Part shown: piece after piece, positions 1 to 60,656 of the stretch
Numbering within the stretch: position 1 is the first letter of the stretch
Layout: each line of letters opens with the position of its first letter
Source: a virus
Length of the DNA: 60,656 nucleotides
Virus record (IMG/VR): IMGVR_UViG_3300021197_000990
Span: 1-60,656 of that record
Direction: 5' to 3' (one strand)
Notes under the pieces: model-generated
What the model was told of the DNA's origin: nothing
The model's database searches: none
Seen by the model: only the letters and a program-made list of their open reading frames with translations
Made by a program: the position numbers and the translations under genes

Positions 1-122
1 AGTATGTTGGTGGTGGCGTTGAGGCTGGCTTCTCGGTTGTAGGTGATAGCTTACCTGCAGCATCTGAGCAAGACACTGTAGACGAGCAAGCTGAACCAGA
101 TATGGCAAGCATGCCTTTCTAA
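1..122 (+). CDS. 3' fragment of ssDNA-binding protein gene (left repeat copy)
   Basis: This is the C-terminal tail of the SSB whose full copy lies at 59682-60212. The reading frame begins at base 3, and the product is identical to the full copy down to the terminal Met-Pro-Phe and the stop at 120-122. It is partial only because the window opens inside the gene. Confidence 0.9.
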   Translation, partial: YVGGGVEAGFSVVGDSLPAASEQDTVDEQAEPDMASMPF

Positions 123-132
123 TATAAAATAA

Positions 133-171
133 ACCAGATGGTCCTTACGGATCGTCTGGTATTTTTTTTTT
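133..171 (+). terminator. Rho-independent terminator after SSB
   Basis: An inverted repeat (ACCAGA...TCTGGT with inner GGTCC/GGATC pairing around TTAC) is followed by a run of 10 T. It lies 11 bases after the SSB stop. The second copy is at 60223-60259 with 8 T. Confidence 0.85.
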
Positions 172-184
172 GGGATGATGTTTC

Positions 185-349
185 ATGGATATACTTACAG
201 ATTTAAGAGTAATTCTCTTTATAATATTTGCAGTAATCGTATCTGCAGCTTTTTATCCTATAGAAACATGTGCAGTATTAGCAGTCTTTATACTTCAGCA
301 ACAGTTCTCCTTTTGGAGATCATTTCTTCGGTCCACTCGTGGATCTTAG
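185..349 (+). CDS. Small membrane protein, 54 aa (left repeat copy)
   Basis: This reading frame encodes a short hydrophobic protein with segments at about residues 8-24 and 27-40, then a basic tail (WRSFLRSTRGS). Family and function are not recognised; small early phage membrane proteins often act on the host envelope, but nothing here proves that. The two differences from the 60273-60437 copy inside the gene are both silent third-position changes, which supports a real coding region. The ribosome site is weak (GGGATGATG upstream). An overlapping frame from 175 is less likely because it encodes no recognisable segment. Confidence 0.6.
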   Translation: MDILTDLRVILFIIFAVIVSAAFYPIETCAVLAVFILQQQFSFWRSFLRSTRGS

Positions 350-425
350 ATTAATTTTTCTGCGCGCCGAGACCGATCTTACAGATCGTCACGTCACGTC
401 CAGATGTTCCCTCTGGAACTCCCTT

Positions 426-475
426 AGGAGCATTAGGAGCACAGGAGCGTTAGGAGCACAGGAGCGTTAGGAGCC
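426..475 (+). repeat. AGGAGC short tandem repeat
   Basis: Six units of 7-9 bases, each starting AGGAGC and followed alternately by AC or GTT. The right-hand copy (60515-60572) has seven units, so the array has changed by one unit between the two terminal repeats. Confidence 0.85.
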
Positions 476-506
476 AGGGAGCGGGAGCAGGAGCCTGGGG
501 TGTGCC

Positions 507-518
507 GGACAGGCGTCC
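507..518 (+). promoter_or_regulatory. GGAC-AGGC-GTCC hairpin
   Basis: Four-base stem with an AGGC loop, preceded by GCC. Related hairpins are at 6634-6645 (TGGC loop) and 6672-6683 (GGGC/GTCC stem), and a second copy is at 60604-60615. In the two leaders where it occurs it precedes a CAGC-loop-GCTG hairpin. Confidence 0.5.
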
Positions 519-531
519 ATGAAATAATGTC

Positions 532-543
532 CAGCTGAAGCTG
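532..543 (+). promoter_or_regulatory. CAGC-TGAA-GCTG stem-loop, 22 bases before the 566 gene
   Basis: The stem-loop is flanked by GTC and TCCAA. It belongs to a four-site family (also 6730, 57891 and 59615, plus the repeat copy at 60629-60640) whose stems covary: CAGC/GCTG or CACG/CGTG around TGAA or TAAA. Conservation of pairing with changed bases indicates a functional structure. Confidence 0.6.
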
Positions 544-565
544 TCCAACCATATAGGATAAAACC

Positions 566-904
566 ATGATTTTATTTAATTCAATTGTCAAACACTACTA
601 CATAGGTTTCGGCAGAAACAAAGACTATGTAGAAGGTCTGCTAAACAATGTGAAAGGTTATGTAAGCCAACGTGGTAAACTCGAGCTTTCTTATATCAAC
701 TCTTATGGCGACAAAACAGTTGCTCTAGGTAAAGTAAAAACCTTCGGTCCTTTAGTTTTCGTGAAAGCTACGGCATTCGGCTACACTAAGTGGGACGAAG
801 GTATCACCATTGCGACTATCGGTTGGAAGACTAAAAAGCATGTCTATTTAGCCACACCAATTGCACTCAATGAAATCTTAACAGTTCGTATAGAACACAA
901 CTAA
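566..904 (+). CDS. Hypothetical protein, 112 aa
   Basis: First gene after the terminal repeat. It begins with ATG at 566, downstream of ATAGGATAAAACC, which is a modest ribosome site. The product is soluble, rich in beta-branched and aromatic residues and mildly basic. I recognise no family. It sits 14 bases before the AAA+ gene and is probably co-transcribed with it from the leader at 350-565. Confidence 0.75.
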   Translation: MILFNSIVKHYYIGFGRNKDYVEGLLNNVKGYVSQRGKLELSYINSYGDKTVALGKVKTFGPLVFVKATAFGYTKWDEGITIATIGWKTKKHVYLATPIALNEILTVRIEHN

Positions 905-918
905 TCTAAGGATTTAAT

Positions 919-1950
919 ATGGATAAATCAATTAAATACTGTTTCTCTGACACTAAAGAACCATTGTTCTGGTGTGACATCAAAGGTGAAACATGGTGGG
1001 GTTACATTGACGGTACTGTAGAGTTTCACGCAATGAGTGATGCTGACGCCGATGTTCTCTATGGACAAGGTAAAATTGTAGAAGAAGACAAAGCTTATGG
1101 AGACATGTCAGTTATGTTCGGAGATATAAACCTCAAAAACATCGGTTTACTCGGTGGTCCAATCGATGCTAACATCAAAGCCTCTTATGGAGCTGATGGT
1201 GATAAGGAAGACAAAGCAGAAGTTGGTATCATTCGTCTACCAAAAGACTATGATGCCACGTTAGTAAACACCGATATACTTCCTGATGATCTTGCAGCTA
1301 AACTAGAAATAGCACTAGCCAAAGAAGATCGTCCGTCATGCATATCTATATTGTTCGATGGTGTGCCAGGTACAGGTAAAACTATGGCCGCAGCTTACAT
1401 TGCAGACAAGATGGGTCGTAAGCTTAAATCATATAAGCTAGGTGAACTGCTTGGCAAGTATGTAGGTCAAACTGAGAAAGCTCTAATGAAAGCGTTCGAT
1501 GATGCAGAGAAAGAAGGTCACATCTTACACCTAGATGAGATCGACTCTATTGCTAGCGACCGTGGTAAAGCTGATCGTTCATACGAAGTAAAAGCTGTTA
1601 ACGCTCTATTGCAAAGTATGGATACGTTCGAAGGTATATTCATTGCAACTACGAACTCTAAGGATGGATTAGACAGTGCTATTAAACGTCGATTCCTACT
1701 TAAGAAAGAGTTCAAGAATGTTACAGGTACACAAGCTGACAAACTAGCTAAGATGTTCTTTAAGCGTAAAGCTCCTAAGAACTTACCAGATGACATTCTA
1801 GCTCCTGCAGACTTTAACCTAGTTAAACACTCATTGCTATTCATAGAAGATGACAAGATCAATAAGAAGTTCATCGAAGAGCAATTACTAGAAGAAGCTG
1901 CAGAACGTAATGACACTAAGAATAAAGCTAACAAAATAGGGTTCTTATAA
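919..1950 (+). CDS. AAA+ ATPase with C-terminal IGFL tail
   Basis: 343 aa. Residues 1-135 are an unrecognised N-terminal domain. The AAA+ module follows with Walker A GVPGTGKT, Walker B ILHLDEID, sensor-1 ATTN and an Arg-Arg pair (IKRRF) at the arginine-finger position. This arrangement is closest to the FtsH/Cdc48/proteasomal ATPase group. The helical lid follows, and the chain ends K-I-G-F-L. IGF/IGL tripeptides are what ClpX and ClpA use, from an internal loop, to bind ClpP. This phage encodes a ClpP at 12487, so a proteolytic partnership is a reasonable inference. Alternatives are a remodeller of replication or host complexes. Confidence 0.88.
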   Translation: MDKSIKYCFSDTKEPLFWCDIKGETWWGYIDGTVEFHAMSDADADVLYGQGKIVEEDKAYGDMSVMFGDINLKNIGLLGGPIDANIKASYGADGDKEDKAEVGIIRLPKDYDATLVNTDILPDDLAAKLEIALAKEDRPSCISILFDGVPGTGKTMAAAYIADKMGRKLKSYKLGELLGKYVGQTEKALMKAFDDAEKEGHILHLDEIDSIASDRGKADRSYEVKAVNALLQSMDTFEGIFIATTNSKDGLDSAIKRRFLLKKEFKNVTGTQADKLAKMFFKRKAPKNLPDDILAPADFNLVKHSLLFIEDDKINKKFIEEQLLEEAAERNDTKNKANKIGFL

Positions 1951-2177
1951 TGGTTTTTATGAATTTAGATGTTGAACTAGGTAACTATGTATTCTACTTA
2001 GAAGTAGAGTATTGGCCAAGCGACAAAGTCTACGATGTTATTGCTGTTGATGCATCAGTCCAAGGTAAATGCGGACTTAAACCCATCGATAACGAGAACT
2101 TTGTAGATGAGTTGCTCGATATGAACTATGATGAAATACTTGAATGCGTTCAAGAACATTATAGTGACATGAACTAA
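1950..2177 (+). CDS. Hypothetical acidic protein, 75 aa
   Basis: The start overlaps the AAA+ stop by one base (TAATG), suggesting translational coupling. An alternative start is Met4. The product is small, acidic and Asp/Glu/Tyr-rich, with no recognised domain. Coupling to the ATPase makes it a candidate adaptor or regulator of it; that is inference only. Confidence 0.7.
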   Translation: MVFMNLDVELGNYVFYLEVEYWPSDKVYDVIAVDASVQGKCGLKPIDNENFVDELLDMNYDEILECVQEHYSDMN

Positions 2178-2189
2178 TAGGAGTTTATT

Positions 2190-2366
2190 ATGAACTACGA
2201 CAAACAAGATATGTTATGCAATGCTTACGCTACTGTCTGCGACGAGTTACAAGTCCTAGACAAACTAGATGATGAGCGATTTGATATTCGTATAAAAGAC
2301 CGTATCCTAGCTCTTGAGAGTGTAGCAATATTGTTGCATGATTTAGCTGTAGAAGAAATGGAGTAG
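2190..2366 (+). CDS. Hypothetical protein, 58 aa
   Basis: The ATG follows TAATAGGAGTTTATT, a good ribosome site. The short, mostly helical acidic protein ends EEME. It fills the gap between the 1950 and 2371 genes exactly and the gene order is tightly packed. No family is recognised. Confidence 0.7.
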   Translation: MNYDKQDMLCNAYATVCDELQVLDKLDDERFDIRIKDRILALESVAILLHDLAVEEME

Positions 2367-2370
2367 TATT

Positions 2371-2607
2371 ATGTCTGTCTTAACTTGGGATCAGTTCGCT
2401 GATGACAACAAACTAAATGCAACTCTATACTTTCTAGAACTAGAAGGTAGTGTAGATATGACTAGAATAGATGATGAAGTTCTGCCATACTACTGCGAGA
2501 AGTATAATGATGAGGTTATTGCAATTCTTACCGAGTGGTACGTCGAGTTCATAAGAGAACTACATAACAACGACAAACTAACACTAGGAGGTAAGCAATA
2601 TGAATAA
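2371..2607 (+). CDS. Hypothetical protein, 78 aa
   Basis: Small acidic protein that starts five bases after the preceding stop and overlaps the next gene by eight bases. No recognised motif. It is one of a run of tiny early/middle ORFs of the kind that often carry host-takeover functions in lytic phages. Confidence 0.7.
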   Translation: MSVLTWDQFADDNKLNATLYFLELEGSVDMTRIDDEVLPYYCEKYNDEVIAILTEWYVEFIRELHNNDKLTLGGKQYE

Positions 2608-2848
2608 TTCAGAAACTATAGTTCGTGCTATTCGTTCTTACTACGATGATTTAAATATGTATCAGTTCCACTTAGATAGACTTGACGATCCATATGATAA
2701 TCTCACTAGTGCAGATAAACAAAGAACTGAAGCTCTCGTCAGAAGATATGAAGATCAAGCGCTGCAAATGCTAGGCTATATCAAGATGAGGTTTCTAGAT
2801 GACATAAAGAACGCTCCATCGTCCATGAAAGAACTATGGGGCGAATAA
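2600..2848 (+). CDS. Hypothetical helical protein, 82 aa
   Basis: Preceded by CTAGGAGGTAAGCAAT, a strong ribosome site inside the preceding gene. The product is predicted helical with a Tyr-rich N-terminal third and ends MKELWGE. Not recognised. Confidence 0.7.
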   Translation: MNNSETIVRAIRSYYDDLNMYQFHLDRLDDPYDNLTSADKQRTEALVRRYEDQALQMLGYIKMRFLDDIKNAPSSMKELWGE

Positions 2849-2852
2849 CATT

Positions 2853-3020
2853 GTGTCAACTATAATAATAACAGTGGCAGCTATAGGTCTCGGGATCTAT
2901 AAGCTGTCAGTAATTCTAGGAATTATAATGATTGCGATCAAAGGTAATAAGAGCACTAGCTCAGCCTGCGATCGTATTCGTCAACAAAACATACGTCTTT
3001 ATGGTAAAGACTTAATTTAA
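2853..3020 (+). CDS. Small membrane protein, 55 aa (GTG start)
   Basis: Begins with GTG four bases after the previous stop. Residues 3-31 are strongly hydrophobic (a TIIITVAAIGLGIY stretch and ILGIIMIAI) and a basic, polar tail follows. The stop is 15 bases before the next gene. There is no strong Shine-Dalgarno sequence beyond GGGGCG. Support is the membrane-like composition and the perfect fit between neighbours. Confidence 0.5.
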   Translation: MSTIIITVAAIGLGIYKLSVILGIIMIAIKGNKSTSSACDRIRQQNIRLYGKDLI

Positions 3021-3034
3021 TTATAGGTGAAATC

Positions 3035-3463
3035 ATGACTTACTTAATATACAAAAATCTTCACAATGGCTTATGGTCTATCAAATGTAAGAAAACTGGT
3101 CTAGTTGTAGGTCATGCTGAAGCCATCATTATGCAAGATGTTCAACCTAAAGTGTCAGAAGCAGGTCGCAGACGTGTTCTCGCAACTCGCTCTAAAGTTG
3201 TTCATGCATATATTGCAGGTGATATACTACATACATTTGGTTTCACTAGCTTCAGAGGTCGTAACTACTCTCAAACAAAATGCAAAGCACCACTTAATCT
3301 CTCCTCTATGACACCTAGAGAAGATATCACGTACAACCCATATCAACATTCAGAGTTCGTATTCCGTGGCTCTAATCAACCATATGCAGGTTCTGACATA
3401 GTAATTCTCACCAATGATGGTGTAGCTTGTCACGACTTTATTAACAAATCTATAGAGGCATAA
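3035..3463 (+). CDS. Conserved-type phage protein of unknown function, 142 aa
   Basis: The ATG follows ATAGGTGAAATC. The opening (YKNLHNGLWSIK, then VVGHAEA and a GRRRVLATRSKVVHAYI stretch) resembles a protein type seen in many unrelated phages with no assigned function. That resemblance is from memory and could not be checked. No catalytic motif is evident. Confidence 0.75.
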   Translation: MTYLIYKNLHNGLWSIKCKKTGLVVGHAEAIIMQDVQPKVSEAGRRRVLATRSKVVHAYIAGDILHTFGFTSFRGRNYSQTKCKAPLNLSSMTPREDITYNPYQHSEFVFRGSNQPYAGSDIVILTNDGVACHDFINKSIEA

Positions 3464-3465
3464 TT

Positions 3466-3624
3466 ATGACATCACTTAGCTTGCATGACATAGTAACAAC
3501 TGAAGTAACTACAAATTCTGTGAATGGCACAACGTGGACTACATACAAGTTCATTAATGATGATGGTTCGTATACAGAAGTAACAGCATTTTGTAAGAAG
3601 GAAAAAGATGATGATAACAACTAG
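3466..3624 (+). CDS. Hypothetical protein, 52 aa
   Basis: The ATG lies two bases after the previous stop. The Thr-rich protein ends in an Asp/Asn cluster and overlaps the next gene by 17 bases. The frame is open through a tightly packed interval, but function is unknown. Confidence 0.6.
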   Translation: MTSLSLHDIVTTEVTTNSVNGTTWTTYKFINDDGSYTEVTAFCKKEKDDDNN

Positions 3625-4006
3625 TGAAGTAAAATTTGACGCTTATATGAAGCAGTATGCCGCAGCACGTCTTAAAAATCCTTTGATTGCTGAGAACTGT
3701 GCAACATATTCTGAGTTAGAGCATGTAGAAACACACGAGGCTGTACGCTGGTTTGGTGGTCGAGCTAACGCTCAAGGTTTTGGTATCACTTCAACTGGTG
3801 AGCTCGTAGGTCTATTCAGTTCCGTTGCTGGAGCTGGTAACGATCTAATCAAGCATGCCATCCGTGAAGGTGCTACTTACTTAGACTGTTTCGATGGGTA
3901 TCTACCAACCTTATACTCAAAGCATGGTTTTGTAGAAACACGTCGTGAACGTAACTACACCGATGGTCAACCTGATATTATATTTATGGAGTTACGAGAT
4001 GAATAA
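3608..4006 (+). CDS. GNAT-like acetyltransferase fold protein
   Basis: 132 aa. The pattern GFGITSTGELVGLFS, then LIKHAIREGATYLDCFDGYLPTLYSKHGFVE, matches the small GNAT-like proteins found in many phages: a strand with the Leu-Val-Gly-Leu-Phe core, a helix, and a C-terminal Tyr-His-Gly-Phe. The substrate is unknown; acylation of host proteins or of modified DNA bases are both possible. The start may be the second ATG (3611). Ribosome site AGAAGGAAAAAG. Confidence 0.6.
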   Translation: MMITTSEVKFDAYMKQYAAARLKNPLIAENCATYSELEHVETHEAVRWFGGRANAQGFGITSTGELVGLFSSVAGAGNDLIKHAIREGATYLDCFDGYLPTLYSKHGFVETRRERNYTDGQPDIIFMELRDE

Positions 4007-4283
4007 CTTTACACCAAGATTACGTGAGCTACAAGCAGAGCTAAATGCAGCAGTTAACGAAGTAGTAGATGACTTCACTCATAAGTTCATTGATCTATAC
4101 TACGATGACTTTGTGAAAGAGCATATGTGTGCAGAAGTAGGCATCAATAGTCTTCAACTAGAACGCTTACTCGAGCTAACAGACTGTGAAATACATGATC
4201 TAGTAGATTCAGATGAAGCACGTGAAGACGCATTTGATGAAGCTGTAGCTACTATTAGAGCAACTATTAGAGATATGTACTAA
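3999..4283 (+). CDS. Hypothetical acidic protein, 94 aa
   Basis: I chose ATG 3999 because GGAG sits seven bases upstream and it overlaps the preceding stop only briefly; a start at 3945 would read 18 codons through the GNAT gene. The product is helical and acidic, with no recognised domain. Confidence 0.65.
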   Translation: MNNFTPRLRELQAELNAAVNEVVDDFTHKFIDLYYDDFVKEHMCAEVGINSLQLERLLELTDCEIHDLVDSDEAREDAFDEAVATIRATIRDMY

Positions 4284-4292
4284 GGAGTTATT

Positions 4293-4583
4293 ATGAGAAC
4301 GTTGAATATTAGTGAAGATACTGCTGACACTTTGTTTATAGACTTGCTGAACGAACACTTAGAGCTAATACTTAGCACTAATACTTCGTTCATTCATGGA
4401 GACGACTTTAACAGTAGCATGAGGATCAGTAAAGCTATTAGTATCTTAATGCAACAGCTAAAAACAGACGCTGAGCATAAGCAGTGGTTAATGCATACTC
4501 TACATCCTTTACAAGATGCTTACATTTCTCATGAGTACGAACTCAACGCGATACAAGACGCTTACACCTCTAGCGAATATTAA
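4293..4583 (+). CDS. Hypothetical protein, 96 aa
   Basis: The ATG follows TAAGGAGTTATT, a strong ribosome site. Mainly helical. Near its end it carries an internal duplication (a DAYISHEYELNAIQ stretch followed by DAYTSSEY). Function unknown. Confidence 0.7.
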   Translation: MRTLNISEDTADTLFIDLLNEHLELILSTNTSFIHGDDFNSSMRISKAISILMQQLKTDAEHKQWLMHTLHPLQDAYISHEYELNAIQDAYTSSEY

Positions 4584-4604
4584 AAAAAACTAAAGGTGAC
4601 AGTC

Positions 4605-4652
4605 ATGGAAACAGTAATCCAAATTCGAATAAATAAAGGAGCATTAATATGA
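4605..4652 (+). CDS. Possible 15-codon leader peptide
   Basis: ATG preceded by AAAGGTGACAGTC. It encodes METVIQIRINKGALI and stops at TGA overlapping the next ATG (ATGA). It could couple translation of the downstream Nmad1-like gene, or be chance. Confidence 0.3.
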   Translation: METVIQIRINKGALI

Positions 4653-4951
4653 TCTCAGGTGGAACTAATAATAACTCAGTCGAACAAGACTTATCCATCA
4701 CGATTATGGAAGAGGCTATCGACTTAAAACGGCGTAAGTCTAAAGACTATCAAGGTTCACAGTTTAGTCAAGCCGACTACTTCCCTTATGGTCATACAAG
4801 CTACTTACATATGTTACATACTAAAATGTTACGTATCAGATCTGTAGCTGAACAAGAATCTACTAACTTCGAGTCACTTGAAGATAGTCTTATTGACATG
4901 ATTAACTACGCCGCTATGTATGCTGCAGCTGCTCGTAAAGGAGAGGTCTAA
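4649..4951 (+). CDS. Nmad1-like (DUF1599-type) nucleotide-modification-associated protein
   Basis: 100 aa. The order KSKDYQGSQFSQADYFPYG, then LHMLHTKMLRIRSV, then NFESLEDSLIDMINYAAMYAA resembles the small helical Nmad1/DUF1599 proteins of phages, which occur near base-modification genes. It is not catalytically characterised. It lies 1 kb before a thymidylate-synthase-family enzyme, which strengthens the assignment. The ribosome site AAAGGAGCATTAAT is strong. Confidence 0.6.
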   Translation: MISGGTNNNSVEQDLSITIMEEAIDLKRRKSKDYQGSQFSQADYFPYGHTSYLHMLHTKMLRIRSVAEQESTNFESLEDSLIDMINYAAMYAAAARKGEV

Positions 4952-5220
4952 TGCAAACCAACGGAACAACCGAAATAAAACTAGACGACGAGTTACTAAC
5001 TCTAGAGGTCGAGTACAGTGGCTGGTACGATCCGGGCGTATGCTCGGGTCCACCTGAGAACTGCTATCCACCAGAAGGTGAGATGGAATGGCATATCTCT
5101 AGAGCATGGGTGTGGATTGAAGAAGCATCTATGGATATTCAGTTAACTCAAGATCAAATCAAAGAAATACTACCTAGCATCTATGACACAATCGATGCTG
5201 ACGTATCATCATTACTTTAA
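4951..5220 (+). CDS. Hypothetical acidic protein, 89 aa
   Basis: Overlaps the previous stop by one base (TAATG). Very acidic, with several Trp and a Cys-Pro-Pro cluster (GVCSGPPENCYPPEGE). The Trp-rich middle suggests a small beta protein. Not recognised. Confidence 0.65.
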   Translation: MQTNGTTEIKLDDELLTLEVEYSGWYDPGVCSGPPENCYPPEGEMEWHISRAWVWIEEASMDIQLTQDQIKEILPSIYDTIDADVSSLL

Positions 5221-5230
5221 GGAATATATT

Positions 5231-5719
5231 ATGTACAAGACTATCGCACGTGGTAACGACGCTCGAGTTAAAACTTATCGTGGAACTGTAACTTCTAAAA
5301 CAGATCCAGAGTTATTAGAACTTAAAGCTAACATCAAACGTCGTAATGATGAGATCAACGCATCTAACGAACGCATTATGTCTTACATCGAACAAGGTGT
5401 AACTAAACATATTGCAGTACCTGGTGGCTGGATTAAGGTTCCTTACTCTATCCTAGACTTACAAACCACACTTCGCGTACGTCTTATGGGTCGTGGTCCA
5501 CGTGAGTCTATCAAGAGTGAAGCGCGTTCTAAAGGCTATCATGGTGATCTAAGTTGTTATCTTCCTATGGAATTTGCAACTCACTTCGATGTCTACATTA
5601 ATCATAACTCTGACGACACATTAACTAAATATGCAAAACGTCTAGGTTACAACGACTACTATGACGCATGGATTAAAACACCAGCACGTCATGCATTCGA
5701 ACCACACTTTGCATTATAA
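5231..5719 (+). CDS. Hypothetical protein, 162 aa
   Basis: Start at 5231 follows TTTAAGGAATATATT; an upstream in-frame ATG (5183) would overlap the previous gene needlessly. The N-terminal half is basic and helical (KANIKRRNDEINASNERI), followed by a mixed domain. No family recognised. Confidence 0.7.
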   Translation: MYKTIARGNDARVKTYRGTVTSKTDPELLELKANIKRRNDEINASNERIMSYIEQGVTKHIAVPGGWIKVPYSILDLQTTLRVRLMGRGPRESIKSEARSKGYHGDLSCYLPMEFATHFDVYINHNSDDTLTKYAKRLGYNDYYDAWIKTPARHAFEPHFAL

Positions 5720-5730
5720 CAGGAGTTCCT

Positions 5731-5955
5731 ATGACCATCCCTAATGCTACATTTCTATATGGTGATGCGTTAGCTCAAGTAGATACTGTAAAGCTCGATT
5801 CAGGTTATCTAGTGCGACCTAAGGGTCAACTAGGTAACTGCGGGTTCTTTCCTTATCCATGGACAGCTGCCCATCACAAGGTAAAAGAGGTTGCACAACG
5901 TGAGTTCATATGTGGGCATCACGGCAAAATAGCTAAACACTTACGAGGTGAATAA
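5731..5955 (+). CDS. Hypothetical protein, 74 aa
   Basis: ATG after ACAGGAGTTCCT. Contains CGFFPYPWTAAHH and a His/Cys-rich tail (FICGHHGKIAKH). The Cys and His residues could bind a metal, but no classical finger is seen. Its stop overlaps the start of the next gene (TAATG), so the two are probably co-translated. Confidence 0.65.
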   Translation: MTIPNATFLYGDALAQVDTVKLDSGYLVRPKGQLGNCGFFPYPWTAAHHKVKEVAQREFICGHHGKIAKHLRGE

Positions 5956-6599
5956 TGTATAACACTGGTAAAGTAAAAGAGATATTCCAAGGCTTATATG
6001 CTAATGATACTAAACCTGAAGACGATACTATCGAAGTCATTGGTTTACAATTCTTAGCTGATAGCCCATATATCTTCCGTCCACCTAACCAAGAGTACAT
6101 CGACGCAGAAATAGCCTGGTACGAATCAGAGTCTAGATCTGTAGATAAACTTGCAGAAATATATGGCAAACGTGTAGCTATCTGGGATAGTGTCTCTGAT
6201 AACGATAACATCATCAACAGTAACTACGGTTGGTGTGTTTATAGTAAAGAGAATGGTTACCAATTCGCCAATGTTCTACAAGAACTAACTAATAATCCAA
6301 ACAGCCGCAGAGCTGTAATGATCTACAACCGTCCTGAAATGTGGACTGATTACAATCATAACGGTCGTAGTGACTTTATGTGTACTCATTGTGTTCACTA
6401 CATGGTTCGCAACGGTAAACTTATATCGCTAGTAAACATGAGGTCAAACGATCTAGTATTCGGCTACAACAACGATTACGCATGGCAGCGTCATATTCAA
6501 GCTAAGCTAGCGATGGCTCTTGAGTTACCTGTTGGCGAAATCATATGGTCTGTAGGTAATGCACATGTATACTCAAGGCACTTCAGTCTCCTCTCATAG
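5955..6599 (+). CDS. Thymidylate-synthase-family enzyme, probable dCMP/dUMP hydroxymethylase
   Basis: 214 aa, shorter than the roughly 264-aa E. coli thymidylate synthase. Visible features are the phosphate-binding SRR (residues 117-119), catalytic Cys143 in the CTHC segment, Arg163-Ser164 exactly 20 residues later as in thymidylate synthase, and the His204/Tyr206 pair in AHVYSRH. At the position of E. coli Asn177, which selects dUMP, this protein has Asp174. An Asp there is the known hallmark of the T4 dCMP hydroxymethylase branch, so 5-hydroxymethyl-dCMP production is the likely reaction. It is the last gene before a terminator. Confidence 0.8.
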   Translation: MYNTGKVKEIFQGLYANDTKPEDDTIEVIGLQFLADSPYIFRPPNQEYIDAEIAWYESESRSVDKLAEIYGKRVAIWDSVSDNDNIINSNYGWCVYSKENGYQFANVLQELTNNPNSRRAVMIYNRPEMWTDYNHNGRSDFMCTHCVHYMVRNGKLISLVNMRSNDLVFGYNNDYAWQRHIQAKLAMALELPVGEIIWSVGNAHVYSRHFSLLS

Positions 6600-6603
6600 G
6601 GGA

Positions 6604-6625
6604 CTCAGTGCCTTCGGGCTTTTTA
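6604..6625 (+). terminator. Terminator after the hydroxymethylase gene
   Basis: GCC-TTCG-GGC followed by TTTTT just past the stop, preceded by a larger imperfect inverted repeat (GCACTTCAGTC with GACTCAGTGC) that overlaps the gene's 3' end. It separates the small-gene operon from the replication operon. Confidence 0.65.
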
Positions 6626-6633
6626 GGTCGGCC

Positions 6634-6741
6634 GGACTGGCGTCCTGAAATCTGAATATTTTTTAAAACCCGGGCAGGCGTCCATGAGATCCCATGCGAA
6701 TCCTTACGCCCACTTATTGTCATCATGGCCAGCTAAAGCTG
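6634..6741 (+). promoter_or_regulatory. Three stem-loops in the leader of the 6780 operon
   Basis: GGAC-TGGC-GTCC at 6634-6645, GGGC-AGGC-GTCC at 6672-6683 and CAGC-TAAA-GCTG at 6730-6741 repeat the order seen at 507-543. They sit directly after a terminator and 39 bases or more before the next gene, so they are placed like promoters or 5' processing sites of a new transcription unit. Confidence 0.55.
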
Positions 6742-6779
6742 TCCAAATTTATGATGATAACACATAGGAGTAACTAAAG

Positions 6780-7211
6780 ATGTCCAAGAAAGGTATGCAT
6801 CCAAATTCGCTAGCAGCCTTAAAGAAAGGTGCCGCTCCAGAGTTTAACTCTGAGACTGCCAAGATTGCAGCCGCAAAGTCAGCTGAAGTTAGACGTCGTA
6901 ATAAAGAAGCTCGTGATGCTCTCAAAGCTACTGCAAGTAACTTTAAGAAAGTAGCGAAAGAATTATCCGACGATGTACCATCAGCTATCGAGATCTTAAA
7001 CCTGCAAATGGTAAAGGCGTTAGCTAATGATGACACTGACATGGTCATTGAGCTAGCTAAAGTACTAGCAGAATACCAAGCACCTAAACTAGCACGTACT
7101 GAGAACACAAATGTAGAAGTATCTGCAGATGATCTATCAGACGAAGAGCTAGAAGCTAAACTTAAAGCATTCTTAAAAGATGATGATGACAAAGGTGATG
7201 ACGATGAGTAA
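6780..7211 (+). CDS. Possible small terminase subunit
   Basis: 143 aa. A basic Ala/Lys-rich N-terminal half (NSETAKIAAAKSAEVRRRNKEAR) is followed by a helical segment ending VLAEYQAPKLART and a very acidic tail. This layout resembles small terminase subunits of podophages, which bind DNA through the N-terminal half. TerL lies far away on the other strand, so the call rests on composition alone. Ribosome site TAGGAG, ten bases upstream. Confidence 0.4.
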   Translation: MSKKGMHPNSLAALKKGAAPEFNSETAKIAAAKSAEVRRRNKEARDALKATASNFKKVAKELSDDVPSAIEILNLQMVKALANDDTDMVIELAKVLAEYQAPKLARTENTNVEVSADDLSDEELEAKLKAFLKDDDDKGDDDE

Positions 7212-7629
7212 CATGGCAGACACTATAAAGACTATGAATGATAGGTTCGGAGTTAACGACTGGGTAATCGACAAATTACAGAGCGATGACTTTGAGTCTG
7301 TTGAGAAGTTACTAGAGTTCCGTATTAAGGACCTATTGGCAGAAGAGTTCTTAGAGACACAAGCTGCTTTTAAGGAGAAAAACGCGGAAGAACTCGTTGA
7401 TGGTTTAGTAGACCTCATAGTAATCGCAATGGGAACGTTAGACATTCTAGACGTTGACACTCATAAAGCATTTAACAAAGTAATGAAAGCTAACCTAAGC
7501 AAAGAAGCTGGTATAAAACCAGAGCGACCAAATCCGCTCGGACTGCCTGATTTGCTAAAACCAGAAGGCTGGGTAGGACCTGATCATAGGTTTAACCATG
7601 GCTTACTACCACTTATATGGGAGGAGTAA
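7204..7629 (+). CDS. MazG-like NTP pyrophosphohydrolase
   Basis: About 141 aa from ATG 7204, chosen because AAAGGTG lies upstream at good spacing; ATG 7180 is possible but sits deep in the previous gene. The helical core carries LLAEEFLET, then ELVDGLVDLIVIAMGT, matching the ExxE...ExxD metal-binding pattern of the all-alpha MazG/dUTPase superfamily. The later ANLSKEAG is also typical. It probably hydrolyses (d)NTPs to monophosphates, which fits the hydroxymethylase and Nmad1-like neighbours. Confidence 0.65.
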   Translation: MSNMADTIKTMNDRFGVNDWVIDKLQSDDFESVEKLLEFRIKDLLAEEFLETQAAFKEKNAEELVDGLVDLIVIAMGTLDILDVDTHKAFNKVMKANLSKEAGIKPERPNPLGLPDLLKPEGWVGPDHRFNHGLLPLIWEE

Positions 7630-7781
7630 TGCAAAACTTAGAACTCCAATTATTAATTCTATTCCTAGGTGCAATCATATGGACCGTGGTGCTGATATTA
7701 GTAGTATCACCTGATAAGACTATAGATAAAGTAAGAGAAGAGCTGGAGGCTCACGAGAGGAACCAAGATGACAAGCTATAA
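7629..7781 (+). CDS. Small single-span membrane protein, 50 aa
   Basis: The ATG overlaps the previous stop (TAATG). Residues 4-27 are hydrophobic and the remainder is a charged helix (DKTIDKVREELEAHERNQ). It overlaps the next small membrane-protein gene in another frame. Function unknown. Confidence 0.6.
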   Translation: MQNLELQLLILFLGAIIWTVVLILVVSPDKTIDKVREELEAHERNQDDKL

Positions 7782-7980
7782 CATACTAATACTGATCGCG
7801 ATATTCGGACCATGCATATTATTAATGTGCTTGGCTGTAAGAGAAGAACAAAAGGATAAAGCCAATGAGCAACAGAAACGTGGACGTAACGTTAACGCAG
7901 GAACTGTACGATCAAGTAACAGAAAATGCAATGAAGTACAACAAAGTAAGTGCAGAAAATGTAACTCTTGCAATGGCTAA
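7768..7980 (+). CDS. Small membrane protein, 70 aa
   Basis: Hydrophobic N terminus (residues 4-23), then a basic tail ending in a Cys-rich stretch. Ribosome site CACGAGAGGAACCAAG. Its second half lies inside the 7865 gene in a different frame, so either it is a true overlapping gene or only its first 30 codons matter. Confidence 0.45.
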   Translation: MTSYNILILIAIFGPCILLMCLAVREEQKDKANEQQKRGRNVNAGTVRSSNRKCNEVQQSKCRKCNSCNG

Positions 7981-8344
7981 ACGATGTGAGTGTGAACTGT
8001 ATGAATTACAACTAATGAAGGAAGGCCGTTGGCAAGAGTTCAATGGTTGGGCAGTTGACGGCATATCAGAGGAATATGGTCATGTAGACTGTAAGACTAT
8101 TGTAGGATCTAAACCATGGTGGAACATAAGTAAAACGTCTATGCGTAACATATGTAGACAACATGGAGTTATCGATCACTACTATTTCTTAAAGATGACT
8201 AACCCTAAGACCGCAAGGTTTGAGGTAGGTGAGACAGTTAAGTTCGAATGGACTGGTGTACTGTCTTATGCAGAAGTAATGAAGTATATCCAATGCAGCT
8301 CAGGTCATGGCTACTATGTAGACACGAGGAAAGCTCATGTGTGA
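7865..8344 (+). CDS. Hypothetical protein, 159 aa
   Basis: ATG with AAGGATAAAGCC upstream. Residues 8-28 resemble a short helical N-terminal domain (VTLTQELYDQVTENAMKYNK); the rest contains a Trp-rich mixed region and PKTARFEVGETVKFEW, which looks like a small beta domain. No family recognised. It is the last gene before DNA polymerase. Confidence 0.7.
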   Translation: MSNRNVDVTLTQELYDQVTENAMKYNKVSAENVTLAMAKRCECELYELQLMKEGRWQEFNGWAVDGISEEYGHVDCKTIVGSKPWWNISKTSMRNICRQHGVIDHYYFLKMTNPKTARFEVGETVKFEWTGVLSYAEVMKYIQCSSGHGYYVDTRKAHV

Positions 8345-8428
8345 TAGATGTAAAGTTCCACCTGTGCAAACAATATAATCTAACTATAGCTAAAGGGTAA
8401 AGCCCTGCAGCAACTCAAGGAAACTATT
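8337..8428 (+). other. Short leader before DNA polymerase
   Basis: A 13-codon ORF (8337-8378, MCDRCKVPPVQTI) with CGAGGAAAGCTC upstream overlaps the previous stop. It is followed by a small AGGG/CCCT hairpin near 8393-8404 and the polymerase ribosome site CAAGGAAACTATT. The mini-ORF may be chance. Confidence 0.25.
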
Positions 8429-10276
8429 ATGCAACTAGTATATGATATTGAAACTGATGGTCTATTCGCAGAAGTAACTAAGATCTGGTGTATTGTAGCA
8501 GTAGATATTGCTAACAATAACAAGGTTTACTCTTACTCAGATCATGACAACGACTTACCGAGCATTGCAGAAGGCTTAAAGCTATTGCAGTCCGCTGATG
8601 TATTGATCGGTCATAACATTATCGGCTATGATAATGTAGTAATCAAGAAGTTATTTAACATTGACTTATCATTTAACACTGTAAAGAACTTAGATACATT
8701 AATTATGTCTCGTGTATTCAACTATGCACGTCCCGGTGGTCACTCATTGAAGAACTGGGGTAAGTTAGTAGGTGATGACAAGATATCATATGATGATTGG
8801 ACTCAGTACTCTAAGGAAATGCTAGAATACTGTATACAGGATGTTATGGTAAACGTAAAGATCTACCACGCAGTTATGAAAGAGTTCAAAGCTACCCACA
8901 AAGTAAACCCATTAATCAGTAATGGTCTACGCATCGAACATGAGATTGCTCATATCAATACTGAGATTCGTTCTGATGGCTGGAACTTTGATATGGATAA
9001 AGCGCTAGCTACTAGACAACGCATGGATGATGAGATGTCTCGCATTCGTGGTATCCTTGAGCCAATGTTAGGTAAACGTAAAGTACTAATTGATAAAGAA
9101 CCTAAGACTCCTAAGTTTAAGAAGGATGGTACTTATCAAGCAACTACTGTTCGTATGCTTACAGACTATTTCGGTCACGAGGTTAAACCTGAGGACACTC
9201 ATTTGATGGCAGCAGGTACACCATTCCAACGTACTAAGATGGAACAGATAGAACTAGGTCAAACACCATTAGTAAAAGAGTGGTTGTTAACTCAAGGCTG
9301 GAAGCCAGATGAGTACACTCGTAAGAAGATTAATGGTAAGTGGGTTAACCAAGGTCCTAAGTTTACATCTACTTCATTGAAAGCATTCGGTGAGCTAGGT
9401 GAAATGATTGACTCTTACTATACTATAAGAAACCGTATCGCTGTACTTGAAGGCTGGATCGAGAACGTTGAGAAAGCAGGTGATGGTCGTCTTCACGGTG
9501 ACATGTTCACTATTGGTACTCCATCTTTCCGTTGTAGACACAGTGGTATCGTAAATATTCCTTCAGTTAATGCTGCATGGGGTAAAGAGATGCGTGAGCT
9601 ATTCAAAGCAGATGACGGTCATGTACTAGTAGGTGCTGACTCTGCAGGTAACCAGCTACGTGGCTTATGCCACTACGTAAATAACGAAGAGTATACTGAC
9701 ATTGTAATCAATGGTGATCAACATCAACGTAATGCGGATGCGCTAGGTTGTAGTCGTCCACAAGCTAAGTCATTCTTGTATTGTTATTTATTCGGTGGTG
9801 GTGATGCTAAGTTAGGTCAATGTATTACTGATAAGCTAGATGCAGGTCGTGGTCGTAAAGCTCGTGATGACTTCGCTAAGTCTATTACAGGATTAGCAGA
9901 GATACGTGAGAAAGTAGAATCAGAGTGGCGTTATAAGGAACACAGGCAAGGTGTTGGTTGGGTTCATGGTTTAGATGGTCGTCCATTATTCGTACCAGCT
10001 GAACATCAGTGTCTTAACTACTTACTACAGTGCGCTGAAGGTATCACTTGTAAGGCTGCAACTGTATACGCCTATAAGAAGATTAAAGAGCAAGGCCTTC
10101 GTGCTAGTATCAGAATCTTCTATCATGATGAGGTGCAGATCTCCTGTCACCCTGATGATGCAGATAAAGTAAAAGAAATAGCTATCGCTGGTTTCCGTGA
10201 AGCACCTAAAGAATTTGGTGTTGACTGTATGGATGGTGATGGTATCGTAGGTAACAACTATGCCGAGACTCACTAA
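8429..10276 (+). CDS. Family A DNA polymerase with 3'-5' exonuclease, T7-like
   Basis: 615 aa, compared with 704 for T7 gp5. The exonuclease is at the N terminus: DIE (Asp6, Glu8), LIGHNIIGYDN and EYCIQDVMVN. The polymerase follows with motif A GADSAGNQLRG, motif B KSFLYCYLFGGGD and motif C FYHDEVQIS. It should replicate the phage genome with the primase-helicase and SSB. T7 gp5 uses host thioredoxin through a thumb insertion; I cannot identify that insertion here, so processivity partners are unclear. Confidence 0.95.
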   Translation: MQLVYDIETDGLFAEVTKIWCIVAVDIANNNKVYSYSDHDNDLPSIAEGLKLLQSADVLIGHNIIGYDNVVIKKLFNIDLSFNTVKNLDTLIMSRVFNYARPGGHSLKNWGKLVGDDKISYDDWTQYSKEMLEYCIQDVMVNVKIYHAVMKEFKATHKVNPLISNGLRIEHEIAHINTEIRSDGWNFDMDKALATRQRMDDEMSRIRGILEPMLGKRKVLIDKEPKTPKFKKDGTYQATTVRMLTDYFGHEVKPEDTHLMAAGTPFQRTKMEQIELGQTPLVKEWLLTQGWKPDEYTRKKINGKWVNQGPKFTSTSLKAFGELGEMIDSYYTIRNRIAVLEGWIENVEKAGDGRLHGDMFTIGTPSFRCRHSGIVNIPSVNAAWGKEMRELFKADDGHVLVGADSAGNQLRGLCHYVNNEEYTDIVINGDQHQRNADALGCSRPQAKSFLYCYLFGGGDAKLGQCITDKLDAGRGRKARDDFAKSITGLAEIREKVESEWRYKEHRQGVGWVHGLDGRPLFVPAEHQCLNYLLQCAEGITCKAATVYAYKKIKEQGLRASIRIFYHDEVQISCHPDDADKVKEIAIAGFREAPKEFGVDCMDGDGIVGNNYAETH

Positions 10277-10285
10277 GGAGGTACT

Positions 10286-10576
10286 ATGAGTAACTCAGTC
10301 GTATATAACTTAAGTCTAAGCGATAGTAAAATATTGTGTAGGACTATTGATAAATGCAGAATTAAAACTAACCTTAATAAAGAAAGTATTATTGATGAGA
10401 TACTATATGCTGTATCAGCTGATGATGGTAACGTACAACTGTATGCTATCGAATGGCTGTATATTATAGATGCACTCAAAGATAAACTCAAAGGCAAGCG
10501 GATACAAGATCGTGAAGCACTTGATGATCTACTACATGATCTATTAAAACTAAAGCTAAATCTAGCTGGAGAATAA
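10286..10576 (+). CDS. Hypothetical helical protein, 96 aa
   Basis: Strong ribosome site TAAGGAGGTACT. Mostly helical with many Leu, Ile and Lys and two heptad-like stretches near the C terminus. It lies between polymerase and exonuclease, so a replication accessory role is possible but unproven. Confidence 0.7.
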   Translation: MSNSVVYNLSLSDSKILCRTIDKCRIKTNLNKESIIDEILYAVSADDGNVQLYAIEWLYIIDALKDKLKGKRIQDREALDDLLHDLLKLKLNLAGE

Positions 10577-10577
10577 T

Positions 10578-11345
10578 ATGAACAACAAGATGCACATCCT
10601 CATCGATGCGGATAGTATCTACTTCAAACTATGCTGCTGCACTAAGCGTGAGAAAGACATACGCAAAGGACTTAAGCAGAAGTTAAAAGAGATAACCGAC
10701 AATGCTCGGCACTTCTCTGAGGAAGTAGAACTGTTTATCGCAGTGAAGGGTGTAGATAACTTCAGGTTTTCTGTAGCGTCAGACTATAAAGGCCAACGTA
10801 AGGACCTTGAAGCTGACATGAAGAAAGCTTTGAACTATGCTAACAACCATCTCATAGACGAGTATGGAGCTGTATCATCTACAGGTATGGAAGCTGATGA
10901 CTTGGTATCGATCTGGGCACATGAGTGTTGGGCTAATGGCTTGACCTATTGCGTAGTGCACATCGATAAGGATCTGGATATTATTCCAGGACCACATTAT
11001 AATTTCGATAAGAAGGAGGTGTATTCTATCTCGCCTGATGATGGATTCCGCAAGTTCATGCATCAGTGTCTCACGGGTGATCGTGCAGACAACATAGCTG
11101 GTATCAAAGGTATTGGTCCAAAGAAAGCCGATAAGATCTTAGAAGGTGTACCAGCTAATCGAATGTGGTCAGTCGTTAAGCAATCATGGCGTGAACATGG
11201 TTACAAAGGTATTGACTTAATAAAAGCTGCTAGACTATTATGGATGGGTGCTTGTAGTAATGACATCAGTACTGCCAACCTAGCTGTGATCAATCGTTTA
11301 GAGCGAGGTTATGATAAGTTCTGGGAGGTCGAAGATGAATCTTAA
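10578..11345 (+). CDS. 5'-3' exonuclease / flap endonuclease
   Basis: 255 aa. Metal ligands in IDADSIYF near the start and in EADDLVSIWA, then HIDKDLDIIPG and a helix-hairpin-helix TGDRADNIAGIKGIGPKKA define the FEN/T5 D15/T7 gp6 superfamily. Likely jobs are primer removal and degradation of host DNA during replication. The start at 10578 is supported by GGAGAATAAT. Confidence 0.9.
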   Translation: MNNKMHILIDADSIYFKLCCCTKREKDIRKGLKQKLKEITDNARHFSEEVELFIAVKGVDNFRFSVASDYKGQRKDLEADMKKALNYANNHLIDEYGAVSSTGMEADDLVSIWAHECWANGLTYCVVHIDKDLDIIPGPHYNFDKKEVYSISPDDGFRKFMHQCLTGDRADNIAGIKGIGPKKADKILEGVPANRMWSVVKQSWREHGYKGIDLIKAARLLWMGACSNDISTANLAVINRLERGYDKFWEVEDES

Positions 11346-11709
11346 ACATCACTTTAAAGTTAAACCACTGTCTGCTAACAGGATGTGGGGTAAACGAGGA
11401 GTTAAGACCTTTAAGTCTGCTGAGTATAAAGAGTTCCAAGAAGAGATCCGTGATACCATCATGGCAGATGACTGGAGCTGGCCGTTCAAGGATGAACTAG
11501 TAGACTTTAAAGTAGAAGCTGGGTTGTCTAACCGTGGAGCTGACATAGATAATGTTATCAAGCCTCTGCTGGATACGTATCAAGGTATGTTCCATGGGTT
11601 TAATGATAACAAAGTCTACCATATAGAACTAACCAAATGCATCGTCAAGAAAGGCGATGAGTACCTAGATGTAGAAGTAACAACCTTTGATGGAGATGAT
11701 ATAAAATGA
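11335..11709 (+). CDS. RusA-like Holliday junction resolvase
   Basis: 124 aa from ATG 11335, chosen because GGGAGG lies upstream. The pattern GADIDNVIKPLLDTYQGMF and FNDNKVYHIE contains the conserved Asp residues of RusA (D-x-DN-x-x-K and DN-x-V). It would resolve branched replication intermediates before packaging, the role T7 gp3 plays with a different fold. It overlaps the exonuclease gene by 11 bases. Confidence 0.85.
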   Translation: MNLKHHFKVKPLSANRMWGKRGVKTFKSAEYKEFQEEIRDTIMADDWSWPFKDELVDFKVEAGLSNRGADIDNVIKPLLDTYQGMFHGFNDNKVYHIELTKCIVKKGDEYLDVEVTTFDGDDIK

Positions 11710-11912
11710 TGTACCGTGTATACTTAACAACCAAGTCTGAATGTGAACGTGTAGAAGCCGATGAGATCCTATGGGGTAATGGTGTAGTACAGTTCTTAAA
11801 GAAACCAGAGACTAACTCTCTGATCCAGATAGAGACTAACGCTAAACCTATAGTAACCTATTCGTTCAATCAGTTAATCAAAGTAGTATATGAAGGAGAT
11901 GCAGATGCCTAA
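11706..11912 (+). CDS. Hypothetical protein, 68 aa
   Basis: The start overlaps the resolvase stop (ATGA). It looks like a small beta protein, with an acidic end. Not recognised. Confidence 0.65.
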   Translation: MMYRVYLTTKSECERVEADEILWGNGVVQFLKKPETNSLIQIETNAKPIVTYSFNQLIKVVYEGDADA

Positions 11913-12099
11913 GTTTGACTTTAAGTGTGACAAGTGTGAACACGTAATGCTAGATGTAGTTAAAGCTAGTTTCGTTAAGCCTAATCCCCCATGTGAAAAA
12001 TGTGGGGAGGACTCGTTGAAAACATACTGGCAACAAGGCAAGACATCATTCCAGACACAAGGTAAAGGTGGTGGCTGGACTGGAAGTAATACATTCTAA
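11905..12099 (+). CDS. Zinc-ribbon protein, 64 aa
   Basis: ATG 11905 is preferred over 11890 because GAAGGAG lies six bases upstream. Two CxxC knuckles (CDKC and CEKC) about 21 residues apart form a zinc ribbon of the FmdB/regulatory type. The C-terminal half is Gly/Gln-rich. It may bind nucleic acid or RNA polymerase; the target is unknown. Confidence 0.7.
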   Translation: MPKFDFKCDKCEHVMLDVVKASFVKPNPPCEKCGEDSLKTYWQQGKTSFQTQGKGGGWTGSNTF

Positions 12100-12123
12100 T
12101 TAAGAGTACGTAGGAGAACTCAA

Positions 12124-12270
12124 ATGAGTAAGCAAAACAAACCTGTAGATGATTCGTGGATGGATGAAGAGTTAGCAAGTAGAATCCGTCAAGATAGATA
12201 CTACCGCAAGACAAAGAAGACCAAGAAGAAACTTAACCAAGATCAAGTATGGGAAAACCGATGGAATTAG
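12124..12270 (+). CDS. Small basic protein, 48 aa
   Basis: ATG after TAGGAGAACTCAA, a strong site. It has an acidic N terminus and a highly basic centre (YYRKTKKTKKKL), suggesting nucleic-acid binding. It overlaps the next gene by 22 bases. Confidence 0.65.
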   Translation: MSKQNKPVDDSWMDEELASRIRQDRYYRKTKKTKKKLNQDQVWENRWN

Positions 12271-12476
12271 AAGGCAAAGATAAGCTCGCATTAGACGAAC
12301 TAACAAACTTAATCATGGATAACTATGATGTGTATGACTTAGATAAAGTAGAAGATGACTACATACGAGACACCATAGACATGATGATGAGAAACTGGAA
12401 GAGCATATTGCCGTTCTACAAGATACACCGCATTTATAAAACCATTAAACTAATCAAAGAAGACAAAAGTCTTTAA
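12249..12476 (+). CDS. Hypothetical protein, 75 aa
   Basis: Starts at 12249 (or Met5 at 12261). Helical, with acidic first half and basic second half. Unrecognised. The next gene is clpP. Confidence 0.6.
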
Positions 12477-12486
12477 GGAATCTATT

Positions 12487-13077
12487 ATGAATTTCACTCC
12501 AATTGTAATCGAGAAAACTGATAAGTCTGAACGTAGCTATGACATCTACTCTCGTCTATTAAAAGACCGTACAGTATTCTTGAACGGTGGTGTAGATGAT
12601 AACGTAGCAGCAACAGTAGTAGCACAGTTGTTATTCTTAGAAGCAGAGAATGCTGATGAGGATATTACATTATTCATTAACTCACCTGGTGGTGTAGTGT
12701 CTGCTGGCTTAGCAATGTATGACACAATTCAATTCATTAAACCAGATGTAAGAACTATTGTAACAGGTCAAGCTTGTTCAATGGGTTCATTCCTAGCTAA
12801 CGCTGGCGCACCTGGAAAACGTTACATGTTACCTAATGCAAGACATATGGTACATCAAGTATCTGCTGGTACCTCAGGACAATGTTCTGATATGCGTATA
12901 GCAGTTGAAGAAGCTACAAGAATTAACAACACTCTTGCTACGATATATGCAGAGCATAATAGCAAGGGTAAATCAGTAGAAGATCTACTTAAAACTATGG
13001 ACCGTGATACCTGGATGACCGCAGAAGAGTCACTAGAGTACGGATTGATAGACGAGATCATTACTAAAAGAGCATAA
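12487..13077 (+). CDS. clpP: ATP-dependent Clp protease proteolytic subunit
   Basis: 196 aa, close in length and sequence to bacterial ClpP ([31 protein letters not shown]). The triad is intact: Ser98 in GQACSMGS, His123 in MVHQV and Asp174 in [11 protein letters not shown]. The bacterial propeptide is nearly absent. Alone, ClpP rings cut only small peptides; they need an AAA+ unfoldase. The phage AAA+ protein at 919, ending IGFL, is an obvious candidate, and host ClpX/ClpA are the alternatives. Targets could be host regulators or phage scaffold. Ribosome site AAGGAATCTATT. Confidence 0.93.
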
Positions 13078-13084
13078 CAATCGG

Positions 13085-13106
13085 AGTGGAGTAATCCTGC
13101 TCCACT
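13085..13106 (+). promoter_or_regulatory. 7-bp hairpin between clpP and primase-helicase
   Basis: AGTGGAG and CTCCACT pair around an eight-base loop in the 46-base gap. No T tract follows, so it is more likely an RNA-processing or stability element than a terminator. Confidence 0.5.
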
Positions 13107-13123
13107 AACTATTGGATAATACT

Positions 13124-14791
13124 ATGAAAAAGCAATATGAAACTTCACCATTCGTTAAGACTCACGTTCCATGCTTAGATCAGACTGATTGCTGTTCATC
13201 TGACGGCAGATCTATTAGGCAAGATGGTAGCAGCTTTTGCTACGTCTGTTCAACAAACTTTAAATCAAATCAAGAGGACACTTCATTGGAGACTATCAAT
13301 GTTAAACCAACCACCAATACTTTTCGTGCTGAGTCAGTCGACACTATTCGTAATTATAGTAGTTATCCTATTAGTACTCGTGGCATTAGCCAAGAAGTAG
13401 TAGATCATTTCAACGTCAAGATGTCTGTAGATACTGAAGGCAGACCTGAAGCACACTACTATCCGTTTACTATTAACGGTCAGATTGCTGCATACAAAGT
13501 ACGTAAGTTACCTAAAGAGTTCTCTACTGTAGGTCAGTTCAAAGATGCAGAACTATTTGGCCAAGCACAATGTGCCGGTGGTCGTACTCTAGTAATCACA
13601 GAGGGTGAGTTAGATGCTATGGCTGTAGCTCAAGCTTACTTAGAGAAATATAGTAAGTTCTACCCTGTTGTATCGTTACCTAACGGGGTACAGTCTGTTA
13701 AGTCTTTACTAACTAACCGAGATTTCGTACGTAAGTTCGATACTGTAGTTCTAATGTTTGACATGGATGAAGCAGGTCAAGAGGCTGTAAGCAATGCTGC
13801 TAAGATCATAGGCATTGGTCGTGTTAAAGTCGCTAAGCTGAAGACTAAAGATCCATGTGATGAGCTTAACGAACATGGCTATGAGTCTATACTTAGAGCT
13901 ATATGGGATGCAACCACATGGTCACCAGCAGGTGTACTTATGGGTACAACTATATGGGATAAGTATATCGAACGTTGTAATGTAGAATCTGTTCCATACC
14001 CAGAGTGTCTATCAGGTCTTAACGATAAGATCGAAGGTATTCGTCAGGGTGAGATTACATTGTTCACGTCAGGTACAGGTAGTGGTAAGTCAACAGTAAT
14101 CAAAGAGATTATATTCGAGCTACTAGAAAAGACTGATGAGAAGATAGGCTTGATATCACTAGAAGAATCTATTGGTGATACAGCTGAGAAGTTTATACAA
14201 ATGCAAATGCGTCGTCCGTTACATGGACATCCACCAGCTACTGAAGAAGATCAACGTGAAGCTTTCGATAAGGTATTCGGTGATGAACGTCTAGTTCTAT
14301 TAGATCACCAAGGTTCTGTATCAGATGATTCACTTATGGATAAGATCGAGTACATGGCATTGATGGGTTGTAAGTACTTAGTACTAGATCACATCACAAT
14401 TGCTGTGTCAGAAGGTAACGATGGATTAACTGGTAACGAAGCTGTCGATAAGCTGATGTCAGATTTACTGAAATTAGTTAAGCAACATAACGTATGGTTA
14501 GGATTAATCTCTCACTTACGTAAAGCGATGGGTGGTAAGTCATTCGAGGAAGGTGCATTGCCGTCTATCGATGACATCAAGGGTTCTGGTTCTATTAAGC
14601 AGATCTCATTCGACATCATTGCATTTGCTCGTAACCTAGTTGCAGAAGAAGAATATGAACGTAATACAATTAAACTACGAGTGCTTAAGTCACGATTCAC
14701 TGGTAAGACTGGTGAAGCAGGTGCAGCTGTCTATGACACTGAGACTACAAGACTAGGCAAAGGTTGTACAGGATTTGACTTGGAGATGTAA
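13124..14791 (+). CDS. Primase-helicase, T7 gp4-like
   Basis: 555 aa from ATG 13124; a TTG four codons upstream is less likely. The order is a zinc-binding domain (HVPC, DCC, FCYVC), a TOPRIM primase core (ITEGELDAMAVA and LMFDMDEAGQ), then a RecA-type DnaB helicase domain with Walker A TSGTGSGKST, SLEESIGDT and HLRKAMGG. It unwinds DNA and lays primers for the polymerase at 8429. Its length equals that of T7 gp4A (566 aa), so the primase half is complete. Confidence 0.95.
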   Translation: MKKQYETSPFVKTHVPCLDQTDCCSSDGRSIRQDGSSFCYVCSTNFKSNQEDTSLETINVKPTTNTFRAESVDTIRNYSSYPISTRGISQEVVDHFNVKMSVDTEGRPEAHYYPFTINGQIAAYKVRKLPKEFSTVGQFKDAELFGQAQCAGGRTLVITEGELDAMAVAQAYLEKYSKFYPVVSLPNGVQSVKSLLTNRDFVRKFDTVVLMFDMDEAGQEAVSNAAKIIGIGRVKVAKLKTKDPCDELNEHGYESILRAIWDATTWSPAGVLMGTTIWDKYIERCNVESVPYPECLSGLNDKIEGIRQGEITLFTSGTGSGKSTVIKEIIFELLEKTDEKIGLISLEESIGDTAEKFIQMQMRRPLHGHPPATEEDQREAFDKVFGDERLVLLDHQGSVSDDSLMDKIEYMALMGCKYLVLDHITIAVSEGNDGLTGNEAVDKLMSDLLKLVKQHNVWLGLISHLRKAMGGKSFEEGALPSIDDIKGSGSIKQISFDIIAFARNLVAEEEYERNTIKLRVLKSRFTGKTGEAGAAVYDTETTRLGKGCTGFDLEM

Positions 14792-14796
14792 TACAA

Positions 14797-16902
14797 ATGA
14801 AATGGCATGAAAACGTAGAGCTCTATCTTAGGGCTCAACTTACCAATGGTAAACGTTTCAGACATGAAGGACTAAACATACTAAAAGACAATGCAGCTGT
14901 CTGCTACCCTAATTTAGATGGGTACATTCAGTCTGCTCATCATAGTATATCTACGATATGTAAGCTAGAACCATGTGGCACTAAAGCTACTGGTGGGTTA
15001 ACTAATATCAGCTCTACAATAGGCAAAGATATTATGGCAACCATTGGCTCTACACATCAACAGGTAGACTGGAAGAAGTACCTACAACTAGGTGATCTAA
15101 TGATCGAAGCTTTCTTACAGTCAGGGTTACTGAGAATTATTACACCTGAAGCTAGATCTAGAGAACCTATTCTAGTAGAGATAAATGAAGGCTGGCCAAC
15201 AGATTTACCTGAGGCCTTAATCAAGCGAACACTAAGAGGTACGTTTGCTAACAAGCCTAAAGATATCACAGGTCCAACTCAGCTAATCAACTATGATCCA
15301 CTAGGACTAACATTCCATAAGAAGATTATTAAGAGATGGGATGAAAACTTAGATGGCCTTGTCGCTAATATGTTAGATACTCCGTGGATGAAAGCAGTTA
15401 ACAAACTTCAACAAACGCCATGGTCTATTAACAGTGATGTTCTTGAAGCAGTTGTGAGTCAACCTGAAAAGTTCTTCAGCATAGACTCTAAGACTAAAGA
15501 GAACTTCTCTAAGAAGATAGACTATGAATACACTGTCAGCAAAGCAAACATACTAGATGGCACAGTCTTTTATACTGCTGCAGACTTAGACTATAGAGGT
15601 CGTATATACTTCGTTGAGTCATACCTTAACTTCCAAGGTTCAGACTTAGCACGTGGACTTCTAACCTTCGGAGAGAGCAAGATCGTAACGCCTAATGGCT
15701 TACGCTGGCTCAAGATACATTGTGCTTCCTCATTCAACCAGAGTTATTCTATCGATGATATTCCTAGCTGGTGTTCAAGAGATTATGCATCTCACCTACG
15801 AGCAGAAGGCTTAGATAACATATCAGTAGATAAGATGACACTGAACGATCGTGAAGCTTGGTGTGATAACAATATGGAGTTAATAAATGAAACGGTCAGA
15901 AATGGAACGGTGCAAGACTGCGAGAAGCCTGTATGCTTCCTTGCTGCTGCTATTGAGCTTGTCAATTATCATGCTGCCAGTGGTGATTATTATAGTAGCT
16001 TGCCTATACCTGTGGACGGTAGCAACAATGGTTGGCAACACCTTGGTGCAATTTCTAAAGACATTGAGACGGGTAAACTAGTAGGTCTAGTACCAGTAGA
16101 TATTCAGAATGATTTCTACGTACAGACTGCTAAACGATTAATCGAGATTACAAAGGACGAAGAACGTAAGAGTATTCTAGATAGTATGCCTATGAAAGCT
16201 ATACGTAAAGGTATTAGTAAGCGTGGGAGTATGACTAGAGCTTACTCTGCAGGTGCTCAGAAGATAGCAGAGAATATGTTTCAAGACTGTAAGTCTGCTG
16301 GCTATACATTGAAGTATGGTATTACTGAAGAGCATTGTAAAGGATTTGCTAGAGACTTAGTTAAGGCTATCAGTGATGTATGCCCAGGTCCTTTAAGTAC
16401 TATGAAGTTCTTACAAGAGCTAGCAGCTGATAAGCTAAACGAAGGTTACAACTACTTAACATGGACTACACCATCAGGTTTTAAAGTTGTCTATGAGAAC
16501 TACCACATGGATCAGGTAAAGTATGCTAACCGTATTAAAGGTGTAGGCAATGTCCAAGACAAAGTCAAGCACGTACTTAAGATGTCATCACCTTGTCCTG
16601 ATAGACGAGGCTTTATGTGTGGCATTAGTCCTAACTTTGTGCACAGTCAGGATGCTGCTCACATGCAATCAGTAATCGATAGATTTGATGGACTGTTCGG
16701 TGCAGTTCACGATTCATTCAGTACTCATGCTTCGCAAGTAGATGAGCTACTAACTATAACCAAAGACGTATTCATTGAGATGTATGATCATGATAACTAC
16801 TTCGATGACATATGCTACAGACTTAAAGCTGAAGCTATGCAACCACATCGTGGTAACTTATCGATCAAAGATGTTAAAGCATCAGACTACTTCTTTGCAT
16901 AA
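14797..16902 (+). CDS. Single-subunit T7-like DNA-directed RNA polymerase
   Basis: 701 aa, shorter than T7 RNAP (883). Motifs in order are the DYRGR loop (Arg269), motif A PVDGSNNGWQH with catalytic Asp407, motif B Lys471-x3-Lys475...Tyr483, and motif C AVHDSFS with catalytic Asp639. The invariant Tyr-Gly of motif B is Tyr-Ser here, and the first basic residue is Lys rather than Arg. In size and sequence class it corresponds to a fused version of the two-chain N4 RNAP II. It probably transcribes middle and late genes from TGTAACCCTTATGG sites. It follows the helicase by five bases. Confidence 0.93.
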   Translation: MKWHENVELYLRAQLTNGKRFRHEGLNILKDNAAVCYPNLDGYIQSAHHSISTICKLEPCGTKATGGLTNISSTIGKDIMATIGSTHQQVDWKKYLQLGDLMIEAFLQSGLLRIITPEARSREPILVEINEGWPTDLPEALIKRTLRGTFANKPKDITGPTQLINYDPLGLTFHKKIIKRWDENLDGLVANMLDTPWMKAVNKLQQTPWSINSDVLEAVVSQPEKFFSIDSKTKENFSKKIDYEYTVSKANILDGTVFYTAADLDYRGRIYFVESYLNFQGSDLARGLLTFGESKIVTPNGLRWLKIHCASSFNQSYSIDDIPSWCSRDYASHLRAEGLDNISVDKMTLNDREAWCDNNMELINETVRNGTVQDCEKPVCFLAAAIELVNYHAASGDYYSSLPIPVDGSNNGWQHLGAISKDIETGKLVGLVPVDIQNDFYVQTAKRLIEITKDEERKSILDSMPMKAIRKGISKRGSMTRAYSAGAQKIAENMFQDCKSAGYTLKYGITEEHCKGFARDLVKAISDVCPGPLSTMKFLQELAADKLNEGYNYLTWTTPSGFKVVYENYHMDQVKYANRIKGVGNVQDKVKHVLKMSSPCPDRRGFMCGISPNFVHSQDAAHMQSVIDRFDGLFGAVHDSFSTHASQVDELLTITKDVFIEMYDHDNYFDDICYRLKAEAMQPHRGNLSIKDVKASDYFFA

Positions 16903-16914
16903 CAGGAGAACACT

Positions 16915-17172
16915 ATGGAAAACCAAAATTACTTATGGCTACGAGGCCAGAAGAGTTACACTGATAAAGACTTTATTGAAACCTTTAACTTAGATCCTTC
17001 ACTAGAAGGTAAGCCTGAGATCAACGATGCTATGTTAGATGTGACACACAAGATTAACATGCAGCATTATATGGATGCTAATAACATGACTGAAGAAGAT
17101 GCACGAAGTAAAGCAGATGCTATTAGAGATAATACACGTGCTGACATCCACAGTATTCTTGGCAAGAAATAA
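16915..17172 (+). CDS. Hypothetical protein, 85 aa
   Basis: Last gene of the + strand half, with ribosome site CAGGAGAACACT. Polar and helical. It contains FIETFNLDPSLEGKPEINDAM, then a long charged helix. Not recognised; its position next to the RNA polymerase allows a transcription-related role. Confidence 0.7.
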   Translation: MENQNYLWLRGQKSYTDKDFIETFNLDPSLEGKPEINDAMLDVTHKINMQHYMDANNMTEEDARSKADAIRDNTRADIHSILGKK

Positions 17173-17174
17173 AT

Positions 17175-17235
17175 AAAAAAAAACCCTACTACGGGATTCC
17201 TTACGGAGTCCTATAGTAGGGTATATTTTTTTTTT
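17175..17235. terminator. Bidirectional terminator between the convergent halves
   Basis: A run of nine A, a long stem (CCCTACTA with TAGTAGGG, inner GGGATTCC with GGAGTCC around TTAC), then a T tract of about ten. It can end transcription from both strands. It sits within three bases of both flanking genes. Confidence 0.92.
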
Positions 17236-17365
17236 ACTTCTCTTTGTCTTTGATATTATCTTCTAACTTAATTTCTTTAGAGATATCGTCATCAGACTTA
17301 CGAGTTAGTAGGAAGCCGATTAACAACAGGCCACCACCTAATATTAGTAATGTTTCATAGTTCAT
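17234..17365 (-). CDS. Small membrane protein, 43 aa
   Basis: On the - strand the ATG follows AAGGAGTATACAT, an excellent ribosome site. Residues 5-21 are hydrophobic (LLILGGGLLLIGFLLT) and the tail is charged. It is the last late gene, directly after the putative virion RNA polymerase. A single-span protein expressed late could be a lysis accessory or a minor virion membrane factor. Confidence 0.75.
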   Translation of the reverse strand: MNYETLLILGGGLLLIGFLLTRKSDDDISKEIKLEDNIKDKEK

Positions 17366-17376
17366 ATGTATACTCC

Positions 17377-20300
17377 TTAGTGAGCGTAGTATTGATACAC
17401 TGGAACACCTAATCTCTTAAGTTCTTTATCCAGCTCTTTCTTCTTAGCTTCAGTTTGTTTAATCATTACAGACAAACGACTCTGAACATTCATATCTTTT
17501 AATATGTATCTGGTTGCGTCAACAATCTGTTTACCAGTCAATGCAGTATCTCTATCTATAGCATGTACAGGAATACCTACCTTGCGCAGACCATCAATCA
17601 TATGCTTAGCTTTATTCTTAGCTAAGTCATTGAGAGTATCAGGATCTGCATCAGCAGGAAGGTTACCAGTTTGTTTTATAAACTGCTTCAAGTTCCTAGG
17701 TACTAGAGATCCATACTCATTTAGTTCTTGCTTCAACAAGTAGTCTAACATAGGGAAGTCTGATACTAAGTACTCTTTCTTAGGATCTAAAGCTTTCATA
17801 GCTTTTGCGATAATATCCATTGACTTCGCATTAGAGTTATAAGCTTGTTCCAAGTAACTCCACTTCATGTTGATGTTGTACCAGTTCTTATTAACTTCTT
17901 CTAGTGCTACATCATATCCTCGAGCATCAACTTTAAATGCATCATAGATAGTATGAACATAAGGCTTACCACCAGAAGCTGCCTTCATTCTCTCCCAAGA
18001 CTTACCAGTTACTAGTGAAGCAACTGTTGCTGCATCAGTAGCCTGTATAGGACCTGGTACTGCACCACCCATAGCTTTACCACCAGTGCGCTCATCACGA
18101 GCAGCAGCTGCAGTCTTCTTAGCAGGTGGGTAAATGTCAGTAGTACGCTTAACTTGCTTACCATCTTCATTCACGCGATACGAGATACGCTGTTCAGGTT
18201 CAACGTTAGCCTCAATGACTGTACCACCAAAGTGTAGCGGCATGCCATGAGGACCTCTGATTGTGAACGGAATATCTGCGAAAGCTGCAAGCGCAGCAGA
18301 AGATTTCATAAGTGCTCTAGACTTAATTGCATCTGCAGATAAAACGCTAACAACACCAGCTGAGTATGTAGAAAGCAATACATCAGATAGATTATTAAGA
18401 TCGTTGCTAGGACTTTCTAATACAGACTTAACACCTTCATAAGCTACGATGTAGTTAGCATTACTGTCAAGCTGTGGATACTCTAGTGCCATCTCATATA
18501 GTAAAGCAGCAGCTTCATCTATTGCAGGACCCATGCTAGAAATGTCCAGGCCGTAACCAAATGTCATAGTAGACCACTTGTTCAGGTCTCTGTGAGAAAA
18601 CACCTTACGCGCAACCTCATAGATCTTATCGACACCGACTTCATCAAAGTAAGAGGTGAACATCAGACCACCTGTTTGATCTTTAATAGTATCAAGCAAT
18701 GTATCTTGTAGCTTATCACGTAGATCACCATCATCTAACAAGTGTCTACCTTGATTACGGATAACACCAGTAGCTAAAGCAACTTCAATAGATCCCATCT
18801 GAATACCATTAGCTGCTAGACCATTAGTCTTACCATCGAAGTAAGCGTTAAAGTAAGAGTCGTACTTACCGTGCTTCTCCATAGCTGCAGTGTATTTAGA
18901 GAAGTCTATAAGACCATCTATAAAGTGTGGACCATCTTCGCCTTTAGCTTGTATCTCACGGATCAAGTCAGCATCAGCTTCAGGATCTAGTTGTAACCCT
19001 GTGAACTGAGGGAAGTTAGGATCTGTCAATGGAATACCTTGAGCAATAGCATCTGCTACAGCATCAAGTTGACTATCAGTCATACCTTGTTCTACTAACG
19101 ATCTTAATCTACGGCCCCATTTAAGTAGCTGAGGTGTTGCATTTTGTAATGCTCGCTCACGTGCTTCAGGTAGTAGCATATCACCAGCTTGATCTTTGCC
19201 TCTATAACTAACTCCAGATACGTTCTTACTAACTAACATCATCGCATACATCTGTCGTAAGTTTTTATCGATACGGCTACCCTTCCTAGCTGTCGAAGGT
19301 TCAGCCGCTCTTGTAACGAAGCGTACTGGTTTAGAGGTAGTAGCATCAAATGTAGTTTGCTGTGGAGATAATCTTCCGTTATAAGCCATAGTATAGTAAG
19401 TGAAGTAGTTCAGTGAACCACGTTCTGCTGCTATAGCTCTAGTCTCTTGAGCAACTTTATTTTGCACTGCTTGCATATTCTCTTGTGCTACATATCCATC
19501 ATCAGGATCAGATGCTTTCTCTTTAGCTATAAAGCCTTGCATCTTCTTAGGTCCCATGTTATGGATATCACCGAACACACCTGTTAATTCATTTTGAACA
19601 CCAGCAAGAACAGGCAATGCTGTCATGTAGTAGATCTTCTCACGCTGCTTGTCAACGACGTTAGCGATACTAGATAAGTTACGCTTAGCTTCTTTAAGCA
19701 TTAGAGAGTCTTTAGGTTTGATCTGACCAGACATCTCCTTAGAGTAGTTCTTTGCTTCACCTTTAGCATGCATAAGGCCAGGCGATTTAGCCGGTCTCAC
19801 TTGCTGCTTAGGGAATAACTTCTTACGAGCTTGAGCAGAAGCCGTCATTACGTCAGCACCTTCAGGAGTAAGAACAAAGTAAGTCTGTTGACCACTTGCT
19901 TGCTCACGATTGAGTAGATCTTTATTGTTAGCTGCGTATAACTCTTTAGCTGCATCACCAAGTAACGTAGCTTCTTCTATAGAAAGACGATCATTAGTTT
20001 CTTGAGCACCCATTAAACGTTGGTACTCACGATCTAACTCAAGACCAAGTTGAGCATTGCCTTTCAACTTAGGAAAAGCAGAACCTTCTTCTATTGGGAA
20101 GTCATCGGGATCAATACCTTCTTTCTTAAGTGCTTGCACAAGTACTCGTTTAGAAGACTCAAAGTTTTCAGCCATCCAGTTTTCTGTAACGACTGACATC
20201 ATACCAATAAAGTCAGGGTTGTATTGAGCTTTACCTACGTTGTCTTGCACAGCTCCAACTTTACGGAGCACAACAGGTAAACCATCTACTGTGTTAGTAC

Positions 20301-20730
20301 CTAAGAATGAAGACATACCAACTTCTTCGTTAGTTACATTCTGAATTAGGTTATTAGCACGACGGAACATACCACCTAGCCCATCACTAGTGTCAACTTT
20401 CTTATTACCTTTAGGTTTGTAAGCTCCTAAGTCTTGTTGAACACGCTGCTTAATGCTAGGTCTCTGTTGATTATCTATCTCAGCTTGAAGCTCAGGTGTC
20501 ACTGTCATATCAGCAGGTTTTGGATCTTGCACTTGACGTTGATTGATTGCGTCAACACCAGCATCTACTGATCCAACTAATTCGTCTATCGATGCCATAA
20601 GGTCTGGATCGACGCCATCGCTAGCGCCTTCCATTGTTGGCATATCAGACTGAAGTTCTTCAACAGCTGTCTCAGATAGTGTTTGGTTATTACCACCACC
20701 TTGTGCTGTAGATATATTGAACTTTGCCAT
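17377..20730 (-). CDS. Putative virion RNA polymerase, N4-vRNAP-like single-subunit family
   Basis: 1117 aa. The T7-family signature is present in order: AYNGRLSP loop (Arg453), motif A YFDGKTNGLA (Asp632), motif B RDLNKWSTMTFGYG (Arg714, Lys718, Tyr726-Gly727, same spacing as T7 Arg627/Lys631/Tyr639-Gly640), a QATDAAT element (897-903) and motif C HTIYDAFKVD (Asp930). Residues 1-120 are a Pro/Gln-rich, low-complexity N terminus. The size is close to the roughly 1100-residue catalytic core of the 3500-residue N4 virion polymerase. Its place at the end of the ejection-protein block suggests it is packaged and injected to start early transcription. Overall similarity to the 701-aa polymerase is low. 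Confidence 0.85.
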   Translation of the reverse strand: MAKFNISTAQGGGNNQTLSETAVEELQSDMPTMEGASDGVDPDLMASIDELVGSVDAGVDAINQRQVQDPKPADMTVTPELQAEIDNQQRPSIKQRVQQDLGAYKPKGNKKVDTSDGLGGMFRRANNLIQNVTNEEVGMSSFLGTNTVDGLPVVLRKVGAVQDNVGKAQYNPDFIGMMSVVTENWMAENFESSKRVLVQALKKEGIDPDDFPIEEGSAFPKLKGNAQLGLELDREYQRLMGAQETNDRLSIEEATLLGDAAKELYAANNKDLLNREQASGQQTYFVLTPEGADVMTASAQARKKLFPKQQVRPAKSPGLMHAKGEAKNYSKEMSGQIKPKDSLMLKEAKRNLSSIANVVDKQREKIYYMTALPVLAGVQNELTGVFGDIHNMGPKKMQGFIAKEKASDPDDGYVAQENMQAVQNKVAQETRAIAAERGSLNYFTYYTMAYNGRLSPQQTTFDATTSKPVRFVTRAAEPSTARKGSRIDKNLRQMYAMMLVSKNVSGVSYRGKDQAGDMLLPEARERALQNATPQLLKWGRRLRSLVEQGMTDSQLDAVADAIAQGIPLTDPNFPQFTGLQLDPEADADLIREIQAKGEDGPHFIDGLIDFSKYTAAMEKHGKYDSYFNAYFDGKTNGLAANGIQMGSIEVALATGVIRNQGRHLLDDGDLRDKLQDTLLDTIKDQTGGLMFTSYFDEVGVDKIYEVARKVFSHRDLNKWSTMTFGYGLDISSMGPAIDEAAALLYEMALEYPQLDSNANYIVAYEGVKSVLESPSNDLNNLSDVLLSTYSAGVVSVLSADAIKSRALMKSSAALAAFADIPFTIRGPHGMPLHFGGTVIEANVEPEQRISYRVNEDGKQVKRTTDIYPPAKKTAAAARDERTGGKAMGGAVPGPIQATDAATVASLVTGKSWERMKAASGGKPYVHTIYDAFKVDARGYDVALEEVNKNWYNINMKWSYLEQAYNSNAKSMDIIAKAMKALDPKKEYLVSDFPMLDYLLKQELNEYGSLVPRNLKQFIKQTGNLPADADPDTLNDLAKNKAKHMIDGLRKVGIPVHAIDRDTALTGKQIVDATRYILKDMNVQSRLSVMIKQTEAKKKELDKELKRLGVPVYQYYAH

Positions 20731-23700
20731 TAACTTCCTCCTTTAAAATCCCATGCGTCTAGGGCTTTGTTGAACCCTTGTGTCGGGATTGAGAATAACT
20801 TAGCTGTGCCTTTGCCTAATCCTTCAGTATCACCTTTAAGTAAATCAATACCTGTACCAACTGCCATACCAGCTTTACTGATAGCAGGTGACTGACCACT
20901 TATCTCGTTGTATAACCATTCACCAGTGTTCTTAGATCTAGATTCATAGATCGGAGCAATAGTAGATGTGATACGTTCCATAGTTCCCATGAGACCTGAT
21001 GATTGAACACCACGTCTAATAAGTTCTGCGTTATCAAGATAAGGAGTTGACTCACCATATTTGAGTAAGTCTTTAAGGTATTGAGATGCGAATCCCATCA
21101 TGATCATTCCGGTCATAACAGCAAATGCATTATACTTCATAGCAGGTGAACCACGCTTAATGTACTGTTGCCAGAACTTAGGTATGTGGTTTGCTGTGAA
21201 TGTAGACATGAAACCTTGGAACTGAGTAAACAATGCGAACCGTGGATCTTGATAGAACAACGGACGGTTACCAGTTTGCGGGTTTGCAATAGCTTCGTTT
21301 ATAAAATTGTATAATGGATCTCTAATCATATCAGTCAATACACCAGTCTGCTCAGGAGATAGTGTCTCAGGATCTGCTGCTAGCAATTCCTGAAGTTCTT
21401 TTAGTTTACCTGGAGCAACAGTCATGCCTATATTTCTAAGCATCTCTTTGGCTTCCTGGACTTCATTAGTCACAGGTTGACCTTCGTTTTCTAGTATTGT
21501 ATTAATATGATTAAGCATAAAGTCAGCGCCAAAGCTAGCTCTAACTGCTCGAGTCCAATCAGTGTACTGGGTAAGACCAGTCATTCTGAAGTATAGTTTA
21601 ATTAAGTTCTGTTTAGCTGGTATGATTTCACTAACACCAACCTTACTAGCTGTACTAATATCCGGATCAAACATACCTACATTATCGGCTTGCTGATAAG
21701 AATAGTTGTTCATAAGCTTAGCTGCTTCATACTCATCGATATCAAAGTCCTCAGACTTAATTATCTCATGTAGTTCTTTAGCTAGCTGTTGACCTCTAGA
21801 CTTAACACTGTTTTTATCCTTGCCAAATATCTGTTCAGACGTAAGACCTTTCATAGTGATCATCGCCTCTGGTAGAGATGACAATGCCGCTAATGATAGA
21901 GATGTTACAGTAGTAAAGAAGATAAAGTTCTTTTGAACCTCAGCAGCTTTCTTACCTTCATCAGTAGTAGGTCTATGGTAGTTACCAGAATCAGCTTGCA
22001 AATAGTTATACATCTGCGCACCAATGTAATCTGCTTGATCTTTAGGCATGCCTTCAGCTTCAGCTTCACGTAGTAACTCTTCGATTACTTTACCGTTGTC
22101 ACCGACATACTGCTCATGAGCTTGATATCTTGCAGCTGACTTAGCAGCAGTGATAGCGTTGGCCATGATATCTTGTTCCATAAAGTCTTGGAACTCAGCA
22201 CGTTCTGATAGACCTAACGTTCTCTTCTTGTGAGCTGTCGGAACTGTACCTCTCTCGACAACATCGAATGCTTCATCAAGAGTGTTAACCATATCACTGC
22301 CTAGAATTGCTTCTGTGATCTGCACAGCTTGATCTCTTGAAATATTGCCACCATCAATACGAGTTAATCGCTCAATGAATGATGCTTTATTCTTAGAGAT
22401 TACAGACTTATTAAAACCTTTAAACTTAAGTAAGTAGTCTTCAATGTAACCTAGATCTGGATTAAACTTAGTCTGATCTGTATGCATCTCTTTACCAACT
22501 TTCTGTAAGTCTTTAACTAGACTAAGTATAAGTTGTTTTTGAGGTGTAGACTCAGGCACTAGATCTGGGTTAAACTTACCGTTCTCCATTGCATTACTAA
22601 TTACTTTATATATTTTACTACCTGGATCGCTGAAGTTGGTAAACTCACTACCACCTTGACCAAATAGCTTATAGAACTTCTCAGCTTTAGGTAAACGGTT
22701 GATATACTTTGTAGCCACATGGTGCCTATAGTTTTCAAACGCTGCACCTTCATACACTTTCTGTATACCAGCACCAAACATACCTGCTAGCTTTCTGATA
22801 GATCTATATTTAGATTGTTTATCGATAGGTAGAGTATGATGCAGATGTCCTTTAAACACCTTGCCAACCTTAGTCATAGCATTTAACGCTTGATCAACTA
22901 AAGTTCTACCTTGTTTATTTCTTTCGTTAGCTTCAAATCTTGCTTTAAGACCTGTCTTGGTTTCATCTTCCCAAAACCCTGTGCCTCTGTTGTCAGCTTT
23001 GCGTCTAGCATCTTCAGCTATCTCAAGAGTTGTAGGAACCATCTCTTCTGAACCGTAGAAACTTGCTTCTTCACGGAACATAGCTTCAGCTTCTGATCTG
23101 TTCTTAAGATCTGCTGGTGCTAATCTCCAAGCTACATCTGCCCACTGGCCTTTATCGTATACAGTAGCTGCGCCACTCATACCTGCACCAAGTGAACCAC
23201 CTGCAATTGCTGCACCAATAGCTCGTTCTTTAAGATCTTCCCAGTCCCAACCTGAGCCATCGAAGTTTGCACCTGCGTAAGCTATAGATTCTTGAAGTGC
23301 TTCCGTTACACCTTCACCCATGCCACCTTGGATAGCATTAAGAGCAAGGTCGTTGAATGTTTTCTTAGCTGTCAACTGAGATGCAGCAAGCTTAGCACTA
23401 TCTTTCGCAAGACCAGCAACCTGTCTACGAGTTAGACCTGCTAGTTTAGCTTCAGCCATATTCTTAGATATGCCTTCAGCGTTCATAAGTTTAGCCACAC
23501 CTTGTTCAAAGAACTCTTTAGGAGTGTTACCAGTGAACTTAGTAGCTAGCTTTAAACCAACCATATCTAATGCACCTTGAACTACACCAGAAGCTATAGC
23601 TGCGGCTGCTGATTTGTTGTCACCAGCTTGTTCATTATATACTTGACCAGCATAAATAGATGCAGGCACTGTAAGAGATGCACCACCAGTAGGAGCTGCT

Positions 23701-24596
23701 GCCGCTACTGAAGCCATTGTGATAGCCATGTATGGCAAAGACATTGCTAAGTTGTTTCCTAAGAACTCCATAGCTGTGCCAAATGATTTGACATCTTTAT
23801 AGTCAGTTAGTATTTCTGCGTTCTCCATGATGCGACCACGTATTCTAGCGGCACCATGTTCACCCCAGTCAGCTACATCTTCAAGACCTGTTGAGTCACC
23901 GAACATGTGAGCTATACCATAACCAGCTTCTTGTACACCACGCATTGCAGTATTCCAAGAGTCGGTTAAAGGGCTTAACGCTTTGTTATTTAAATCACGA
24001 TCTGTACTTCTAAATTGTACATTACTACTGAACATATCTTTATTGTATGCATATTCTTCTTCATTAGTAGCTGCACGCTTAAAGTTTAACCGATCATAAC
24101 CTTCAGACATCATAGACTCTAGTAGAGCCTGTCCGCCTGCTTTTAATTCTTCATCACCGTCTTTGACGATCTGATCACCAAACAGTTGAGCTACATTGTA
24201 GGCATCAATCTGGTTTTGTGTAGATGCTGGATGAAGGTCTGATACTCCAGTCTCTATGAGACGAGTAGCAAAGTCCTCACCTTTAGCATTCAATAGTTGA
24301 ACTGTTCCACGACCATGAGCAGCTTCTTGATCTAAGACTTTAACATCTGTAAAGCCTTGTTCTTTAGCTAGCTTCATTAGGTCGATAGAGGCAGCGCCAC
24401 CAGCAGTTCCCTGCTTAAAGTTAACGCTACCATCTTCGTTCTTGCCTAATATTTTAGCGATCTCTGGAGCATCAAATCCGGCGACACGGTATGTCTTACC
24501 TTGCTTATCTCGTAATGTATCTAAATCTACAAACGAGTAGTCACCATTTAATGTTGAGCTATCCATGACGGATAGTAAATCTGGATCGATGTCCAT
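20730..24596 (-). CDS. Large internal/ejection protein with N-terminal staphylococcal-nuclease-like domain
   Basis: 1288 aa. Residues 15-120 match the thermonuclease fold: VDLDTL (Asp26), YRVAGFDAPE (Arg37, Asp42, Glu45, with SNase spacing) and HGRGTVQ (Arg96), so all SNase catalytic positions are filled. Residues about 270-470 are Ala/Gly-rich with hydrophobic stretches that could enter membranes. The rest is helical. Large size and position beside the putative virion RNAP indicate a T7 gp15/gp16-type ejected protein. The nuclease may act on host DNA during entry. The start overlaps neither neighbour by more than one base. Confidence 0.75.
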   Translation of the reverse strand: MDIDPDLLSVMDSSTLNGDYSFVDLDTLRDKQGKTYRVAGFDAPEIAKILGKNEDGSVNFKQGTAGGAASIDLMKLAKEQGFTDVKVLDQEAAHGRGTVQLLNAKGEDFATRLIETGVSDLHPASTQNQIDAYNVAQLFGDQIVKDGDEELKAGGQALLESMMSEGYDRLNFKRAATNEEEYAYNKDMFSSNVQFRSTDRDLNNKALSPLTDSWNTAMRGVQEAGYGIAHMFGDSTGLEDVADWGEHGAARIRGRIMENAEILTDYKDVKSFGTAMEFLGNNLAMSLPYMAITMASVAAAAPTGGASLTVPASIYAGQVYNEQAGDNKSAAAAIASGVVQGALDMVGLKLATKFTGNTPKEFFEQGVAKLMNAEGISKNMAEAKLAGLTRRQVAGLAKDSAKLAASQLTAKKTFNDLALNAIQGGMGEGVTEALQESIAYAGANFDGSGWDWEDLKERAIGAAIAGGSLGAGMSGAATVYDKGQWADVAWRLAPADLKNRSEAEAMFREEASFYGSEEMVPTTLEIAEDARRKADNRGTGFWEDETKTGLKARFEANERNKQGRTLVDQALNAMTKVGKVFKGHLHHTLPIDKQSKYRSIRKLAGMFGAGIQKVYEGAAFENYRHHVATKYINRLPKAEKFYKLFGQGGSEFTNFSDPGSKIYKVISNAMENGKFNPDLVPESTPQKQLILSLVKDLQKVGKEMHTDQTKFNPDLGYIEDYLLKFKGFNKSVISKNKASFIERLTRIDGGNISRDQAVQITEAILGSDMVNTLDEAFDVVERGTVPTAHKKRTLGLSERAEFQDFMEQDIMANAITAAKSAARYQAHEQYVGDNGKVIEELLREAEAEGMPKDQADYIGAQMYNYLQADSGNYHRPTTDEGKKAAEVQKNFIFFTTVTSLSLAALSSLPEAMITMKGLTSEQIFGKDKNSVKSRGQQLAKELHEIIKSEDFDIDEYEAAKLMNNYSYQQADNVGMFDPDISTASKVGVSEIIPAKQNLIKLYFRMTGLTQYTDWTRAVRASFGADFMLNHINTILENEGQPVTNEVQEAKEMLRNIGMTVAPGKLKELQELLAADPETLSPEQTGVLTDMIRDPLYNFINEAIANPQTGNRPLFYQDPRFALFTQFQGFMSTFTANHIPKFWQQYIKRGSPAMKYNAFAVMTGMIMMGFASQYLKDLLKYGESTPYLDNAELIRRGVQSSGLMGTMERITSTIAPIYESRSKNTGEWLYNEISGQSPAISKAGMAVGTGIDLLKGDTEGLGKGTAKLFSIPTQGFNKALDAWDFKGGS

Positions 24597-24605
24597 AAAA
24601 ATCTC

Positions 24606-26315
24606 CTATTTGTTTTCTCTTCGGTCAACACCTAGCTTATCTGCTACGAAAACATAGAAACCACTTTCGTGATCGTTAGCCATCGCATCATACTTATCGC
24701 GAACCTCTTGATCAAGCCCAGTCCATTCTTGGATCTTCTTGTTCATAAACAGGTTAGCAATATCAGACACGTTGCCTTCTACTTTATTAAGTTTCATAAC
24801 ATCAGCAACTTTGTTATTGAGCAAAGCCATCTTGCCTGCATCAACCCATTGAGGGTTTTCAGGTGTAGAACCTTTAGCTTCAAATAACTCAGGTGTACCA
24901 GTTCTAGTACGAATAACTAGCTGATTAAGGAACGGACGAATGTCTCTTGGACGTTTGCCTGAGGCCTTAGCATAGTTACGCATATCAGCATAAGCTTGGT
25001 CTAGCAGTACACCAGCTTCATTAGGATCGATGTTATTGGCTGCTGCCCATTGACCTACATGATGTGCTGCGGTTCTAGGATTAAGATCCGTAAATGTACG
25101 TTTATCTTCACCTTCACCGAATGTACCAAACTGTTTCTGCAAAGACTTAAATGTATCTGCAGCTACTGATTGAGCTTTGTATTGACGTTCATTATATTCT
25201 TTAGAACCTTTAACTCGGTAAGGATCTGTCTCATATTGTTCAGGATTAATTGGTTTACCACCAGCAGTGACATATACTTTATTACCAGTTTTATCTTGAG
25301 CAACATAAGCTTTAATTTGCTTACCAGTCTTTTTGTCTTGAACCAACGTTGGGTTAGTTCGATCTATCTTAACTGTACTCTTAGTAATTGGTATTAAGTC
25401 TTTAGCATCACGTGACTGTTTGTAAGCTTCTATGCTGTCTGAAGTGTATTGCTTTTCTTCATGTAGCTTTTGTACTTTCTGCTTATGACCTAACTGTTGT
25501 CCTAAGTAACGCTTACCAGTCCAACGTAAAGAACCACCATGAGAGTAACCAAGAGCTCTACTACCTAAATACATGATTGCTGCTTCAGCTAGATCCTCTT
25601 CATTAAGTAAACCTTGAGCTGCATTACCTAGTGCTGTTAGAACTTTCTGGAACATACTAGGTTTTTCTTGAGCTAGATTCTCACCAGCATCCTTTTGATC
25701 TTCATCATCTACTTGATCAATGGCTGCTTCATCACTTACAGACTTCTCATCGTTTACTGTTTGTGCTAAGACATTTATTGCTTTCTGCTCTGGTTCTTCT
25801 GTCACAGGAACTTCATCAGTCTTAGGAACAACACCATTATATCGATCTCTTGAGTCACTTGTGCTGATCACACCACCAGTTAACTCTGTGATATCATCAG
25901 CTAAGTTCTCTGTAAATTGAGGTTTAAACTTCTCACGACCATCACCTACTTCAACATCTGCAAACTCATCTATATCATTATATAAAGGAACTTGCTGTTG
26001 AGGTCTAGGAACAGAGTTGGAGGTAGGTTGAAACGGCACACGACCATCACCAACATTCTCTTGTGCAAACTCATCTATATCATTATAAGTAGTCTGACTT
26101 ACAGGTTGAGCTTGTTGCTGTGGAACACCAGCGTTACTAGCCATATACTCTAGACCTTGCTGCTGCATCTGACCAACTGGCATCGTCATCAACTCCGGCA
26201 CTTGAGGCTGTGGCACTTGAGCTTGCTGAGGATCTAACATCTTTGGAATGTCAAACTCCTGAGTAATGGTGTTACCATCTTTATCTTTGACAGTCATTTT
26301 CTTTACTTGATTCAT
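24606..26315 (-). CDS. Internal virion protein, 569 aa
   Basis: The N-terminal 200 residues are low-complexity, Gln/Pro and Asp/Glu-rich. They include two copies of a short unit (YNDIDEFA followed by VGDGR) about 35 residues apart. The C-terminal 300 are helical and soluble. No enzyme motif is seen. It lies in the block of five genes (20730-28207) that probably make the ejected inner core. Confidence 0.55.
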   Translation of the reverse strand: MNQVKKMTVKDKDGNTITQEFDIPKMLDPQQAQVPQPQVPELMTMPVGQMQQQGLEYMASNAGVPQQQAQPVSQTTYNDIDEFAQENVGDGRVPFQPTSNSVPRPQQQVPLYNDIDEFADVEVGDGREKFKPQFTENLADDITELTGGVISTSDSRDRYNGVVPKTDEVPVTEEPEQKAINVLAQTVNDEKSVSDEAAIDQVDDEDQKDAGENLAQEKPSMFQKVLTALGNAAQGLLNEEDLAEAAIMYLGSRALGYSHGGSLRWTGKRYLGQQLGHKQKVQKLHEEKQYTSDSIEAYKQSRDAKDLIPITKSTVKIDRTNPTLVQDKKTGKQIKAYVAQDKTGNKVYVTAGGKPINPEQYETDPYRVKGSKEYNERQYKAQSVAADTFKSLQKQFGTFGEGEDKRTFTDLNPRTAAHHVGQWAAANNIDPNEAGVLLDQAYADMRNYAKASGKRPRDIRPFLNQLVIRTRTGTPELFEAKGSTPENPQWVDAGKMALLNNKVADVMKLNKVEGNVSDIANLFMNKKIQEWTGLDQEVRDKYDAMANDHESGFYVFVADKLGVDRRENK

Positions 26316-26324
26316 AACTATCTC

Positions 26325-27047
26325 CTATTTCATTTTGCTATCAAAGTAGCGATTAATTTTTATTCCACCAATCTCTTGATCTTCAGGTCTAACTAGCTCA
26401 TCACCTGCCGCTGTCATATCTATAGTTCTTATTTCAGGAACTTCAGCGCCGTACGGATCGCCTATGCTTGAACCATCACCCAATCCTGATTGACCATTAA
26501 CAGGTCCATCTAATCCTGGCATAGTTACCATGTTTCCACGATCTATTGCATTTATGATATCACCACCTGTTGCACTCGCTTCTGTTGTAGTGTTTCCTCC
26601 ACCAATGACTATAGGATTAACTATAGGTGGTGTTGTAGGAGGAGCAGTCACAACTGGAGGTGCTGCTGGAGGCGGAGTCGGTGTAGCTGGAGGTGTATAA
26701 ACTGGAGCCGGTGGTTGTTGAACCACTGGTACCTCGTTTTGAGGTGGACTCACAGGATCTTGTGCTGGAACTTGTGGCTTAGGATTTCTTAACCTAAAGC
26801 CAGGCTGAAAGTCAGGTATTGGATCTGCATACGGATCATCTGCTACTGGAGCTACTGGAGCTTGCTCAGCTGTCGTTGGAGGAGTTACACCAATATCCGG
26901 TTGAGGCATTGGCATACCTGTTGGAGGCATCTGCGTCTCTGGGATAGTAACTCCTGGTGTCATACCTACGTTACCAAAAGATACTTGAGGTTGTGGAATA
27001 TTGTAGACTTGTGTATACTGTCTAGACCAATCTGGATTCCAAGTCAT
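26325..27047 (-). CDS. Proline-rich virion-associated protein, 240 aa
   Basis: Residues 10-150 are extremely Pro-rich (poly-Pro and Pro-Val-Thr runs such as PATPTPPPAAPP) and so largely unfolded. The C-terminal 80 residues form the only likely folded part. An extended protein of this kind suits threading through a narrow tail. Ribosome site AAGGAGATACT. No homologue recognised. Confidence 0.55.
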   Translation of the reverse strand: MTWNPDWSRQYTQVYNIPQPQVSFGNVGMTPGVTIPETQMPPTGMPMPQPDIGVTPPTTAEQAPVAPVADDPYADPIPDFQPGFRLRNPKPQVPAQDPVSPPQNEVPVVQQPPAPVYTPPATPTPPPAAPPVVTAPPTTPPIVNPIVIGGGNTTTEASATGGDIINAIDRGNMVTMPGLDGPVNGQSGLGDGSSIGDPYGAEVPEIRTIDMTAAGDELVRPEDQEIGGIKINRYFDSKMK

Positions 27048-27056
27048 AGTATCTCC

Positions 27057-27590
27057 TTAAATGCCTAAGACACCTTTAAATAGTGGGTTATTTTTAAAGC
27101 CATTAAACTGAGTTCCATTAGTGTTAGCCATCTGCTGAACTGTTAATGGTCCTGCTAATGGATTCACTGTGTTGCTTTGTGGAGTAATGTTAGATAGACC
27201 TTCAACTGAAGCTTGCATAGCTGGTGCTGCAGCCTTTGGAGTAACTGCATCAGCTGCAACAGAGCTTGCTGTTAGTTGCTTAGGAACATCAGGCATAGTT
27301 AGTGGATCTGTTGTAAGTGCTTTCTCAGCACCACCAGACATCATACCAGTTAGACCTTCTGTAGCTTTACCCATAAGAGTAGAACCTGCAGCTGAAGCCA
27401 ACGTGCTCTTCAAGTCTACGGTACCTTTACCACCTAGCTGTCCACCTAATGATGCACCAATCTGTCCACCTAATGGACCACCAACAGCAGTGCCAAGTGC
27501 ACCACCTGCTATAGTTCCTAGCATGCCTAGTAGTGGATCACCACCACCACCTTGTTGTATTAAAGCTGGGTTAATTTTTGCGACTGCCAT
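27057..27590 (-). CDS. Glycine-zipper internal virion protein, 177 aa
   Basis: Residues 15-60 are a Gly/Ala-rich stretch (GGALGTAVGGPLGGQIGASLGG) with repeated GxxxG spacing, typical of membrane-inserting or pore-forming segments. The rest is Ala/Thr-rich. It could form part of the DNA-entry channel, as T7 gp14 does, but sequence identity is not claimed. Confidence 0.55.
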   Translation of the reverse strand: MAVAKINPALIQQGGGGDPLLGMLGTIAGGALGTAVGGPLGGQIGASLGGQLGGKGTVDLKSTLASAAGSTLMGKATEGLTGMMSGGAEKALTTDPLTMPDVPKQLTASSVAADAVTPKAAAPAMQASVEGLSNITPQSNTVNPLAGPLTVQQMANTNGTQFNGFKNNPLFKGVLGI

Positions 27591-28207
27591 TATTTACCAC
27601 CTCCGCCTTGAGAAGTTTGAGTCTGACCTTGTGGTGCAGAACCTAAATAACCAAAGAAACGTTCAGCAGCTTTAGCTTCGCTATCAAGACCTTCTTGTTC
27701 AAGACCACGTTTAGCTTGCTCAGCGTTAGTTAAGATACCTGCAGCACGTTGTTTAGCTTGTTGATCAGCAGCAGATAATTCCATACCGCGATCTAACACA
27801 GCAGCTTCACGAGCACGATCAGCTCTTGCAGAACCTAAAGCACCTTGTTGTGCGCCTTGAATTTGACCTTCAGTGTTTCGCATAGCATTCACTAAGTTCT
27901 CAGCACCTAAGCCTTCTTGCATTGTTTGTTGTGCCATGTTACCAGTTTGGTCTAATGCATCTTGCATACCAGCAGTATCTGCTACTTGACCTAGTTTACC
28001 TGATTCATACAGACGACGAACATCGCCTAACACAGGAGTAACATGACGTTTAATATCTGGATCAATTGATGTTGATGTGGTTTGTTGTCCACCACCACCG
28101 CCACCGTTGGCGATATTCTTATTTACTACTCGAGCAACTTCTGCTGGCAAGTAGTCCAGACCAATTGATAAGTCTGTTTGTTCAAATGAGTTACCATACT
28201 TAGACAT
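27590..28207 (-). CDS. Internal virion protein, helical, 205 aa
   Basis: Gln/Ala-rich with long helices (residues 85-185) and poly-Gly linkers near residues 34-39 and at the end. The start overlaps the next gene by one base. It resembles small inner-core proteins of podophages in composition only. Confidence 0.5.
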   Translation of the reverse strand: MSKYGNSFEQTDLSIGLDYLPAEVARVVNKNIANGGGGGGQQTTSTSIDPDIKRHVTPVLGDVRRLYESGKLGQVADTAGMQDALDQTGNMAQQTMQEGLGAENLVNAMRNTEGQIQGAQQGALGSARADRAREAAVLDRGMELSAADQQAKQRAAGILTNAEQAKRGLEQEGLDSEAKAAERFFGYLGSAPQGQTQTSQGGGGK

Positions 28208-28220
28208 TATAATCTCCTAA

Positions 28221-28394
28221 TTATTTATCTGATTTGTTTTTAGCTACACGTTTGCTTTTATGTTTGTGGTAAGAAGCCCGCAGCTGTTCACGCTTACAGA
28301 CTTTACATTCATAACGATAGCCATCTTTCTTACTCTTGTCCGTATGGAACTCTGAGTATTCTTTCTCAACCTTGCATTTAGAACAAGTCTTCAT
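28221..28394 (-). CDS. Small zinc-finger protein, 57 aa
   Basis: Cys4, Cys7, Cys30 and Cys33 form two CxxC knuckles, followed by a very basic helix (KREQLRASYHKHKSKR). This looks like the zinc part of phage HNH/endonuclease VII-type proteins without the catalytic His-Asn, so DNA or RNA binding is more likely than cutting. Its ATG overlaps the GNAT-like gene's stop (ATGA). Confidence 0.65.
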   Translation of the reverse strand: MKTCSKCKVEKEYSEFHTDKSKKDGYRYECKVCKREQLRASYHKHKSKRVAKNKSDK

Positions 28395-28867
28395 ACTGTT
28401 CCCCTAAATCCGTATCTAATATAACCAGTAAAGTTCTTATTAAGAAACTCTACATATGCTTTTGCATGTTCTGCTGAGTGAATAGTATCAGCTCGCCAGT
28501 CTGTGCAATTGTGTTCTTTAATATAATCCACCATGTAGCTGAAGCAAGATATAACATCTTTAGCATTCTGCTCACGTCCTAATGTATAGTCTACGATCAT
28601 ATCTTTTACATCCATCACCGGCTTACCTGAGTAATCCTCATTGTAAACAGTGCATAGCATAAAGGCTGTAATATTGTTATTGCTATCTACAGCTTTAATA
28701 GCTAAGTAATTCTTATTACCAGATGCTTGCTGGTTAACTACATTAATAAGTCCTTGTATCCAATACCCTTCGTTTCTATCGTATCCTTGGTATTCATCCA
28801 TGTTCCATGTATCGCTCATAAGATTACTGCATGCTAGTATATCACCAGCTGTAAGTAGTTGTATCAT
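28391..28867 (-). CDS. GNAT-like fold protein, 158 aa
   Basis: The segment NYLAIKAVDSNNNITAFMLCTVYNE, then MDVKDMIVDYTLGR and VEFLNKNFTGYIRYGFRG, follows GNAT strand/helix order with a poor acetyl-CoA loop. Such proteins occur beside tail genes in many phages with unknown targets. It is the first gene after a TGTAACCCTTATGG site. Confidence 0.5.
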   Translation of the reverse strand: MIQLLTAGDILACSNLMSDTWNMDEYQGYDRNEGYWIQGLINVVNQQASGNKNYLAIKAVDSNNNITAFMLCTVYNEDYSGKPVMDVKDMIVDYTLGREQNAKDVISCFSYMVDYIKEHNCTDWRADTIHSAEHAKAYVEFLNKNFTGYIRYGFRGTV

Positions 28868-28907
28868 AATGTCCCCTTAAGTATACTATAGGTATAGATT
28901 ACCCATT

Positions 28908-28927
28908 GTCCCCATAAGGGTTACAAC
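28908..28927 (-). promoter_or_regulatory. Candidate phage RNAP promoter (ejection block)
   Basis: On the - strand, TGTAACCCTTATGGGG lies about 45 bases upstream of the 28867 gene start and just downstream of the 29770 gene. It is one of four intergenic copies of the same 14-base core. Placement suits a promoter for the internal-protein genes. Confidence 0.65.
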
Positions 28928-28930
28928 AAA

Positions 28931-29770
28931 CTAAAAGTTAAGATACCTGAGTATTAACACTTGTCCACCGTATTCTGCATTAGCATCTTGCAGTATGCCA
29001 GAAGAAGCATTACCATTTACAGGTCCTCTACTTGCTCTTATTGCTGTCATCTTCAAAGTAGTATCATTAACTGGAGCTACTGTCGGTATAAAGTTACCAC
29101 CGCCGTAGATAAAGCTAAATCCTGGTTCTACCATTTCATACTCACTGACACTCTTTACACCTGATAATCCACTCACAGCATAGAAACTTCCTGGTGAGTT
29201 AGCAACTGTTACATCTGAACTCGCTGGTGAAGTGCTGAGACTCTGAGTACCAGCTCCTGATATAGTAAGACTTATATCTGGCATAGACACTATATCTACT
29301 AAGGATACAATGTCTACCCATCTAGAGTCAAATACTTTATTATTACTAGAATCTTTTATCTCAATACCGTAGTCCTGAGTTGAATCAACAGTAGGTGTTA
29401 CAGTAGAGCTTGAAGCACAGATAATCCACTCAACCTTCGTGGGAGAAGGCGAGTACATTCTGATCCTGTTATAGTCTGTGCTGTTATGTTTATATACAGT
29501 AGCCTTAGGTAACGCGCCTCCATAACCTCCACCACCATTTCTGATGGCTAAGATTGGTGGAGTGGAATAAGAGCTAGACAACACTATGGTTGAGAACCAT
29601 GTATCCTCAGAGTCTATCTTATACCACCCACCTGAATCATCGTTTACCGAAGTTATTGAGCTGACAGTATTATTGTTTCGAGTTCCTTTCTCAGTGACGA
29701 CAACTACTGGATTGTCTTCATCTAACACTAGGTTAGTATCACTGTTTCTTAGTTCAATACCAAAAGCCAT
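28931..29770 (-). CDS. Tail fibre tip / receptor-binding-like protein, 279 aa
   Basis: Contains two copies of a module starting GIEL/YGIEI followed by VLDEDNP or VFDSRWV. The same YGIEI module is at the C terminus of the giant protein next to it. The middle is Gly-rich (RNGGGGYGG). This fits tail-tip families (DUF6453-like) that cap fibres, but the assignment is by pattern only. Confidence 0.55.
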   Translation of the reverse strand: MAFGIELRNSDTNLVLDEDNPVVVVTEKGTRNNNTVSSITSVNDDSGGWYKIDSEDTWFSTIVLSSSYSTPPILAIRNGGGGYGGALPKATVYKHNSTDYNRIRMYSPSPTKVEWIICASSSTVTPTVDSTQDYGIEIKDSSNNKVFDSRWVDIVSLVDIVSMPDISLTISGAGTQSLSTSPASSDVTVANSPGSFYAVSGLSGVKSVSEYEMVEPGFSFIYGGGNFIPTVAPVNDTTLKMTAIRASRGPVNGNASSGILQDANAEYGGQVLILRYLNF

Positions 29771-29779
29771 AACTTCCTC

Positions 29780-32700
29780 CTACTTAAATATAAATAAACC
29801 AACTTCACTAGCTGAACCATTGTCGGTCACGCTTACTGTTTTTGTTGTTGTTCCTGTAACCGTGTACTCAACACCTGATGCAGAGCTAGAGTTAGCTGCA
29901 CCTGATCCTATAGGTAATATCTCAGTTGCGGCTTCAGGCACTGTAACATTAGTGCTACCAGATCCTGAAGATACATCTAAGTTCCCTGCATATCTTATTA
30001 ACAGTTCATTACCATTTAGTGATACGTCACCATTTGCTTTGATAATCTCAATGCCATACTCTCCAGCTGAACTAGTCGGAGGGTTATTAACTTCTGTGAC
30101 TATCACATCTTTCTGCGCATTCACTGAAGCATAACCATCGTTAACAGTTAAGGTTACTGTATAAGTTCCTGCAACCGTTGGAGTAAATGACCAAGTTGCA
30201 GTTGATGAAGCTGCTCTATTGAAAGAGTTAGTTCCATCTGTAGCAGTATAAGCATAAGTTAACGAGTGACCGTCAGCATCACTAGAACCAGCTCCACTAA
30301 CATTTACCGGATCTCCCTCTTCACCACTTGCTGGGGCAGTTAGTACTGCTACAGGCGCTTGGTTGTCTAAGAGAATAGTAAAGTTCTGTGTAACGCTATC
30401 TGTCCGTCCTAAACTATCAACTACATCAAGAGTCACACTACCAGCTGTATCTACAGTAACATCAGTAAATGTAGCTGTAGTATTCTGAGAGCTTGTAGAG
30501 GACAACGTGATTGGTCCTGTAGATGACCAAGTCCATGAAGTGATAGTAACACCTGCATCTAACGTTGCAGATCCAGTGAGTGCATCTGAGGTACCTTCTA
30601 GCGGCGTTGTAGAACCTACTGAACCGATGGATGCTGTCAAGGTGCTAGGAGCAAGTTGTGTTGCTGTAGCATCCAATGTATCCGTATCTCCGTTACGAGT
30701 AGCTGTAACTCTAAACACTGCGGATCTCTGAGATCCTGCGTTGCCAGTCCATGTGACAACACCTGTAGAAGAGTTTATAGTAGCTGCTGAAGATCCTGAT
30801 ACTTTAGAGTAACTTAAAGTACCTGTACTGGTTATAGAAGGCGAGACAGTTCCTGCTGGAGCGGTCTTATTAGCATAGCTATAGCTAGAGATACTTGCAC
30901 CTCCTTGTTGCAGAGATGTAGCATCTACTGTGATAGTCTGTCCGTTCCTAGAGAATGTACCTCTAACTAACACAGATCTATCTGCTGTACCTTCATTTGC
31001 AGTCCATGTAACAACACCGGTACTTGTATTCACTGTTCCAGCACTAGAGCCAGAGACTTTAGAATAAGAAACAGTTGAGTACACTCCACCTACAGTAGGA
31101 CTAACTGTCCCAGCTGCAGCATTCTTAGTTGTGTAGCTTAATGTTCCTGATACGTTACCTAACTGCGTAGCCGTAGCATCTACTGTATCTGTATCTCCAT
31201 TACGCGTAGCTGTAGCTCTGACTGTGATAGACCTTGAGTTAGTTGAGGTGTTTGTTCCAGACCAAGTAACAGTACCGGTACTAGAGTTAACTCCACCTGC
31301 TGCATCTCCTGAGATCTTAGTGTAGGTCACAGTATCTTGAACTCCGCCAGTGGAGTCAGACTGAGTAGTTATGTTAGGATTAACTGAAGCATAGCTTAAG
31401 GTTATTGTAGCTCCACCTTGTTGCGTACAATTAACATCTACTGTATCTGAGTCATCACTTTGCGTGAAGACACCACGGACGACACAAGATCTCTCAGAAG
31501 TTCCTTCATTAATAGACCATGTGACTTCACCAGTAGAAGTGTTAACTGTTGCAGCTGATGATCCTGAAAGTTTAGAGAAAGTAACTCCACTATACGTTCC
31601 AGTGATAGAAGGACTTATTCCTCCTGCTGCAGCGTTCTTAGTTCCATAACTGAACGACCCATTTGTTCCAGCGAACTGCTTACAAGTAGCATCAAACGTA
31701 TCTGTATCACTATTCCTAGTTACAGTAGCTCTGACAGTTATTGTTCTATCTGAGCCAGTTTCATTTGCGCTTGAGAACGTAACTACACCAGTACTAGAGT
31801 TAACAGATCCTGCTGCATCTCCAGACTGCTTAGCATAGCTTATAGTATCATAGGTACCTGAGACTGTTGGTGATCTTGTAGTAGTTCCTGAGCTCAAGTT
31901 AGAATATGACAAGCTTACACTCGCTCCACCTAACTGAGTACTAGTAGCATCCACAGTATCTGTATCACCGTTTCTAGAAGCTGTAGCTCTAACTACACAT
32001 GATCTATTTGCTGTAGCTTCGTTCGCAGTCCACGTCACAGCACCTGTACTTGTGTTAACAGTAGCAGCGGCATCACCTGATATCTTAGCAAAAGATATAG
32101 AGTCATGTGTTCCGCCAATAGTAGCGTTCACAGTTCCAGAGGCTGCTGACTTGTTTACATAACTTAATGAAACAGTTGCACCACCATTCTGGGTAGCTGT
32201 AGCATCTGCTGTGTTCGTATCTCCATTACGAGTAGCTGTAGCTCTGACTGATATAGATCTAGCCGAAGTGCCTTCGTTAGTTCCAGACCAAGTCACAGTA
32301 CCTGTACTAGAGTTTACTGTACCAGCTGCATCGCCCGATAGTTTAGAATACGAGACAGAAGAATATGTTCCACCTGTAGTATCCACTTGCGTTGTGATGT
32401 TAGCATTAACATTAGAGTAACTTAATGATACTGATGCTCCACCTAACTGAGTACAAGTCGCATCGATAGTATCACTATCACCATTCCGTGTGACGGTAGC
32501 TCTAACTGTGATAGATCTAGATGCAGTACTTTCATTATTAGAAGCCCACGTCACCACTCCAGTTGAGCTGTTAACTGATCCTTGAGAATCACCAGACACT
32601 TTAGAGTAACTTAAAGTAGTGTAGGTTCCACTGATAGTAGGACTTACATCACCTGATCTAGAGTTCTTATCAGCATAGCTCAATGTCGCAGATGCTCCAC

Positions 32701-35700
32701 CTTGCTGAGTTGCCGTAGCATCAGAAGTTGCAGTATCTCCATTACGAGTAGCAGTAGCTCTCACTACACAAGATCTAGAACTAGACGATTCATTATGAGT
32801 CCAAGTAACTATTCCTGTAGAAGTATTGACACTTGCTGCTGAAGATCCTGAGACCTTAGAGTAACTCACAGAAGTGTATGTACCACTCACAATAGGTGAC
32901 TGATCTCCTGATGTAGCGTTCTTAGTCCCATAACTGAGTGAAACGTTAGCTCCGCCTAGTTGAGTCTGAGTTGCATCTACAGTATCTGTATCTCCATTAC
33001 GAGAAACAGTAGCTCTCACAGTTATTGATCTGCTTGAAGTAGAAGGGTTAGCGCTTATCCAAGAGACTACACCTGTGCTTGAATTAACAGAAGCGTTATT
33101 CTGTGTTCCAACCTCAGAGTATGATATTGAGCTATACGTACCTGAGACTGTTGGTGACTGCGTTAACACATTAGCATTGATATTTCCATAACTTAAAGCT
33201 ACACTAGCTCCACCTTGCTGCGTCATAGTTGCATCAGCGGTGTTTGTGTCTCCATTTCTAGTAGCAGTAGCTCTAATGACGCAAGATCTTGAGGCTGTAC
33301 CTTCATTAGCTGTCCAAGTGACTACACCTGTAGAAGTGTTAACTGTTGCAGCTGATGATCCTGAGACCTTAGAGTAACTTACAGCACTGTATGTACCACT
33401 TATACTAGGTGTAGATGTACCTGCTGCTGCATTTCTAGTAGCACCTGTTAGAGATACTGAAGCACCTCCTAATTGTGTACAAGTTGCATCGACAGTATCG
33501 CTATCACCATTTCTAGTACTTACAGATCTTACTGTTATTGATCTTGAGCTAGTGCTCTCATTGTTAGAAGCCCATGTCACCGCTCCTGTAGAAGCATTAA
33601 CTGATCCTTGAGAATCACCGCTAAGCTTACTATATGATATAGAAGTGTATGTTCCACTAACTGTAGGACTTACTGATCCAGATCTAGAGTTTTTATCAAC
33701 ATAAGATAATGTATGACTGGTACCACCTTGTTGTGTACTTGTAGCATCTGCAGTATCTGCATCACCATTGTTGCTTACCGTAGCTCTTACGACACAAGAT
33801 CTGCTACCTGTTCCTTCATTAAGCGTCCAAGTCACTGCACCTGTTGTAGTGTTAACAGTAGCGGCTGACGATCCTGAGACCTTAGAGTAACTAATACTAG
33901 AGTATGTTCCTGCTATTGAAGGGTTCACTGTTCCAGAAGTAGCATTCTTAGTAGCATAACTAAAAGATGTTATAGAAGAACCTGCTAACTGAGTAGCTGT
34001 TGCATCCACAGTATCTACATCTCCATTCCTAGAAGCTGTAGCTCTTACGACGCAAGATCTAGAACTAGCTGCTTCGTTCAGTGGCCATGTAACAGCACCT
34101 GTTGTTGTATTAACAGAAGCGTTAGCATCTCCAGACTGTTTAGCATAACTGATACTAGAGTATGTACCACCCGGACTGGCGTTTTGAGTTCCACCAGATG
34201 CAGCAATGTTACTGTAACTTAATGAAACTGAAGCTCCACCTTGTTGAGTAGCAACGACGTCAGATGTATCTGTATCACCATTTCTAGAAACAGTAGCTCT
34301 AATCGTAGCTGTTCTGCTACCTGTTCCTTCATTAGCTGTCCACGTGATCTGACCTGTGCTAGAGTTAACAGTACAAGCTGTACTTCCTGATACTCTAGCA
34401 TAACTGATACTAGAGTACGTACCTGCAATGGTAACGTTAACACTACCTGCTACAGCATTCTTAGTGCCGTAGCTGAAAGATGTTATAGCAGCACCACCTT
34501 GTTGTGTAGCCACTGCATCTGCAGTATCTGTATCACCATTTCGTGTCACTGTAGCTCTTATTGTAGCTGTGCGAGAACCAGTTCCTTCATTAAGCGTCCA
34601 TGTTATTTGACCCGTACTAGAGTTAACAGTACAAGCTGTACTTCCTGATACTCTAGCATATGACACTGAACCAGTGGTAGTTATTGTAGCGTTGACAGAC
34701 CCTGCTGCTGCATTCTTAGTAGCATAGCTAAATCCAGAGACTGATGCTCCACCAAGTTGAGTAGCTGTTGCATCTACTGTATCAGTGTCTCCGTTACGCG
34801 AGGCTGTAGCTCTAACCGTTATTGATCTATCAGCTGTGCCTTCATTGACTGAACTCCAAGTCACTACACCTGTAGAACTGTTGACAGTACCAGCAGCATC
34901 ACCTGAAAGCTTAGCATAACTCACAGAACTATATGTTCCGGTCGTACTGTCACCTTGAGTAGTAATATTTGAGTTTACATTAGCATAACTTAACCCGATG
35001 GTTGCACCACCTTGTTGAGAGGCAACTGTTGATATAGTTCTTGATACTCCACTTAAGCTTATTGTAGCTCCAACGGTAGAAGTCCTAGATGCAGATCCTT
35101 CATTGTGAAGCCATGTTAACGTTCCACTAGAGTTAATTGTAGTTGCTGAACTGTTTTCAGTCCATGTTCCTATACTTGAGTAGTTACCAGATGCTGATAC
35201 TGCAACACTACCTGATGCAGCGTTCTTAGTAGCATAGCTGATAGTACCTTGTAGTATCGTTGTAGTCGTCGTAGCGCTTCCACTAAACGAACCACCAGAC
35301 CAAGATAAAGTATATCCAATGCTTGTTGATCCATTGTTTGGAGCTGCTACTGAGGTAGCTATACTTTCATTATCTTCTGTAGTAGTTACTGTTCCACTAT
35401 TAATTGTAGCATTAGTGTCGTTACGTTTTACTGTCCAGTTAATATTTGTACCAGTACTTAAGTTAACTACAGAACCAGTGATGCTTACAGTACCACCTGG
35501 CACTACAACTGCAGTGCTGTTTATATTACCTGATACAGGAGTTGTAACTGCAACTGTGTCTACATTAGTCGTTGTAGATCCATTACCACCATTAGCAACT
35601 GGACGTCTTGATTGCAGAGTATAAGTTCCTGCACCTCGGTTTGTTACACTAACATTCGAACCACTACTTGATTGTTCAGTAGAGTTCGGAGTAAACCAGT

Positions 35701-37483
35701 CTCTAGCTACTGAGCCACCATTAACTAACCTATATTGACTCGTACTTGATAAGAGTCTAAACTTGACTAAGAAAGTAGACTCACTACCACTTAGCTCAAT
35801 TAAATTGTTAGTAGTGCTCGATGAGTTAGATACAAAACCAGCTGTTGAACCCGTGTTGTACGCCATTGTTTTTGAACCAACAGATGATATTGCATTACCA
35901 GAGACGTTAGATCTCTTGGTCCACCCATAGTAAGTAACATTACGAGTTAACCCAGTGTAAGAGTTAGACGATTGCCATGCAGCATCTCCTGCAGCTGGTG
36001 TGGCTGAAGAAGTTTTAAGTATGTATGTTGTAGTTCCACCACTACCACCAGATCCTGAGACTGTAGCCGAAGCTGTTGTTCCAGAAGTAAATGATTGTGA
36101 TACTGTAACAGATGTATCTGCACTTGGAGCTGATGGATTAACAGTTATTGTGTACGTATATAAAGTAGTAGTATCTGTTTGCCATAAATAAAATTCAGCA
36201 AACGGATCGTATACAGCAGACTGATCGCGACGTCTAACAGTGAAGCTATAAGTTCCAGTACTGCCTGGATTATAAGAGATAGTGTGAGAGTTACTGTTGA
36301 TTGCATTTGTAACACTTTCAGTTCCTGATGAAGCACTAGAGCTTATATCAAAAATAGTACGCACCGCTCCATTTGAAGCTGTCTGTATATAGTTGTTACC
36401 TTCTGTTCTGACGGTAGAGTATGTTTGAGATTGTGTTATGGTAGATGAAGTTCCACCACCTGAACCACCTGATCCTTCTTGAGATGCAGTACCTACTGTT
36501 AACCATCTAGAGTAACCATTCCTTGTAACTTGTCTATAAACTGTAACAGACCTAGCACTAGATCCTGAGTTGGATGCCCAAGTTATAGTTCCGTTTGACG
36601 TGTTTATTGTTGCTCCATTAGTGCTACTGCCACCGGCAGAAGTTACTGCCCATGTTCCTGCAGTTCCAGTAAATGTTGGACTACCTGATGGAGACTCTGT
36701 GCCTCCACTGGATACTTCTTGAGAGTATGCATAGGCTCCAGAAACGCCTGGTCCACCTAGCTGGGTGACTGTTCTATTAGTGTTAAATGAACCTGAAGCA
36801 TTTGTCGCGGTACAAGTTACAGTTGCAGTTCTTGAACTAGTAGAGGTATTAGCGCTATCCCAAGTAATGGCACCAGAGCTAGAGTTTATACTAAGTAGCG
36901 AACTCGATTCTGAATAGCTATACGTTGGAGCTGGAGAACCATTTGCAACTGGTGATGTTGATAAGCTAGCAGTAGCTCCGCTATTTGCATTACCACTATT
37001 CCACACTGGTTGAGTAGTGAAAGAAGTTGGTGCAGATCCAGAGCTGACTACAGTAAACCATAAATATTTAGTATTTGTAACAAGACTAGCTTTTGGATCT
37101 GTAAAAGTTCTTTGTACTATCTTTATTGGGTAGGTACCAGTATTCGCAGAAGTTACTGTCCAAGTTCCGGATACTGGAAGAGTAGCCCAAGTCTGTCCTG
37201 ATCCATTGTTTGTATCTGTACCAGAAGCTTGCTCACCTGTATTTCCAGGAATGAAGACGTCATTAGGATCTGCGCGGAACTCCACGGAGAACATTGATTG
37301 ACCTTCATAACAATCCATTTCAATTGTATCACCTTGCGTGATTGACAATGGGTTGGTTGGTGGAGCAGTAGAACTATTACTAAATGCACCATTAATCTGA
37401 GCGGCTGTGTAGCTACCTGGAGAGCTAGTGTAAGCTTGTGCACCTGTAGATTGGTTTGCTATGTTGACATTCTTTAAAGCCAT
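29780..37483 (-). CDS. Giant repetitive fibre/adhesin protein, 2567 aa
   Basis: Residues 1-820 are Ser/Thr/Gly-rich beta domains of Ig-like type. Next come about 17 tandem repeats of about 86 residues, each with SYxKxSGxxxxxVNxSTGxVTW, RxxTVRATxxRNGDTDTxDATxTQ and GGA. Then a PKD-like domain (PVAVLTAPASGEEGDP...), then a YGIEI tail-tip module. No cleavage or enzyme motif is seen. It is very probably an extended receptor-binding or surface-adhesion fibre. Cysteines are rare, so stability comes from the folds themselves. Confidence 0.75.
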   Translation of the reverse strand: MALKNVNIANQSTGAQAYTSSPGSYTAAQINGAFSNSSTAPPTNPLSITQGDTIEMDCYEGQSMFSVEFRADPNDVFIPGNTGEQASGTDTNNGSGQTWATLPVSGTWTVTSANTGTYPIKIVQRTFTDPKASLVTNTKYLWFTVVSSGSAPTSFTTQPVWNSGNANSGATASLSTSPVANGSPAPTYSYSESSSLLSINSSSGAITWDSANTSTSSRTATVTCTATNASGSFNTNRTVTQLGGPGVSGAYAYSQEVSSGGTESPSGSPTFTGTAGTWAVTSAGGSSTNGATINTSNGTITWASNSGSSARSVTVYRQVTRNGYSRWLTVGTASQEGSGGSGGGTSSTITQSQTYSTVRTEGNNYIQTASNGAVRTIFDISSSASSGTESVTNAINSNSHTISYNPGSTGTYSFTVRRRDQSAVYDPFAEFYLWQTDTTTLYTYTITVNPSAPSADTSVTVSQSFTSGTTASATVSGSGGSGGTTTYILKTSSATPAAGDAAWQSSNSYTGLTRNVTYYGWTKRSNVSGNAISSVGSKTMAYNTGSTAGFVSNSSSTTNNLIELSGSESTFLVKFRLLSSTSQYRLVNGGSVARDWFTPNSTEQSSSGSNVSVTNRGAGTYTLQSRRPVANGGNGSTTTNVDTVAVTTPVSGNINSTAVVVPGGTVSITGSVVNLSTGTNINWTVKRNDTNATINSGTVTTTEDNESIATSVAAPNNGSTSIGYTLSWSGGSFSGSATTTTTILQGTISYATKNAASGSVAVSASGNYSSIGTWTENSSATTINSSGTLTWLHNEGSASRTSTVGATISLSGVSRTISTVASQQGGATIGLSYANVNSNITTQGDSTTGTYSSVSYAKLSGDAAGTVNSSTGVVTWSSVNEGTADRSITVRATASRNGDTDTVDATATQLGGASVSGFSYATKNAAAGSVNATITTTGSVSYARVSGSTACTVNSSTGQITWTLNEGTGSRTATIRATVTRNGDTDTADAVATQQGGAAITSFSYGTKNAVAGSVNVTIAGTYSSISYARVSGSTACTVNSSTGQITWTANEGTGSRTATIRATVSRNGDTDTSDVVATQQGGASVSLSYSNIAASGGTQNASPGGTYSSISYAKQSGDANASVNTTTGAVTWPLNEAASSRSCVVRATASRNGDVDTVDATATQLAGSSITSFSYATKNATSGTVNPSIAGTYSSISYSKVSGSSAATVNTTTGAVTWTLNEGTGSRSCVVRATVSNNGDADTADATSTQQGGTSHTLSYVDKNSRSGSVSPTVSGTYTSISYSKLSGDSQGSVNASTGAVTWASNNESTSSRSITVRSVSTRNGDSDTVDATCTQLGGASVSLTGATRNAAAGTSTPSISGTYSAVSYSKVSGSSAATVNTSTGVVTWTANEGTASRSCVIRATATRNGDTNTADATMTQQGGASVALSYGNINANVLTQSPTVSGTYSSISYSEVGTQNNASVNSSTGVVSWISANPSTSSRSITVRATVSRNGDTDTVDATQTQLGGANVSLSYGTKNATSGDQSPIVSGTYTSVSYSKVSGSSAASVNTSTGIVTWTHNESSSSRSCVVRATATRNGDTATSDATATQQGGASATLSYADKNSRSGDVSPTISGTYTTLSYSKVSGDSQGSVNSSTGVVTWASNNESTASRSITVRATVTRNGDSDTIDATCTQLGGASVSLSYSNVNANITTQVDTTGGTYSSVSYSKLSGDAAGTVNSSTGTVTWSGTNEGTSARSISVRATATRNGDTNTADATATQNGGATVSLSYVNKSAASGTVNATIGGTHDSISFAKISGDAAATVNTSTGAVTWTANEATANRSCVVRATASRNGDTDTVDATSTQLGGASVSLSYSNLSSGTTTRSPTVSGTYDTISYAKQSGDAAGSVNSSTGVVTFSSANETGSDRTITVRATVTRNSDTDTFDATCKQFAGTNGSFSYGTKNAAAGGISPSITGTYSGVTFSKLSGSSAATVNTSTGEVTWSINEGTSERSCVVRGVFTQSDDSDTVDVNCTQQGGATITLSYASVNPNITTQSDSTGGVQDTVTYTKISGDAAGGVNSSTGTVTWSGTNTSTNSRSITVRATATRNGDTDTVDATATQLGNVSGTLSYTTKNAAAGTVSPTVGGVYSTVSYSKVSGSSAGTVNTSTGVVTWTANEGTADRSVLVRGTFSRNGQTITVDATSLQQGGASISSYSYANKTAPAGTVSPSITSTGTLSYSKVSGSSAATINSSTGVVTWTGNAGSQRSAVFRVTATRNGDTDTLDATATQLAPSTLTASIGSVGSTTPLEGTSDALTGSATLDAGVTITSWTWSSTGPITLSSTSSQNTTATFTDVTVDTAGSVTLDVVDSLGRTDSVTQNFTILLDNQAPVAVLTAPASGEEGDPVNVSGAGSSDADGHSLTYAYTATDGTNSFNRAASSTATWSFTPTVAGTYTVTLTVNDGYASVNAQKDVIVTEVNNPPTSSAGEYGIEIIKANGDVSLNGNELLIRYAGNLDVSSGSGSTNVTVPEAATEILPIGSGAANSSSASGVEYTVTGTTTKTVSVTDNGSASEVGLFIFK
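30640..35020 (-). repeat. About 17 tandem 258-base coding repeats
   Basis: Repeat borders fall at QQGG/QLGG/QLAG junctions. Units are diverged in sequence but keep length near 86 codons. The array is in frame and could change copy number by recombination. Confidence 0.8.
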
Positions 37484-37495
37484 GCTAGCCTCCTA

Positions 37496-37855
37496 TTACT
37501 TCCAAGTTATTTTTGTCCAGTGCTTGCCTGGGCCTAGTGCATCTCTATGTTGCTCTACTATCTTAGTGTTATACTTAAGATAGTTGTTTAATACTTTAAC
37601 GTTTGTGACCATTCCATACTCTGCTCCATGTTTCTTAGCAGCATCTAGAAGATCTTGCATGGAGCCTTGAAGTATGAATACACCTATTGTGCAACCTTCT
37701 GCTGCAATTCCAAAGCCAGATAACTTATCTTCAGATAAATAGAAGTCAGCATCAGAGGAGCTAATTGTCTCTATTCCACCAACAGCTGCTAAGACTTCTT
37801 CATTTGTCTTTGATATTACCGAAATAAAATCTGCTTTTGATACATTATGATACAT
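37496..37855 (-). CDS. Hypothetical, possibly GNAT-like, 119 aa
   Basis: The segment GFGIAAEGCTIGVFILQGSMQDLLDAAKKHGAEYG follows the same strand-helix pattern as the 3608 GNAT-like protein (GFGI...VGLF...LI...GATY). Catalytic features are not visible. It sits just upstream of the giant fibre gene and could be a fibre-associated factor. Confidence 0.4.
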   Translation of the reverse strand: MYHNVSKADFISVISKTNEEVLAAVGGIETISSSDADFYLSEDKLSGFGIAAEGCTIGVFILQGSMQDLLDAAKKHGAEYGMVTNVKVLNNYLKYNTKIVEQHRDALGPGKHWTKITWK

Positions 37856-37873
37856 AGCATCCTCCTTTATTGA

Positions 37874-38545
37874 TTACGTTAATTTACCAATCTTAACTCT
37901 TATATTACTACTAGCATCTTTTATTGTTATTAAGTTATTTGTAAACTCTATAGAACCACCAGCATCAGACTGGTCAGTCACTTGACTTAATGTCAGAGTG
38001 TTAGTCTGTATTCTATTTGCATTCAATGTGTTGGTATCTATTCTGCCACCATTGATAGTAGTAGTTCCTGAGGCACCGACTGAAGCTGGAGTTAATAAAG
38101 TTCTACTTGTCGTTCCATCAGTTGCTGCGATACCACCATTGTCTCCAGTGTTAGTGAAGGTTACTACTCCATCAAATACAAAACCTTTAGAAGGAGTTGT
38201 ACCGGTGTCTACAGTTGTTGATGCTTGAGTTGCTGCACTAGCTTGAAAGAACACTAATGTAGAAACCCAAGGCCTACTGGTGCCTGTTGCATCAACCTCA
38301 GGTGGTGTCTCAGACCAACCAGAAGTTATACTTGATAAAGCACCTGTCGACCAAGTTATAGTTGCACTGGGTGCAGCTGGCACAGTATCAGAAGCTGTTT
38401 CTCTATACAGATACCTAACTGCTGTTCTTGCTCCAGCGTTGCCATCGGCACCCGGATCTCCAGGTGCTCCAGGTGATCCTGGTAGTCCATCATCTCCATC
38501 AGCAACATCAAATAAGGTTATCACACCTCTTGCTGTTCTAGACAT
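37874..38545 (-). CDS. Tail fibre protein with collagen-like stretch, 223 aa
   Basis: Starts SRTARGVITLFDVADGDD and then has about six Gly-x-y triplets (GLPGSPGAPGDPGADG). The beta-rich body ends with short repeats (NRIQTNTLTLSQV, then NLITIKD). The N terminus matches that of the 38557 gene (ARIARGAVTIVDINDG), so both probably attach through a shared domain. Confidence 0.65.
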   Translation of the reverse strand: MSRTARGVITLFDVADGDDGLPGSPGAPGDPGADGNAGARTAVRYLYRETASDTVPAAPSATITWSTGALSSITSGWSETPPEVDATGTSRPWVSTLVFFQASAATQASTTVDTGTTPSKGFVFDGVVTFTNTGDNGGIAATDGTTSRTLLTPASVGASGTTTINGGRIDTNTLNANRIQTNTLTLSQVTDQSDAGGSIEFTNNLITIKDASSNIRVKIGKLT

Positions 38546-38556
38546 ATTATTTCTCC

Positions 38557-39705
38557 TTAATCAGGAACGGTAACAATACAAGAGAACTCTTCTGAACTAT
38601 TATCGGTTACATCCTCTGGTCCAACTACAATTGTAGAGTAAGCTAAACCATTAGCTGCTTCACCACCGGTGCTTACTACATTTCTATTGGTTGAGTTGTC
38701 AACGTTTATTTGTGATCCGTTCTTCAACCACTGGTAGCTAGTAGGAGTTAACGTGCTTCCATCTTTAGCATCTGTTACTACAACTGATAAAGTTTTAGCA
38801 GAACCACTGTTGTTTTTAAAGACAACGCCACCAACACTAGAAGTTATAGCTACATTGATTGCTGCAGCACCTACTGCTCCATCTCTGACCTTAACGACAG
38901 TGATAACATCTGAGCCACCTGTAGCACCTGATACTTTTATAGCGTAAGTATCGTTTGCGCCTAGGTTTTCTTTAGATACAAGAAGACGTTGAGCGTTAAC
39001 AGGAATAGTTCCAGTCGTAGTAAAGACACCAGTGGTGTCATCATCAAAACCTTTTATTCCACCTGCTACATTCGAAGCTGAAGTTACAGCCGAGAACGGG
39101 TTACCGTTTAAAGATGTTTCATAGGTTTGAGAACCTGGAGAACCATCAGTTACGATAGTAAACTCTACGTCACCGTTGCCAGTAGCTAAGAATGTTCCAT
39201 CAGCTTCTGCAAAGAAAGCTTGCTTATTTGCTGTTAAGCTAATAACAGAACCACCTGCACCTTCATTGACCTTAACTAGTGTTAGTGTCAGAAGTACGGT
39301 TCCTGTAGATCCTTGCGCTGGATCTTTATATTCTACTGCAACTTGTACAGTACAAGAGTTTACGTTCGTAGTAGGTATAGTTGCTACTGTAAGAATACCT
39401 GTTGCAGGATCTACAGCTACAGACCAACCAGTACCACTAGTTACTTTAGTGTCTGTTGCTCCAGCGCCTACTGGTTTAATTCTAAACTCGTTATTCTGAA
39501 CGTTACCATCTGTGTTTAATGTCGCTAATGTGCTACCAATGTAGACTATTGCTTCTGTGCTGAATAACTGCCTTGTTGCAGTATCTACTACGCCAGAAGA
39601 GCTAGCTGCAAATGTATGGTTTTGGTTCGTGAGTACCGCTGCTATTGGGTTTGAGCCATCGTTAATATCTACAATGGTTACTGCCCCTCTTGCTATACGC
39701 GCCAT
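38557..39705 (-). CDS. Tail fibre protein, 382 aa
   Basis: N-terminal ARGAVTIVDINDGSNPI motif, three Ig-like beta regions rich in Thr/Val, and a C terminus (IVVGPEDVTDNSS...VTVPD) that resembles that of the 39717 gene. Probable baseplate or fibre component. Confidence 0.6.
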   Translation of the reverse strand: MARIARGAVTIVDINDGSNPIAAVLTNQNHTFAASSSGVVDTATRQLFSTEAIVYIGSTLATLNTDGNVQNNEFRIKPVGAGATDTKVTSGTGWSVAVDPATGILTVATIPTTNVNSCTVQVAVEYKDPAQGSTGTVLLTLTLVKVNEGAGGSVISLTANKQAFFAEADGTFLATGNGDVEFTIVTDGSPGSQTYETSLNGNPFSAVTSASNVAGGIKGFDDDTTGVFTTTGTIPVNAQRLLVSKENLGANDTYAIKVSGATGGSDVITVVKVRDGAVGAAAINVAITSSVGGVVFKNNSGSAKTLSVVVTDAKDGSTLTPTSYQWLKNGSQINVDNSTNRNVVSTGGEAANGLAYSTIVVGPEDVTDNSSEEFSCIVTVPD

Positions 39706-39716
39706 ATTGTTTCTCC

Positions 39717-40526
39717 TTAATCTGGTATATTAGAAACCTGAAGTTGTATCGGTTGTGATTTATCGATATCTTCAGATCCAATTGTTATTTCTCTTAATGC
39801 AGAGCCATGTATGTCATTGGCTTCTGTTGATGATGCGGGAGTTCCGATGCTACAGAACAAGGCACCTGGAGTTCCAGTAGCTAGTAATGGACTTTGTCCA
39901 CTGTTGATTACATTTCTACTTGCATCAACGCATACTACTTCTCCGCTCGGTACAGTCCATTCGTAGTCATACTGAGTGTGGGCTAAATCACTTTCATCAA
40001 AGCCTTCTCTAGACACTACTGCTTTAAGCGTAGTACTAGCACCATCAAAACGTAATGCTGTACCATTATTTGTAGCTACTCGCACATCTATTCTATCAGT
40101 CGCGTTAGAGAACACGCGAACAGGAGTAGACCAAGCATTTGCTGGTATTAACTCTACAGCTGCGGTGTCTGCTATATTTACTTGAATAGCGAATATAAAC
40201 TTATCCGATACAGGTAGTATTCTAGACCAACCATTCAGGTCTTGAGTAGATACTACTTTCTCAAATAAGCCGGTAGCATAAGTATATTGAGTATCAATTA
40301 ACAGATCTTCTGTAGGTGGAAGTATACTAGAAGTATAAGCCTTATATAGAATAAGAGTTACTGCATTTACTACATCACCTGTGGAACCACCAGTAGAACC
40401 ACCAGTGCCTGTGTTTACTTCAACTTGCACAGGAGCGCCCTGGCTACTTGCCAAGGCTGTGTTCACTTGGTTCATCCAAGAATCTAATTGTATATCTCCC
40501 GTAACAGGAGGTCTGATTATTGCCAT
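39717..40526 (-). CDS. Tail-associated protein, 269 aa
   Basis: Opening AIIRPPVTGDIQLDSWMNQVN is like N termini of fibre and adaptor subunits. A Gly-Ser linker (GTGGSTGGSTG) follows, then a beta-rich body ending EITIGSEDI...NIPD, paralogous to the 38557 C terminus. Its stop abuts the fibre gene and its start overlaps the 724-aa tail gene by one base. Confidence 0.6.
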   Translation of the reverse strand: MAIIRPPVTGDIQLDSWMNQVNTALASSQGAPVQVEVNTGTGGSTGGSTGDVVNAVTLILYKAYTSSILPPTEDLLIDTQYTYATGLFEKVVSTQDLNGWSRILPVSDKFIFAIQVNIADTAAVELIPANAWSTPVRVFSNATDRIDVRVATNNGTALRFDGASTTLKAVVSREGFDESDLAHTQYDYEWTVPSGEVVCVDASRNVINSGQSPLLATGTPGALFCSIGTPASSTEANDIHGSALREITIGSEDIDKSQPIQLQVSNIPD

Positions 40527-42700
40527 TATCTTCTTCCTCCTTTACCAATATCAAACTGCATACCACTAAGTCTCCAGCCGTTACCTGACTGAGCTAAGTC
40601 TGTTACTCTATAGCTTAAGAATCTTCCAGAGAACCTTGAATCTGTCTTGTACTCTTTACCAACAGTAAACGTAGAGTTTATATTAGGTAATGTAGAACTT
40701 GATAGAGGTTCTGCAAACGTTTCATCTAGCACATTAGTACCTCTGAATCGTAATTCTAAGTCAACATCTGGTTTATCAAAGCGATCTTTATTAACCCACA
40801 GAACTGTAGAGTTTACGCTTTCAACGTCAAACTCTGGAGTAAGTGGAGCTTCTACCCGCGTCACATAACTCTCGTAAGTGTTACCTAGATGATCTAAGTA
40901 GTAGCCTTTGAAGTCTGCTCCATATATGCTTTTACCATCTGTCAGGATAGGTCTAAGAATATTTGGGTTAACATTTGCACCAAGCGTAGTTCCATCCCAG
41001 TCTAGACTAGGACCCATATCAACTGATACAAAAGCTGGAATATCAAACTCAGACCAAACATTAAATCTGTAGTTCCATACTAACACTTCATTATTTAGAC
41101 CATCTGCGTTGTTATCCTTGTTGGGATAAACTATCCAGACTTCATTCTGTGATCTGTTAAACAACAGCTTCATGTTATCTAGCTTTTCAGTATTAAGCTT
41201 TTCATAAAAGTAACTCTGTACTCTGTCAGCAGCTAGCGATTCTATAGAAGCTGGATGACCAGAGAACTTATAGATATCGTTACTTCCTACTACTATATGG
41301 ACACCATTAAACTCTAGTACTGATCCTTCACTTAAAGCACCATAGGAGTATGAAATATCCTGTGCAATGTAAGGAGCAAATGAGTTATTAGTAGGCACAA
41401 TAGCATGTATAGAGTTGTTTGTATACACATACAAGTTACCTTGCATCTCTGCTAGTTCTGTGACAATACCTGTAGTTGCTAATTGAAACTCATCAGCGGT
41501 AGATACGCCAGCTGAGTATGGGTTCCAGTTATTAGGAATTGATCCTGGAGCAGCCACGTCAGATATTCTAATTACACCTGGCAAATCTCTAATACCTTTC
41601 TTAGCAGACACAATAGTATATCTAGCATTTGCGTAGTTACCTGCTGGTATTTGTGCTGTTACTTGTATCTGATTAGAAGCTGGTATGCTTCCTATAGTGT
41701 AGTATATCTTAGCTGGTTGAGTAAGAAGTATCTTGTCACCTACTACGAAGTTGTGATCTCTAGTGAATGTTATGATACGAGAACCATCAGTTGCTACTGA
41801 AGCTATTGTGGGACTATCTATCTCTGTGAGGTTACCTGCGACTAACTTATCGCCCCAAGCTTTTATTACACCACATCTTATTTGAACGGTATCAATAGAT
41901 CTTACAGATATAATAACGTTATCACCGTCTTCTAAGAATTCAGTAAATGCTCCTGCACCTACACCGCCTGGCGCTAGTGCCAGTGAAACAACGTGAGTAT
42001 TTGTTGTTGTGTCAAAGAATAAAGTAGCTTGCTGTTCTGTTCCTTCACCTTGAAGTACTTGACGAAACTTACGTGCGCCTGTTGCACCACTGATAACGTC
42101 TACTACAACATCGTTAGCTGTGAAGTCTACTTCTTCACCTATATCAAAGTCAGGTATATGGATTAGTGGATCATACTGATCGTTTATCTTATCAATCTTT
42201 GCATTGTATGAATCCCATCCAGGAAGTTCATAAGCTTCTAGAAAGCTAGCATTAGTATTGCCTTTCTCATCTAGTATGTAAACAGGCCTAGATGTTCCAT
42301 TGTTTAAAACTATAGCATATCCACCTTGAAATATAGTATGCTGCCAGCTAGATGTTGACGTCACTGTATAATTCAAGGATGTGTAGCTCTTTGTCTGAGC
42401 GTTCAATAGATACAGTTGATCTACATTTCCATTTGTTACAACTACTACGTAGTACAGACTCAGTGGTGCAATGTTTGGGTTGCTCCATGCTGCTACATAT
42501 TTTATATCAAATGAATCAGATAGAGGAGCAAGGTCAGCCTTAGTTATTAAGTTCTGACTACCTGTTGCTTTTTCTACTGAACTATCTTTAAAACGTACGT
42601 TCACTGCTGAAGTAAAACCTGAAGGTGGTATAGTAACGCTTGGTGAATCTTTGACCATGCCAATTGTATGTAAATTGCCTACTGGGATTATTGAACCCAT
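40526..42700 (-). CDS. Tail nozzle / head-tail stabilisation protein, 724 aa
   Basis: The N terminus SIIPVGNLHTIGMVKDSPSVTIPPSGFTSAVNVRFKDSSVEKATG is characteristic of large podophage tail proteins of the P22 gp10 / T7 gp12 functional class (beta-propeller-like nozzle). It is long, almost all beta, with WNYRFNVWSEFDIP near residue 560. It should close the tail tube and bind fibres. Confidence 0.65.
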   Translation of the reverse strand: MGSIIPVGNLHTIGMVKDSPSVTIPPSGFTSAVNVRFKDSSVEKATGSQNLITKADLAPLSDSFDIKYVAAWSNPNIAPLSLYYVVVVTNGNVDQLYLLNAQTKSYTSLNYTVTSTSSWQHTIFQGGYAIVLNNGTSRPVYILDEKGNTNASFLEAYELPGWDSYNAKIDKINDQYDPLIHIPDFDIGEEVDFTANDVVVDVISGATGARKFRQVLQGEGTEQQATLFFDTTTNTHVVSLALAPGGVGAGAFTEFLEDGDNVIISVRSIDTVQIRCGVIKAWGDKLVAGNLTEIDSPTIASVATDGSRIITFTRDHNFVVGDKILLTQPAKIYYTIGSIPASNQIQVTAQIPAGNYANARYTIVSAKKGIRDLPGVIRISDVAAPGSIPNNWNPYSAGVSTADEFQLATTGIVTELAEMQGNLYVYTNNSIHAIVPTNNSFAPYIAQDISYSYGALSEGSVLEFNGVHIVVGSNDIYKFSGHPASIESLAADRVQSYFYEKLNTEKLDNMKLLFNRSQNEVWIVYPNKDNNADGLNNEVLVWNYRFNVWSEFDIPAFVSVDMGPSLDWDGTTLGANVNPNILRPILTDGKSIYGADFKGYYLDHLGNTYESYVTRVEAPLTPEFDVESVNSTVLWVNKDRFDKPDVDLELRFRGTNVLDETFAEPLSSSTLPNINSTFTVGKEYKTDSRFSGRFLSYRVTDLAQSGNGWRLSGMQFDIGKGGRR

Positions 42701-42709
42701 GTGACCTCC

Positions 42710-43159
42710 TTATAGTTTACTTCGAGAAACGCCTTTAGTTTTCTCAATCGTACGAAGTCCACCTAGTCCAAGCATACCTAATAGAACAGGTAGCATTGTT
42801 GCTAAGTCAACTTGTGGGAATATTATTGCTGAACCATCAGCTGTTGTTACACCTAATGTTGCAACTACGAAAGTGAACAATGGTGCTATTAAGAAGTTTA
42901 ATGCGAAACCTAATCCGCATACCCAACCTATAAACGGGCGCCAACCTGCCACGAAAGTATCGTCGCTTTTAGCTTCTTCTTTATTTAAATCAACTTGAGC
43001 AAGAGATAGCTCATGAGCATTTCTTTCAGCTAACGTTTCAATCTCAAACTTAAGTTGATCTTTAGTTAATTTCTTATCTTGGTAATCGCCTACTAAGTCA
43101 ATGATCTTATCAACCGCTCCACCAGAAAGCAAGTTACCTATAAATGATAGTACACTCAT
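42710..43159 (-). CDS. Holin, 3TM (GTA-type) family
   Basis: 149 aa. An N-terminal amphipathic and charged helical part (residues 1-68), then GWRPFIGWVCGLGFALNFLIAPL, a gap, then LATMLPVLLGMLGLGG form the pattern of the gene-transfer-agent holin family. The GWRP motif is diagnostic. It would permeabilise the inner membrane at lysis. Neighbouring small membrane proteins support a lysis cassette. Confidence 0.8.
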   Translation of the reverse strand: MSVLSFIGNLLSGGAVDKIIDLVGDYQDKKLTKDQLKFEIETLAERNAHELSLAQVDLNKEEAKSDDTFVAGWRPFIGWVCGLGFALNFLIAPLFTFVVATLGVTTADGSAIIFPQVDLATMLPVLLGMLGLGGLRTIEKTKGVSRSKL

Positions 43160-43182
43160 GGCATTCTCCTATTGCATAAATG

Positions 43183-43497
43183 TTAATTTAAAGATAGTTC
43201 TTCTTCCTTGCACTTAGTTTCTTTAGGTTCTTCGACCTTACTAAGATACAAGCATTTAACTACCGCTAAGTTTAAAAGTCCGTTAGCATTCACTAAACAT
43301 CTATCAGACTTTTTAAGTTTACACACCATTTGTTTATTTAACAAGTATGACACTGTAAATATAATTCCGGTGATGCTAGCTGTGATCAGCCAGTTAGTTG
43401 TTAGTAAAGATACAAAGTATGCTGACAGCAGAGATACTGATATCGTGATCATAATACTTTCTACTGCATTTATACTTCCGTGTTGTTTCTGTGGCAC
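43183..43497 (-). CDS. Two-span membrane protein, 104 aa
   Basis: Hydrophobic segments at residues 13-32 and 36-53, followed by a basic, Cys-containing cytoplasmic-type tail. It lies between the holin and a membrane-anchored coiled-coil protein. It may be an antiholin or accessory lysis factor. Confidence 0.6.
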   Translation of the reverse strand: MPQKQHGSINAVESIMITISVSLLSAYFVSLLTTNWLITASITGIIFTVSYLLNKQMVCKLKKSDRCLVNANGLLNLAVVKCLYLSKVEEPKETKCKEEELSLN

Positions 43498-43501
43498 GTG
43501 G

Positions 43502-43804
43502 TTACTCCTTCTTGAGCTGTGCTGAGAGCATTAAGTCAAGCTTAGACTCTACTGAGCTGAGCTGTTTCTCTAATGATCTTCTTGATTCGTTAGCTGAATG
43601 ATGATGGTCTGTTAATTTAGATACGGACTTATACATTGATGCTGAAGCACCTCCGTGTAGTGTTTCTAATTTAGCCAGACCTTCTGCTATGTTTGCTAAT
43701 CTCTTGCTGGTCTCTTCTTGTTTGCTTATCAGCATTCGTAACCAGTATATAACCGGTACGACTACAAGAATTACTGCGTCTTTTACTAGATCAAACCATT
43801 CCAA
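43502..43804 (-). CDS. Membrane-anchored coiled-coil protein, possible spanin-like factor
   Basis: 100 aa. One N-terminal span (residues 8-26), then charged helices with heptads (SKQEETSKRLANIAEGLAKLE, ESRRSLEKQLSSVESKLDLML). Topology fits an inner-membrane spanin (Rz-like), but no outer-membrane lipoprotein partner is seen nearby. Confidence 0.5.
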   Translation of the reverse strand: MEWFDLVKDAVILVVVPVIYWLRMLISKQEETSKRLANIAEGLAKLETLHGGASASMYKSVSKLTDHHHSANESRRSLEKQLSSVESKLDLMLSAQLKKE

Positions 43805-43843
43805 TGTAATTCTCCTATTGGTTAGCTACTTGTCCTCTAGTAG

Positions 43844-44935
43844 TTATTGTTGTTGTATTGTCTTAAGAACTGCGCAAACATTAAACCGTGTTATTCCTGA
43901 TAAGTCATCACGAACTATAAGCTCTATTCTTTGGTTCTTAGATTCATCAACGAGTAAAGTATCCTCAGGTAGATTTATCTCAGCAATGATAGTAACATTG
44001 TTATTAGTTCCAAAGGCTTCTACATGAGTGTCACCCCAGCTTAGTATAGAGAATAAATCTCTCGCATCTAAAGCTGCAAATACTTGGCGATCATCCCGTA
44101 AAACTAGTTCTATACCTTTAGTTAACTCTGGTATTCCAAAGAATTCTAAAGAGTCTAGCTCAGTCTTACCTGTAGTAACTGCTGTAAATCTCACACTTGA
44201 GATGTAAGCTTTCTGACCTTGTGCCGCTGAAGCAGTGAACCTAATGTTATCTGAAAGATCTGGAGTGGTTGTAGATATAAGCTTAACAGAGTCTAAGTAG
44301 TACTCAGGCGCACTACCTTTACCTTGATCTATAGTCGTGAAGATAAAAGCATTAACAGAACTTGATTGAGCAATAAAATCAGACATTGGAATATCAGCCA
44401 CTTGCCAAGTTCCTATGTTTGAAGTGTCAACGTAGTCAGATAAATTTATAGAAGAAGATACTTGTTGATTATTAGACAACATAGCTATTCTTACTTCTTT
44501 GATATCTCTAGTTTCCCAGTCATTAATGTTAACTCTCAACATCAATCTTTCAAAAGATAGTGGGTTGATTGGCGAGTCAGATAATGTGAAACTATCGTTG
44601 TTCTTGAAGTTCGTTACATCTATCACGTTAACACCTTCAGCTCCTGCAATTCCTGATCTTGTGAAGTTGACATCATTGTCACCTGTCAAATCGGTGCCAG
44701 TCCAACTCTCAACACCACCTTCGGTGTATATGATTGTCTCTGTGGTTACTGCTGTTGCTATTGGATTGATAGCTGCATTTCTACCAAACTTACTATTTAC
44801 TAGATACTTAACATCATATTGTTGATGAAGTAGTGGGTGAGTGTAAGCTACAAGTCCGGTTGGGGTATCACCGTGCTTTGTAACGGTAACAGTCTCTCGA
44901 CTGCCACTCCCTTTTATCTCGAACTTAGCTGCCAT
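43844..44935 (-). CDS. Virion structural protein, 363 aa
   Basis: Beta-rich, with no Cys near the start. It carries a carbohydrate-binding-like domain in the middle (ESWTGTDLTGDNDVNFTRSG, WQVADIPMSDF). It lies in the tail region upstream of the lysis genes. A tail-fibre or decoration role is likely. Confidence 0.5.
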   Translation of the reverse strand: MAAKFEIKGSGSRETVTVTKHGDTPTGLVAYTHPLLHQQYDVKYLVNSKFGRNAAINPIATAVTTETIIYTEGGVESWTGTDLTGDNDVNFTRSGIAGAEGVNVIDVTNFKNNDSFTLSDSPINPLSFERLMLRVNINDWETRDIKEVRIAMLSNNQQVSSSINLSDYVDTSNIGTWQVADIPMSDFIAQSSSVNAFIFTTIDQGKGSAPEYYLDSVKLISTTTPDLSDNIRFTASAAQGQKAYISSVRFTAVTTGKTELDSLEFFGIPELTKGIELVLRDDRQVFAALDARDLFSILSWGDTHVEAFGTNNNVTIIAEINLPEDTLLVDESKNQRIELIVRDDLSGITRFNVCAVLKTIQQQ

Positions 44936-45516
44936 TATCCTGAGTAGCTATCTGCACCTACAACAGAGAACTCTACACCGGCTTGAATAACCCCACCGGT
45001 ATTGTCTCCAACGTAGTTAACAGCAATAGCTTTGCCTGGTGGAATTAACAAACTTCCATCTACATCTATTAAGTTATTCGTTAAGCTTGGATAGTTCTTA
45101 GTCACAGTTGAGCCAGTGGCGTTGAAGCCATTCTCATAGCACACAGTTCCGCTAAGCACTGGACTACCACTAGTTAAGTTAACAGGAACTTTAATAGAAC
45201 CACCTGATGTATATTCAGCATCCATCTCTATATTGAAGTAGTTAGAAGCATTAGGAACTGCAGTACCTCCAGTAAGTCCAACATGACTTAACTTAAACTT
45301 CTTAACAGCTATTATGTCGCTCTGGTTTTCATTCTTTAGATAGATAACACCTACTGTTCCGTTCACAGGAGTGACTTCACCAAATGCGTAAAACGTTTTC
45401 TGATAGTCTTTAGCTATCAAATGGTCAAATGGAATATTAAAAGCAGCAGTTAAAACTCGGTTGTCCTCATCTACTGCAGCTAGCTTTCCATTACCTATAC
45501 CTGATTCAATTATCAT
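44935..45516 (-). CDS. Structural protein, 193 aa (paralogue of 45697)
   Basis: The order GNGKLAAVDEDNRVLTAA, FYAFGEVTPVNGTVGVIYLKNE and LLIPPGKAIAVNYV parallels the 45697 protein (LAIPPGQAFGITVD, AVLYIKNNSDEE). Both are beta-rich and probably form related subunits of one virion layer. The stop overlaps the next start (TAATG). Confidence 0.55.
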   Translation of the reverse strand: MIIESGIGNGKLAAVDEDNRVLTAAFNIPFDHLIAKDYQKTFYAFGEVTPVNGTVGVIYLKNENQSDIIAVKKFKLSHVGLTGGTAVPNASNYFNIEMDAEYTSGGSIKVPVNLTSGSPVLSGTVCYENGFNATGSTVTKNYPSLTNNLIDVDGSLLIPPGKAIAVNYVGDNTGGVIQAGVEFSVVGADSYSG

Positions 45517-45517
45517 A

Positions 45518-45691
45518 TTATTCTCCTAAGTCTTTCACATCATCTTCATTGATGCGCAAGCCTGATAATTCTGAAAGATGCAAATCGAGTTTCTTTAGCT
45601 CAATCAGTATCTCGTGTAATAACTCTTTCGTATCTCTTTGAGTCTCGTCAAGAGTTATCTTTCCAAAAGCATTTACTAAATCTTTAGCCAT
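45518..45691 (-). CDS. Small helical protein, 57 aa
   Basis: Fills the gap between two paralogous structural genes. It is an acidic helical coiled-coil-like protein (TKELLHEILIELKKLDLHLSEL). Its start has a weak ribosome site (AAAGAGTAATCGCT). It may be a linker or chaperone for its neighbours. Confidence 0.5.
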   Translation of the reverse strand: MAKDLVNAFGKITLDETQRDTKELLHEILIELKKLDLHLSELSGLRINEDDVKDLGE

Positions 45692-45696
45692 AGCGA

Positions 45697-46281
45697 TTAC
45701 TCTTTGTAACCAGCGAAACCAATATAGTAGTCTGCTGAACCACCTGCGGTGTCTACTGTGATACCGAAAGCTTGACCTGGTGGAATAGCTAAGTCGATGC
45801 TAGCAAACAATCTTCCAGAACCTTGAATTAAGAAAGCGTTTGGTGTACTAGGCACTGTATCGAATGTGCGGCCACCTGTTGTTGCATCGTACGCGATTAC
45901 ATCATTGAAGTCTTCTATAGCTCCAGCCTGTCTGTTAGGTATATCTATTCTGTTAGCTTCTGAAATAAGTGTTCCACCTGTTGGATTCTGATATACTTTA
46001 ATTTTAAAGATACCATTAGATCCTGGTGTTACATTCCAAAAACCACCAAACAAGTTTACTAGTTCTAGTTCTTCATCTGAGTTGTTCTTAATATAAAGAA
46101 CTGCTTGCTCACCTGAAGTAGCTGATAACGTCTTATCAAAAGAGTTAATGTTAAACGCTTTACCATTTTCTACCGCAACTCGGTAAACCGACTCAGTAGT
46201 CGCTTCTACTTCTAATTGATTATTGCTATTAACTTTAGCTCTATAGTTAGAGCCTGTGCCGTCTATAATAGTGCCAGCCAT
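45697..46281 (-). CDS. Structural protein, 194 aa (paralogue of 44935)
   Basis: Beta-rich, with the AVLYIKNNSDEELELVNLF and LAIPPGQAFGIT elements shared with 44935. Tandem placement with a small gene between them suggests duplication. No enzyme motif. Confidence 0.55.
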   Translation of the reverse strand: MAGTIIDGTGSNYRAKVNSNNQLEVEATTESVYRVAVENGKAFNINSFDKTLSATSGEQAVLYIKNNSDEELELVNLFGGFWNVTPGSNGIFKIKVYQNPTGGTLISEANRIDIPNRQAGAIEDFNDVIAYDATTGGRTFDTVPSTPNAFLIQGSGRLFASIDLAIPPGQAFGITVDTAGGSADYYIGFAGYKE

Positions 46282-46292
46282 GTTAATTCTCC

Positions 46293-46925
46293 TTATTCAC
46301 AGAACCAGAACGAAAAGTCTCCGTCCTTGTTCACGTTAGTCTGTATCCATAGGAAGCCTGTATCATCAGGAGCTTCATCTTGGATATAAATTTTATTACC
46401 TTGAGGTTCAAGTGTTTCTACTAAAACATTCACTTGGGTTGGATCAGTTATATCTTGAGATACAGCTACGTTATCTCCAACAAAGTTTATAGTAGCAATA
46501 TCAGAAGCTACTGATGTTCCTTGGTTTAAAACATCTATATTAGCATCTGCTCCATCAGCTCCATCTTGTCCAGCAGGACCTTGAGGTCCAGTAGGTCCAA
46601 CAGGGCCAGGAGGTCCTATGATTACCTCAGTCTCAGTAACACTACCATCAGATTGCTCGAATGATGATCCAGAGCTCCCTGTTGATGTCGTCTGAGATCC
46701 AATTGATTTACGGGTAGTAACTACTGAGCCTCCAGTAAAAGCGCTCCCAGAGGACTCCGTAGGAGTCGAGACGTTAGCTACTTTACTTTTACTTAAGCTA
46801 GTTACTGAATCAATCGCAAAACTACTACCTGAAGCATCAAGCTCTGTAGATAGTTGTTCTGTGGTTTCATCAGTTAACGACGGGCTAGTATCACCACCAA
46901 ATGCTCCACCTAATGATTTAGACAT
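46293..46925 (-). CDS. Tail or head fibre protein with collagen-like repeat, 210 aa
   Basis: A Ser/Thr-rich first half, then about eight Gly-x-y triplets (GPPGPVGPTGPQGPAGQDG) that should form a triple helix, then a C-terminal beta domain (NKIYIQDEAPDDTGFLWIQTN). Trimeric fibre is the likely state. Confidence 0.65.
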   Translation of the reverse strand: MSKSLGGAFGGDTSPSLTDETTEQLSTELDASGSSFAIDSVTSLSKSKVANVSTPTESSGSAFTGGSVVTTRKSIGSQTTSTGSSGSSFEQSDGSVTETEVIIGPPGPVGPTGPQGPAGQDGADGADANIDVLNQGTSVASDIATINFVGDNVAVSQDITDPTQVNVLVETLEPQGNKIYIQDEAPDDTGFLWIQTNVNKDGDFSFWFCE

Positions 46926-46936
46926 TTGCTATCTCC

Positions 46937-47872
46937 TTAGATAAAACCATGACCACTATAGTTAACTCTGATATTACCACCAGATGCTTTACGACGGCGC
47001 TCTTCTTGATTAAGCTCATCCATAGCATTTAAGAATCTTTGGTAGTACTTCTGACTCTGATCTTCTTCTTGTAAGTAATCAAAGCATCTATGTAGTGCAC
47101 CGAATAATAGAACACGTTCGTTCTCATCTCGTAACCAGTTAGACACTTGAGTTACTGAACGTACATATGAACCTTCTACAATTGAGAATGTTTTACGTGT
47201 TGTAGGGTTCAATGCCGCATGTTCAACTGGTGTTAGTACTTCATATAACTCAGGAGCTGCTTGAGCTGCTGCAAGAGTTAGACCTGTTGGAAGAGCTACA
47301 CGAGCATCAAGTGCTGCTAGTCTACGATAGTAGTGAACTTCAATAACGTCATCAACATCGATGTGTCCTGATAACAAGATAGACCCTTGCTTACGTGACC
47401 AGAAGTTATATGATACTTTATCATGGTTCAAATCGTAGTACGTTCTTATGTCACTCTTCTGATCGAATACTGGATCAGAGTATGTATGAGTAACTACTGG
47501 TACACCATCAGCATCTAGTATGACATTGTCTGAACCGTCTCTAGTTGCTTTACCAGCAGATCTGATGTGGATGAATGATACTAGACTACCTGGTACAGGA
47601 ATCTCAGCATCTTGTATACCATCAGCTGTTATCTTCTTTAATGTTCCTACTCCAACGTTAGATGAATCTCCGCCAGTGTATGTAGGAGCTACACCATCTT
47701 CAGTTAGTACGAAGTATGAAGTAAACTCTAGTGGTGGTATCTCTAAACGACGATATGCTTCATCGGCTGAGTATCTTAAAGCTGAAGTAATGATAGAGTC
47801 TGATAATGCTTGGGTGTCTCGGTTTGCCCAATCGCGAACTAGATCAACTAGCTCATCATAAAATAGTGACAT
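46937..47872 (-). CDS. Head-tail adaptor protein, 311 aa
   Basis: Starts SLFYDELVDLVRDWANRDTQALSDSIITSALRYSADEAYRRLEIP, the helical bundle typical of podophage adaptors that bind below the portal. A beta domain follows and a basic C terminus. Gene order (capsid, small genes, adaptor, tail proteins) agrees. Confidence 0.65.
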   Translation of the reverse strand: MSLFYDELVDLVRDWANRDTQALSDSIITSALRYSADEAYRRLEIPPLEFTSYFVLTEDGVAPTYTGGDSSNVGVGTLKKITADGIQDAEIPVPGSLVSFIHIRSAGKATRDGSDNVILDADGVPVVTHTYSDPVFDQKSDIRTYYDLNHDKVSYNFWSRKQGSILLSGHIDVDDVIEVHYYRRLAALDARVALPTGLTLAAAQAAPELYEVLTPVEHAALNPTTRKTFSIVEGSYVRSVTQVSNWLRDENERVLLFGALHRCFDYLQEEDQSQKYYQRFLNAMDELNQEERRRKASGGNIRVNYSGHGFI

Positions 47873-47881
47873 GATCTACTC

Positions 47882-48163
47882 CTACCATTTAACTTTATTA
47901 GCCCAATAAGCAGCACTCATTGGACCTTTCTTAATATTGGCTGCATGTCTTGCTTTAAAGCTTTTCTTACGCGCTTTATCTTTTGCAGACTTCGGAGACT
48001 TACCAGCTCCAGACACGCCTTGTTGTCCGAATCTAATAGTCTTAACTTGGTCACCACTCTTAGCTACAACTACGTGTGACTTAGATGGATGACTTGGAGT
48101 ACGCTTCGGTTTATTAAAACCTAGTACTCCGGCTCTTTTAAGCCGTGGATCTTTTGTGGACAT
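47882..48163 (-). CDS. Basic protein, 93 aa
   Basis: Very Lys/Arg-rich throughout (GFNKPKRTPSHPSK, KSAKDKARKKSFKARHAANIKK), so it probably binds DNA or RNA. It sits among head genes and could be a head-associated DNA-condensing protein. No family recognised. Confidence 0.6.
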   Translation of the reverse strand: MSTKDPRLKRAGVLGFNKPKRTPSHPSKSHVVVAKSGDQVKTIRFGQQGVSGAGKSPKSAKDKARKKSFKARHAANIKKGPMSAAYWANKVKW

Positions 48164-48172
48164 GATGCACTC

Positions 48173-48487
48173 CTAGTACGACATCAAGTATGGGTATTCA
48201 GATCTTATAATCTTCATTAGTTTTACTACTGCATCTTTATCATGCATGAACATTGGATCGTGAATGTTTAGTCCGTACTTGTAATTAATTTCAATAGCTA
48301 CGATATCAGGTATAGTACAAGCTTTCTTATAGCCAGTATCTTTCATTGTACCTGCCATCTCTCTATCTTGCTTAGCTGCTTCAACAAATGCTCTGTGATC
48401 TTGAGTTGCTTTGAACTGCATAGTTTCAGTATCGATCTGAGCGTTTAATCCTGCAGATGTTTTAATGTTCTTAATATTTTTACTCAT
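48173..48487 (-). CDS. Hypothetical protein, 104 aa
   Basis: Mixed helical protein between the basic protein and the small gene behind the capsid. No motif is recognised; a minor head or completion protein is possible from position. Confidence 0.6.
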   Translation of the reverse strand: MSKNIKNIKTSAGLNAQIDTETMQFKATQDHRAFVEAAKQDREMAGTMKDTGYKKACTIPDIVAIEINYKYGLNIHDPMFMHDKDAVVKLMKIIRSEYPYLMSY

Positions 48488-48505
48488 AATGTCCTCTGAT
48501 ATCTA

Positions 48506-48733
48506 TTATGCTATTGCGTTAAAACTTCCTGACTTATTAATAAAGCCAAGCTTAGCGTTATTGATAGTTGTAGCTGTTGAGCCTTGTACAAAAACTGCAC
48601 TGCCAATGCTATACTTCTTAGTTGTGTCGTTCCAAGCTGGAGTTCCCCATACACAATTCTCTGCAGGAAGGATTACTGTACCTGCTGGAATACCTGTAGG
48701 TGGGGTTGTAAATGAACCTTGAATTACTAACAT
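48506..48733 (-). CDS. Possible capsid decoration protein, 75 aa
   Basis: Small, beta-rich and Gly/Thr-rich (TGIPAGTVILPAENCVWGTP), the first gene after the capsid terminator. Composition and position fit a decoration or cement protein, without proof. Confidence 0.45.
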   Translation of the reverse strand: MLVIQGSFTTPPTGIPAGTVILPAENCVWGTPAWNDTTKKYSIGSAVFVQGSTATTINNAKLGFINKSGSFNAIA

Positions 48734-48754
48734 AATTTTCTCCTAGTTATGTTT

Positions 48755-48785
48755 TAAAAAATAAAGGAGAGACCGAAGTCCCTCC
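48755..48785 (-). terminator. Terminator behind the capsid gene
   Basis: On the - strand GGAGGGAC-TTCG-GTCTCTCC is followed by TTTATTTTTT, right after the capsid stop. A partial terminator here would raise capsid mRNA over downstream genes. Confidence 0.85.
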
Positions 48786-48809
48786 AAATATTATTATATT
48801 ATTTCTGTC

Positions 48810-49880
48810 TTACTTAAGACCGAAGATCGCACCACAACCTTTAGGGTTCTTAACCTCTAAAGTAGTTTCTTCAACGATCATGCCAACAGTTGAATCACCT
48901 TTCTGACCTACATCAACTTCCGCCATTGGACGTAATGTAGCTAGAGCGAACCACTGTGGATCATAGATTAATGCACAAGAATCTTTCTTCTCAGCAGCAA
49001 CGATTCCATCATTAGTTTGAAGACCCATGATGTAGTTAGGAACTACCATCAAGTCACCAAAGTCTGACATGTAGATATCTACTGATTGACGTAACTTACC
49101 GCCTTCATCGATGTTACGACGAACACCAGCATCAGATACCATAAGGTCAGAGAAGTCACGACGTAACTTAGGAGACAACATGATCTTAGTAGCAGAACCA
49201 CCTTCTTCATAAATCTTCTGCATAGATGCATCGATATCAGATAATGCTAATGCTGCACGGTTAGCTACTAGGTCTAATGTTGGAGCAGTAGTACCTTTGT
49301 TAGCGTCACCAGAAGCAACAGCTGTACCAGAAGCATATACACAAGTATCTTCAGAGTTAACGAAAGACTGGAAACCACCCATAGTACGAGTACCAGAACC
49401 GTTAGCAACCTGATAACCGTGGATTAAGTCATGCTCAACGTCACGACGTAATTCAGTACCACGCTTCTTAAGTTGGTAAGCATACTCATCAGCAACACCA
49501 GCTTGATCAACAGCACGACGAGTACCAGATACAGCAATAGTCTTACCATTGATTTGAGTGTAGTTACCAAGACGCGTACGGTTAGGTCCAACTAAGTTGA
49601 ACGCAGTACCACCCTCAGAACCACCAGCACCTGGAGCTGCGAAGTCTGCACCGTCAACTAACTTAGAGTCACCTGGAGCAGCTAGCTCATCAGTCTGCCA
49701 CTCATGGAAAACTGCACTTGCTTTTGACTTACCGATAGAAGATAAGAACGGAGTCTCATCACGAGTAATTAATGAAATGAAATTTGCTAAGTCTTCACGT
49801 TGTGAAACGTTAGAGTTAGAAGTACCAGAAGCAACTGCTCCTGCTGGACCTGTGGTTGCGCGACCGCCTGTAGTAGCCAT
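48810..49880 (-). CDS. Major capsid protein, SU10-type HK97 fold
   Basis: 356 aa. The region NFISLITRDETPFLSSIGKSKASAVFHEWQTDELAAPG is typical of the SU10/DUF5309 capsid family, as is GNYTQINGKTIAVSGTRR...DEYAYQLKKRGTELRRDVEHDL. It follows the scaffold gene. Codon choice and A-rich spacer suggest strong expression. It differs from the N4 capsid family, so the phage is not a simple N4 relative. Confidence 0.85.
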   Translation of the reverse strand: MATTGGRATTGPAGAVASGTSNSNVSQREDLANFISLITRDETPFLSSIGKSKASAVFHEWQTDELAAPGDSKLVDGADFAAPGAGGSEGGTAFNLVGPNRTRLGNYTQINGKTIAVSGTRRAVDQAGVADEYAYQLKKRGTELRRDVEHDLIHGYQVANGSGTRTMGGFQSFVNSEDTCVYASGTAVASGDANKGTTAPTLDLVANRAALALSDIDASMQKIYEEGGSATKIMLSPKLRRDFSDLMVSDAGVRRNIDEGGKLRQSVDIYMSDFGDLMVVPNYIMGLQTNDGIVAAEKKDSCALIYDPQWFALATLRPMAEVDVGQKGDSTVGMIVEETTLEVKNPKGCGAIFGLK

Positions 49881-49910
49881 AATAGACTCTCCTTAATTGA
49901 TTGATTGTTT

Positions 49911-51023
49911 TTAAATGTTACCTAAAGATTTAGCAGCATATTCCCGTAGGAATGCCATCTGATCGTCTTTAGAAGCATCTTCCTTGAAAGCACGAGCTTT
50001 CGTCATTTTAGCCTTATCGGCTTTCTTCTGAGTTACAGTTTTAGCTTTCTTAGCTGGAACAGCTTTCTTAGTTGGAACTGCTTTACGCTTTGCTTCGCCC
50101 TTGCTGACACCTTCTTTTAGTTTACGGTAGTCATTAAGTACGCGAACGATAACTGGATCTGCGATAGTATCTACGATATTCTCATTGATACCTTCACTGA
50201 TAGCGAACTCACGAATTGATAATGCAAGATCTTCATTGAAGCCAGGAACGTGTTCGTCAATAGTTTGATTGAAGTGATTGACTTGCTCTTCCCATGCCTT
50301 CATTTGTTCTGCTTGCTGTTGTGTCTGAATCTTTTCTTGTAATCCTTCACGAGTGTTGCGAGCTTCCCAGTATTGCTTTTGCAATTGCTCACGCTCATCT
50401 TTAAGTTCAGATACTTGGAATGTGTCACCCTCATCACGAGCTGCTTGAATCTTAGCTTCAATGTCATGATATGCTTTAGCGTGACTAGCTTCTTCTTTCA
50501 TCAGAATTGCTGCAGAGGCTTCACTAAGTTGTAAGGCTTCCTGTAGTTTCTCACTACGCTCTTCCTCTATTTGTTTCTTAGCTTCACCAATTTCACGACC
50601 TTTCTTACTAAGTGAGGCATCTGTTTGATAACCTTTTAATAGGTCAGCAAATGAGACATCTAATTCTTCGCCGTCAACTTTGACACGAACTTTAGCATCT
50701 AAGTCTAAGTCATCCGCAGTAAAGATATCAGCTTCTTGGGTAGCGTCTTCGTCTTCATCAGACTCTTCGGCATCCTCATCTTCTAGCTCTTCTACTTCTT
50801 CCTCAACTTCCTCGTCAGTATCGACTTCTTCTGGAATTTCTTGGTCGTCTTCTATTTCCAGTTCAGCCGTGTCGTCAATCAGCTCATGTTCTTCAGGTAG
50901 CGGTTCAACTTCATCCACAAATTGTGAACTAGAAAGAACGGCATCTAACAAGGCTTGTTCCGACTGTGCGTCAGCACCTGGAATGTCATCGCTATGCGGT
51001 AGAGATTCGTTGTGTACTGTCAT
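49911..51023 (-). CDS. Capsid scaffold protein, 370 aa
   Basis: An extremely acidic N-terminal third (Glu/Asp runs at residues 45-95), a long coiled coil (about 140-245) and a basic C-terminal end (KRKAVPTKKAVPAKKAKTV). This acidic-coil-basic layout directly upstream of the capsid is standard for scaffolds. Confidence 0.75.
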   Translation of the reverse strand: MTVHNESLPHSDDIPGADAQSEQALLDAVLSSSQFVDEVEPLPEEHELIDDTAELEIEDDQEIPEEVDTDEEVEEEVEELEDEDAEESDEDEDATQEADIFTADDLDLDAKVRVKVDGEELDVSFADLLKGYQTDASLSKKGREIGEAKKQIEEERSEKLQEALQLSEASAAILMKEEASHAKAYHDIEAKIQAARDEGDTFQVSELKDEREQLQKQYWEARNTREGLQEKIQTQQQAEQMKAWEEQVNHFNQTIDEHVPGFNEDLALSIREFAISEGINENIVDTIADPVIVRVLNDYRKLKEGVSKGEAKRKAVPTKKAVPAKKAKTVTQKKADKAKMTKARAFKEDASKDDQMAFLREYAAKSLGNI

Positions 51024-51039
51024 AAATTATTCTCCTCGA

Positions 51040-51240
51040 TTACTTCGTAGTTTTAGCAGCTGAAGTTTTTGCTGCAGGTTTAGTGGTTTGTTTCTTATAA
51101 ATGTCAAGTAGGTTATGAAGGTCTACTAGAGAACCTGCATTCATCTTACATTTACCACTAGAACGCATTGAATCATACTCAAGCGCGTTAATCATACCTT
51201 CGATATTATGGATCAAAGCTTCTTTATTTATTTCTCTCAT
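51040..51240 (-). CDS. Small hypothetical protein, 66 aa
   Basis: Helical N-terminal half, then a Lys/Ala/Thr-rich tail (TTKPAAKTSAAKTTK). It overlaps the preceding gene by four bases. Function unknown. Confidence 0.6.
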   Translation of the reverse strand: MREINKEALIHNIEGMINALEYDSMRSSGKCKMNAGSLVDLHNLLDIYKKQTTKPAAKTSAAKTTK

Positions 51241-51551
51241 TGTCCGTTGTCCTCTTCGTTGTTGCCCATAAATGGAACGTTGGCACCATACATTTCGTAC
51301 TGTGCTAGTTTACCTTTAACATCACCAAGTGCTAATACACAAGAGTATATAAACTCTCTAGCTTTAGTCTCATGTGGTTCTGTCTTTAAAAACTGTAAAT
51401 AATAGTCTACCATTAGCTCGCCGTAAGCACCAGTAAAGAACTCTTCTCGTTCACGTTTAGCGAACTCTGCCTTTACTAATGCTTCTTTAGCTTGAACATC
51501 TGGATGAACACCTTTCAACTTCTTCTCAGCTGACTGCTTGTATTTGTTCAT
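51237..51551 (-). CDS. Hypothetical helical protein, 104 aa
   Basis: Helical, charged, rich in Lys/Glu/Phe; ends in a Glu-Asp-Asn cluster. Located among head genes between the decoration-like protein and scaffold. Possibly a head morphogenesis accessory. Confidence 0.6.
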   Translation of the reverse strand: MNKYKQSAEKKLKGVHPDVQAKEALVKAEFAKREREEFFTGAYGELMVDYYLQFLKTEPHETKAREFIYSCVLALGDVKGKLAQYEMYGANVPFMGNNEEDNGQ

Positions 51552-51560
51552 TACTGTTCC

Positions 51561-51923
51561 TTATACTTGTGCGACATAGATGCCAGGGAAATTAGTGGCA
51601 TTTGGTGTATGTCTAGTACCTGTAGAGATAAGACTATGTCCACCTTCAAATGATAACGTTACGTCGTTTGATACACCTTCTTGGTTTATAATAACAAGAT
51701 GTATACATTCATCAGGACCTAGTTTGTAGCTACCAGTATCTAAGTCAGAGCTATTACCGCCTTCCTCATGGATTTGAATTGCTACTTTATCAGCGATATC
51801 TTGAGTTACTGTAAGAGTAGATCCAGTGTGGTTCCATACTAGATACTCTACTATCTGACTAGCTGTAAGGCTTATTGTAACAGGATCTAAAGTACCGTTA
51901 CTGTTTATAGAATTACGAGGCAT
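51561..51923 (-). CDS. Beta-rich structural protein, 120 aa
   Basis: Thr/Ser/Val-rich beta protein (DPVTISLTASQIVEYLVWNHTGSTLTVTQD). Head fibre or decoration is likely from position and composition. The start abuts the lysozyme stop. Confidence 0.5.
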   Translation of the reverse strand: MPRNSINSNGTLDPVTISLTASQIVEYLVWNHTGSTLTVTQDIADKVAIQIHEEGGNSSDLDTGSYKLGPDECIHLVIINQEGVSNDVTLSFEGGHSLISTGTRHTPNATNFPGIYVAQV

Positions 51924-52585
51924 TAACCTTCTCCTTTATTCATAGCCGCTATAGTATTCGAGATGTGTTCTAGTCTTTTGACAACACCATCATTCGGATC
52001 TTTACTTTTGCGACTCTTATATTCTTTATGATCTAGTATCTCTTTGGCTGCTTCAGCATAGTTGCCGTTGTTGAAATGCTTAACCCATTTAAACTTAGGT
52101 TTCATATCACCACGGTACTTTGCACTTAGTAAAGCTGCTTTGACATCTTCAGGTTGATCGTTGTATGAAGGAATGATATTAGCTAAGTCAGACTCTTGAC
52201 GTTTGAACACTTGGCTTAGTGGCATATTTAAATACTCACCAGTCTGTCCGACGCCTCCAGTTTCTACTGGGTTCTTCTCACGGTCATCCATATATCTACC
52301 TGCGAAGAAACCTTCTTCACGTACTAGATGTTTAAACCGAGGTTCTAACTCACGACCTAATCGTTTCTCTACTTCCTTTACTGCTTTATCACCACTGAAA
52401 TATCTATCATCAGAGAATACTTCTGTATTTGGTATAGCTTTGCGTTGCAGTTCTGCATCAGACAATAACATCTTAGGTGAAGCTAGAGGAGGTTTTGGTA
52501 TCCCAGGAACTTCCTCTTCTTCTTTACCTAGCGCTAAAGGACCTGCGGCGTTTGATAACATCGTCATATTAAACGGGTTAATCAT
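51923..52585 (-). CDS. T4-lysozyme-like muramidase, 220 aa
   Basis: The element REEGFFAGRYMD...VETGGVGQTG matches the T4 lysozyme active site: Glu91, Asp100 nine residues later as in T4 Glu11/Asp20, and Thr109 in TGGVG. Later, YNDQPEDVKAALLSAKY, FNNGNYAEAAKEILDH and GVVKRLEHI match the rest of the GH24 fold. Residues 1-60 are an extra, partly acidic extension. Being beside the portal, it may be virion-bound and act during entry, or be the endolysin. No other muramidase is seen. Confidence 0.75.
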   Translation of the reverse strand: MINPFNMTMLSNAAGPLALGKEEEEVPGIPKPPLASPKMLLSDAELQRKAIPNTEVFSDDRYFSGDKAVKEVEKRLGRELEPRFKHLVREEGFFAGRYMDDREKNPVETGGVGQTGEYLNMPLSQVFKRQESDLANIIPSYNDQPEDVKAALLSAKYRGDMKPKFKWVKHFNNGNYAEAAKEILDHKEYKSRKSKDPNDGVVKRLEHISNTIAAMNKGEG

Positions 52586-52593
52586 ACTACCTC

Positions 52594-54732
52594 CTATTGT
52601 CCTTTAATTAATTGTCTAGCTAATGCAATGATTTGATCATATCCAGGATGTTCAGGAAGAGCTGTGCCTTCTTTGGTTGCCTTAATAGTTAAGTCAGCCC
52701 ATTCTTGGAAATGCTTATCAATACTTACTGCTAGCTGTTTAGTGTTATCATCTTCTGTATTCTTAGTCTGAGCTGTAGTATACGCAATGTTTGCTTGAGC
52801 TAAAGCCATATCAGCTTGTAACTTCTGCTGAGCTAATTCTTGCTCTTGTTGCGCTTTCTCAGATTGAGACTGCACTGCTTTCTCTGCACGCTCTTTAAAC
52901 TCATCAGTAGTATAGTCTTCTAGGAAGTCTGCACTATCTAAGCCCATGGCTTCTATTAGCTGAGTTGCTAAGATTGCTGGAGCTTCAGGCTTAACAGCCA
53001 TACCTGCACCTGCTTGATTAAGCTGAGGTAGGATGTTCTGAGCAACTGATTGTAGCTTCTGAATCTTATTAGCATTTGAGTTTTCACCAAGGTCGATAAA
53101 GATCTCACAATCTAAATCACGTGGTAAACGAGAAGCATCGATCTTCAGTAGTCTACCATCAACTGGTAACTGAGCACCTAGCTGATTTTTATGAATACAA
53201 AGATATACACCTTTACATAAACGTTTTAATCCAGTCTCTGCAAATCTACGAGCAATATGTTGCACTCGCTTTTGAGAAGCAGATTGAACAGCAGCCATTT
53301 TAGCTTCACTGTTACCAGACACATACAAGTTATCATTAAGACCTTGAGCGGCTTTAGACATACCTGTAGCTTGTTCTTTTATTAATTGTAAATGAGACAG
53401 CAATGGAACTGTACCTGTAGATATAGTATCAGGAGCTAACGCAGCTACTGCACCATTAGGATTACCATTAGTAGCAATGATCTGCTTAGGCTTCATATTC
53501 TGAAGAGCAGAGAAATCTACTACATTAGGATCTGCTAGCTTAGGTGAATAGTTAGTTAAGTATGTATTCTCAACAAAACCACGCATAATAGCTGTAGATG
53601 CTAAAGTAGAGCTACGAGTCATATCAGCGATTGATAGACCATGGAACTCATATGGGATATCGATAGGACATAAGCTTGCAATTGGAACCATATCACAATC
53701 TTCTTCTAGTAAGATATGCTCACCAGCCCTTATGAAATGTTTAAGCTCAGCAATGCCGTCGCCATCTCTATCTACTTCTAACCAACATTCGGTTACAGTT
53801 ACTTCTCTATTAGCTTCTAGTGGAAACAATGAGTCCGCACCAGAGTAATATTCTTGACCTGTCACTGCTTTACGTGCTGCTACTTCTGTGTTGTAGCTAG
53901 CTGTATCTCCAGCCCAGGTACCATCTTCACTTAACTCGCACCACTCATCTTCAGTTAACTCATCAGCAACTTCAGGCCACCAACGTCTGATCTCACTTCG
54001 TGTCATTGTTGTTTGAATCCCAACGAATGAAGCATCATCAATAGTCTTAGCATCTGCAGAGATACGGAAGTTCTCTGGTGGTACGTTCTCGATTTTAACT
54101 CGAGACTTGTTAATTGTTCTTTTAATTCGTACGTCAACGTAGACTAGTTCAGCTTCACCTGTTTCGTCAAAGTCGTTTTCATACTGCAGTTCACCAACGA
54201 TCTCTACGTTCTCGTCGGCTAGTAGTTCGTCTAAGCGAGTCTGAGATATCTTCTCATACTCTTCAAAGTCGATACAAAAATCTTCTACATAATCCCATCT
54301 GATGATAGAATTCTTCCACAGCAAGGCAGATTTAATCCAAGTCTGTAGGGTTTCCCATCCGCTATTCTGTTTGAATAAGCAGTGGTTAGTTAATAATGAC
54401 GCTTGATGCGCGATCTTGTGAGATTCAGGTGAACCATCATAAGGTACAAATCGAGCTAACTTTTGATTATTTAGAAATAAATCACAGATTAAAGCTGTAT
54501 AAGCTTCAACGGTCTCAGTAGTTGACGAATCAACAATAGCTGAAACACCTTGTGGTGCTAGGTGACCGTTAGCCATACCAGCATATTCATAGGTAGACTT
54601 CAAACGCTCAGACGATAAGTCTGAACTGTTAAGCCAATCACCAACTGAATTACTGATACCAGAGTCAATAAGGTTGACTAAGGCTTCATCTGTAACTTTC
54701 TCTTTATAGTTTTGACCACCTAGCTTTGACAT
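52594..54732 (-). CDS. Portal protein, 712 aa
   Basis: The region TVEAYTALICDLFLNNQKLARFVPYDG, then WIKSALLWKNSIIRWDYVEDF and GVSAIVDSSTT are typical of P22-like large portals. The C terminus is a Gln/Ala-rich coiled helix (EKAQQEQELAQQKLQADMAL), as in barrel-type portals. Size 712 aa is near P22 (725). TerL lies just upstream. Confidence 0.85.
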   Translation of the reverse strand: MSKLGGQNYKEKVTDEALVNLIDSGISNSVGDWLNSSDLSSERLKSTYEYAGMANGHLAPQGVSAIVDSSTTETVEAYTALICDLFLNNQKLARFVPYDGSPESHKIAHQASLLTNHCLFKQNSGWETLQTWIKSALLWKNSIIRWDYVEDFCIDFEEYEKISQTRLDELLADENVEIVGELQYENDFDETGEAELVYVDVRIKRTINKSRVKIENVPPENFRISADAKTIDDASFVGIQTTMTRSEIRRWWPEVADELTEDEWCELSEDGTWAGDTASYNTEVAARKAVTGQEYYSGADSLFPLEANREVTVTECWLEVDRDGDGIAELKHFIRAGEHILLEEDCDMVPIASLCPIDIPYEFHGLSIADMTRSSTLASTAIMRGFVENTYLTNYSPKLADPNVVDFSALQNMKPKQIIATNGNPNGAVAALAPDTISTGTVPLLSHLQLIKEQATGMSKAAQGLNDNLYVSGNSEAKMAAVQSASQKRVQHIARRFAETGLKRLCKGVYLCIHKNQLGAQLPVDGRLLKIDASRLPRDLDCEIFIDLGENSNANKIQKLQSVAQNILPQLNQAGAGMAVKPEAPAILATQLIEAMGLDSADFLEDYTTDEFKERAEKAVQSQSEKAQQEQELAQQKLQADMALAQANIAYTTAQTKNTEDDNTKQLAVSIDKHFQEWADLTIKATKEGTALPEHPGYDQIIALARQLIKGQ

Positions 54733-54878
54733 TATCGATGTCCTCCTAAGAACGGACGATCTTTAGTATTCTTAAGATCTTTACTAGTATAATGACCAGG
54801 CTGTGGTGTCTTCGCCGGTTTCTTCTTATCTTGAGAAGTAGGCGCCGACTTATTTAATCGTGCTTCGTTAAAACGCAT
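54732..54878 (-). CDS. Small basic protein, 48 aa
   Basis: ATG follows CCTAGGAGGTTACA, an excellent ribosome site. The product is Lys/Pro-rich and ends FLGGHR. Its stop overlaps the portal start (TAATG), so the two are translationally coupled. Unrecognised. Confidence 0.75.
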   Translation of the reverse strand: MRFNEARLNKSAPTSQDKKKPAKTPQPGHYTSKDLKNTKDRPFLGGHR

Positions 54879-55080
54879 TGTAACCTCCTAGGTTCTATCA
54901 ATCTATCTGCGCAAGATGGACTTGTACTATTGCTACTTGGCGTGAGCCATAGAGTATGAAACCTCTAGTAGGTACGGTACCGTCCGGTGAAAATTGCCCA
55001 TTTTAAGTCTGGGCCCGACTCGAGGACTCTGTATAGAATTTCTCTAAATTGTTTTACTTACCCATAAGGGTTACATCAAA
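54879..55080 (-). promoter_or_regulatory. Promoter and leader of the head operon
   Basis: The motif TGTAACCCTTATGGG on the - strand (about 55060-55074) is seven bases from the TerL stop. About 180 bases of untranslated leader follow, including a GGACGGTACCGT palindromic stretch near 54970-54990. No gene is seen in the leader. Confidence 0.65.
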
Positions 55081-56748
55081 TCAAAGCCACTTAGTATCGT
55101 TACTAAAATCTATAGCTCCGGTTCTCTGACGCCATGAGACATTGCTTCTAGATAGCTTATCCCAATGAGTACGTAGTACTTCACAACCCATAGCTAAAGC
55201 CATAACTGTGTCATCATAACATCCTGGTGCTGCTTCAGTCTTACCTGTTGCAGTAGACACATAATCCTTCAATTCTTGAATCATTACGTTAGATGGTATG
55301 TTGATCTCTTCATTCTCTATTAGGTTCTTTAGATTACCTATGATTGCAGGCTTAGATGCTGAGGTTGTCCTAAAACCTAAGCGTAGCCCTTCATCGTTAG
55401 AGACATTAGCTATTTTAGTCTGCTTATATAAGTTGATATAGTTCATAGACTCTAGCTTCTGCAGCGTAGCAATACCCATACTGTTACTCTCTACACATAA
55501 TAAAGCATTATTGTAATAACGCCCTAGGTAGAATAGGAACTCTCCATACAGACTAGGATCAATCCTATTGTCTCTATATAAAGCTACTACTCTGTGTTGA
55601 GCATCTAATACTACAGCTGCTGAACTATCTTGTCCTACACCTAATGCTACATCGGCTGCGATTACATAGTTACTATCAAAGTCTGGGAAGTCCCATATCT
55701 GTAGTTTACCCTCGCGGCTTTCATCAAACATCTTGCTGTGCGGATCCCACGTCATGTTACGCTGGGCTGCTGCAGGAAGTAGCGCGTCCAGTTTCTCTGT
55801 GTTGAATACGTTACTACCACTTACAATGAACGCTTCATCTGGCGTTGCTGGATACTCTTGTTTGAATTTGAGTTCTCCACCTTCTGCAATTTTGAGTCTT
55901 CTCCAATATAATTGGTCAAGGGATAGATCATACTTCTCTTGAAGCTTCTCCTCCTCTAAAGAGAGCTCCATCCCCTCCGGTGCCTCTCTCTGATACTCCT
56001 GAGTCCAGAACCATGGTAGGAAGATAGGAATATACTCGTTCTCTCCAGCCATAGCACCTTTCCATAGACGGTAGAATTCACCCTGAGCACCATTAGCGGT
56101 AGACTCTAGAATAACCTCGGTACCTGCAGCCTGTGAGATACCTTGGAACATACCAGCAAGTATCTTCTCATCGTGTGTCCAGAAGGCAACCTCAGACAAG
56201 TGAGCTATCGTTGGTGTTGTACCACGTCCCGCTTCCGGTGAACCGGCTGTGTATAGTCTATAAGATCCTATAGCCTCCTTATCTCTATACCATGGGCTAT
56301 TTATCTTTATCTCTTTAGCATTAGACGTTATCTCTTTAGGTTTAAGATCTCCATCCATATTCTTAATTAAGTTCTTACTCATACCGAACAGTGCATCAGA
56401 GGTAGCACTATCGTGAGCCATAACTACAGATCTAGAGTGGGGTGAGAAGTAAGACTTCCAGAATACCCTACCTGCACAGTACGTACTTATGCCTTGTTGT
56501 CGGGCTTTAAGGATTATAGCTCTAACCTTACCTGTCTCTTCAACCTGCTTAGCTAGCTTGTCAGTAATATACTTCTGCGCTTCATTTAGATGGAAGGGTA
56601 CAAAGCCCTTACTAGCATCTTTAGTTACAATTTGTATCTGCTCCTCAGCGAACTTAGCGAAGTCCGTTGAGTAGTCTTTAAGTTTATCACGCTTATCCTT
56701 CTCCTTGAGGAGCCGAATAGCCTGAGCCTTAGTAATCTTATTAGTCAT
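55081..56748 (-). CDS. Terminase large subunit (packaging ATPase-nuclease)
   Basis: 555 aa. Walker A-like KARQQGIST at 81-89, Walker B IAHLSEVAFW at 181-190 with catalytic Glu186, then an RNase-H-like nuclease with YVIAADVALGVGQDS and later CVESNSMG and CYDDTVMAL. It translocates DNA into the prohead and cuts concatemers. The gene is first of the late half, 140 bases after a TGTAACCCTTATGG site. Confidence 0.92.
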   Translation of the reverse strand: MTNKITKAQAIRLLKEKDKRDKLKDYSTDFAKFAEEQIQIVTKDASKGFVPFHLNEAQKYITDKLAKQVEETGKVRAIILKARQQGISTYCAGRVFWKSYFSPHSRSVVMAHDSATSDALFGMSKNLIKNMDGDLKPKEITSNAKEIKINSPWYRDKEAIGSYRLYTAGSPEAGRGTTPTIAHLSEVAFWTHDEKILAGMFQGISQAAGTEVILESTANGAQGEFYRLWKGAMAGENEYIPIFLPWFWTQEYQREAPEGMELSLEEEKLQEKYDLSLDQLYWRRLKIAEGGELKFKQEYPATPDEAFIVSGSNVFNTEKLDALLPAAAQRNMTWDPHSKMFDESREGKLQIWDFPDFDSNYVIAADVALGVGQDSSAAVVLDAQHRVVALYRDNRIDPSLYGEFLFYLGRYYNNALLCVESNSMGIATLQKLESMNYINLYKQTKIANVSNDEGLRLGFRTTSASKPAIIGNLKNLIENEEINIPSNVMIQELKDYVSTATGKTEAAPGCYDDTVMALAMGCEVLRTHWDKLSRSNVSWRQRTGAIDFSNDTKWL

Positions 56749-56884
56749 TATGAGTCCTCATTCTGTATAGACAAATAATACTTAATGGTGAAGGGGGTAA
56801 AAGCCCTTTGGTATACCTATATTATTTTTATATGTCTGCTATTTGCTAATATAATTCAGGTGGCCCCAGGGTTCCTTAGAGTTC

Positions 56885-56898
56885 ACCATAAGGGTTAC
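56885..56898 (-). promoter_or_regulatory. Candidate phage RNAP promoter for TerL
   Basis: TGTAACCCTTATGG on the - strand, followed by TGAAC. About 140 bases upstream of the TerL start. Confidence 0.65.
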
Positions 56899-57376
56899 AT
56901 CAGGGATTATGCTATGTGGAGTAGACTATCAGTGACTGTGAGATGCTGTGGGGAGACTATTAGGAGACTATGAGATCTTAAGGGTGAAGGGGGTAGCTTA
57001 TGTTAGTCTAAGCTCAGGGCAGCTATGTCTCAGTCAACCTATAAAGTAGGTAATAATATATAGTACCCTTAATAATCCCACGGGCCCCCTCAACTCTCCC
57101 CTCACTCCCTCCCCTAATCCTCTCCCTCCCAGTGATTTACTCCGGGATACTACCAGTCACCGTGGGTATTATAAGGTCTTAGGGTTGATCTGAGGGATCC
57201 TGAGGGTGTATCGTGAGTAGGGTATAGGAGCTTAGAGTGCTTTAGCGGTGATCTTGCGGTGGGATTAGGACTTGGAGGTGGCTGTGAGTGGGCCGTGGGG
57301 CAATGGCTTATATCAGATCCTAAAGTTCCCTACAGTTTCTTGTAGTCTACCTACATTGTCTACTATTTAACCTTCT

Positions 57377-57391
57377 TGTAACCCTTATGGG
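57377..57391 (+). promoter_or_regulatory. Candidate phage RNAP promoter facing the early half
   Basis: TGTAACCCTTATGGG on the + strand, the only copy in this orientation. It lies 0.7 kb before the first + strand gene and divergent to the TerL copy. Confidence 0.6.
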
Positions 57392-57427
57392 TCCTGGGGT
57401 TTCTATAAGTCCTATCTACTATAAGTA

Positions 57428-57465
57428 TACTCTATGATCTTATATACTTACTCTACGATCATATA
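57428..57465 (+). repeat. Two direct repeats TACTCTAYGATCWTATA
   Basis: 17-base copies at 57428-57444 and 57449-57465, 21 bases apart (two helical turns), with two mismatches. Placed beside the iteron cluster, they could be binding sites of a replication or regulatory protein. Confidence 0.55.
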
Positions 57466-57468
57466 GTC

Positions 57469-57528
57469 ACCTGTGTGTATCACCTGTGAGTTACCCGTGA
57501 GTACCTGTGAGTGTGTGGTACTGTGAGT
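57469..57528 (+). repeat. Five iteron-like ACCTGTGAG copies
   Basis: Copies start at 57469, 57482, 57493, 57503 and 57520; the variants are ACCTGTGTG, ACCTGTGAG, ACCCGTGAG, ACCTGTGAG and TACTGTGAG. Spacing is 10-17 bases. Iteron clusters are typical of replication origins. Confidence 0.55.
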
Positions 57529-57654
57529 ATAGACTATAAATATAGACATAAGATAGATGCTAACAGGCTAGAATAAAGGGGAGATGTAGGGATTAATTTG
57601 TCAGCAGTTGTTTATGTATCTTAATGGTGAGGAGTGTCTATTATGTCTACGTAT

Positions 57655-57844
57655 ATTGTGTTGCTTCGCAACCCAACCTGACGTTTGGTATCTCAGAGCA
57701 TTGTGTTGCTTCGCAACCCAACCTGACGTTTACTGTAGTCTGCTGCTGTTAGCAATAGCTTACGAGCATTGTGTTGCTTCGCAACCCAACCTGACGTTTG
57801 GTGTCTTAAAGTATTGTGTTGCTTCGCAACCCAACCTGACGTTT
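57655..57844 (+). repeat. Four 32-base hairpin repeats in two 113-base tandem units
   Basis: Identical 32-base copies at 57655, 57700, 57768 and 57813 contain GTTGC-TTC-GCAAC (5-bp stem, 3-base loop) followed by CCAACCTGACGTTT. The spacers alternate at 13 and 36 bases and the two long spacers resemble each other, so a 113-base unit was duplicated. The stem-loop geometry equals that of N4 virion-RNAP promoters; on the opposite strand the loop is GAA. Not CRISPR: no cas genes, spacers repeat and are too short. Confidence 0.8.
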
Positions 57845-57890
57845 ACTGAAGCCTGCAGCTGCTCCTCATGATACTAGACGATATGGTGTC

Positions 57891-57902
57891 CACGTGAACG
57901 TG
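57891..57902 (+). promoter_or_regulatory. CACG-TGAA-CGTG stem-loop
   Basis: Flanked by GTGTC and TCCAC. Member of the covarying stem-loop family (532, 6730, 57891, 59615). Confidence 0.6.
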
Positions 57903-57959
57903 TCCACTCTCATGGTATCTTGTATATCACGTAATGGTTAGGCCAGCCGATTGGTCCGA

Positions 57960-58040
57960 GGTACAGAAGTCTTTGTATCAGGTTCAAGCACGAATACGTC
58001 TGATCAGCGAAGTGATCCAGGTTACAAAAGTCCATGTAAC
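57960..58040 (+). promoter_or_regulatory. Pair of related stem-loops in the early leader
   Basis: GGTACA/TGTATC (57960-57979) and GTTACA/TGTAAC (58021-58040) enclose similar loops (GAAGTCT and AAAGTCCA). Stem bases differ but pair, so the structure appears selected. They lie 50-130 bases before the first early gene. Confidence 0.5.
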
Positions 58041-58088
58041 TTCATACGGCAATTCAACATCTAACTTAATAACCAAGAGGATTTTATT

Positions 58089-58184
58089 ATGTCTCCAGAA
58101 TGGATCGTATTAATCACATTAGTTTCAGTAGTATTAACAGCATCATGTCTTGGTGTTTTCTTAGCTAAAGTTATGGAGTGCTAA
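58089..58184 (+). CDS. Tiny membrane protein, 31 aa
   Basis: First early gene. ATG follows ACCAAGAGGATTTTATT. Residues 5-27 are a single hydrophobic span (WIVLITLVSVVLTASCLGVFLA). Coupled by three bases to the next gene. Early membrane peptides of this kind can affect host envelope functions, but no function is known here. Confidence 0.6.
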   Translation: MSPEWIVLITLVSVVLTASCLGVFLAKVMEC

Positions 58185-58186
58185 TC

Positions 58187-58426
58187 ATGATGTATAAACT
58201 AACTAAAACTCATCAGCAAGGTCTAGTTGACGAATCAATAGTTTTGTTCAACATTTTAGATGAGCAGACTAACGATCCTAAGATGCAGGATAAAGTCGTA
58301 CTTATCTATATGTCTTACTATTCAGATGGTGAGACTACACAGTTTAGACAAGCAATGTCTAAGCAAGATGCTAGAAATGTTTATAGTAACTTACGTAAAG
58401 AAGGTTACTTTGCAGAAGATGCATAA
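58187..58426 (+). CDS. Hypothetical protein, 79 aa
   Basis: ATG 58187 is preferred over an upstream GTG, with GGAG eight bases before. Charged helix plus a Tyr/Ser-rich middle. It is followed by a terminator at 58435. No family recognised. Confidence 0.65.
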   Translation: MMYKLTKTHQQGLVDESIVLFNILDEQTNDPKMQDKVVLIYMSYYSDGETTQFRQAMSKQDARNVYSNLRKEGYFAEDA

Positions 58427-58434
58427 CTCCCATT

Positions 58435-58467
58435 ACCTCTGTTCCTTCGGGTTCAGAGGTCTTTTTT
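58435..58467 (+). terminator. Terminator after the first early genes
   Basis: ACCTCTG and CAGAGGT pair around CCTTCGG, followed by CTTTTTT. A strong rho-independent signal just after the 58187 gene; the next gene has its own leader. Confidence 0.85.
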
Positions 58468-58492
58468 ATTTGACTACCAAGAGGATTTAGTC

Positions 58493-58810
58493 ATGTCAGA
58501 ATTTAAATATTATCGTGCAATGTCACGTAACGAGTATTCAGAATTATGTGTTGCTGATCAGTATGCAACCAACTTAAACACTAACACTTACTGGACTAAC
58601 AGCTATCATGCTGCTATGCAGTATTGTAGTGAAGGCCGTATCATTGTCGAGATTGTTCTTGATCGTGATATTCCAAGTCCATATCATGGCATCGCACACG
58701 GTGTTGATGAATATGGTGTTATGAACAATCATCATGAAGTTGTAATGACTCGTGGTTTGTTCAATGACCAACTAGTAAACGTACTAGAAATGCAAGAGTA
58801 CGAATACTAA
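58493..58810 (+). CDS. Hypothetical protein, weak ADP-ribosyltransferase-like pattern, 105 aa
   Basis: ACCAAGAGGATTTAGTC ribosome site. The chain YRAMSRNEYSEL, then NTYWTNSYHAAMQYCSEGRIIVEIVL and HHEVVMTRGL, follows the order of small ART-fold proteins (an Arg strand, a T/S-x-S region, a Glu before RG). Key residues are not certain. Several phages inject or express ARTs early, so the placement fits. Treat as a weak hypothesis. Confidence 0.4.
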   Translation: MSEFKYYRAMSRNEYSELCVADQYATNLNTNTYWTNSYHAAMQYCSEGRIIVEIVLDRDIPSPYHGIAHGVDEYGVMNNHHEVVMTRGLFNDQLVNVLEMQEYEY

Positions 58811-58876
58811 TAACGCTGTGTAGCTAATAGCTAGCGAGCAGTAACATTATATAAATCAACAACTTAGGTGATTATC

Positions 58877-59596
58877 ATGGAAATTTTATTAATGCTTTTA
58901 ATTGCTATCATTATGGTAGCATCTGTAGGTGCTGTGTCACGCAGCTTAAATAGTGACCTTGTTAAAGGTTACGTCAACATGGCTATCTTTATCGGTGGTC
59001 TAGTTCTAGCAACTTCAATGCTGCTTGCATTCGAAGCTACAGCTCAAGAACTGCAAGACGATGAAGCTGTCGAGTATGTCATGCTATCTGGCGACGTAGA
59101 TAAAGCTATGCTGCTTAAACTAAAGAATGCAATAGCTAAGTATCCAAACCTTAAAACTATTGCTCTAGACTCACCAGGCGGTTACGTTCATATAGGTTTT
59201 GAGATCGGTCACATTATTCGTGAAAACAATCTTAACACTTATATCTATGGTAACGGCTCATGTGCGTCTGCTTGTACTTATATCTTTATGGGTGGCAAGT
59301 ATAGAGGTATGCAATTCGGTGGTAAATTAGGTTTCCATCCTGCTCGTGCTGGTGGTTTTCCTGGTTCTATACCACTAAATGACATCTTGCTTGACGGTCA
59401 ACGTCTAAGTCTTGATGCTGCAGAGTACTTCTTAACTATGGTTAATGCAGACCACAGACTTAAGATTATTCAGTTCTTATCAAAGAGCTATCAGAATACT
59501 CATTATAGTCAAATGGATTGGTATGTACCACGTAAGGATAACTTGTCTCATACGAGCTTGTTCCATGCAGGTGTTGTTACACACTTCTTCCTATAG
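58877..59596 (+). CDS. Exported ClpP-fold (COG3904-like) serine protease-type protein, 239 aa
   Basis: Start ATG 58877, because the GTG further upstream lacks a ribosome site and AGGTG lies seven bases before. Two hydrophobic segments (about residues 3-17 and 34-53), then a signal-peptidase-like A-T-A site. The mature part has LDSPGGYVHIGFEIG, then GNGSCASACTYIFMGGKYRG and LGFHPAR: the Ser-Ala-Cys nucleophile loop and the Gly-Phe-His active-site region of periplasmic ClpP-fold proteins. It may act on the host envelope or remain membrane-anchored. Confidence 0.7.
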   Translation: MEILLMLLIAIIMVASVGAVSRSLNSDLVKGYVNMAIFIGGLVLATSMLLAFEATAQELQDDEAVEYVMLSGDVDKAMLLKLKNAIAKYPNLKTIALDSPGGYVHIGFEIGHIIRENNLNTYIYGNGSCASACTYIFMGGKYRGMQFGGKLGFHPARAGGFPGSIPLNDILLDGQRLSLDAAEYFLTMVNADHRLKIIQFLSKSYQNTHYSQMDWYVPRKDNLSHTSLFHAGVVTHFFL

Positions 59597-59614
59597 TTAT
59601 ACTTAATTTGTGTC

Positions 59615-59626
59615 CACGTAAACGTG
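59615..59626 (+). promoter_or_regulatory. CACG-TAAA-CGTG stem-loop before SSB
   Basis: Flanked by TGTC and TCCAC, 56 bases upstream of the SSB start. Fourth member of the covarying family. Confidence 0.6.
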
Positions 59627-59681
59627 TCCACTTTTGTGAATATTATATTTAAATTTTTAGTCAACCAAGAGGAAATCTATT

Positions 59682-60212
59682 ATGACTATGATCACTGAAC
59701 CACGCACTGTATTCGTTAAAGATGTAACTTTAAACTATGCAAAACTAGTTAAACCAGTTAATCCTTTCGGTACAGAACAATATGAGTTGCAAATTGCGAC
59801 TACAGATTCTGCTACAGCTCAAACTATGCGTGACTTAGGTCTTAACGTTAAAGAGAAAGATGGCTCATTTACAGCTTCTCTTAAGCGTAAAGCACGCAAA
59901 GCCAATGGTGATGACAATGGTCGTCCTGTTGTAATAGATGCAGGTCTTAAGCCAATCGATGATAACCAGCTTATGAAATTAGGTAATGGTTCTGTCGGTA
60001 ACGTTAAGTTATACCAATATCCTTACGATGCTGCTGGTCGTAAAGGTACTGCAACTTCATTAACAGCTGTGCAAGTTGTTGATTTTGTTGAGTATGTTGG
60101 TGGTGGCGTTGAGGCTGGCTTCTCGGTTGTAGGTGATAGCTTACCTGCAGCATCTGAGCAAGACACTGTAGACGAGCAAGCTGAACCAGATATGGCAAGC
60201 ATGCCTTTCTAA
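59682..60212 (+). CDS. Single-stranded DNA-binding protein
   Basis: 176 aa. The region TVFVKDVTLNYAKLVKPVNPFGTEQYELQIATTD, then a beta-barrel core, then an acidic Gln/Asp/Glu tail ending M-P-F, is the pattern of T7 gp2.5-type phage SSBs, whose terminal Phe contacts replication proteins. It coats ssDNA for the polymerase and primase-helicase. Ribosome site ACCAAGAGGAAATCTATT. Its last 122 bases are repeated at the window start. Confidence 0.85.
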   Translation: MTMITEPRTVFVKDVTLNYAKLVKPVNPFGTEQYELQIATTDSATAQTMRDLGLNVKEKDGSFTASLKRKARKANGDDNGRPVVIDAGLKPIDDNQLMKLGNGSVGNVKLYQYPYDAAGRKGTATSLTAVQVVDFVEYVGGGVEAGFSVVGDSLPAASEQDTVDEQAEPDMASMPF

Positions 60213-60222
60213 TATAGAATAA

Positions 60223-60259
60223 ACCAGATGGTCCTTACGGATCGTCTGGTATTTTTTTT
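60223..60259 (+). terminator. SSB terminator (right repeat copy)
   Basis: Same stem as at 133-171, with an 8-T tract instead of 10. Confidence 0.85.
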
Positions 60260-60272
60260 GGGATGATGTTTC

Positions 60273-60437
60273 ATGGATATACTTACAGATTTAAGAGTAA
60301 TTCTCTTTATAATATTTGCAGTAATCGTATCTGCAGCTTTTTATCCTATAGAAACATGTGCAGTATTGGCAGTCTTTATACTTCAGCAACAGTTCTCCTT
60401 TTGGAGATCGTTTCTTCGGTCCACTCGTGGATCTTAG
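60273..60437 (+). CDS. Small membrane protein, 54 aa (right repeat copy)
   Basis: Encodes exactly the same protein as 185-349; the two nucleotide differences are silent. In a circular or permuted molecule this would be one gene between SSB and the 566 gene. Confidence 0.6.
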   Translation: MDILTDLRVILFIIFAVIVSAAFYPIETCAVLAVFILQQQFSFWRSFLRSTRGS

Positions 60438-60656
60438 ATTAATTTTTGCTGCGCGCCGAGATCGATCTTACAGATCGACACGTCACGACCAGATGTTCCC
60501 TCTGGAACTCCCTTAGGAGCAGAGGAGCGTTAGGAGCACAGGAGCGTTAGGAGCACAGGAGCGTTAGGAGCCAGGGAGCGGGAGCAGGAGCCTGGGGTGT
60601 GCCGGACAGGCGTCCATGAAATAATGTCCAGCTGAAGCTGTCCAACCATATAGGAT

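Follow-up and report, generated by a model that had tools for sequence, protein, structure and literature searches.

We propose that a marine-type phage, whose genome makes up the window (the whole stretch of 60,656 nucleotides analysed here), produces its own Clp-type protease, in which a classical AAA ATPase ring probably docks on the phage's ClpP through the C-terminal tails of its subunits (Table 1). According to this proposal, the AAA protein would act as a hexamer, as is expected from its family, and would unfold substrates and thread them via its K-Y-V-G pore loop into ClpP for degradation. Six flexible tails, each ending I-G-F-L, would enter the hydrophobic clefts of ClpP and so stand in for the IGF/IGL loops that ClpX and ClpA carry internally, whilst the N-terminal domain of the AAA protein probably picks the targets.

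Table 1. Features of the window that bear on the proposed protease.
Feature	Position	Strand	Basis
Classical AAA ATPase, proposed phage Clp-type unfoldase, 343 aa	919..1950	+	Translation, PF00004, AlphaFold, Foldseek
N-terminal small beta-rich domain, residues 1-60	919..1098	+	Alignments, AlphaFold model
Walker A GVPGTGKT, residues 148-155	1360..1383	+	Sequence; columns invariant in homologue alignment
Pore loop 1 K180-Y-V-G183, aromatic, substrate-gripping	1456..1467	+	Homologue alignment
Walker B LHLDEID, residues 203-209	1525..1545	+	Sequence; alignment
Arg-Arg (R257, R258), second region of homology	1687..1692	+	Invariant in homologue alignment
Putative C-terminal docking tail I-G-F-L	1936..1947	+	Conservation; predicted disorder
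Canonical ClpP, 196 aa, triad S98/H123/D174	12487..13077	+	PF00574, alignment to E. coli
Second ClpP-fold-like protein with N-terminal hydrophobic segment	58868..59596	+	Weak NfeD1b_N match

The AAA protein matches PF00004 in a profile search (E 1e-27, 97.6 bits against a cut-off of 21.2) and is a classical AAA ATPase of the Cdc48/PAN-like type, with Walker A and B motifs, sensor 1 (N246) and Arg fingers all present. Its AlphaFold model (mean pLDDT 84) finds the best Foldseek matches in p97/Cdc48, Rix7, 26S Rpt subunits, Msp1 and spastin; the model places a disordered linker (residues 62-99) ahead of the AAA domain and a final helix at residues 316-336. The domain formed by residues 1-60, here limited to the four-member closest phage clade, is a probable substrate or adaptor domain. 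The aromatic-hydrophobic-G pattern of pore loop 1 is conserved across nearly all aligned homologues, and a K-Y-V-G loop is typical of protein-threading AAA proteins. The protein is not a Clp/Hsp100 (HCLR) unfoldase such as ClpX or ClpA: profile searches gave no match to ClpB_D2-small (PF10431) and only 17.2 bits for AAA_2 (cut-off 27), and the large AAA domain lacks an internal IGF loop, the sole I-G-F of the protein being residues 340-342. Searches with the ClpB_D2-small and AAA_2 profiles also found no Clp/Hsp100 unfoldase in the window genome.

The translation ends in NKANKIGFL, and the earlier note was thus right in placing a ClpP-docking tripeptide at the very C terminus. The tail conforms exactly to the consensus for ClpP docking, (L/I/V)-G-(F/L) (PMC8745299; PMC7112951), and residues 335-343 are predicted to be disordered (pLDDT below 50), which fits the expectation for a docking peptide. 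Since the tail is also of low confidence in the model of one bacterial relative, neither monomer model supports a place for it within the AAA fold. One point against docking by the tail is that a linear IGF peptide is a poor activator of ClpP (PMC8745299).

The earlier note had staked its reading on conservation of the tail in homologues, and this holds. The closest phage clade ends in KIGFL, KVGFL, KVGFAHE and KAGFAHE, and the ends of distant homologues (RPIGFIH, LRMGFVHH, QPLGFRA, KVVGF, RPIGFGR and KVGFLK) gave first hints of wider retention. A genome scan then provided 80 bacterial homologues, 78 of them usable, which usually carry two AAA domains (~650-750 aa); the query included the tail, so that a mild bias to tail-bearing members is possible. 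The G and the F are present without exception (78/78), the preceding residue is I in 56, M in 13, V in 4 and L in 3, and GF is followed by 0-3 residues to the end in 71/78, whilst positions of the linker before the tail are poorly conserved (mostly at or below 35%). The M found at this position is seen too in a phage ClpX loop (L142). Amongst unrelated ORFs from the fetched DNA (~1,680 with 150 aa or more), a hydrophobic-G-F within the last 10 residues occurs in ~6 (about 0.4%), and chance is ruled out as the origin of the tail. A clade also exists whose members have long C-terminal extensions or lack a terminal GF (L013, L014, L047, L048, L050); AAA proteins outside the family (L004, L006, L007) show no G-F at the end. 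The family tree reveals that the tail is ancestral to this AAA family, bacterial members included. For the private AAA-ClpP machine with unusual docking that the earlier note had suggested, this means that tail conservation and adjoining ClpP genes (see below) speak in its favour, but that the tail itself is not a phage speciality.

The claim that the same phage carries a ClpP with intact Ser98, His123 and Asp174 was confirmed: the protein matches PF00574 with E 1.4e-72 (243.9 bits), and the three residues align to Ser97, His122 and Asp171 of E. coli ClpP. The alignment suggests that the hydrophobic cleft is largely kept, with L48, F49, F62, F82, I90, Y112, L114 and I189 retained and T present where E. 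coli has Y60 and M92; also retained is R192, a residue that ClpX requires (PMC7112951). The AAA and ClpP genes lie on the same strand but 10.5 kb apart, a distance that counts against the proposal. The PHROG labels of ClpP as a head-maturation protease are unlikely to apply, given that the gene sits in the early/replication block (DNA polymerase, exonuclease, primase-helicase and RNA polymerase) and that the capsid and portal genes are on the opposite strand. The second ClpP-fold-like protein, which carries the motif GSCASAC, is possibly linked to the AAA/ClpP system.

In the viral-contig scan, the only full-length relatives of the AAA protein were three distinct sequences, L017 (three contigs with an identical protein), L020 and L091, which are 50-53% identical to the window protein; L020 and L091 are 84% identical to each other. 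The residues before GF in this four-sequence clade are I, V, V and A. In all three relatives ClpP lies downstream of the AAA gene on the same strand: its start overlaps the AAA gene in L020 and L091, and in L017 one 59-aa ORF with overlapping ends stands between the two. In L017, the gene that follows ClpP is homologous to window 3035-3463 and the one directly upstream of the AAA gene to window 58868-59596; the region is therefore common to both phages, with ClpP having changed place in one of the lineages. As the three relatives are mutually related, AAA and ClpP may have become neighbours just once, in an ancestor, and support for monophyly of the four ClpPs is weak (47). The SSB of L020 (1480-1986) and that of L091 end in GSVGF, likewise a hydrophobic-G-F, where the window SSB ends in MASMPF.

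The window genome looks complete, since its end repeats its own start: a near-identical direct terminal repeat of about 560 bp, with a small length change, spans 1-566 and 60091-60656. A short-repeat array around GGAGC/AGGAGCGTTAGGAGCAC lies inside this repeat near the left end (425-500). The nearest isolate is Roseobacter phage CRP-7, with a terminase 65% identical; no ClpP is annotated in its first 20 kb. CRP-7 has a MoxR ATPase at a like place to the window AAA, and orthology of the two was ruled out (E 0.05). A megablast of phages gave no result, nor did viral-contig scans with the AAA alone and with the RNA polymerase alone.

A reciprocal viral-contig scan with ClpP covered 42 other contigs. 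Of the 13 other canonical-ClpP phage contigs of at least 60 kb, 12 match the AAA profile; eight of these proteins were read, and each proved to be a ClpA or a ClpX whose internal loop is IGF, VGF or MGF. A published example is jumbo phage Atu_ph07, which has both ClpX and ClpA along with a Clp proteolytic subunit (PMC6102473). As the window genome is without a Clp unfoldase, its classical AAA protein would take that vacant place. In a second phage group, more distantly related, the AAA proteins have 565-612 aa and end in VGYHL, TGYEL, AGYDM, SFQF and similar. Here, each contig with sufficient sequence past the AAA gene (9/9) encodes a ClpP-family protease 3.5-11.4 kb further downstream, those without ClpP ending 0.3-7.2 kb past the AAA gene; the triad is kept in the five ClpPs aligned, and in one contig the interval is a nucleotide-metabolism block (dCMP deaminase, ribonucleotide reductase). 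Unlike in the window clade, the cleft positions of these ClpPs are polar (82 S/T, 112 S/T, 114 T/S, 192 Y). Large phages with AAA proteins of 294-312 aa and the tails ISF, IEF or IEL likewise have ClpPs with altered clefts. It thus looks, from few lineages and an uncertain alignment, as if phage tail and ClpP cleft change together (GYHL, SFQF, ISF, IEF). Co-occurrence with ClpP, another point on which the earlier note had rested its reading, also speaks in its favour: ClpP adjoins the AAA gene in every close relative. Two phage groups nevertheless show none, namely AAA proteins of 460-471 aa with an IGFH tail (no ClpP within 14 kb) and of 312 aa with a KIGF tail (no ClpP in a 48-kb contig). 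Such contigs are probably incomplete, or host ClpP is used. The 48-kb contig without ClpP holds a single-AAA protein of 308-312 aa (L243:2222-3148) that ends exactly in KIGF.

The fetched flanks of the bacterial carriers examined hold no ClpP gene; the neighbours are a WYL regulator (43/80) and a DUF2779-like nuclease (21/80), the latter named by its sequence likeness to an annotated neighbour type. This cassette of double-AAA protein, WYL regulator and nuclease (L150-L229) is uncharacterised and possibly defence-like. Most of the bacterial family would have to use host ClpP. A strong ClpP match is present in 41/46 carrier genomes and the five negatives are all MAGs, which fits such use but says little, given that nearly all bacteria have ClpP. 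In organisms lacking ClpP, archaeal and mycoplasma plasmid matches stop short of the tail, and the single mycoplasma protein that was read lacks a G-F tail and has an S8 protease as its partner. A wider reading, to which we give an even chance, is that classical (Cdc48/PAN-clade) AAA proteins of bacteria and phages constitute an unrecognised class of ClpP partners that dock by a C-terminal [IMVL]-G-F: bacteria would pair them with host ClpP, some phages would have acquired the two components jointly, motor and peptidase, as a protease of their own, and tails would follow diverged clefts (GY.., FQF, I[SE]F).

The ancestry of the tail could also mean that the phage AAA protein uses host ClpP, or competes for it with host ClpX/ClpA, in which case the IGF tail would be an inherited plug and the phage ClpP a separate tool or a replacement for the host enzyme. 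The ClpP matches in carrier genomes agree with this, as does the retention of canonical IGFH and KIGF tails in phage groups without a visible ClpP. We nevertheless consider it unlikely: ClpP stands right behind the AAA gene in the closest relatives, and the window retains both genes even though they are separated. An improbable explanation in our view is that the G-F tail binds either a different partner or its own AAA ring, and that the AAA protein is a remodelling chaperone for replication or virion proteins. Bacterial members do lie beside WYL regulators and nucleases and not ClpP, and the open-access literature searched gave no account of a classical AAA docking on ClpP; set against this are the exact match of the tail to the ClpP-docking consensus, the linkage to ClpP in two phage groups and a tail predicted to be unpacked in the monomer models.

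The tail codons might instead be kept in phages as a Shine-Dalgarno sequence for the overlapping downstream gene. The K-V-G codons are indeed Shine-Dalgarno-like just before the overlapping start in L017 and L020 (AAGGTAGG), with a similar arrangement in L091, and in the window aatAGGGttc precedes an ATG at 1950. In bacteria, however, GF is invariant whilst a Shine-Dalgarno-like sequence occurs in only 10/78, and the Gly codons are mixed (GGT 25, GGG 23, GGC 22, GGA 8), as are the Phe codons, which indicates selection on the protein and no nucleotide signal. We therefore reject this as the sole reason for the tail in bacteria and give it hardly any credence overall, although it may add to conservation in phages.

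The proposed AAA-ClpP protease shares with ClpXP and ClpAP an ATP-driven ring, ClpP and the [ILVM]-G-F tripeptide, the ClpP partner here being phage-encoded; it differs in that the AAA protein belongs to the PF00004 clade, without ClpB_D2-small or an internal IGF loop, and bears the tripeptide at the C terminus of a disordered tail. With PAN, Mpa and the Rpt subunits it has in common the classical AAA fold and a flexible C-terminal tail that would serve for docking. The HbYX motif of proteasomal ATPases (PAN/Mpa) is absent from the window AAA, in its place standing hydrophobic-G-F-x(0-3) (I-G-F-L); the N domain also differs, and the proposed partner is ClpP rather than the 20S proteasome. In HslUV the C-terminal tails of the unfoldase bind the peptidase, as proposed here, but HslU is of the HCLR clade, HslV is a threonine protease and the tail sequence is another. 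The best PADLOC/NCBIfam match of the window AAA is IetA of the IetAS defence pair, which has a related AAA domain; the score of 96.3 bits is far under the NF042959 equivalog cut-off of 510, and the partner of IetA is a subtilisin-like S8 protease. The AAA proteins that were read beside S8 proteases (L016, L279) end without G-F, and no S8 protease is amongst the Pfam matches for the 27 window ORFs that were scanned. The bacterial double-AAA proteins beside WYL regulators share the AAA domain, with 28-36% identity to the phage protein, and the [IMVL]GF tail, and differ in their usual two AAA domains and in ClpP not being adjacent; no experimental name for this 'AAA family ATPase' was found. An open-access literature search on phage-encoded ClpP or C-terminal IGF docking gave no result, and the open-access literature searched held no description of the bacterial relatives as ClpP partners.

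To our knowledge, all motors that serve ClpP are Clp/Hsp100 members acting via internal loops, and docking by the C terminus is a trait of the proteasome and HslUV. If a classical AAA protein did plug into ClpP by its C terminus, it would bridge both architectures. Phages would then run an independent protein-degradation machine and a widespread uncharacterised bacterial AAA family would gain a partner: if the motif can be taken at face value, its members would be an overlooked class of ClpP partners.

Follow-up and report, generated by a model that had tools for sequence, protein, structure and literature searches.

The closest described counterpart of the protein analysed here is gp50 of phage N4, a virion RNA polymerase (vRNAP) of 3500 aa in which a polymerase domain of 1106 aa (the mini-vRNAP, residues 998-2103) is accompanied by an N-terminal domain (NTD) and a C-terminal domain (CTD). 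The CTD is autoinhibitory, and published work treats the giant vRNAP as a feature of Schitoviridae alone (PMC12633501). Reference schitovirus vRNAPs span 2842-3820 aa, and in the main metagenomic survey related proteins shorter than 2500 aa were left out (PMC10654107), a cut-off by which any class of compact vRNAPs would have been filtered out. N4 promoters follow a loop rule, 5'-C[GNA]G-3' on the template strand, and K437 and R440 of the enzyme stabilise the initiating nucleotide (PMC4496689). A programme of two phage polymerases, in which a virion RNAP expresses a non-virion RNAP, is known from Thermus phage P23-45 (PMC10770324); that virion RNAP, which is fused to a tape measure protein, shares its ancestry with cellular RNAPs and is not of the single-subunit T7 type. 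Searches of the open-access literature gave no previous description of a compact vRNAP in phages other than Schitoviridae.

The window analysed here is the whole of IMG/VR record IMGVR_UViG_3300021197_000990 (60,656 nt), which is a complete genome; a direct terminal repeat of ~560 bp is found at its two ends. The two copies of the repeat (1-559 and 60091-60656) differ slightly and contain 17-bp tandem units, AGGAGCGTTAGGAGCAC. The terminase large subunit (TerL; 55081-56748, minus strand), portal and major capsid protein (MCP) are 63, 56 and 55% identical to those of Roseobacter phage CRP-7, while the only match to N4 was a T7-like RNAP, similar to N4 gp15/gp16; TerL had no N4 match. Judged by these core genes, the phage resembles CRP-7 and is not a schitovirus, and its genes do not match the N4-like hallmark set (TerL, portal, MCP and DNA polymerase). 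The gene described below belongs to a short-tailed phage of marine type that is not a member of the N4 family.

An initial annotation, made from the sequence alone, had pointed to a second, virion-type RNAP of 1117 aa at 17377-20730. The open reading frame exists, without internal stops, and lies on the minus strand, a detail that the annotation had not given. All of the landmark motifs listed there were present at the residues claimed, including Asp632 and Asp930. AYNGR (residues 449-453; 19372-19386) is equivalent to motif T (DxxGR), whose first position is Ala here and Thr in N4 (PMC4496689). The segment ATTSKPVR (residues 463-470; 19321-19344) aligned with NPQSAKLVR of N4, placing K467 and R470 at N4 K437 and R440. 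Motif A, DGKTNG (residues 632-637; 18820-18837), carries the predicted catalytic Asp632, corresponding to D559 in the N4 motif DGVTNG. Motif B, RDLNKWSTMTFGYG (residues 714-727; 18550-18591), shows the claimed T7 spacing, R-x3-K-x7-Y-G (R714, K718, Y726 and G727), a pattern common to T7 and N4, with R714, K718 and Y726 equivalent to N4 R666, K670 and Y678. QATDAAT (residues 896-902; 18025-18045), which contains D899, aligned with GTGD of N4, and IYDAF (residues 928-932; 17935-17949) is motif C, with the second predicted catalytic residue, Asp930, at N4 D951. Searches with the single sequence returned no match in Pfam, PHROGs, PDB sequences, tblastn against phages or IMG/VR peptide patterns; taken alone, therefore, the motifs might have been a coincidence. 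A DNA pattern for FDGKTNG gave 34 chance matches in IMG/VR, all in unrelated proteins.

We sought homologs through gene neighbours, searching IMG/VR with the adjacent T7-like RNAP aligned to its CRP-7 counterpart (34% identical) and inspecting the adjoining slot. Contigs that reached far enough carried a minus-strand ORF of ~1130-1270 aa in this slot, and those from the branches nearest this phage matched the 1117-aa protein (BLAST E down to 2e-174). A second search raised the family to 46 distinct homologs; the 38 full-length ones measure 1117-1342 aa, far from the ~2800-3800 aa and NTD-RNAP-CTD layout of giant gp50-type proteins. D632, G633, N636, G637, K718, Y726, G727, D899, D930 and N947 were invariant in all 46, so that the signature of single-subunit RNAPs, the aspartates of motifs A and C with Lys and Tyr of motif B, is kept throughout; R453, K467 and R470 were invariant in 44 of 44, the last two being the equivalents of the N4 K437/R440 pair. 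Arg714 of motif B varied (29 Arg, 8 Lys and 9 other), and in many relatives the motif reads KxxxMTxxYG, which is the pattern of T7 RNAP as well. A slot-3 protein of contigs L135 and L093 with a weak BLAST match to the 1117-aa protein proved not to be an RNAP. The only match in a bacterial genome, obtained with a four-sequence query, was a 10-kb contig in a Bacteroidetes MAG (L195; DNHN01000098.1), possibly a phage contig binned with it.

The initial annotation had proposed profile comparison and structure prediction as checks, and both agreed with its assignment. In profile-profile HH comparison, the family matched a schitovirus vRNAP profile with 97.7% probability (E = 1.6e-12), whereas control profiles gave 0.1% for the neighbouring ejection family and 12.5%, with motif A in register, for the T7-like RNAP family. 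The confident local part of the vRNAP match lay around motif C, and in the extended alignment motifs T, A, B and C matched up in order; a second pair of alignments, from an independent subset, gave 93% (E = 3.5e-7) over motifs T to A. In twelve schitovirus vRNAPs motif A reads DGxTNG or DGxNNG and motif B contains R-x3-K, and most of the twelve have an NPQxxKxxR block, so that DGxTNG and an NPQxxKxxR-like block link the family to vRNAPs beyond the general RNAP motifs. Individual homologs also matched the PHROG families RNA polymerase (E = 6.2e-8) and virion RNA polymerase (E = 7.6e-5); a profile of one alignment (A3) found no RNAP among PDB sequences. Conservation across 46 homologs, together with the profile match, makes the motif reading more than chance, and at the sequence level the comparisons establish homology to schitovirus vRNAPs and an intact predicted catalytic site.

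An AlphaFold2 model of the 1117-aa protein, built from 22 sequences, was of moderate confidence (pLDDT 66, pTM 0.61), with residues 1-118 very low. Its best PDB matches in Foldseek were all single-subunit RNAPs (probability 1.00), namely T7 RNAP (E = 9e-12), N4 vRNAP (E = 1.5e-11) and mitochondrial enzymes, and matches in BFVD were phage RNAPs and annotated schitovirus vRNAPs. Global TM-scores were low (0.35-0.47), and we regard the predicted fold class, the T7/N4 right-hand polymerase, as secure and the details of the model as insecure. T7 RNAP and the 701-aa T7-like RNAP of this phage share the right-hand fold and motifs A, B and C with the 1117-aa protein, but they are intracellular, contain cysteine and use double-stranded promoters, and their similarity to the 1117-aa family is weak at the family level.

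In CRP-7, the same slot holds gp33, a hypothetical protein (MK613349) of similar size (1235 aa) that likewise lacks cysteine. There was no direct similarity between gp33 and the 1117-aa protein, and a global MAFFT alignment of the two was meaningless; profiles connected them in a chain, from the 1117-aa family to group C (97.4%, E = 1e-11) and from there to gp33 (94.2%, E = 1e-7). Motif B of gp33 reads K...R...YG, in contrast to R...K...YG in the 1117-aa protein, and this exchange of Lys and Arg (K-x3-R-x7-YG) is conserved within the CRP-7 branch (L002, 7860-11567; L004-L012). The gp33 model was too poor to judge (pTM 0.39; best matches mitochondrial RNAPs, with E of only 0.03). It is likely that gp33 is an RNAP, less securely so than the 1117-aa protein.

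The genomic position of the 1117-aa gene corresponds to that of N4 gp50: it closes the leftward late operon in both phages, here facing a rightward early/replication unit that encodes the 701-aa T7-like RNAP. This non-virion enzyme (14797-16902, plus strand) had also been named in the initial annotation, and a Pfam RNA_pol match (E = 1.1e-54) bears it out. The start of the 1117-aa gene overlaps by 1 nt the stop of the upstream gene for a 1288-aa ejection-block protein (20730-24596, minus strand), the equivalent of CRP-7 gp34, whose C-terminal half matched the virion structural protein family PHROG 6958 (E = 1e-27); a further ejection-block protein, of 569 aa, is encoded at 24606-26315 (minus strand). 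Thus, where N4 has one 3500-aa protein, this phage has a polymerase-sized protein alone with large separate ejection proteins adjoining. The 1117-, 1288- and 569-aa proteins all lack cysteine, as do gp50, gp51 and gp52 of N4. Among the homologs, 40 of 46 have no cysteine and six have one (52,277 aa in total), compared with 10-15 in each T7-like RNAP and 14 in the 701-aa enzyme. Since a polymerase for early promoters that is encoded by a late gene must be carried into the next cell to make sense, the 1117-aa protein is probably packaged in the virion and ejected into the host. It may also be that the 1288-aa neighbour is a gp16-like ejection protein unconnected with the polymerase. In two contigs, the ~1,360-aa ejection protein adjoining the polymerase (L088, 16601-20686, residues 52-135; also L065) has a weak staphylococcal-nuclease-like N-terminal domain (Pfam SNase, E = 0.002, just under the cut-off), and the N termini of the 1288-aa protein and CRP-7 gp34 resemble that of the L088 protein by eye.

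We scanned for hairpins with a 3-nt loop that read 5'-C[GNA]G-3' on the template strand. Four tandem copies of GTTGC-TTC-GCAAC, which the initial annotation had not mentioned, were found behind the terminase gene, in the divergent control region at the head of the rightward early unit. They lie within putative early promoters on the plus strand at 57655-57686, 57700-57731, 57768-57799 and 57813-57844 (hairpins 57660-57672, 57705-57717, 57773-57785 and 57818-57830), with the minus strand as template and a GNA loop, here 5'-C[GAA]G-3', closed by C:G. The 13-mer and its orientation are identical to the first of the three early hairpin promoters of N4, and its template strand folded with -6.2 kcal/mol. 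At the position of the N4 start site the window has CC instead of GG, and no T-run follows the hairpins. Three early promoters have been described in the leftmost 10% of the N4 genome, and our scan of N4 fits them, with three hairpins within the first 8 kb, before gp1, gp2 and gp15.

Of 17 phage contigs in the group, 5 had clustered hairpins of this kind, and all 16 copies were noncoding and directed into the early unit; in a shuffle control, any hairpin cluster appeared in 1 of 720. The five copies in contig G001 are spaced at 73 bp and have a different stem and the loops GAA or GCA, two copies identical to these are present in G003, and G013 has two hairpins with differing stems. In G016 three copies are dispersed (loops GAA or GCA; GTA in L176), and single copies stand between early genes in G016 and G013, as in N4. 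The loop rule is thus kept in four lineages despite different stems and a varying middle base, which would be the selection expected from an enzyme that reads the hairpin. N4-type hairpins were not found in CRP-7 or in G004 (L062, fairly close), G007 and G010-G012, several of which have the control region and some of which are incomplete contigs. The exact promoter repeat of the window had no match in IMG/VR or phages, leaving no close relative for comparison.

The reading that we favour, at a probability of roughly 0.83, is that early transcription is begun by an ejected, compact N4-type vRNAP, after which the 701-aa T7-like RNAP takes over. The 1117-aa protein would be a catalytically intact single-subunit RNAP of the N4 vRNAP type that consists of the polymerase domain, whether through reduction or because it was never larger; it shares with the N4 enzyme DGxTNG, K-x7-YG, the motif-C Asp, the K437/R440 equivalents, the size of the polymerase domain (1117 and 1106 aa) and the absence of cysteine. 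As the final product of the structural operon it would be synthesised late, join the other cysteine-free ejection proteins in the virion and enter the next host either before the DNA or together with it. Inside that host, hairpins with 3-nt loops, extruded on the template strand at the head of the rightward unit, would be its recognition sites, and it would transcribe the early genes, including that of the T7-like RNAP, which would then take over. We infer packaging, ejection, hairpin-dependent initiation and hand-over; the central proposal of the initial annotation, a compact stand-alone vRNAP-type enzyme beside ejection proteins in a phage with a T7-like RNAP, has support from the conserved family, the profile matches, the fold search, the place of the gene, the lack of cysteine and hairpins identical to the first N4 promoter. 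The protein could instead be an active second RNAP that stays out of the virion, made late and used in the same cell, for late genes or replication priming for example. Its gene does lie in the late operon, and its presence in the virion is something we infer, but its lack of cysteine is shared with the adjoining ejection proteins and N4 gp50-52 and not with intracellular RNAPs, its closest relatives are vRNAPs, and the N4-type hairpins stand at the early unit rather than at late genes, which makes this quite improbable.

We consider it very unlikely that the protein is a structural ejection protein descended from a vRNAP that has lost RNA synthesis. Such a loss would agree with the strong divergence of the protein, which left it without single-sequence matches, with the missing motif-B Arg in some relatives and with the Lys/Arg swap in the CRP-7 branch; however, the catalytic residues are unchanged in 46/46 sequences despite divergence to ~20% identity, the Lys/Arg pair that holds the initiating nucleotide in N4 is kept, and the hairpins are still present. 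There is a somewhat larger, though still small, chance that the protein is a vRNAP and its early promoters lie elsewhere, the tandem hairpins being terminators, replication iterons or packaging signals. Tandem arrays are known at origins and packaging sites, several relatives have no hairpins and the predicted start site lacks the GG of N4. Against this, a terminator is at odds with the missing T-run, the N4 loop rule holds while stems and middle base vary, and the copies always point into the early unit, with the N4-like single copies between early genes.

If the vRNAP reading holds, a start-up system regarded as peculiar to N4-like phages seems to be widespread, and much simpler in this form. 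The initial annotation had called the compact enzyme a simplification; that direction of evolution is unproven, and a compact ancestral form is equally possible. Tentatively, and with rather less than even confidence, we suggest that in a large group of CRP-7-like marine phages the common vRNAP is compact, stands alone and is driven by extruded DNA hairpins, and that this form may be ancestral. The giant schitovirus vRNAP would then be a derived fusion, and the tasks of its NTD and CTD (membrane channel and autoinhibition) would fall in these phages to separate ejection proteins or be left undone. A natural version of ~1,100 residues makes it possible to test the roles of the N4 NTD and CTD, how the polymerase is ejected, whether the giant form is derived and how hairpin promoter and enzyme co-evolve. 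For the CRP-7 type, a cultured and widely distributed group of marine phages, it points to a function for a protein annotated as hypothetical, and small hairpin-specific polymerases are possible tools.

Further repeats and genes were observed in these genomes. In a related branch that lacks N4-type hairpins, the control region contains a tandem repeat of 25 nt peculiar to it, TGTTCCTATAAGGTACTTAAAAGAT (L154 of G007, 5274-5380; L145, on the G002 contig, 51475-51533), which could be the early promoter of that branch. In the window, an imperfect repeat of ~80 bp (CGG-CAGGCGTCCATGA ... CCAGCTGAAGCTGTCCAA) lies just upstream of two rightward genes, at 506-555 and 6671-6752, and is a candidate promoter or RNA element, perhaps serving the T7-like RNAP. 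A 2567-aa repetitive, Ser/Thr-rich tail-type protein with many copies of a unit of ~85 aa is encoded at 29780-37483, and two genes resembling ClpP/head-maturation proteases (12487-13077 and 58868-59596) are located in the rightward early/replication region, away from the capsid genes.

Follow-up and report, generated by a model that had tools for sequence, protein, structure and literature searches.

Tandem DNA hairpins resembling the N4 early promoters, and a small N4-type RNA polymerase, in a phage genome from IMG/VR

Genome organization

The window, by which we mean the whole stretch of DNA that was analysed, is a viral record of 60,656 bases with ends that are near-copies of each other (1–559 versus 60091–60656, 97% and not identical), and the map therefore closes on itself or nearly so, with the block of genes on the + strand continuing from 60656 to about 560–17172. 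The ends, a variant terminal overlap, contain short GGAGC-type repeats. Genes on the + strand run from 58089 through the end of the record and on to 17172, those on the - strand from 56748 (terminase) down to 17377, and the divergent control region between the two blocks is 56749–58088. The features of importance here are:

57655–57844, + strand, array of four hairpins in identical 32-base copies
57655–57686, + strand, copy 1 of the 32-base element, hairpin 57660–57672, predicted start G 57680
57700–57731, + strand, copy 2, hairpin 57705–57717, predicted start G 57725
57768–57799, + strand, copy 3, hairpin 57773–57785, predicted start G 57793
57813–57844, + strand, copy 4, hairpin 57818–57830, predicted start G 57838
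57648–57748, + strand, first half of a tandem duplication with a spacing of 113
57761–57861, + strand, second half, 90% identical to the first half
58089–58426, + strand, first small ORFs after the array (31 residues at 58089, then an ORF ending at 58426)
59682–60212, + strand, 176-residue ssDNA-binding protein (SSB) of the Enc34 type (PF10991), among the first + genes
14797–16902, + strand, 701-residue T7-like RNA polymerase, the second RNA polymerase, with a putative middle/late role
17377–20730, - strand, 1117-residue protein without cysteine, predicted to be a minimal virion RNA polymerase of the N4 type; the late block ends with its gene
20730–24596, - strand, 1288-residue virion structural protein without cysteine (phrog_6958)
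24606–26315, - strand, 569-residue protein without cysteine

At the level of ORFs there is one T7-like RNA polymerase, of 701 residues, and not the two-subunit RNAPII of the Schitoviridae, and it probably serves the middle and late genes. The portal belongs to the same PHROG as that of N4 (1216), but the major head protein differs (1328 versus 1357). The 1288- and 569-residue proteins are probable co-ejected proteins. A late protein of 2567 residues (29780–37483) with tandem repeats of about 86 residues (258-nt spacing, 30657–35242) and a PKD domain is likely an adhesin or tail protein. The + block also contains a ClpP-like protease gene at 12487–13077 (PF00574, E 1e-72), and a second, weak ClpP/NfeD-like match is located at 58868–59596.

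The hairpin array

A preliminary description of this DNA had noted a nested array of four hairpins in a duplicated 113-base unit just upstream of the first early genes, each with a 5-bp stem and, on the - strand, a GAA loop with a purine at its centre, and all of this is borne out. The four copies of the 32-mer, ATTGTGTTGCTTCGCAACCCAACCTGACGTTT, are identical, each contains the hairpin GTTGC-TTC-GCAAC with a 5-bp stem and a 3-base loop, and the array ends 245 bases before the first + ORF. The - strand serves as template for the early genes, and on it the hairpin is 5'-GTTGCGAAGCAAC-3' with a C-GAA-G loop. The unit can be folded into a longer structure of 3 bp (TTG/CAA), a 1x1 mismatch and then the 5-bp stem with its 3-base loop, and the 14 conserved bases of the 32-base element are located on one side of the hairpin only. 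In the whole record GTTGC-TTC-GCAAC occurs four times forward, only in the array, and it is found neither in reverse nor with the reversed-pattern control.

Four C-TNC-G hairpins with a stem of at least 5 bp are present in 56749–58088, and they are not due to chance: in 20,000 first-order Markov simulations of the region the mean number was 0.011, and no simulated sequence had more than 2. Elsewhere in the window the class is represented by 14947 and 42441 on the + strand and by 46767 and 55180 on the - strand, all within genes. A reading of the array as a terminator was rejected, as no terminator-like site was found in 56700–58600. A search of IMG/VR with the 24-base core gave no exact copy. 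To the left of the array there is about 0.9 kb of non-coding sequence (56749–57650) where GTGAGT-like words are abundant and CTTAATGGTGAAGGGGGTA-like repeats are located at 56781, 56977 and 57620; this is a possible late promoter or origin region.

The 1117-residue protein

The virion RNA polymerases (vRNAPs) of N4 and its relatives have about 3500 residues, and the role of their huge flanking domains is unsettled. Unlike N4 gp50, the 1117-residue protein of the window is only as long as the N4 polymerase domain and leaves no space for N- and C-terminal domains. Searched by itself it shows no match to Pfam or PHROG, no relative at a meaningful E-value among the PDB sequences, no phage record by tblastn and no match as a single sequence to viral contigs, and homologs were recovered only with an alignment as query. 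The starting alignment was made from relatives at syntenic positions in nine contigs, and the search led to 54 viral-contig loci, of which 14 were not used; 40 homologous ORFs of 833 (partial) to 1385 residues were extracted from the others, and 28 of these together with the protein of the window constitute alignment A7, with 29 rows.

Of the 29 members of A7, 17 have a match to the RNA polymerase family phrog_414 (3e-7 at best) and one to the virion RNA polymerase family phrog_2206; these are the two PHROGs that the polymerase domain of N4 itself matches, at 5e-6 and E 0 respectively. With hhalign the family is aligned to 11 Schitoviridae vRNAP domains at 95.1% (E 3.4e-8, 411 columns), a match that came only with the 11-row alignment, the N4 sequence alone giving nothing against the family profile. 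The value is 1.2% against eight T7-like RNA polymerases of the same phage group, where the T7-side alignment is shallower, and 59.6% between the Schitoviridae vRNAPs and those eight.

The equivalents of N4 R424, K437, R440, D559, K670, Y678 and D951 (residues as given in the accessible text of PMC2784036 and PMC4496689) are invariant in all 29 rows, with R453, D632, K718, Y726 and D930 of the 1117-residue protein corresponding to the catalytic residues R424, D559, K670, Y678 and D951. The N4-like spacing is kept in NPxxxKxxR, in motif A (DGxTNG) and in motif B (K-x7-YG), and an aromatic residue precedes the motif C aspartate in 28 of 29, with one His; the residue that opens motif B varies, being Arg in 23 rows, Lys in five and Ser in one. 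An AlphaFold2 model of the protein (pLDDT 80.4, pTM 0.79) has the N4 vRNAP (2po4, E 7.6e-16) as its top match in a Foldseek search of the PDB. The VIA-align Z score is higher for T7 RNA polymerase (30.2, 652 residues aligned) than for the N4 vRNAP (24.8, 756 aligned), and in the structure alignments the protein is only about 12% identical to the N4 polymerase.

The protein contains no cysteine, as is the case for 38 of the 40 homologous ORFs, the other two having one each. Cysteine is also absent from the 1288- and 569-residue proteins encoded upstream, and the portal, terminase, DNA polymerase and T7-like RNA polymerase have 4 to 14. The N4-like vRNAPs likewise lack cysteine, according to the accessible parts of PMC3715699 and PMC2784036, and like the gene for gp50 and its Schitoviridae counterparts the gene closes the late block, next to two genes for cysteine-free proteins. 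By profile comparison, signature residues, fold and absence of cysteine the 1117-residue protein thus proves to be a single-subunit RNA polymerase of the N4 type, as had been proposed.

Comparison with the N4 early promoters

DNA hairpins are known to serve as promoters for an injected polymerase in N4 and its relatives. Their activity with the N4 vRNAP requires gyrase and SSB, and transcription starts 4 bases beyond the stem with a template C at +1. When positions 1–12000 of N4 were scanned for the same hairpin class (C-TNC-G, stem of 5 bp or longer), three sites were obtained on the + strand, which is the correct one, namely GTTGC-TTC-GCAAC, AAGAAGC-TCC-GCTTCTT and AAGCTGC-TCC-GCAGCTT, with none on the - strand and nothing else. 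The first is promoter P1, the template strand of which is printed in the part of PMC12633501 that was available, and from their number and place we read the other two as P2 and P3. The hairpin of the array is identical to P1 at 13 of 13 bases. The contact rule for the N4 vRNAP, as stated in the accessible text of PMC4496689 (-8G, a -9C/-13G closing pair, -10G, -12A and a purine at -11), is satisfied by the template GTTGC-GAA-GCAAC in all four copies.

The array thus resembles P1–P3 in having a 5-bp stem, within the range of 5–7 bp, a 3-base loop on the template strand, a GC-GNA-GC core with a purine at the loop centre, and a location before early genes. It differs from them in being four tandem copies versus single dispersed ones, in its longer conserved right flank and outer 3-bp stem after a mismatch, and probably in a start 3 bases further out. 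The N4 promoter geometry that had been suggested therefore stands for the stem, the loop and the contact bases, but the exact start spacing of N4 fits poorly, the template base at that spacing being a G (C at +1).

Hairpins in the control regions of related phages

Eighty control regions were collected from terminase relatives and 9 by genome search, which with the window and Roseobacter phage CRP-7 (MK613349) gives 91. In 71 cases the region is 1 kb or longer. C-TNC-G hairpins occur in 19 of these and a TGTTT-CAT-AAACA hairpin, in most of them more than once, in 10; the remaining 42 contain neither kind. The C-TNC-G class is thus absent from 52 of the 71, including the nearest isolate, CRP-7. 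It is present in 6 of the 20 regions shorter than 1 kb. In the first 3 kb of the regions of at least 300 bases (192 kb with redundant loci, CRP-7 left out) there are 32 C-TNC-G hairpins versus 0 C-GNA-G, and in addition 14 G-GNA-C and 1 G-TNC-C. In nine loci, eight relatives and N4, that were scanned over their whole available length, sites oriented toward the early genes lie within the control region or the early region, and L040 has one stray site in the opposite direction.

Six loci (L040, L052, L066, L067, L076 and L171) share the consensus GAGC-CACAC-TNC-GTGTG-TCTCTTT, designated type T2, which in L040 is found in one copy before the first early genes and one before an ssDNA-binding-protein-like gene. 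The middle base of the T2 loop varies (TTC, TGC, TAC) with T-N-C kept in most copies. Three first copies carry a TTT loop, which breaks GNA on the template. An outer GAG/CTC stem with a C-T mismatch corresponds to the TTG/CAA stem with a T-C mismatch of the window and, as compared in a fixed-register table, the T2 element is in its sequence the same architecture with changed bases. In type T3, RTCCC-TTC-GGGAY, the outer pair changes on both sides. The T3 genomes contain both RTCCC and ACAAG hairpins, and our first reading of RTCCC-ttc-GGGAY as the vRNAP promoter of T3 is made uncertain by the location of the ACAAG hairpins at the positions that the elements occupy in other types. In the polymerase tree (L111 left out) T2 constitutes one clade and T3 one clade, but T4 does not.

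In L013–L015 the T2 flanks (GAGC and TCTCTTT) surround CATGC-AA-GCATG and CACGC-AA-GCGTG, and paired hairpins in which a loop of 4–6 bases contains CAAG are common among the relatives; 49 have the early-sense orientation and none the reverse. They are located in the control regions of L045, L048, L031, L013, L036 and others, with Watson-Crick stems that differ between copies. These loops show that the GNA rule is not group-wide; it holds for the window, the T3 RTCCC hairpins and most T2 copies. Seven distinct stems defined by their flanks and eight distinct stems with a CCAAG[AC] loop are wholly Watson-Crick, without a G-T pair, which suggests, without being decisive, that selection has acted on the DNA and not on an RNA. 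The stems were sought by flanks or loop alone and matches with 0–4 pairs were taken as chance, so that the result is partly by choice.

L008, L013–L018 and L164 contain TCTAG-GNA-CTAGA within a CCC/GGG outer stem, a promoter-like architecture with the loop on the other strand. At about 2800–3390 of L081 there are about 600 non-coding bases between an ssDNA-binding-protein-like gene and a second TTC hairpin, and this stretch could hold an RNA gene.

Predicted start sites and proposed mode of early transcription

The nearest base in the array that would fit an N4-type start, a template C, is found 7 bases beyond the 5-bp stem; at this position the window and the two tabulated T3 copies have G, and T2 has G, A or T. 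From the sequence we predict starts at G 57680, 57725, 57793 and 57838.

The array probably represents four tandem early promoters for a virion-carried RNA polymerase of the N4 type, and we put the probability of this at about 0.8. The identity to P1 and the family of the polymerase give independent support to the two halves of the earlier suggestion, that of N4-type promoters and that of the 1117-residue protein as their polymerase. The strand bias of the hairpins in relatives and the distribution of T2 and T3 over the polymerase tree also speak for this reading; against it count the relatives with other hairpins or none found, the TTT loops, the start spacing, the higher Z score of T7 RNA polymerase and the negative result with the single N4 sequence. 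The sequence itself shows the hairpins with their position and orientation, and the family to which the polymerase belongs; packaging, ejection, binding, start site and a need for supercoiling we infer. The late genes would make the polymerase, which would enter the virion together with the 1288- and 569-residue proteins, likewise without cysteine, and be ejected with the DNA. Negative supercoiling and SSB would expose the hairpin with its C-GAA-G loop on the - strand, the polymerase would bind to stem and loop, and rightward RNA would begin about 7 bases beyond the 5-bp stem. The early + genes, including that for the SSB, would in this way be transcribed ahead of the T7-like polymerase of 701 residues. 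Infection by this phage thus probably begins in the manner of N4, with much smaller components.

Alternative explanations

The hairpin might instead act as RNA, in the 5' leader of an early mRNA that host RNA polymerase starts elsewhere, where it would affect stability, mediate antitermination or be bound by a regulator. In relatives, the paired hairpins that are kept before the early genes differ in their loops (TNC, CAAG, ACAAG and CCAAGA), which is easier to understand for a structural RNA, and the strand bias is equally compatible with RNA. We nevertheless regard this as unlikely: the wholly Watson-Crick stems described above, partly a matter of choice, speak against it, as do the second copies in L040, which are located closely behind the preceding stop codon. 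In addition, no sigma-70-like site was found on the + strand between 57600 and 58100, an Rfam search of the window gave no match, and the identity to P1 would be left unexplained.

It is very improbable that the copies are protein-binding repeats, operators or iterons of a replication origin, that are palindromic by coincidence. Four tandem copies in a divergent control region, beside 0.9 kb of unusual non-coding sequence, would suit such repeats, but the 14 conserved bases flank the hairpin on a single side, relatives show the same fixed orientation and have elements before separate early gene blocks, and the loop keeps T-N-C. Least probable of all are promoters of the 701-residue T7-like polymerase. 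It is encoded in the same + block, but its own synthesis has to precede any action, the rest of the genome contains no further copies, the hairpin is identical to that of a vRNAP promoter, and T7-type promoters are not hairpins according to the accessible text of PMC4496689.

A probable minimal variant of the N4 system, and related phages

The best reading of the array and the 1117-residue protein, judged from sequence, is a variant of the N4 system with hairpin promoters and a stand-alone minimal vRNAP. That it is a variant appears well supported, with the same hairpin and the same polymerase family at about one third of the size, in another phage group, with tandem copies and with hairpins that diverge among relatives. 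There is about an even chance that this extends to a widespread group outside the Schitoviridae, in which stand-alone virion RNA polymerases of 1.1–1.4 thousand residues and early DNA-hairpin promoters co-diversify, from a GNA triloop to CAAG-type loops, constituting natural orthogonal polymerase-hairpin pairs, and in which the giant domains of N4 would be dispensable for hairpin-started infection. With a minimal version in another phage group it would be possible to tell what hairpin transcription needs from what ejection needs, and in vitro work would gain a set of small enzymes, each with its matching hairpin. Since the hairpin is identical to P1 despite a polymerase only about 12% identical, a cross-test with the N4 mini-vRNAP is immediate.

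Among titles and the beginnings of abstracts on CRP-7-type phages and vRNAPs, with subscription papers little covered, none reports hairpin promoters or a minimal vRNAP in the group. For the Stenotrophomonas phage StenR_269, as for the phage of the window, a vRNAP has been proposed outside the Schitoviridae, partly from lack of cysteine; it differs in that the function was not reliably determined there, and the word "hairpin" is absent from the accessible text (PMC10747016). The part of the CRP-7 paper that was available terms these phages non-N4-like and names only one RNA polymerase, the T7-like ORF30 (PMC6918029), and a minimal vRNAP would account for early transcription in such phages.

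CRP-7 resembles the window in gene order (portal 55% and T7-like RNA polymerase 34% identical) and in having three cysteine-free proteins at the same place, but its gp33 is not detectably of the same family as the 1117-residue protein and the C-TNC-G hairpin was not found. On visual inspection the motifs of gp33 seemed suggestive, but neither BLAST nor hhalign gave a match, and homology to the polymerase is not claimed. In L005, 17859–29367 (gp33–gp35 of CRP-7) encodes three large cysteine-free proteins at the vRNAP position, and gp33 may be a further diverged virion RNA polymerase.
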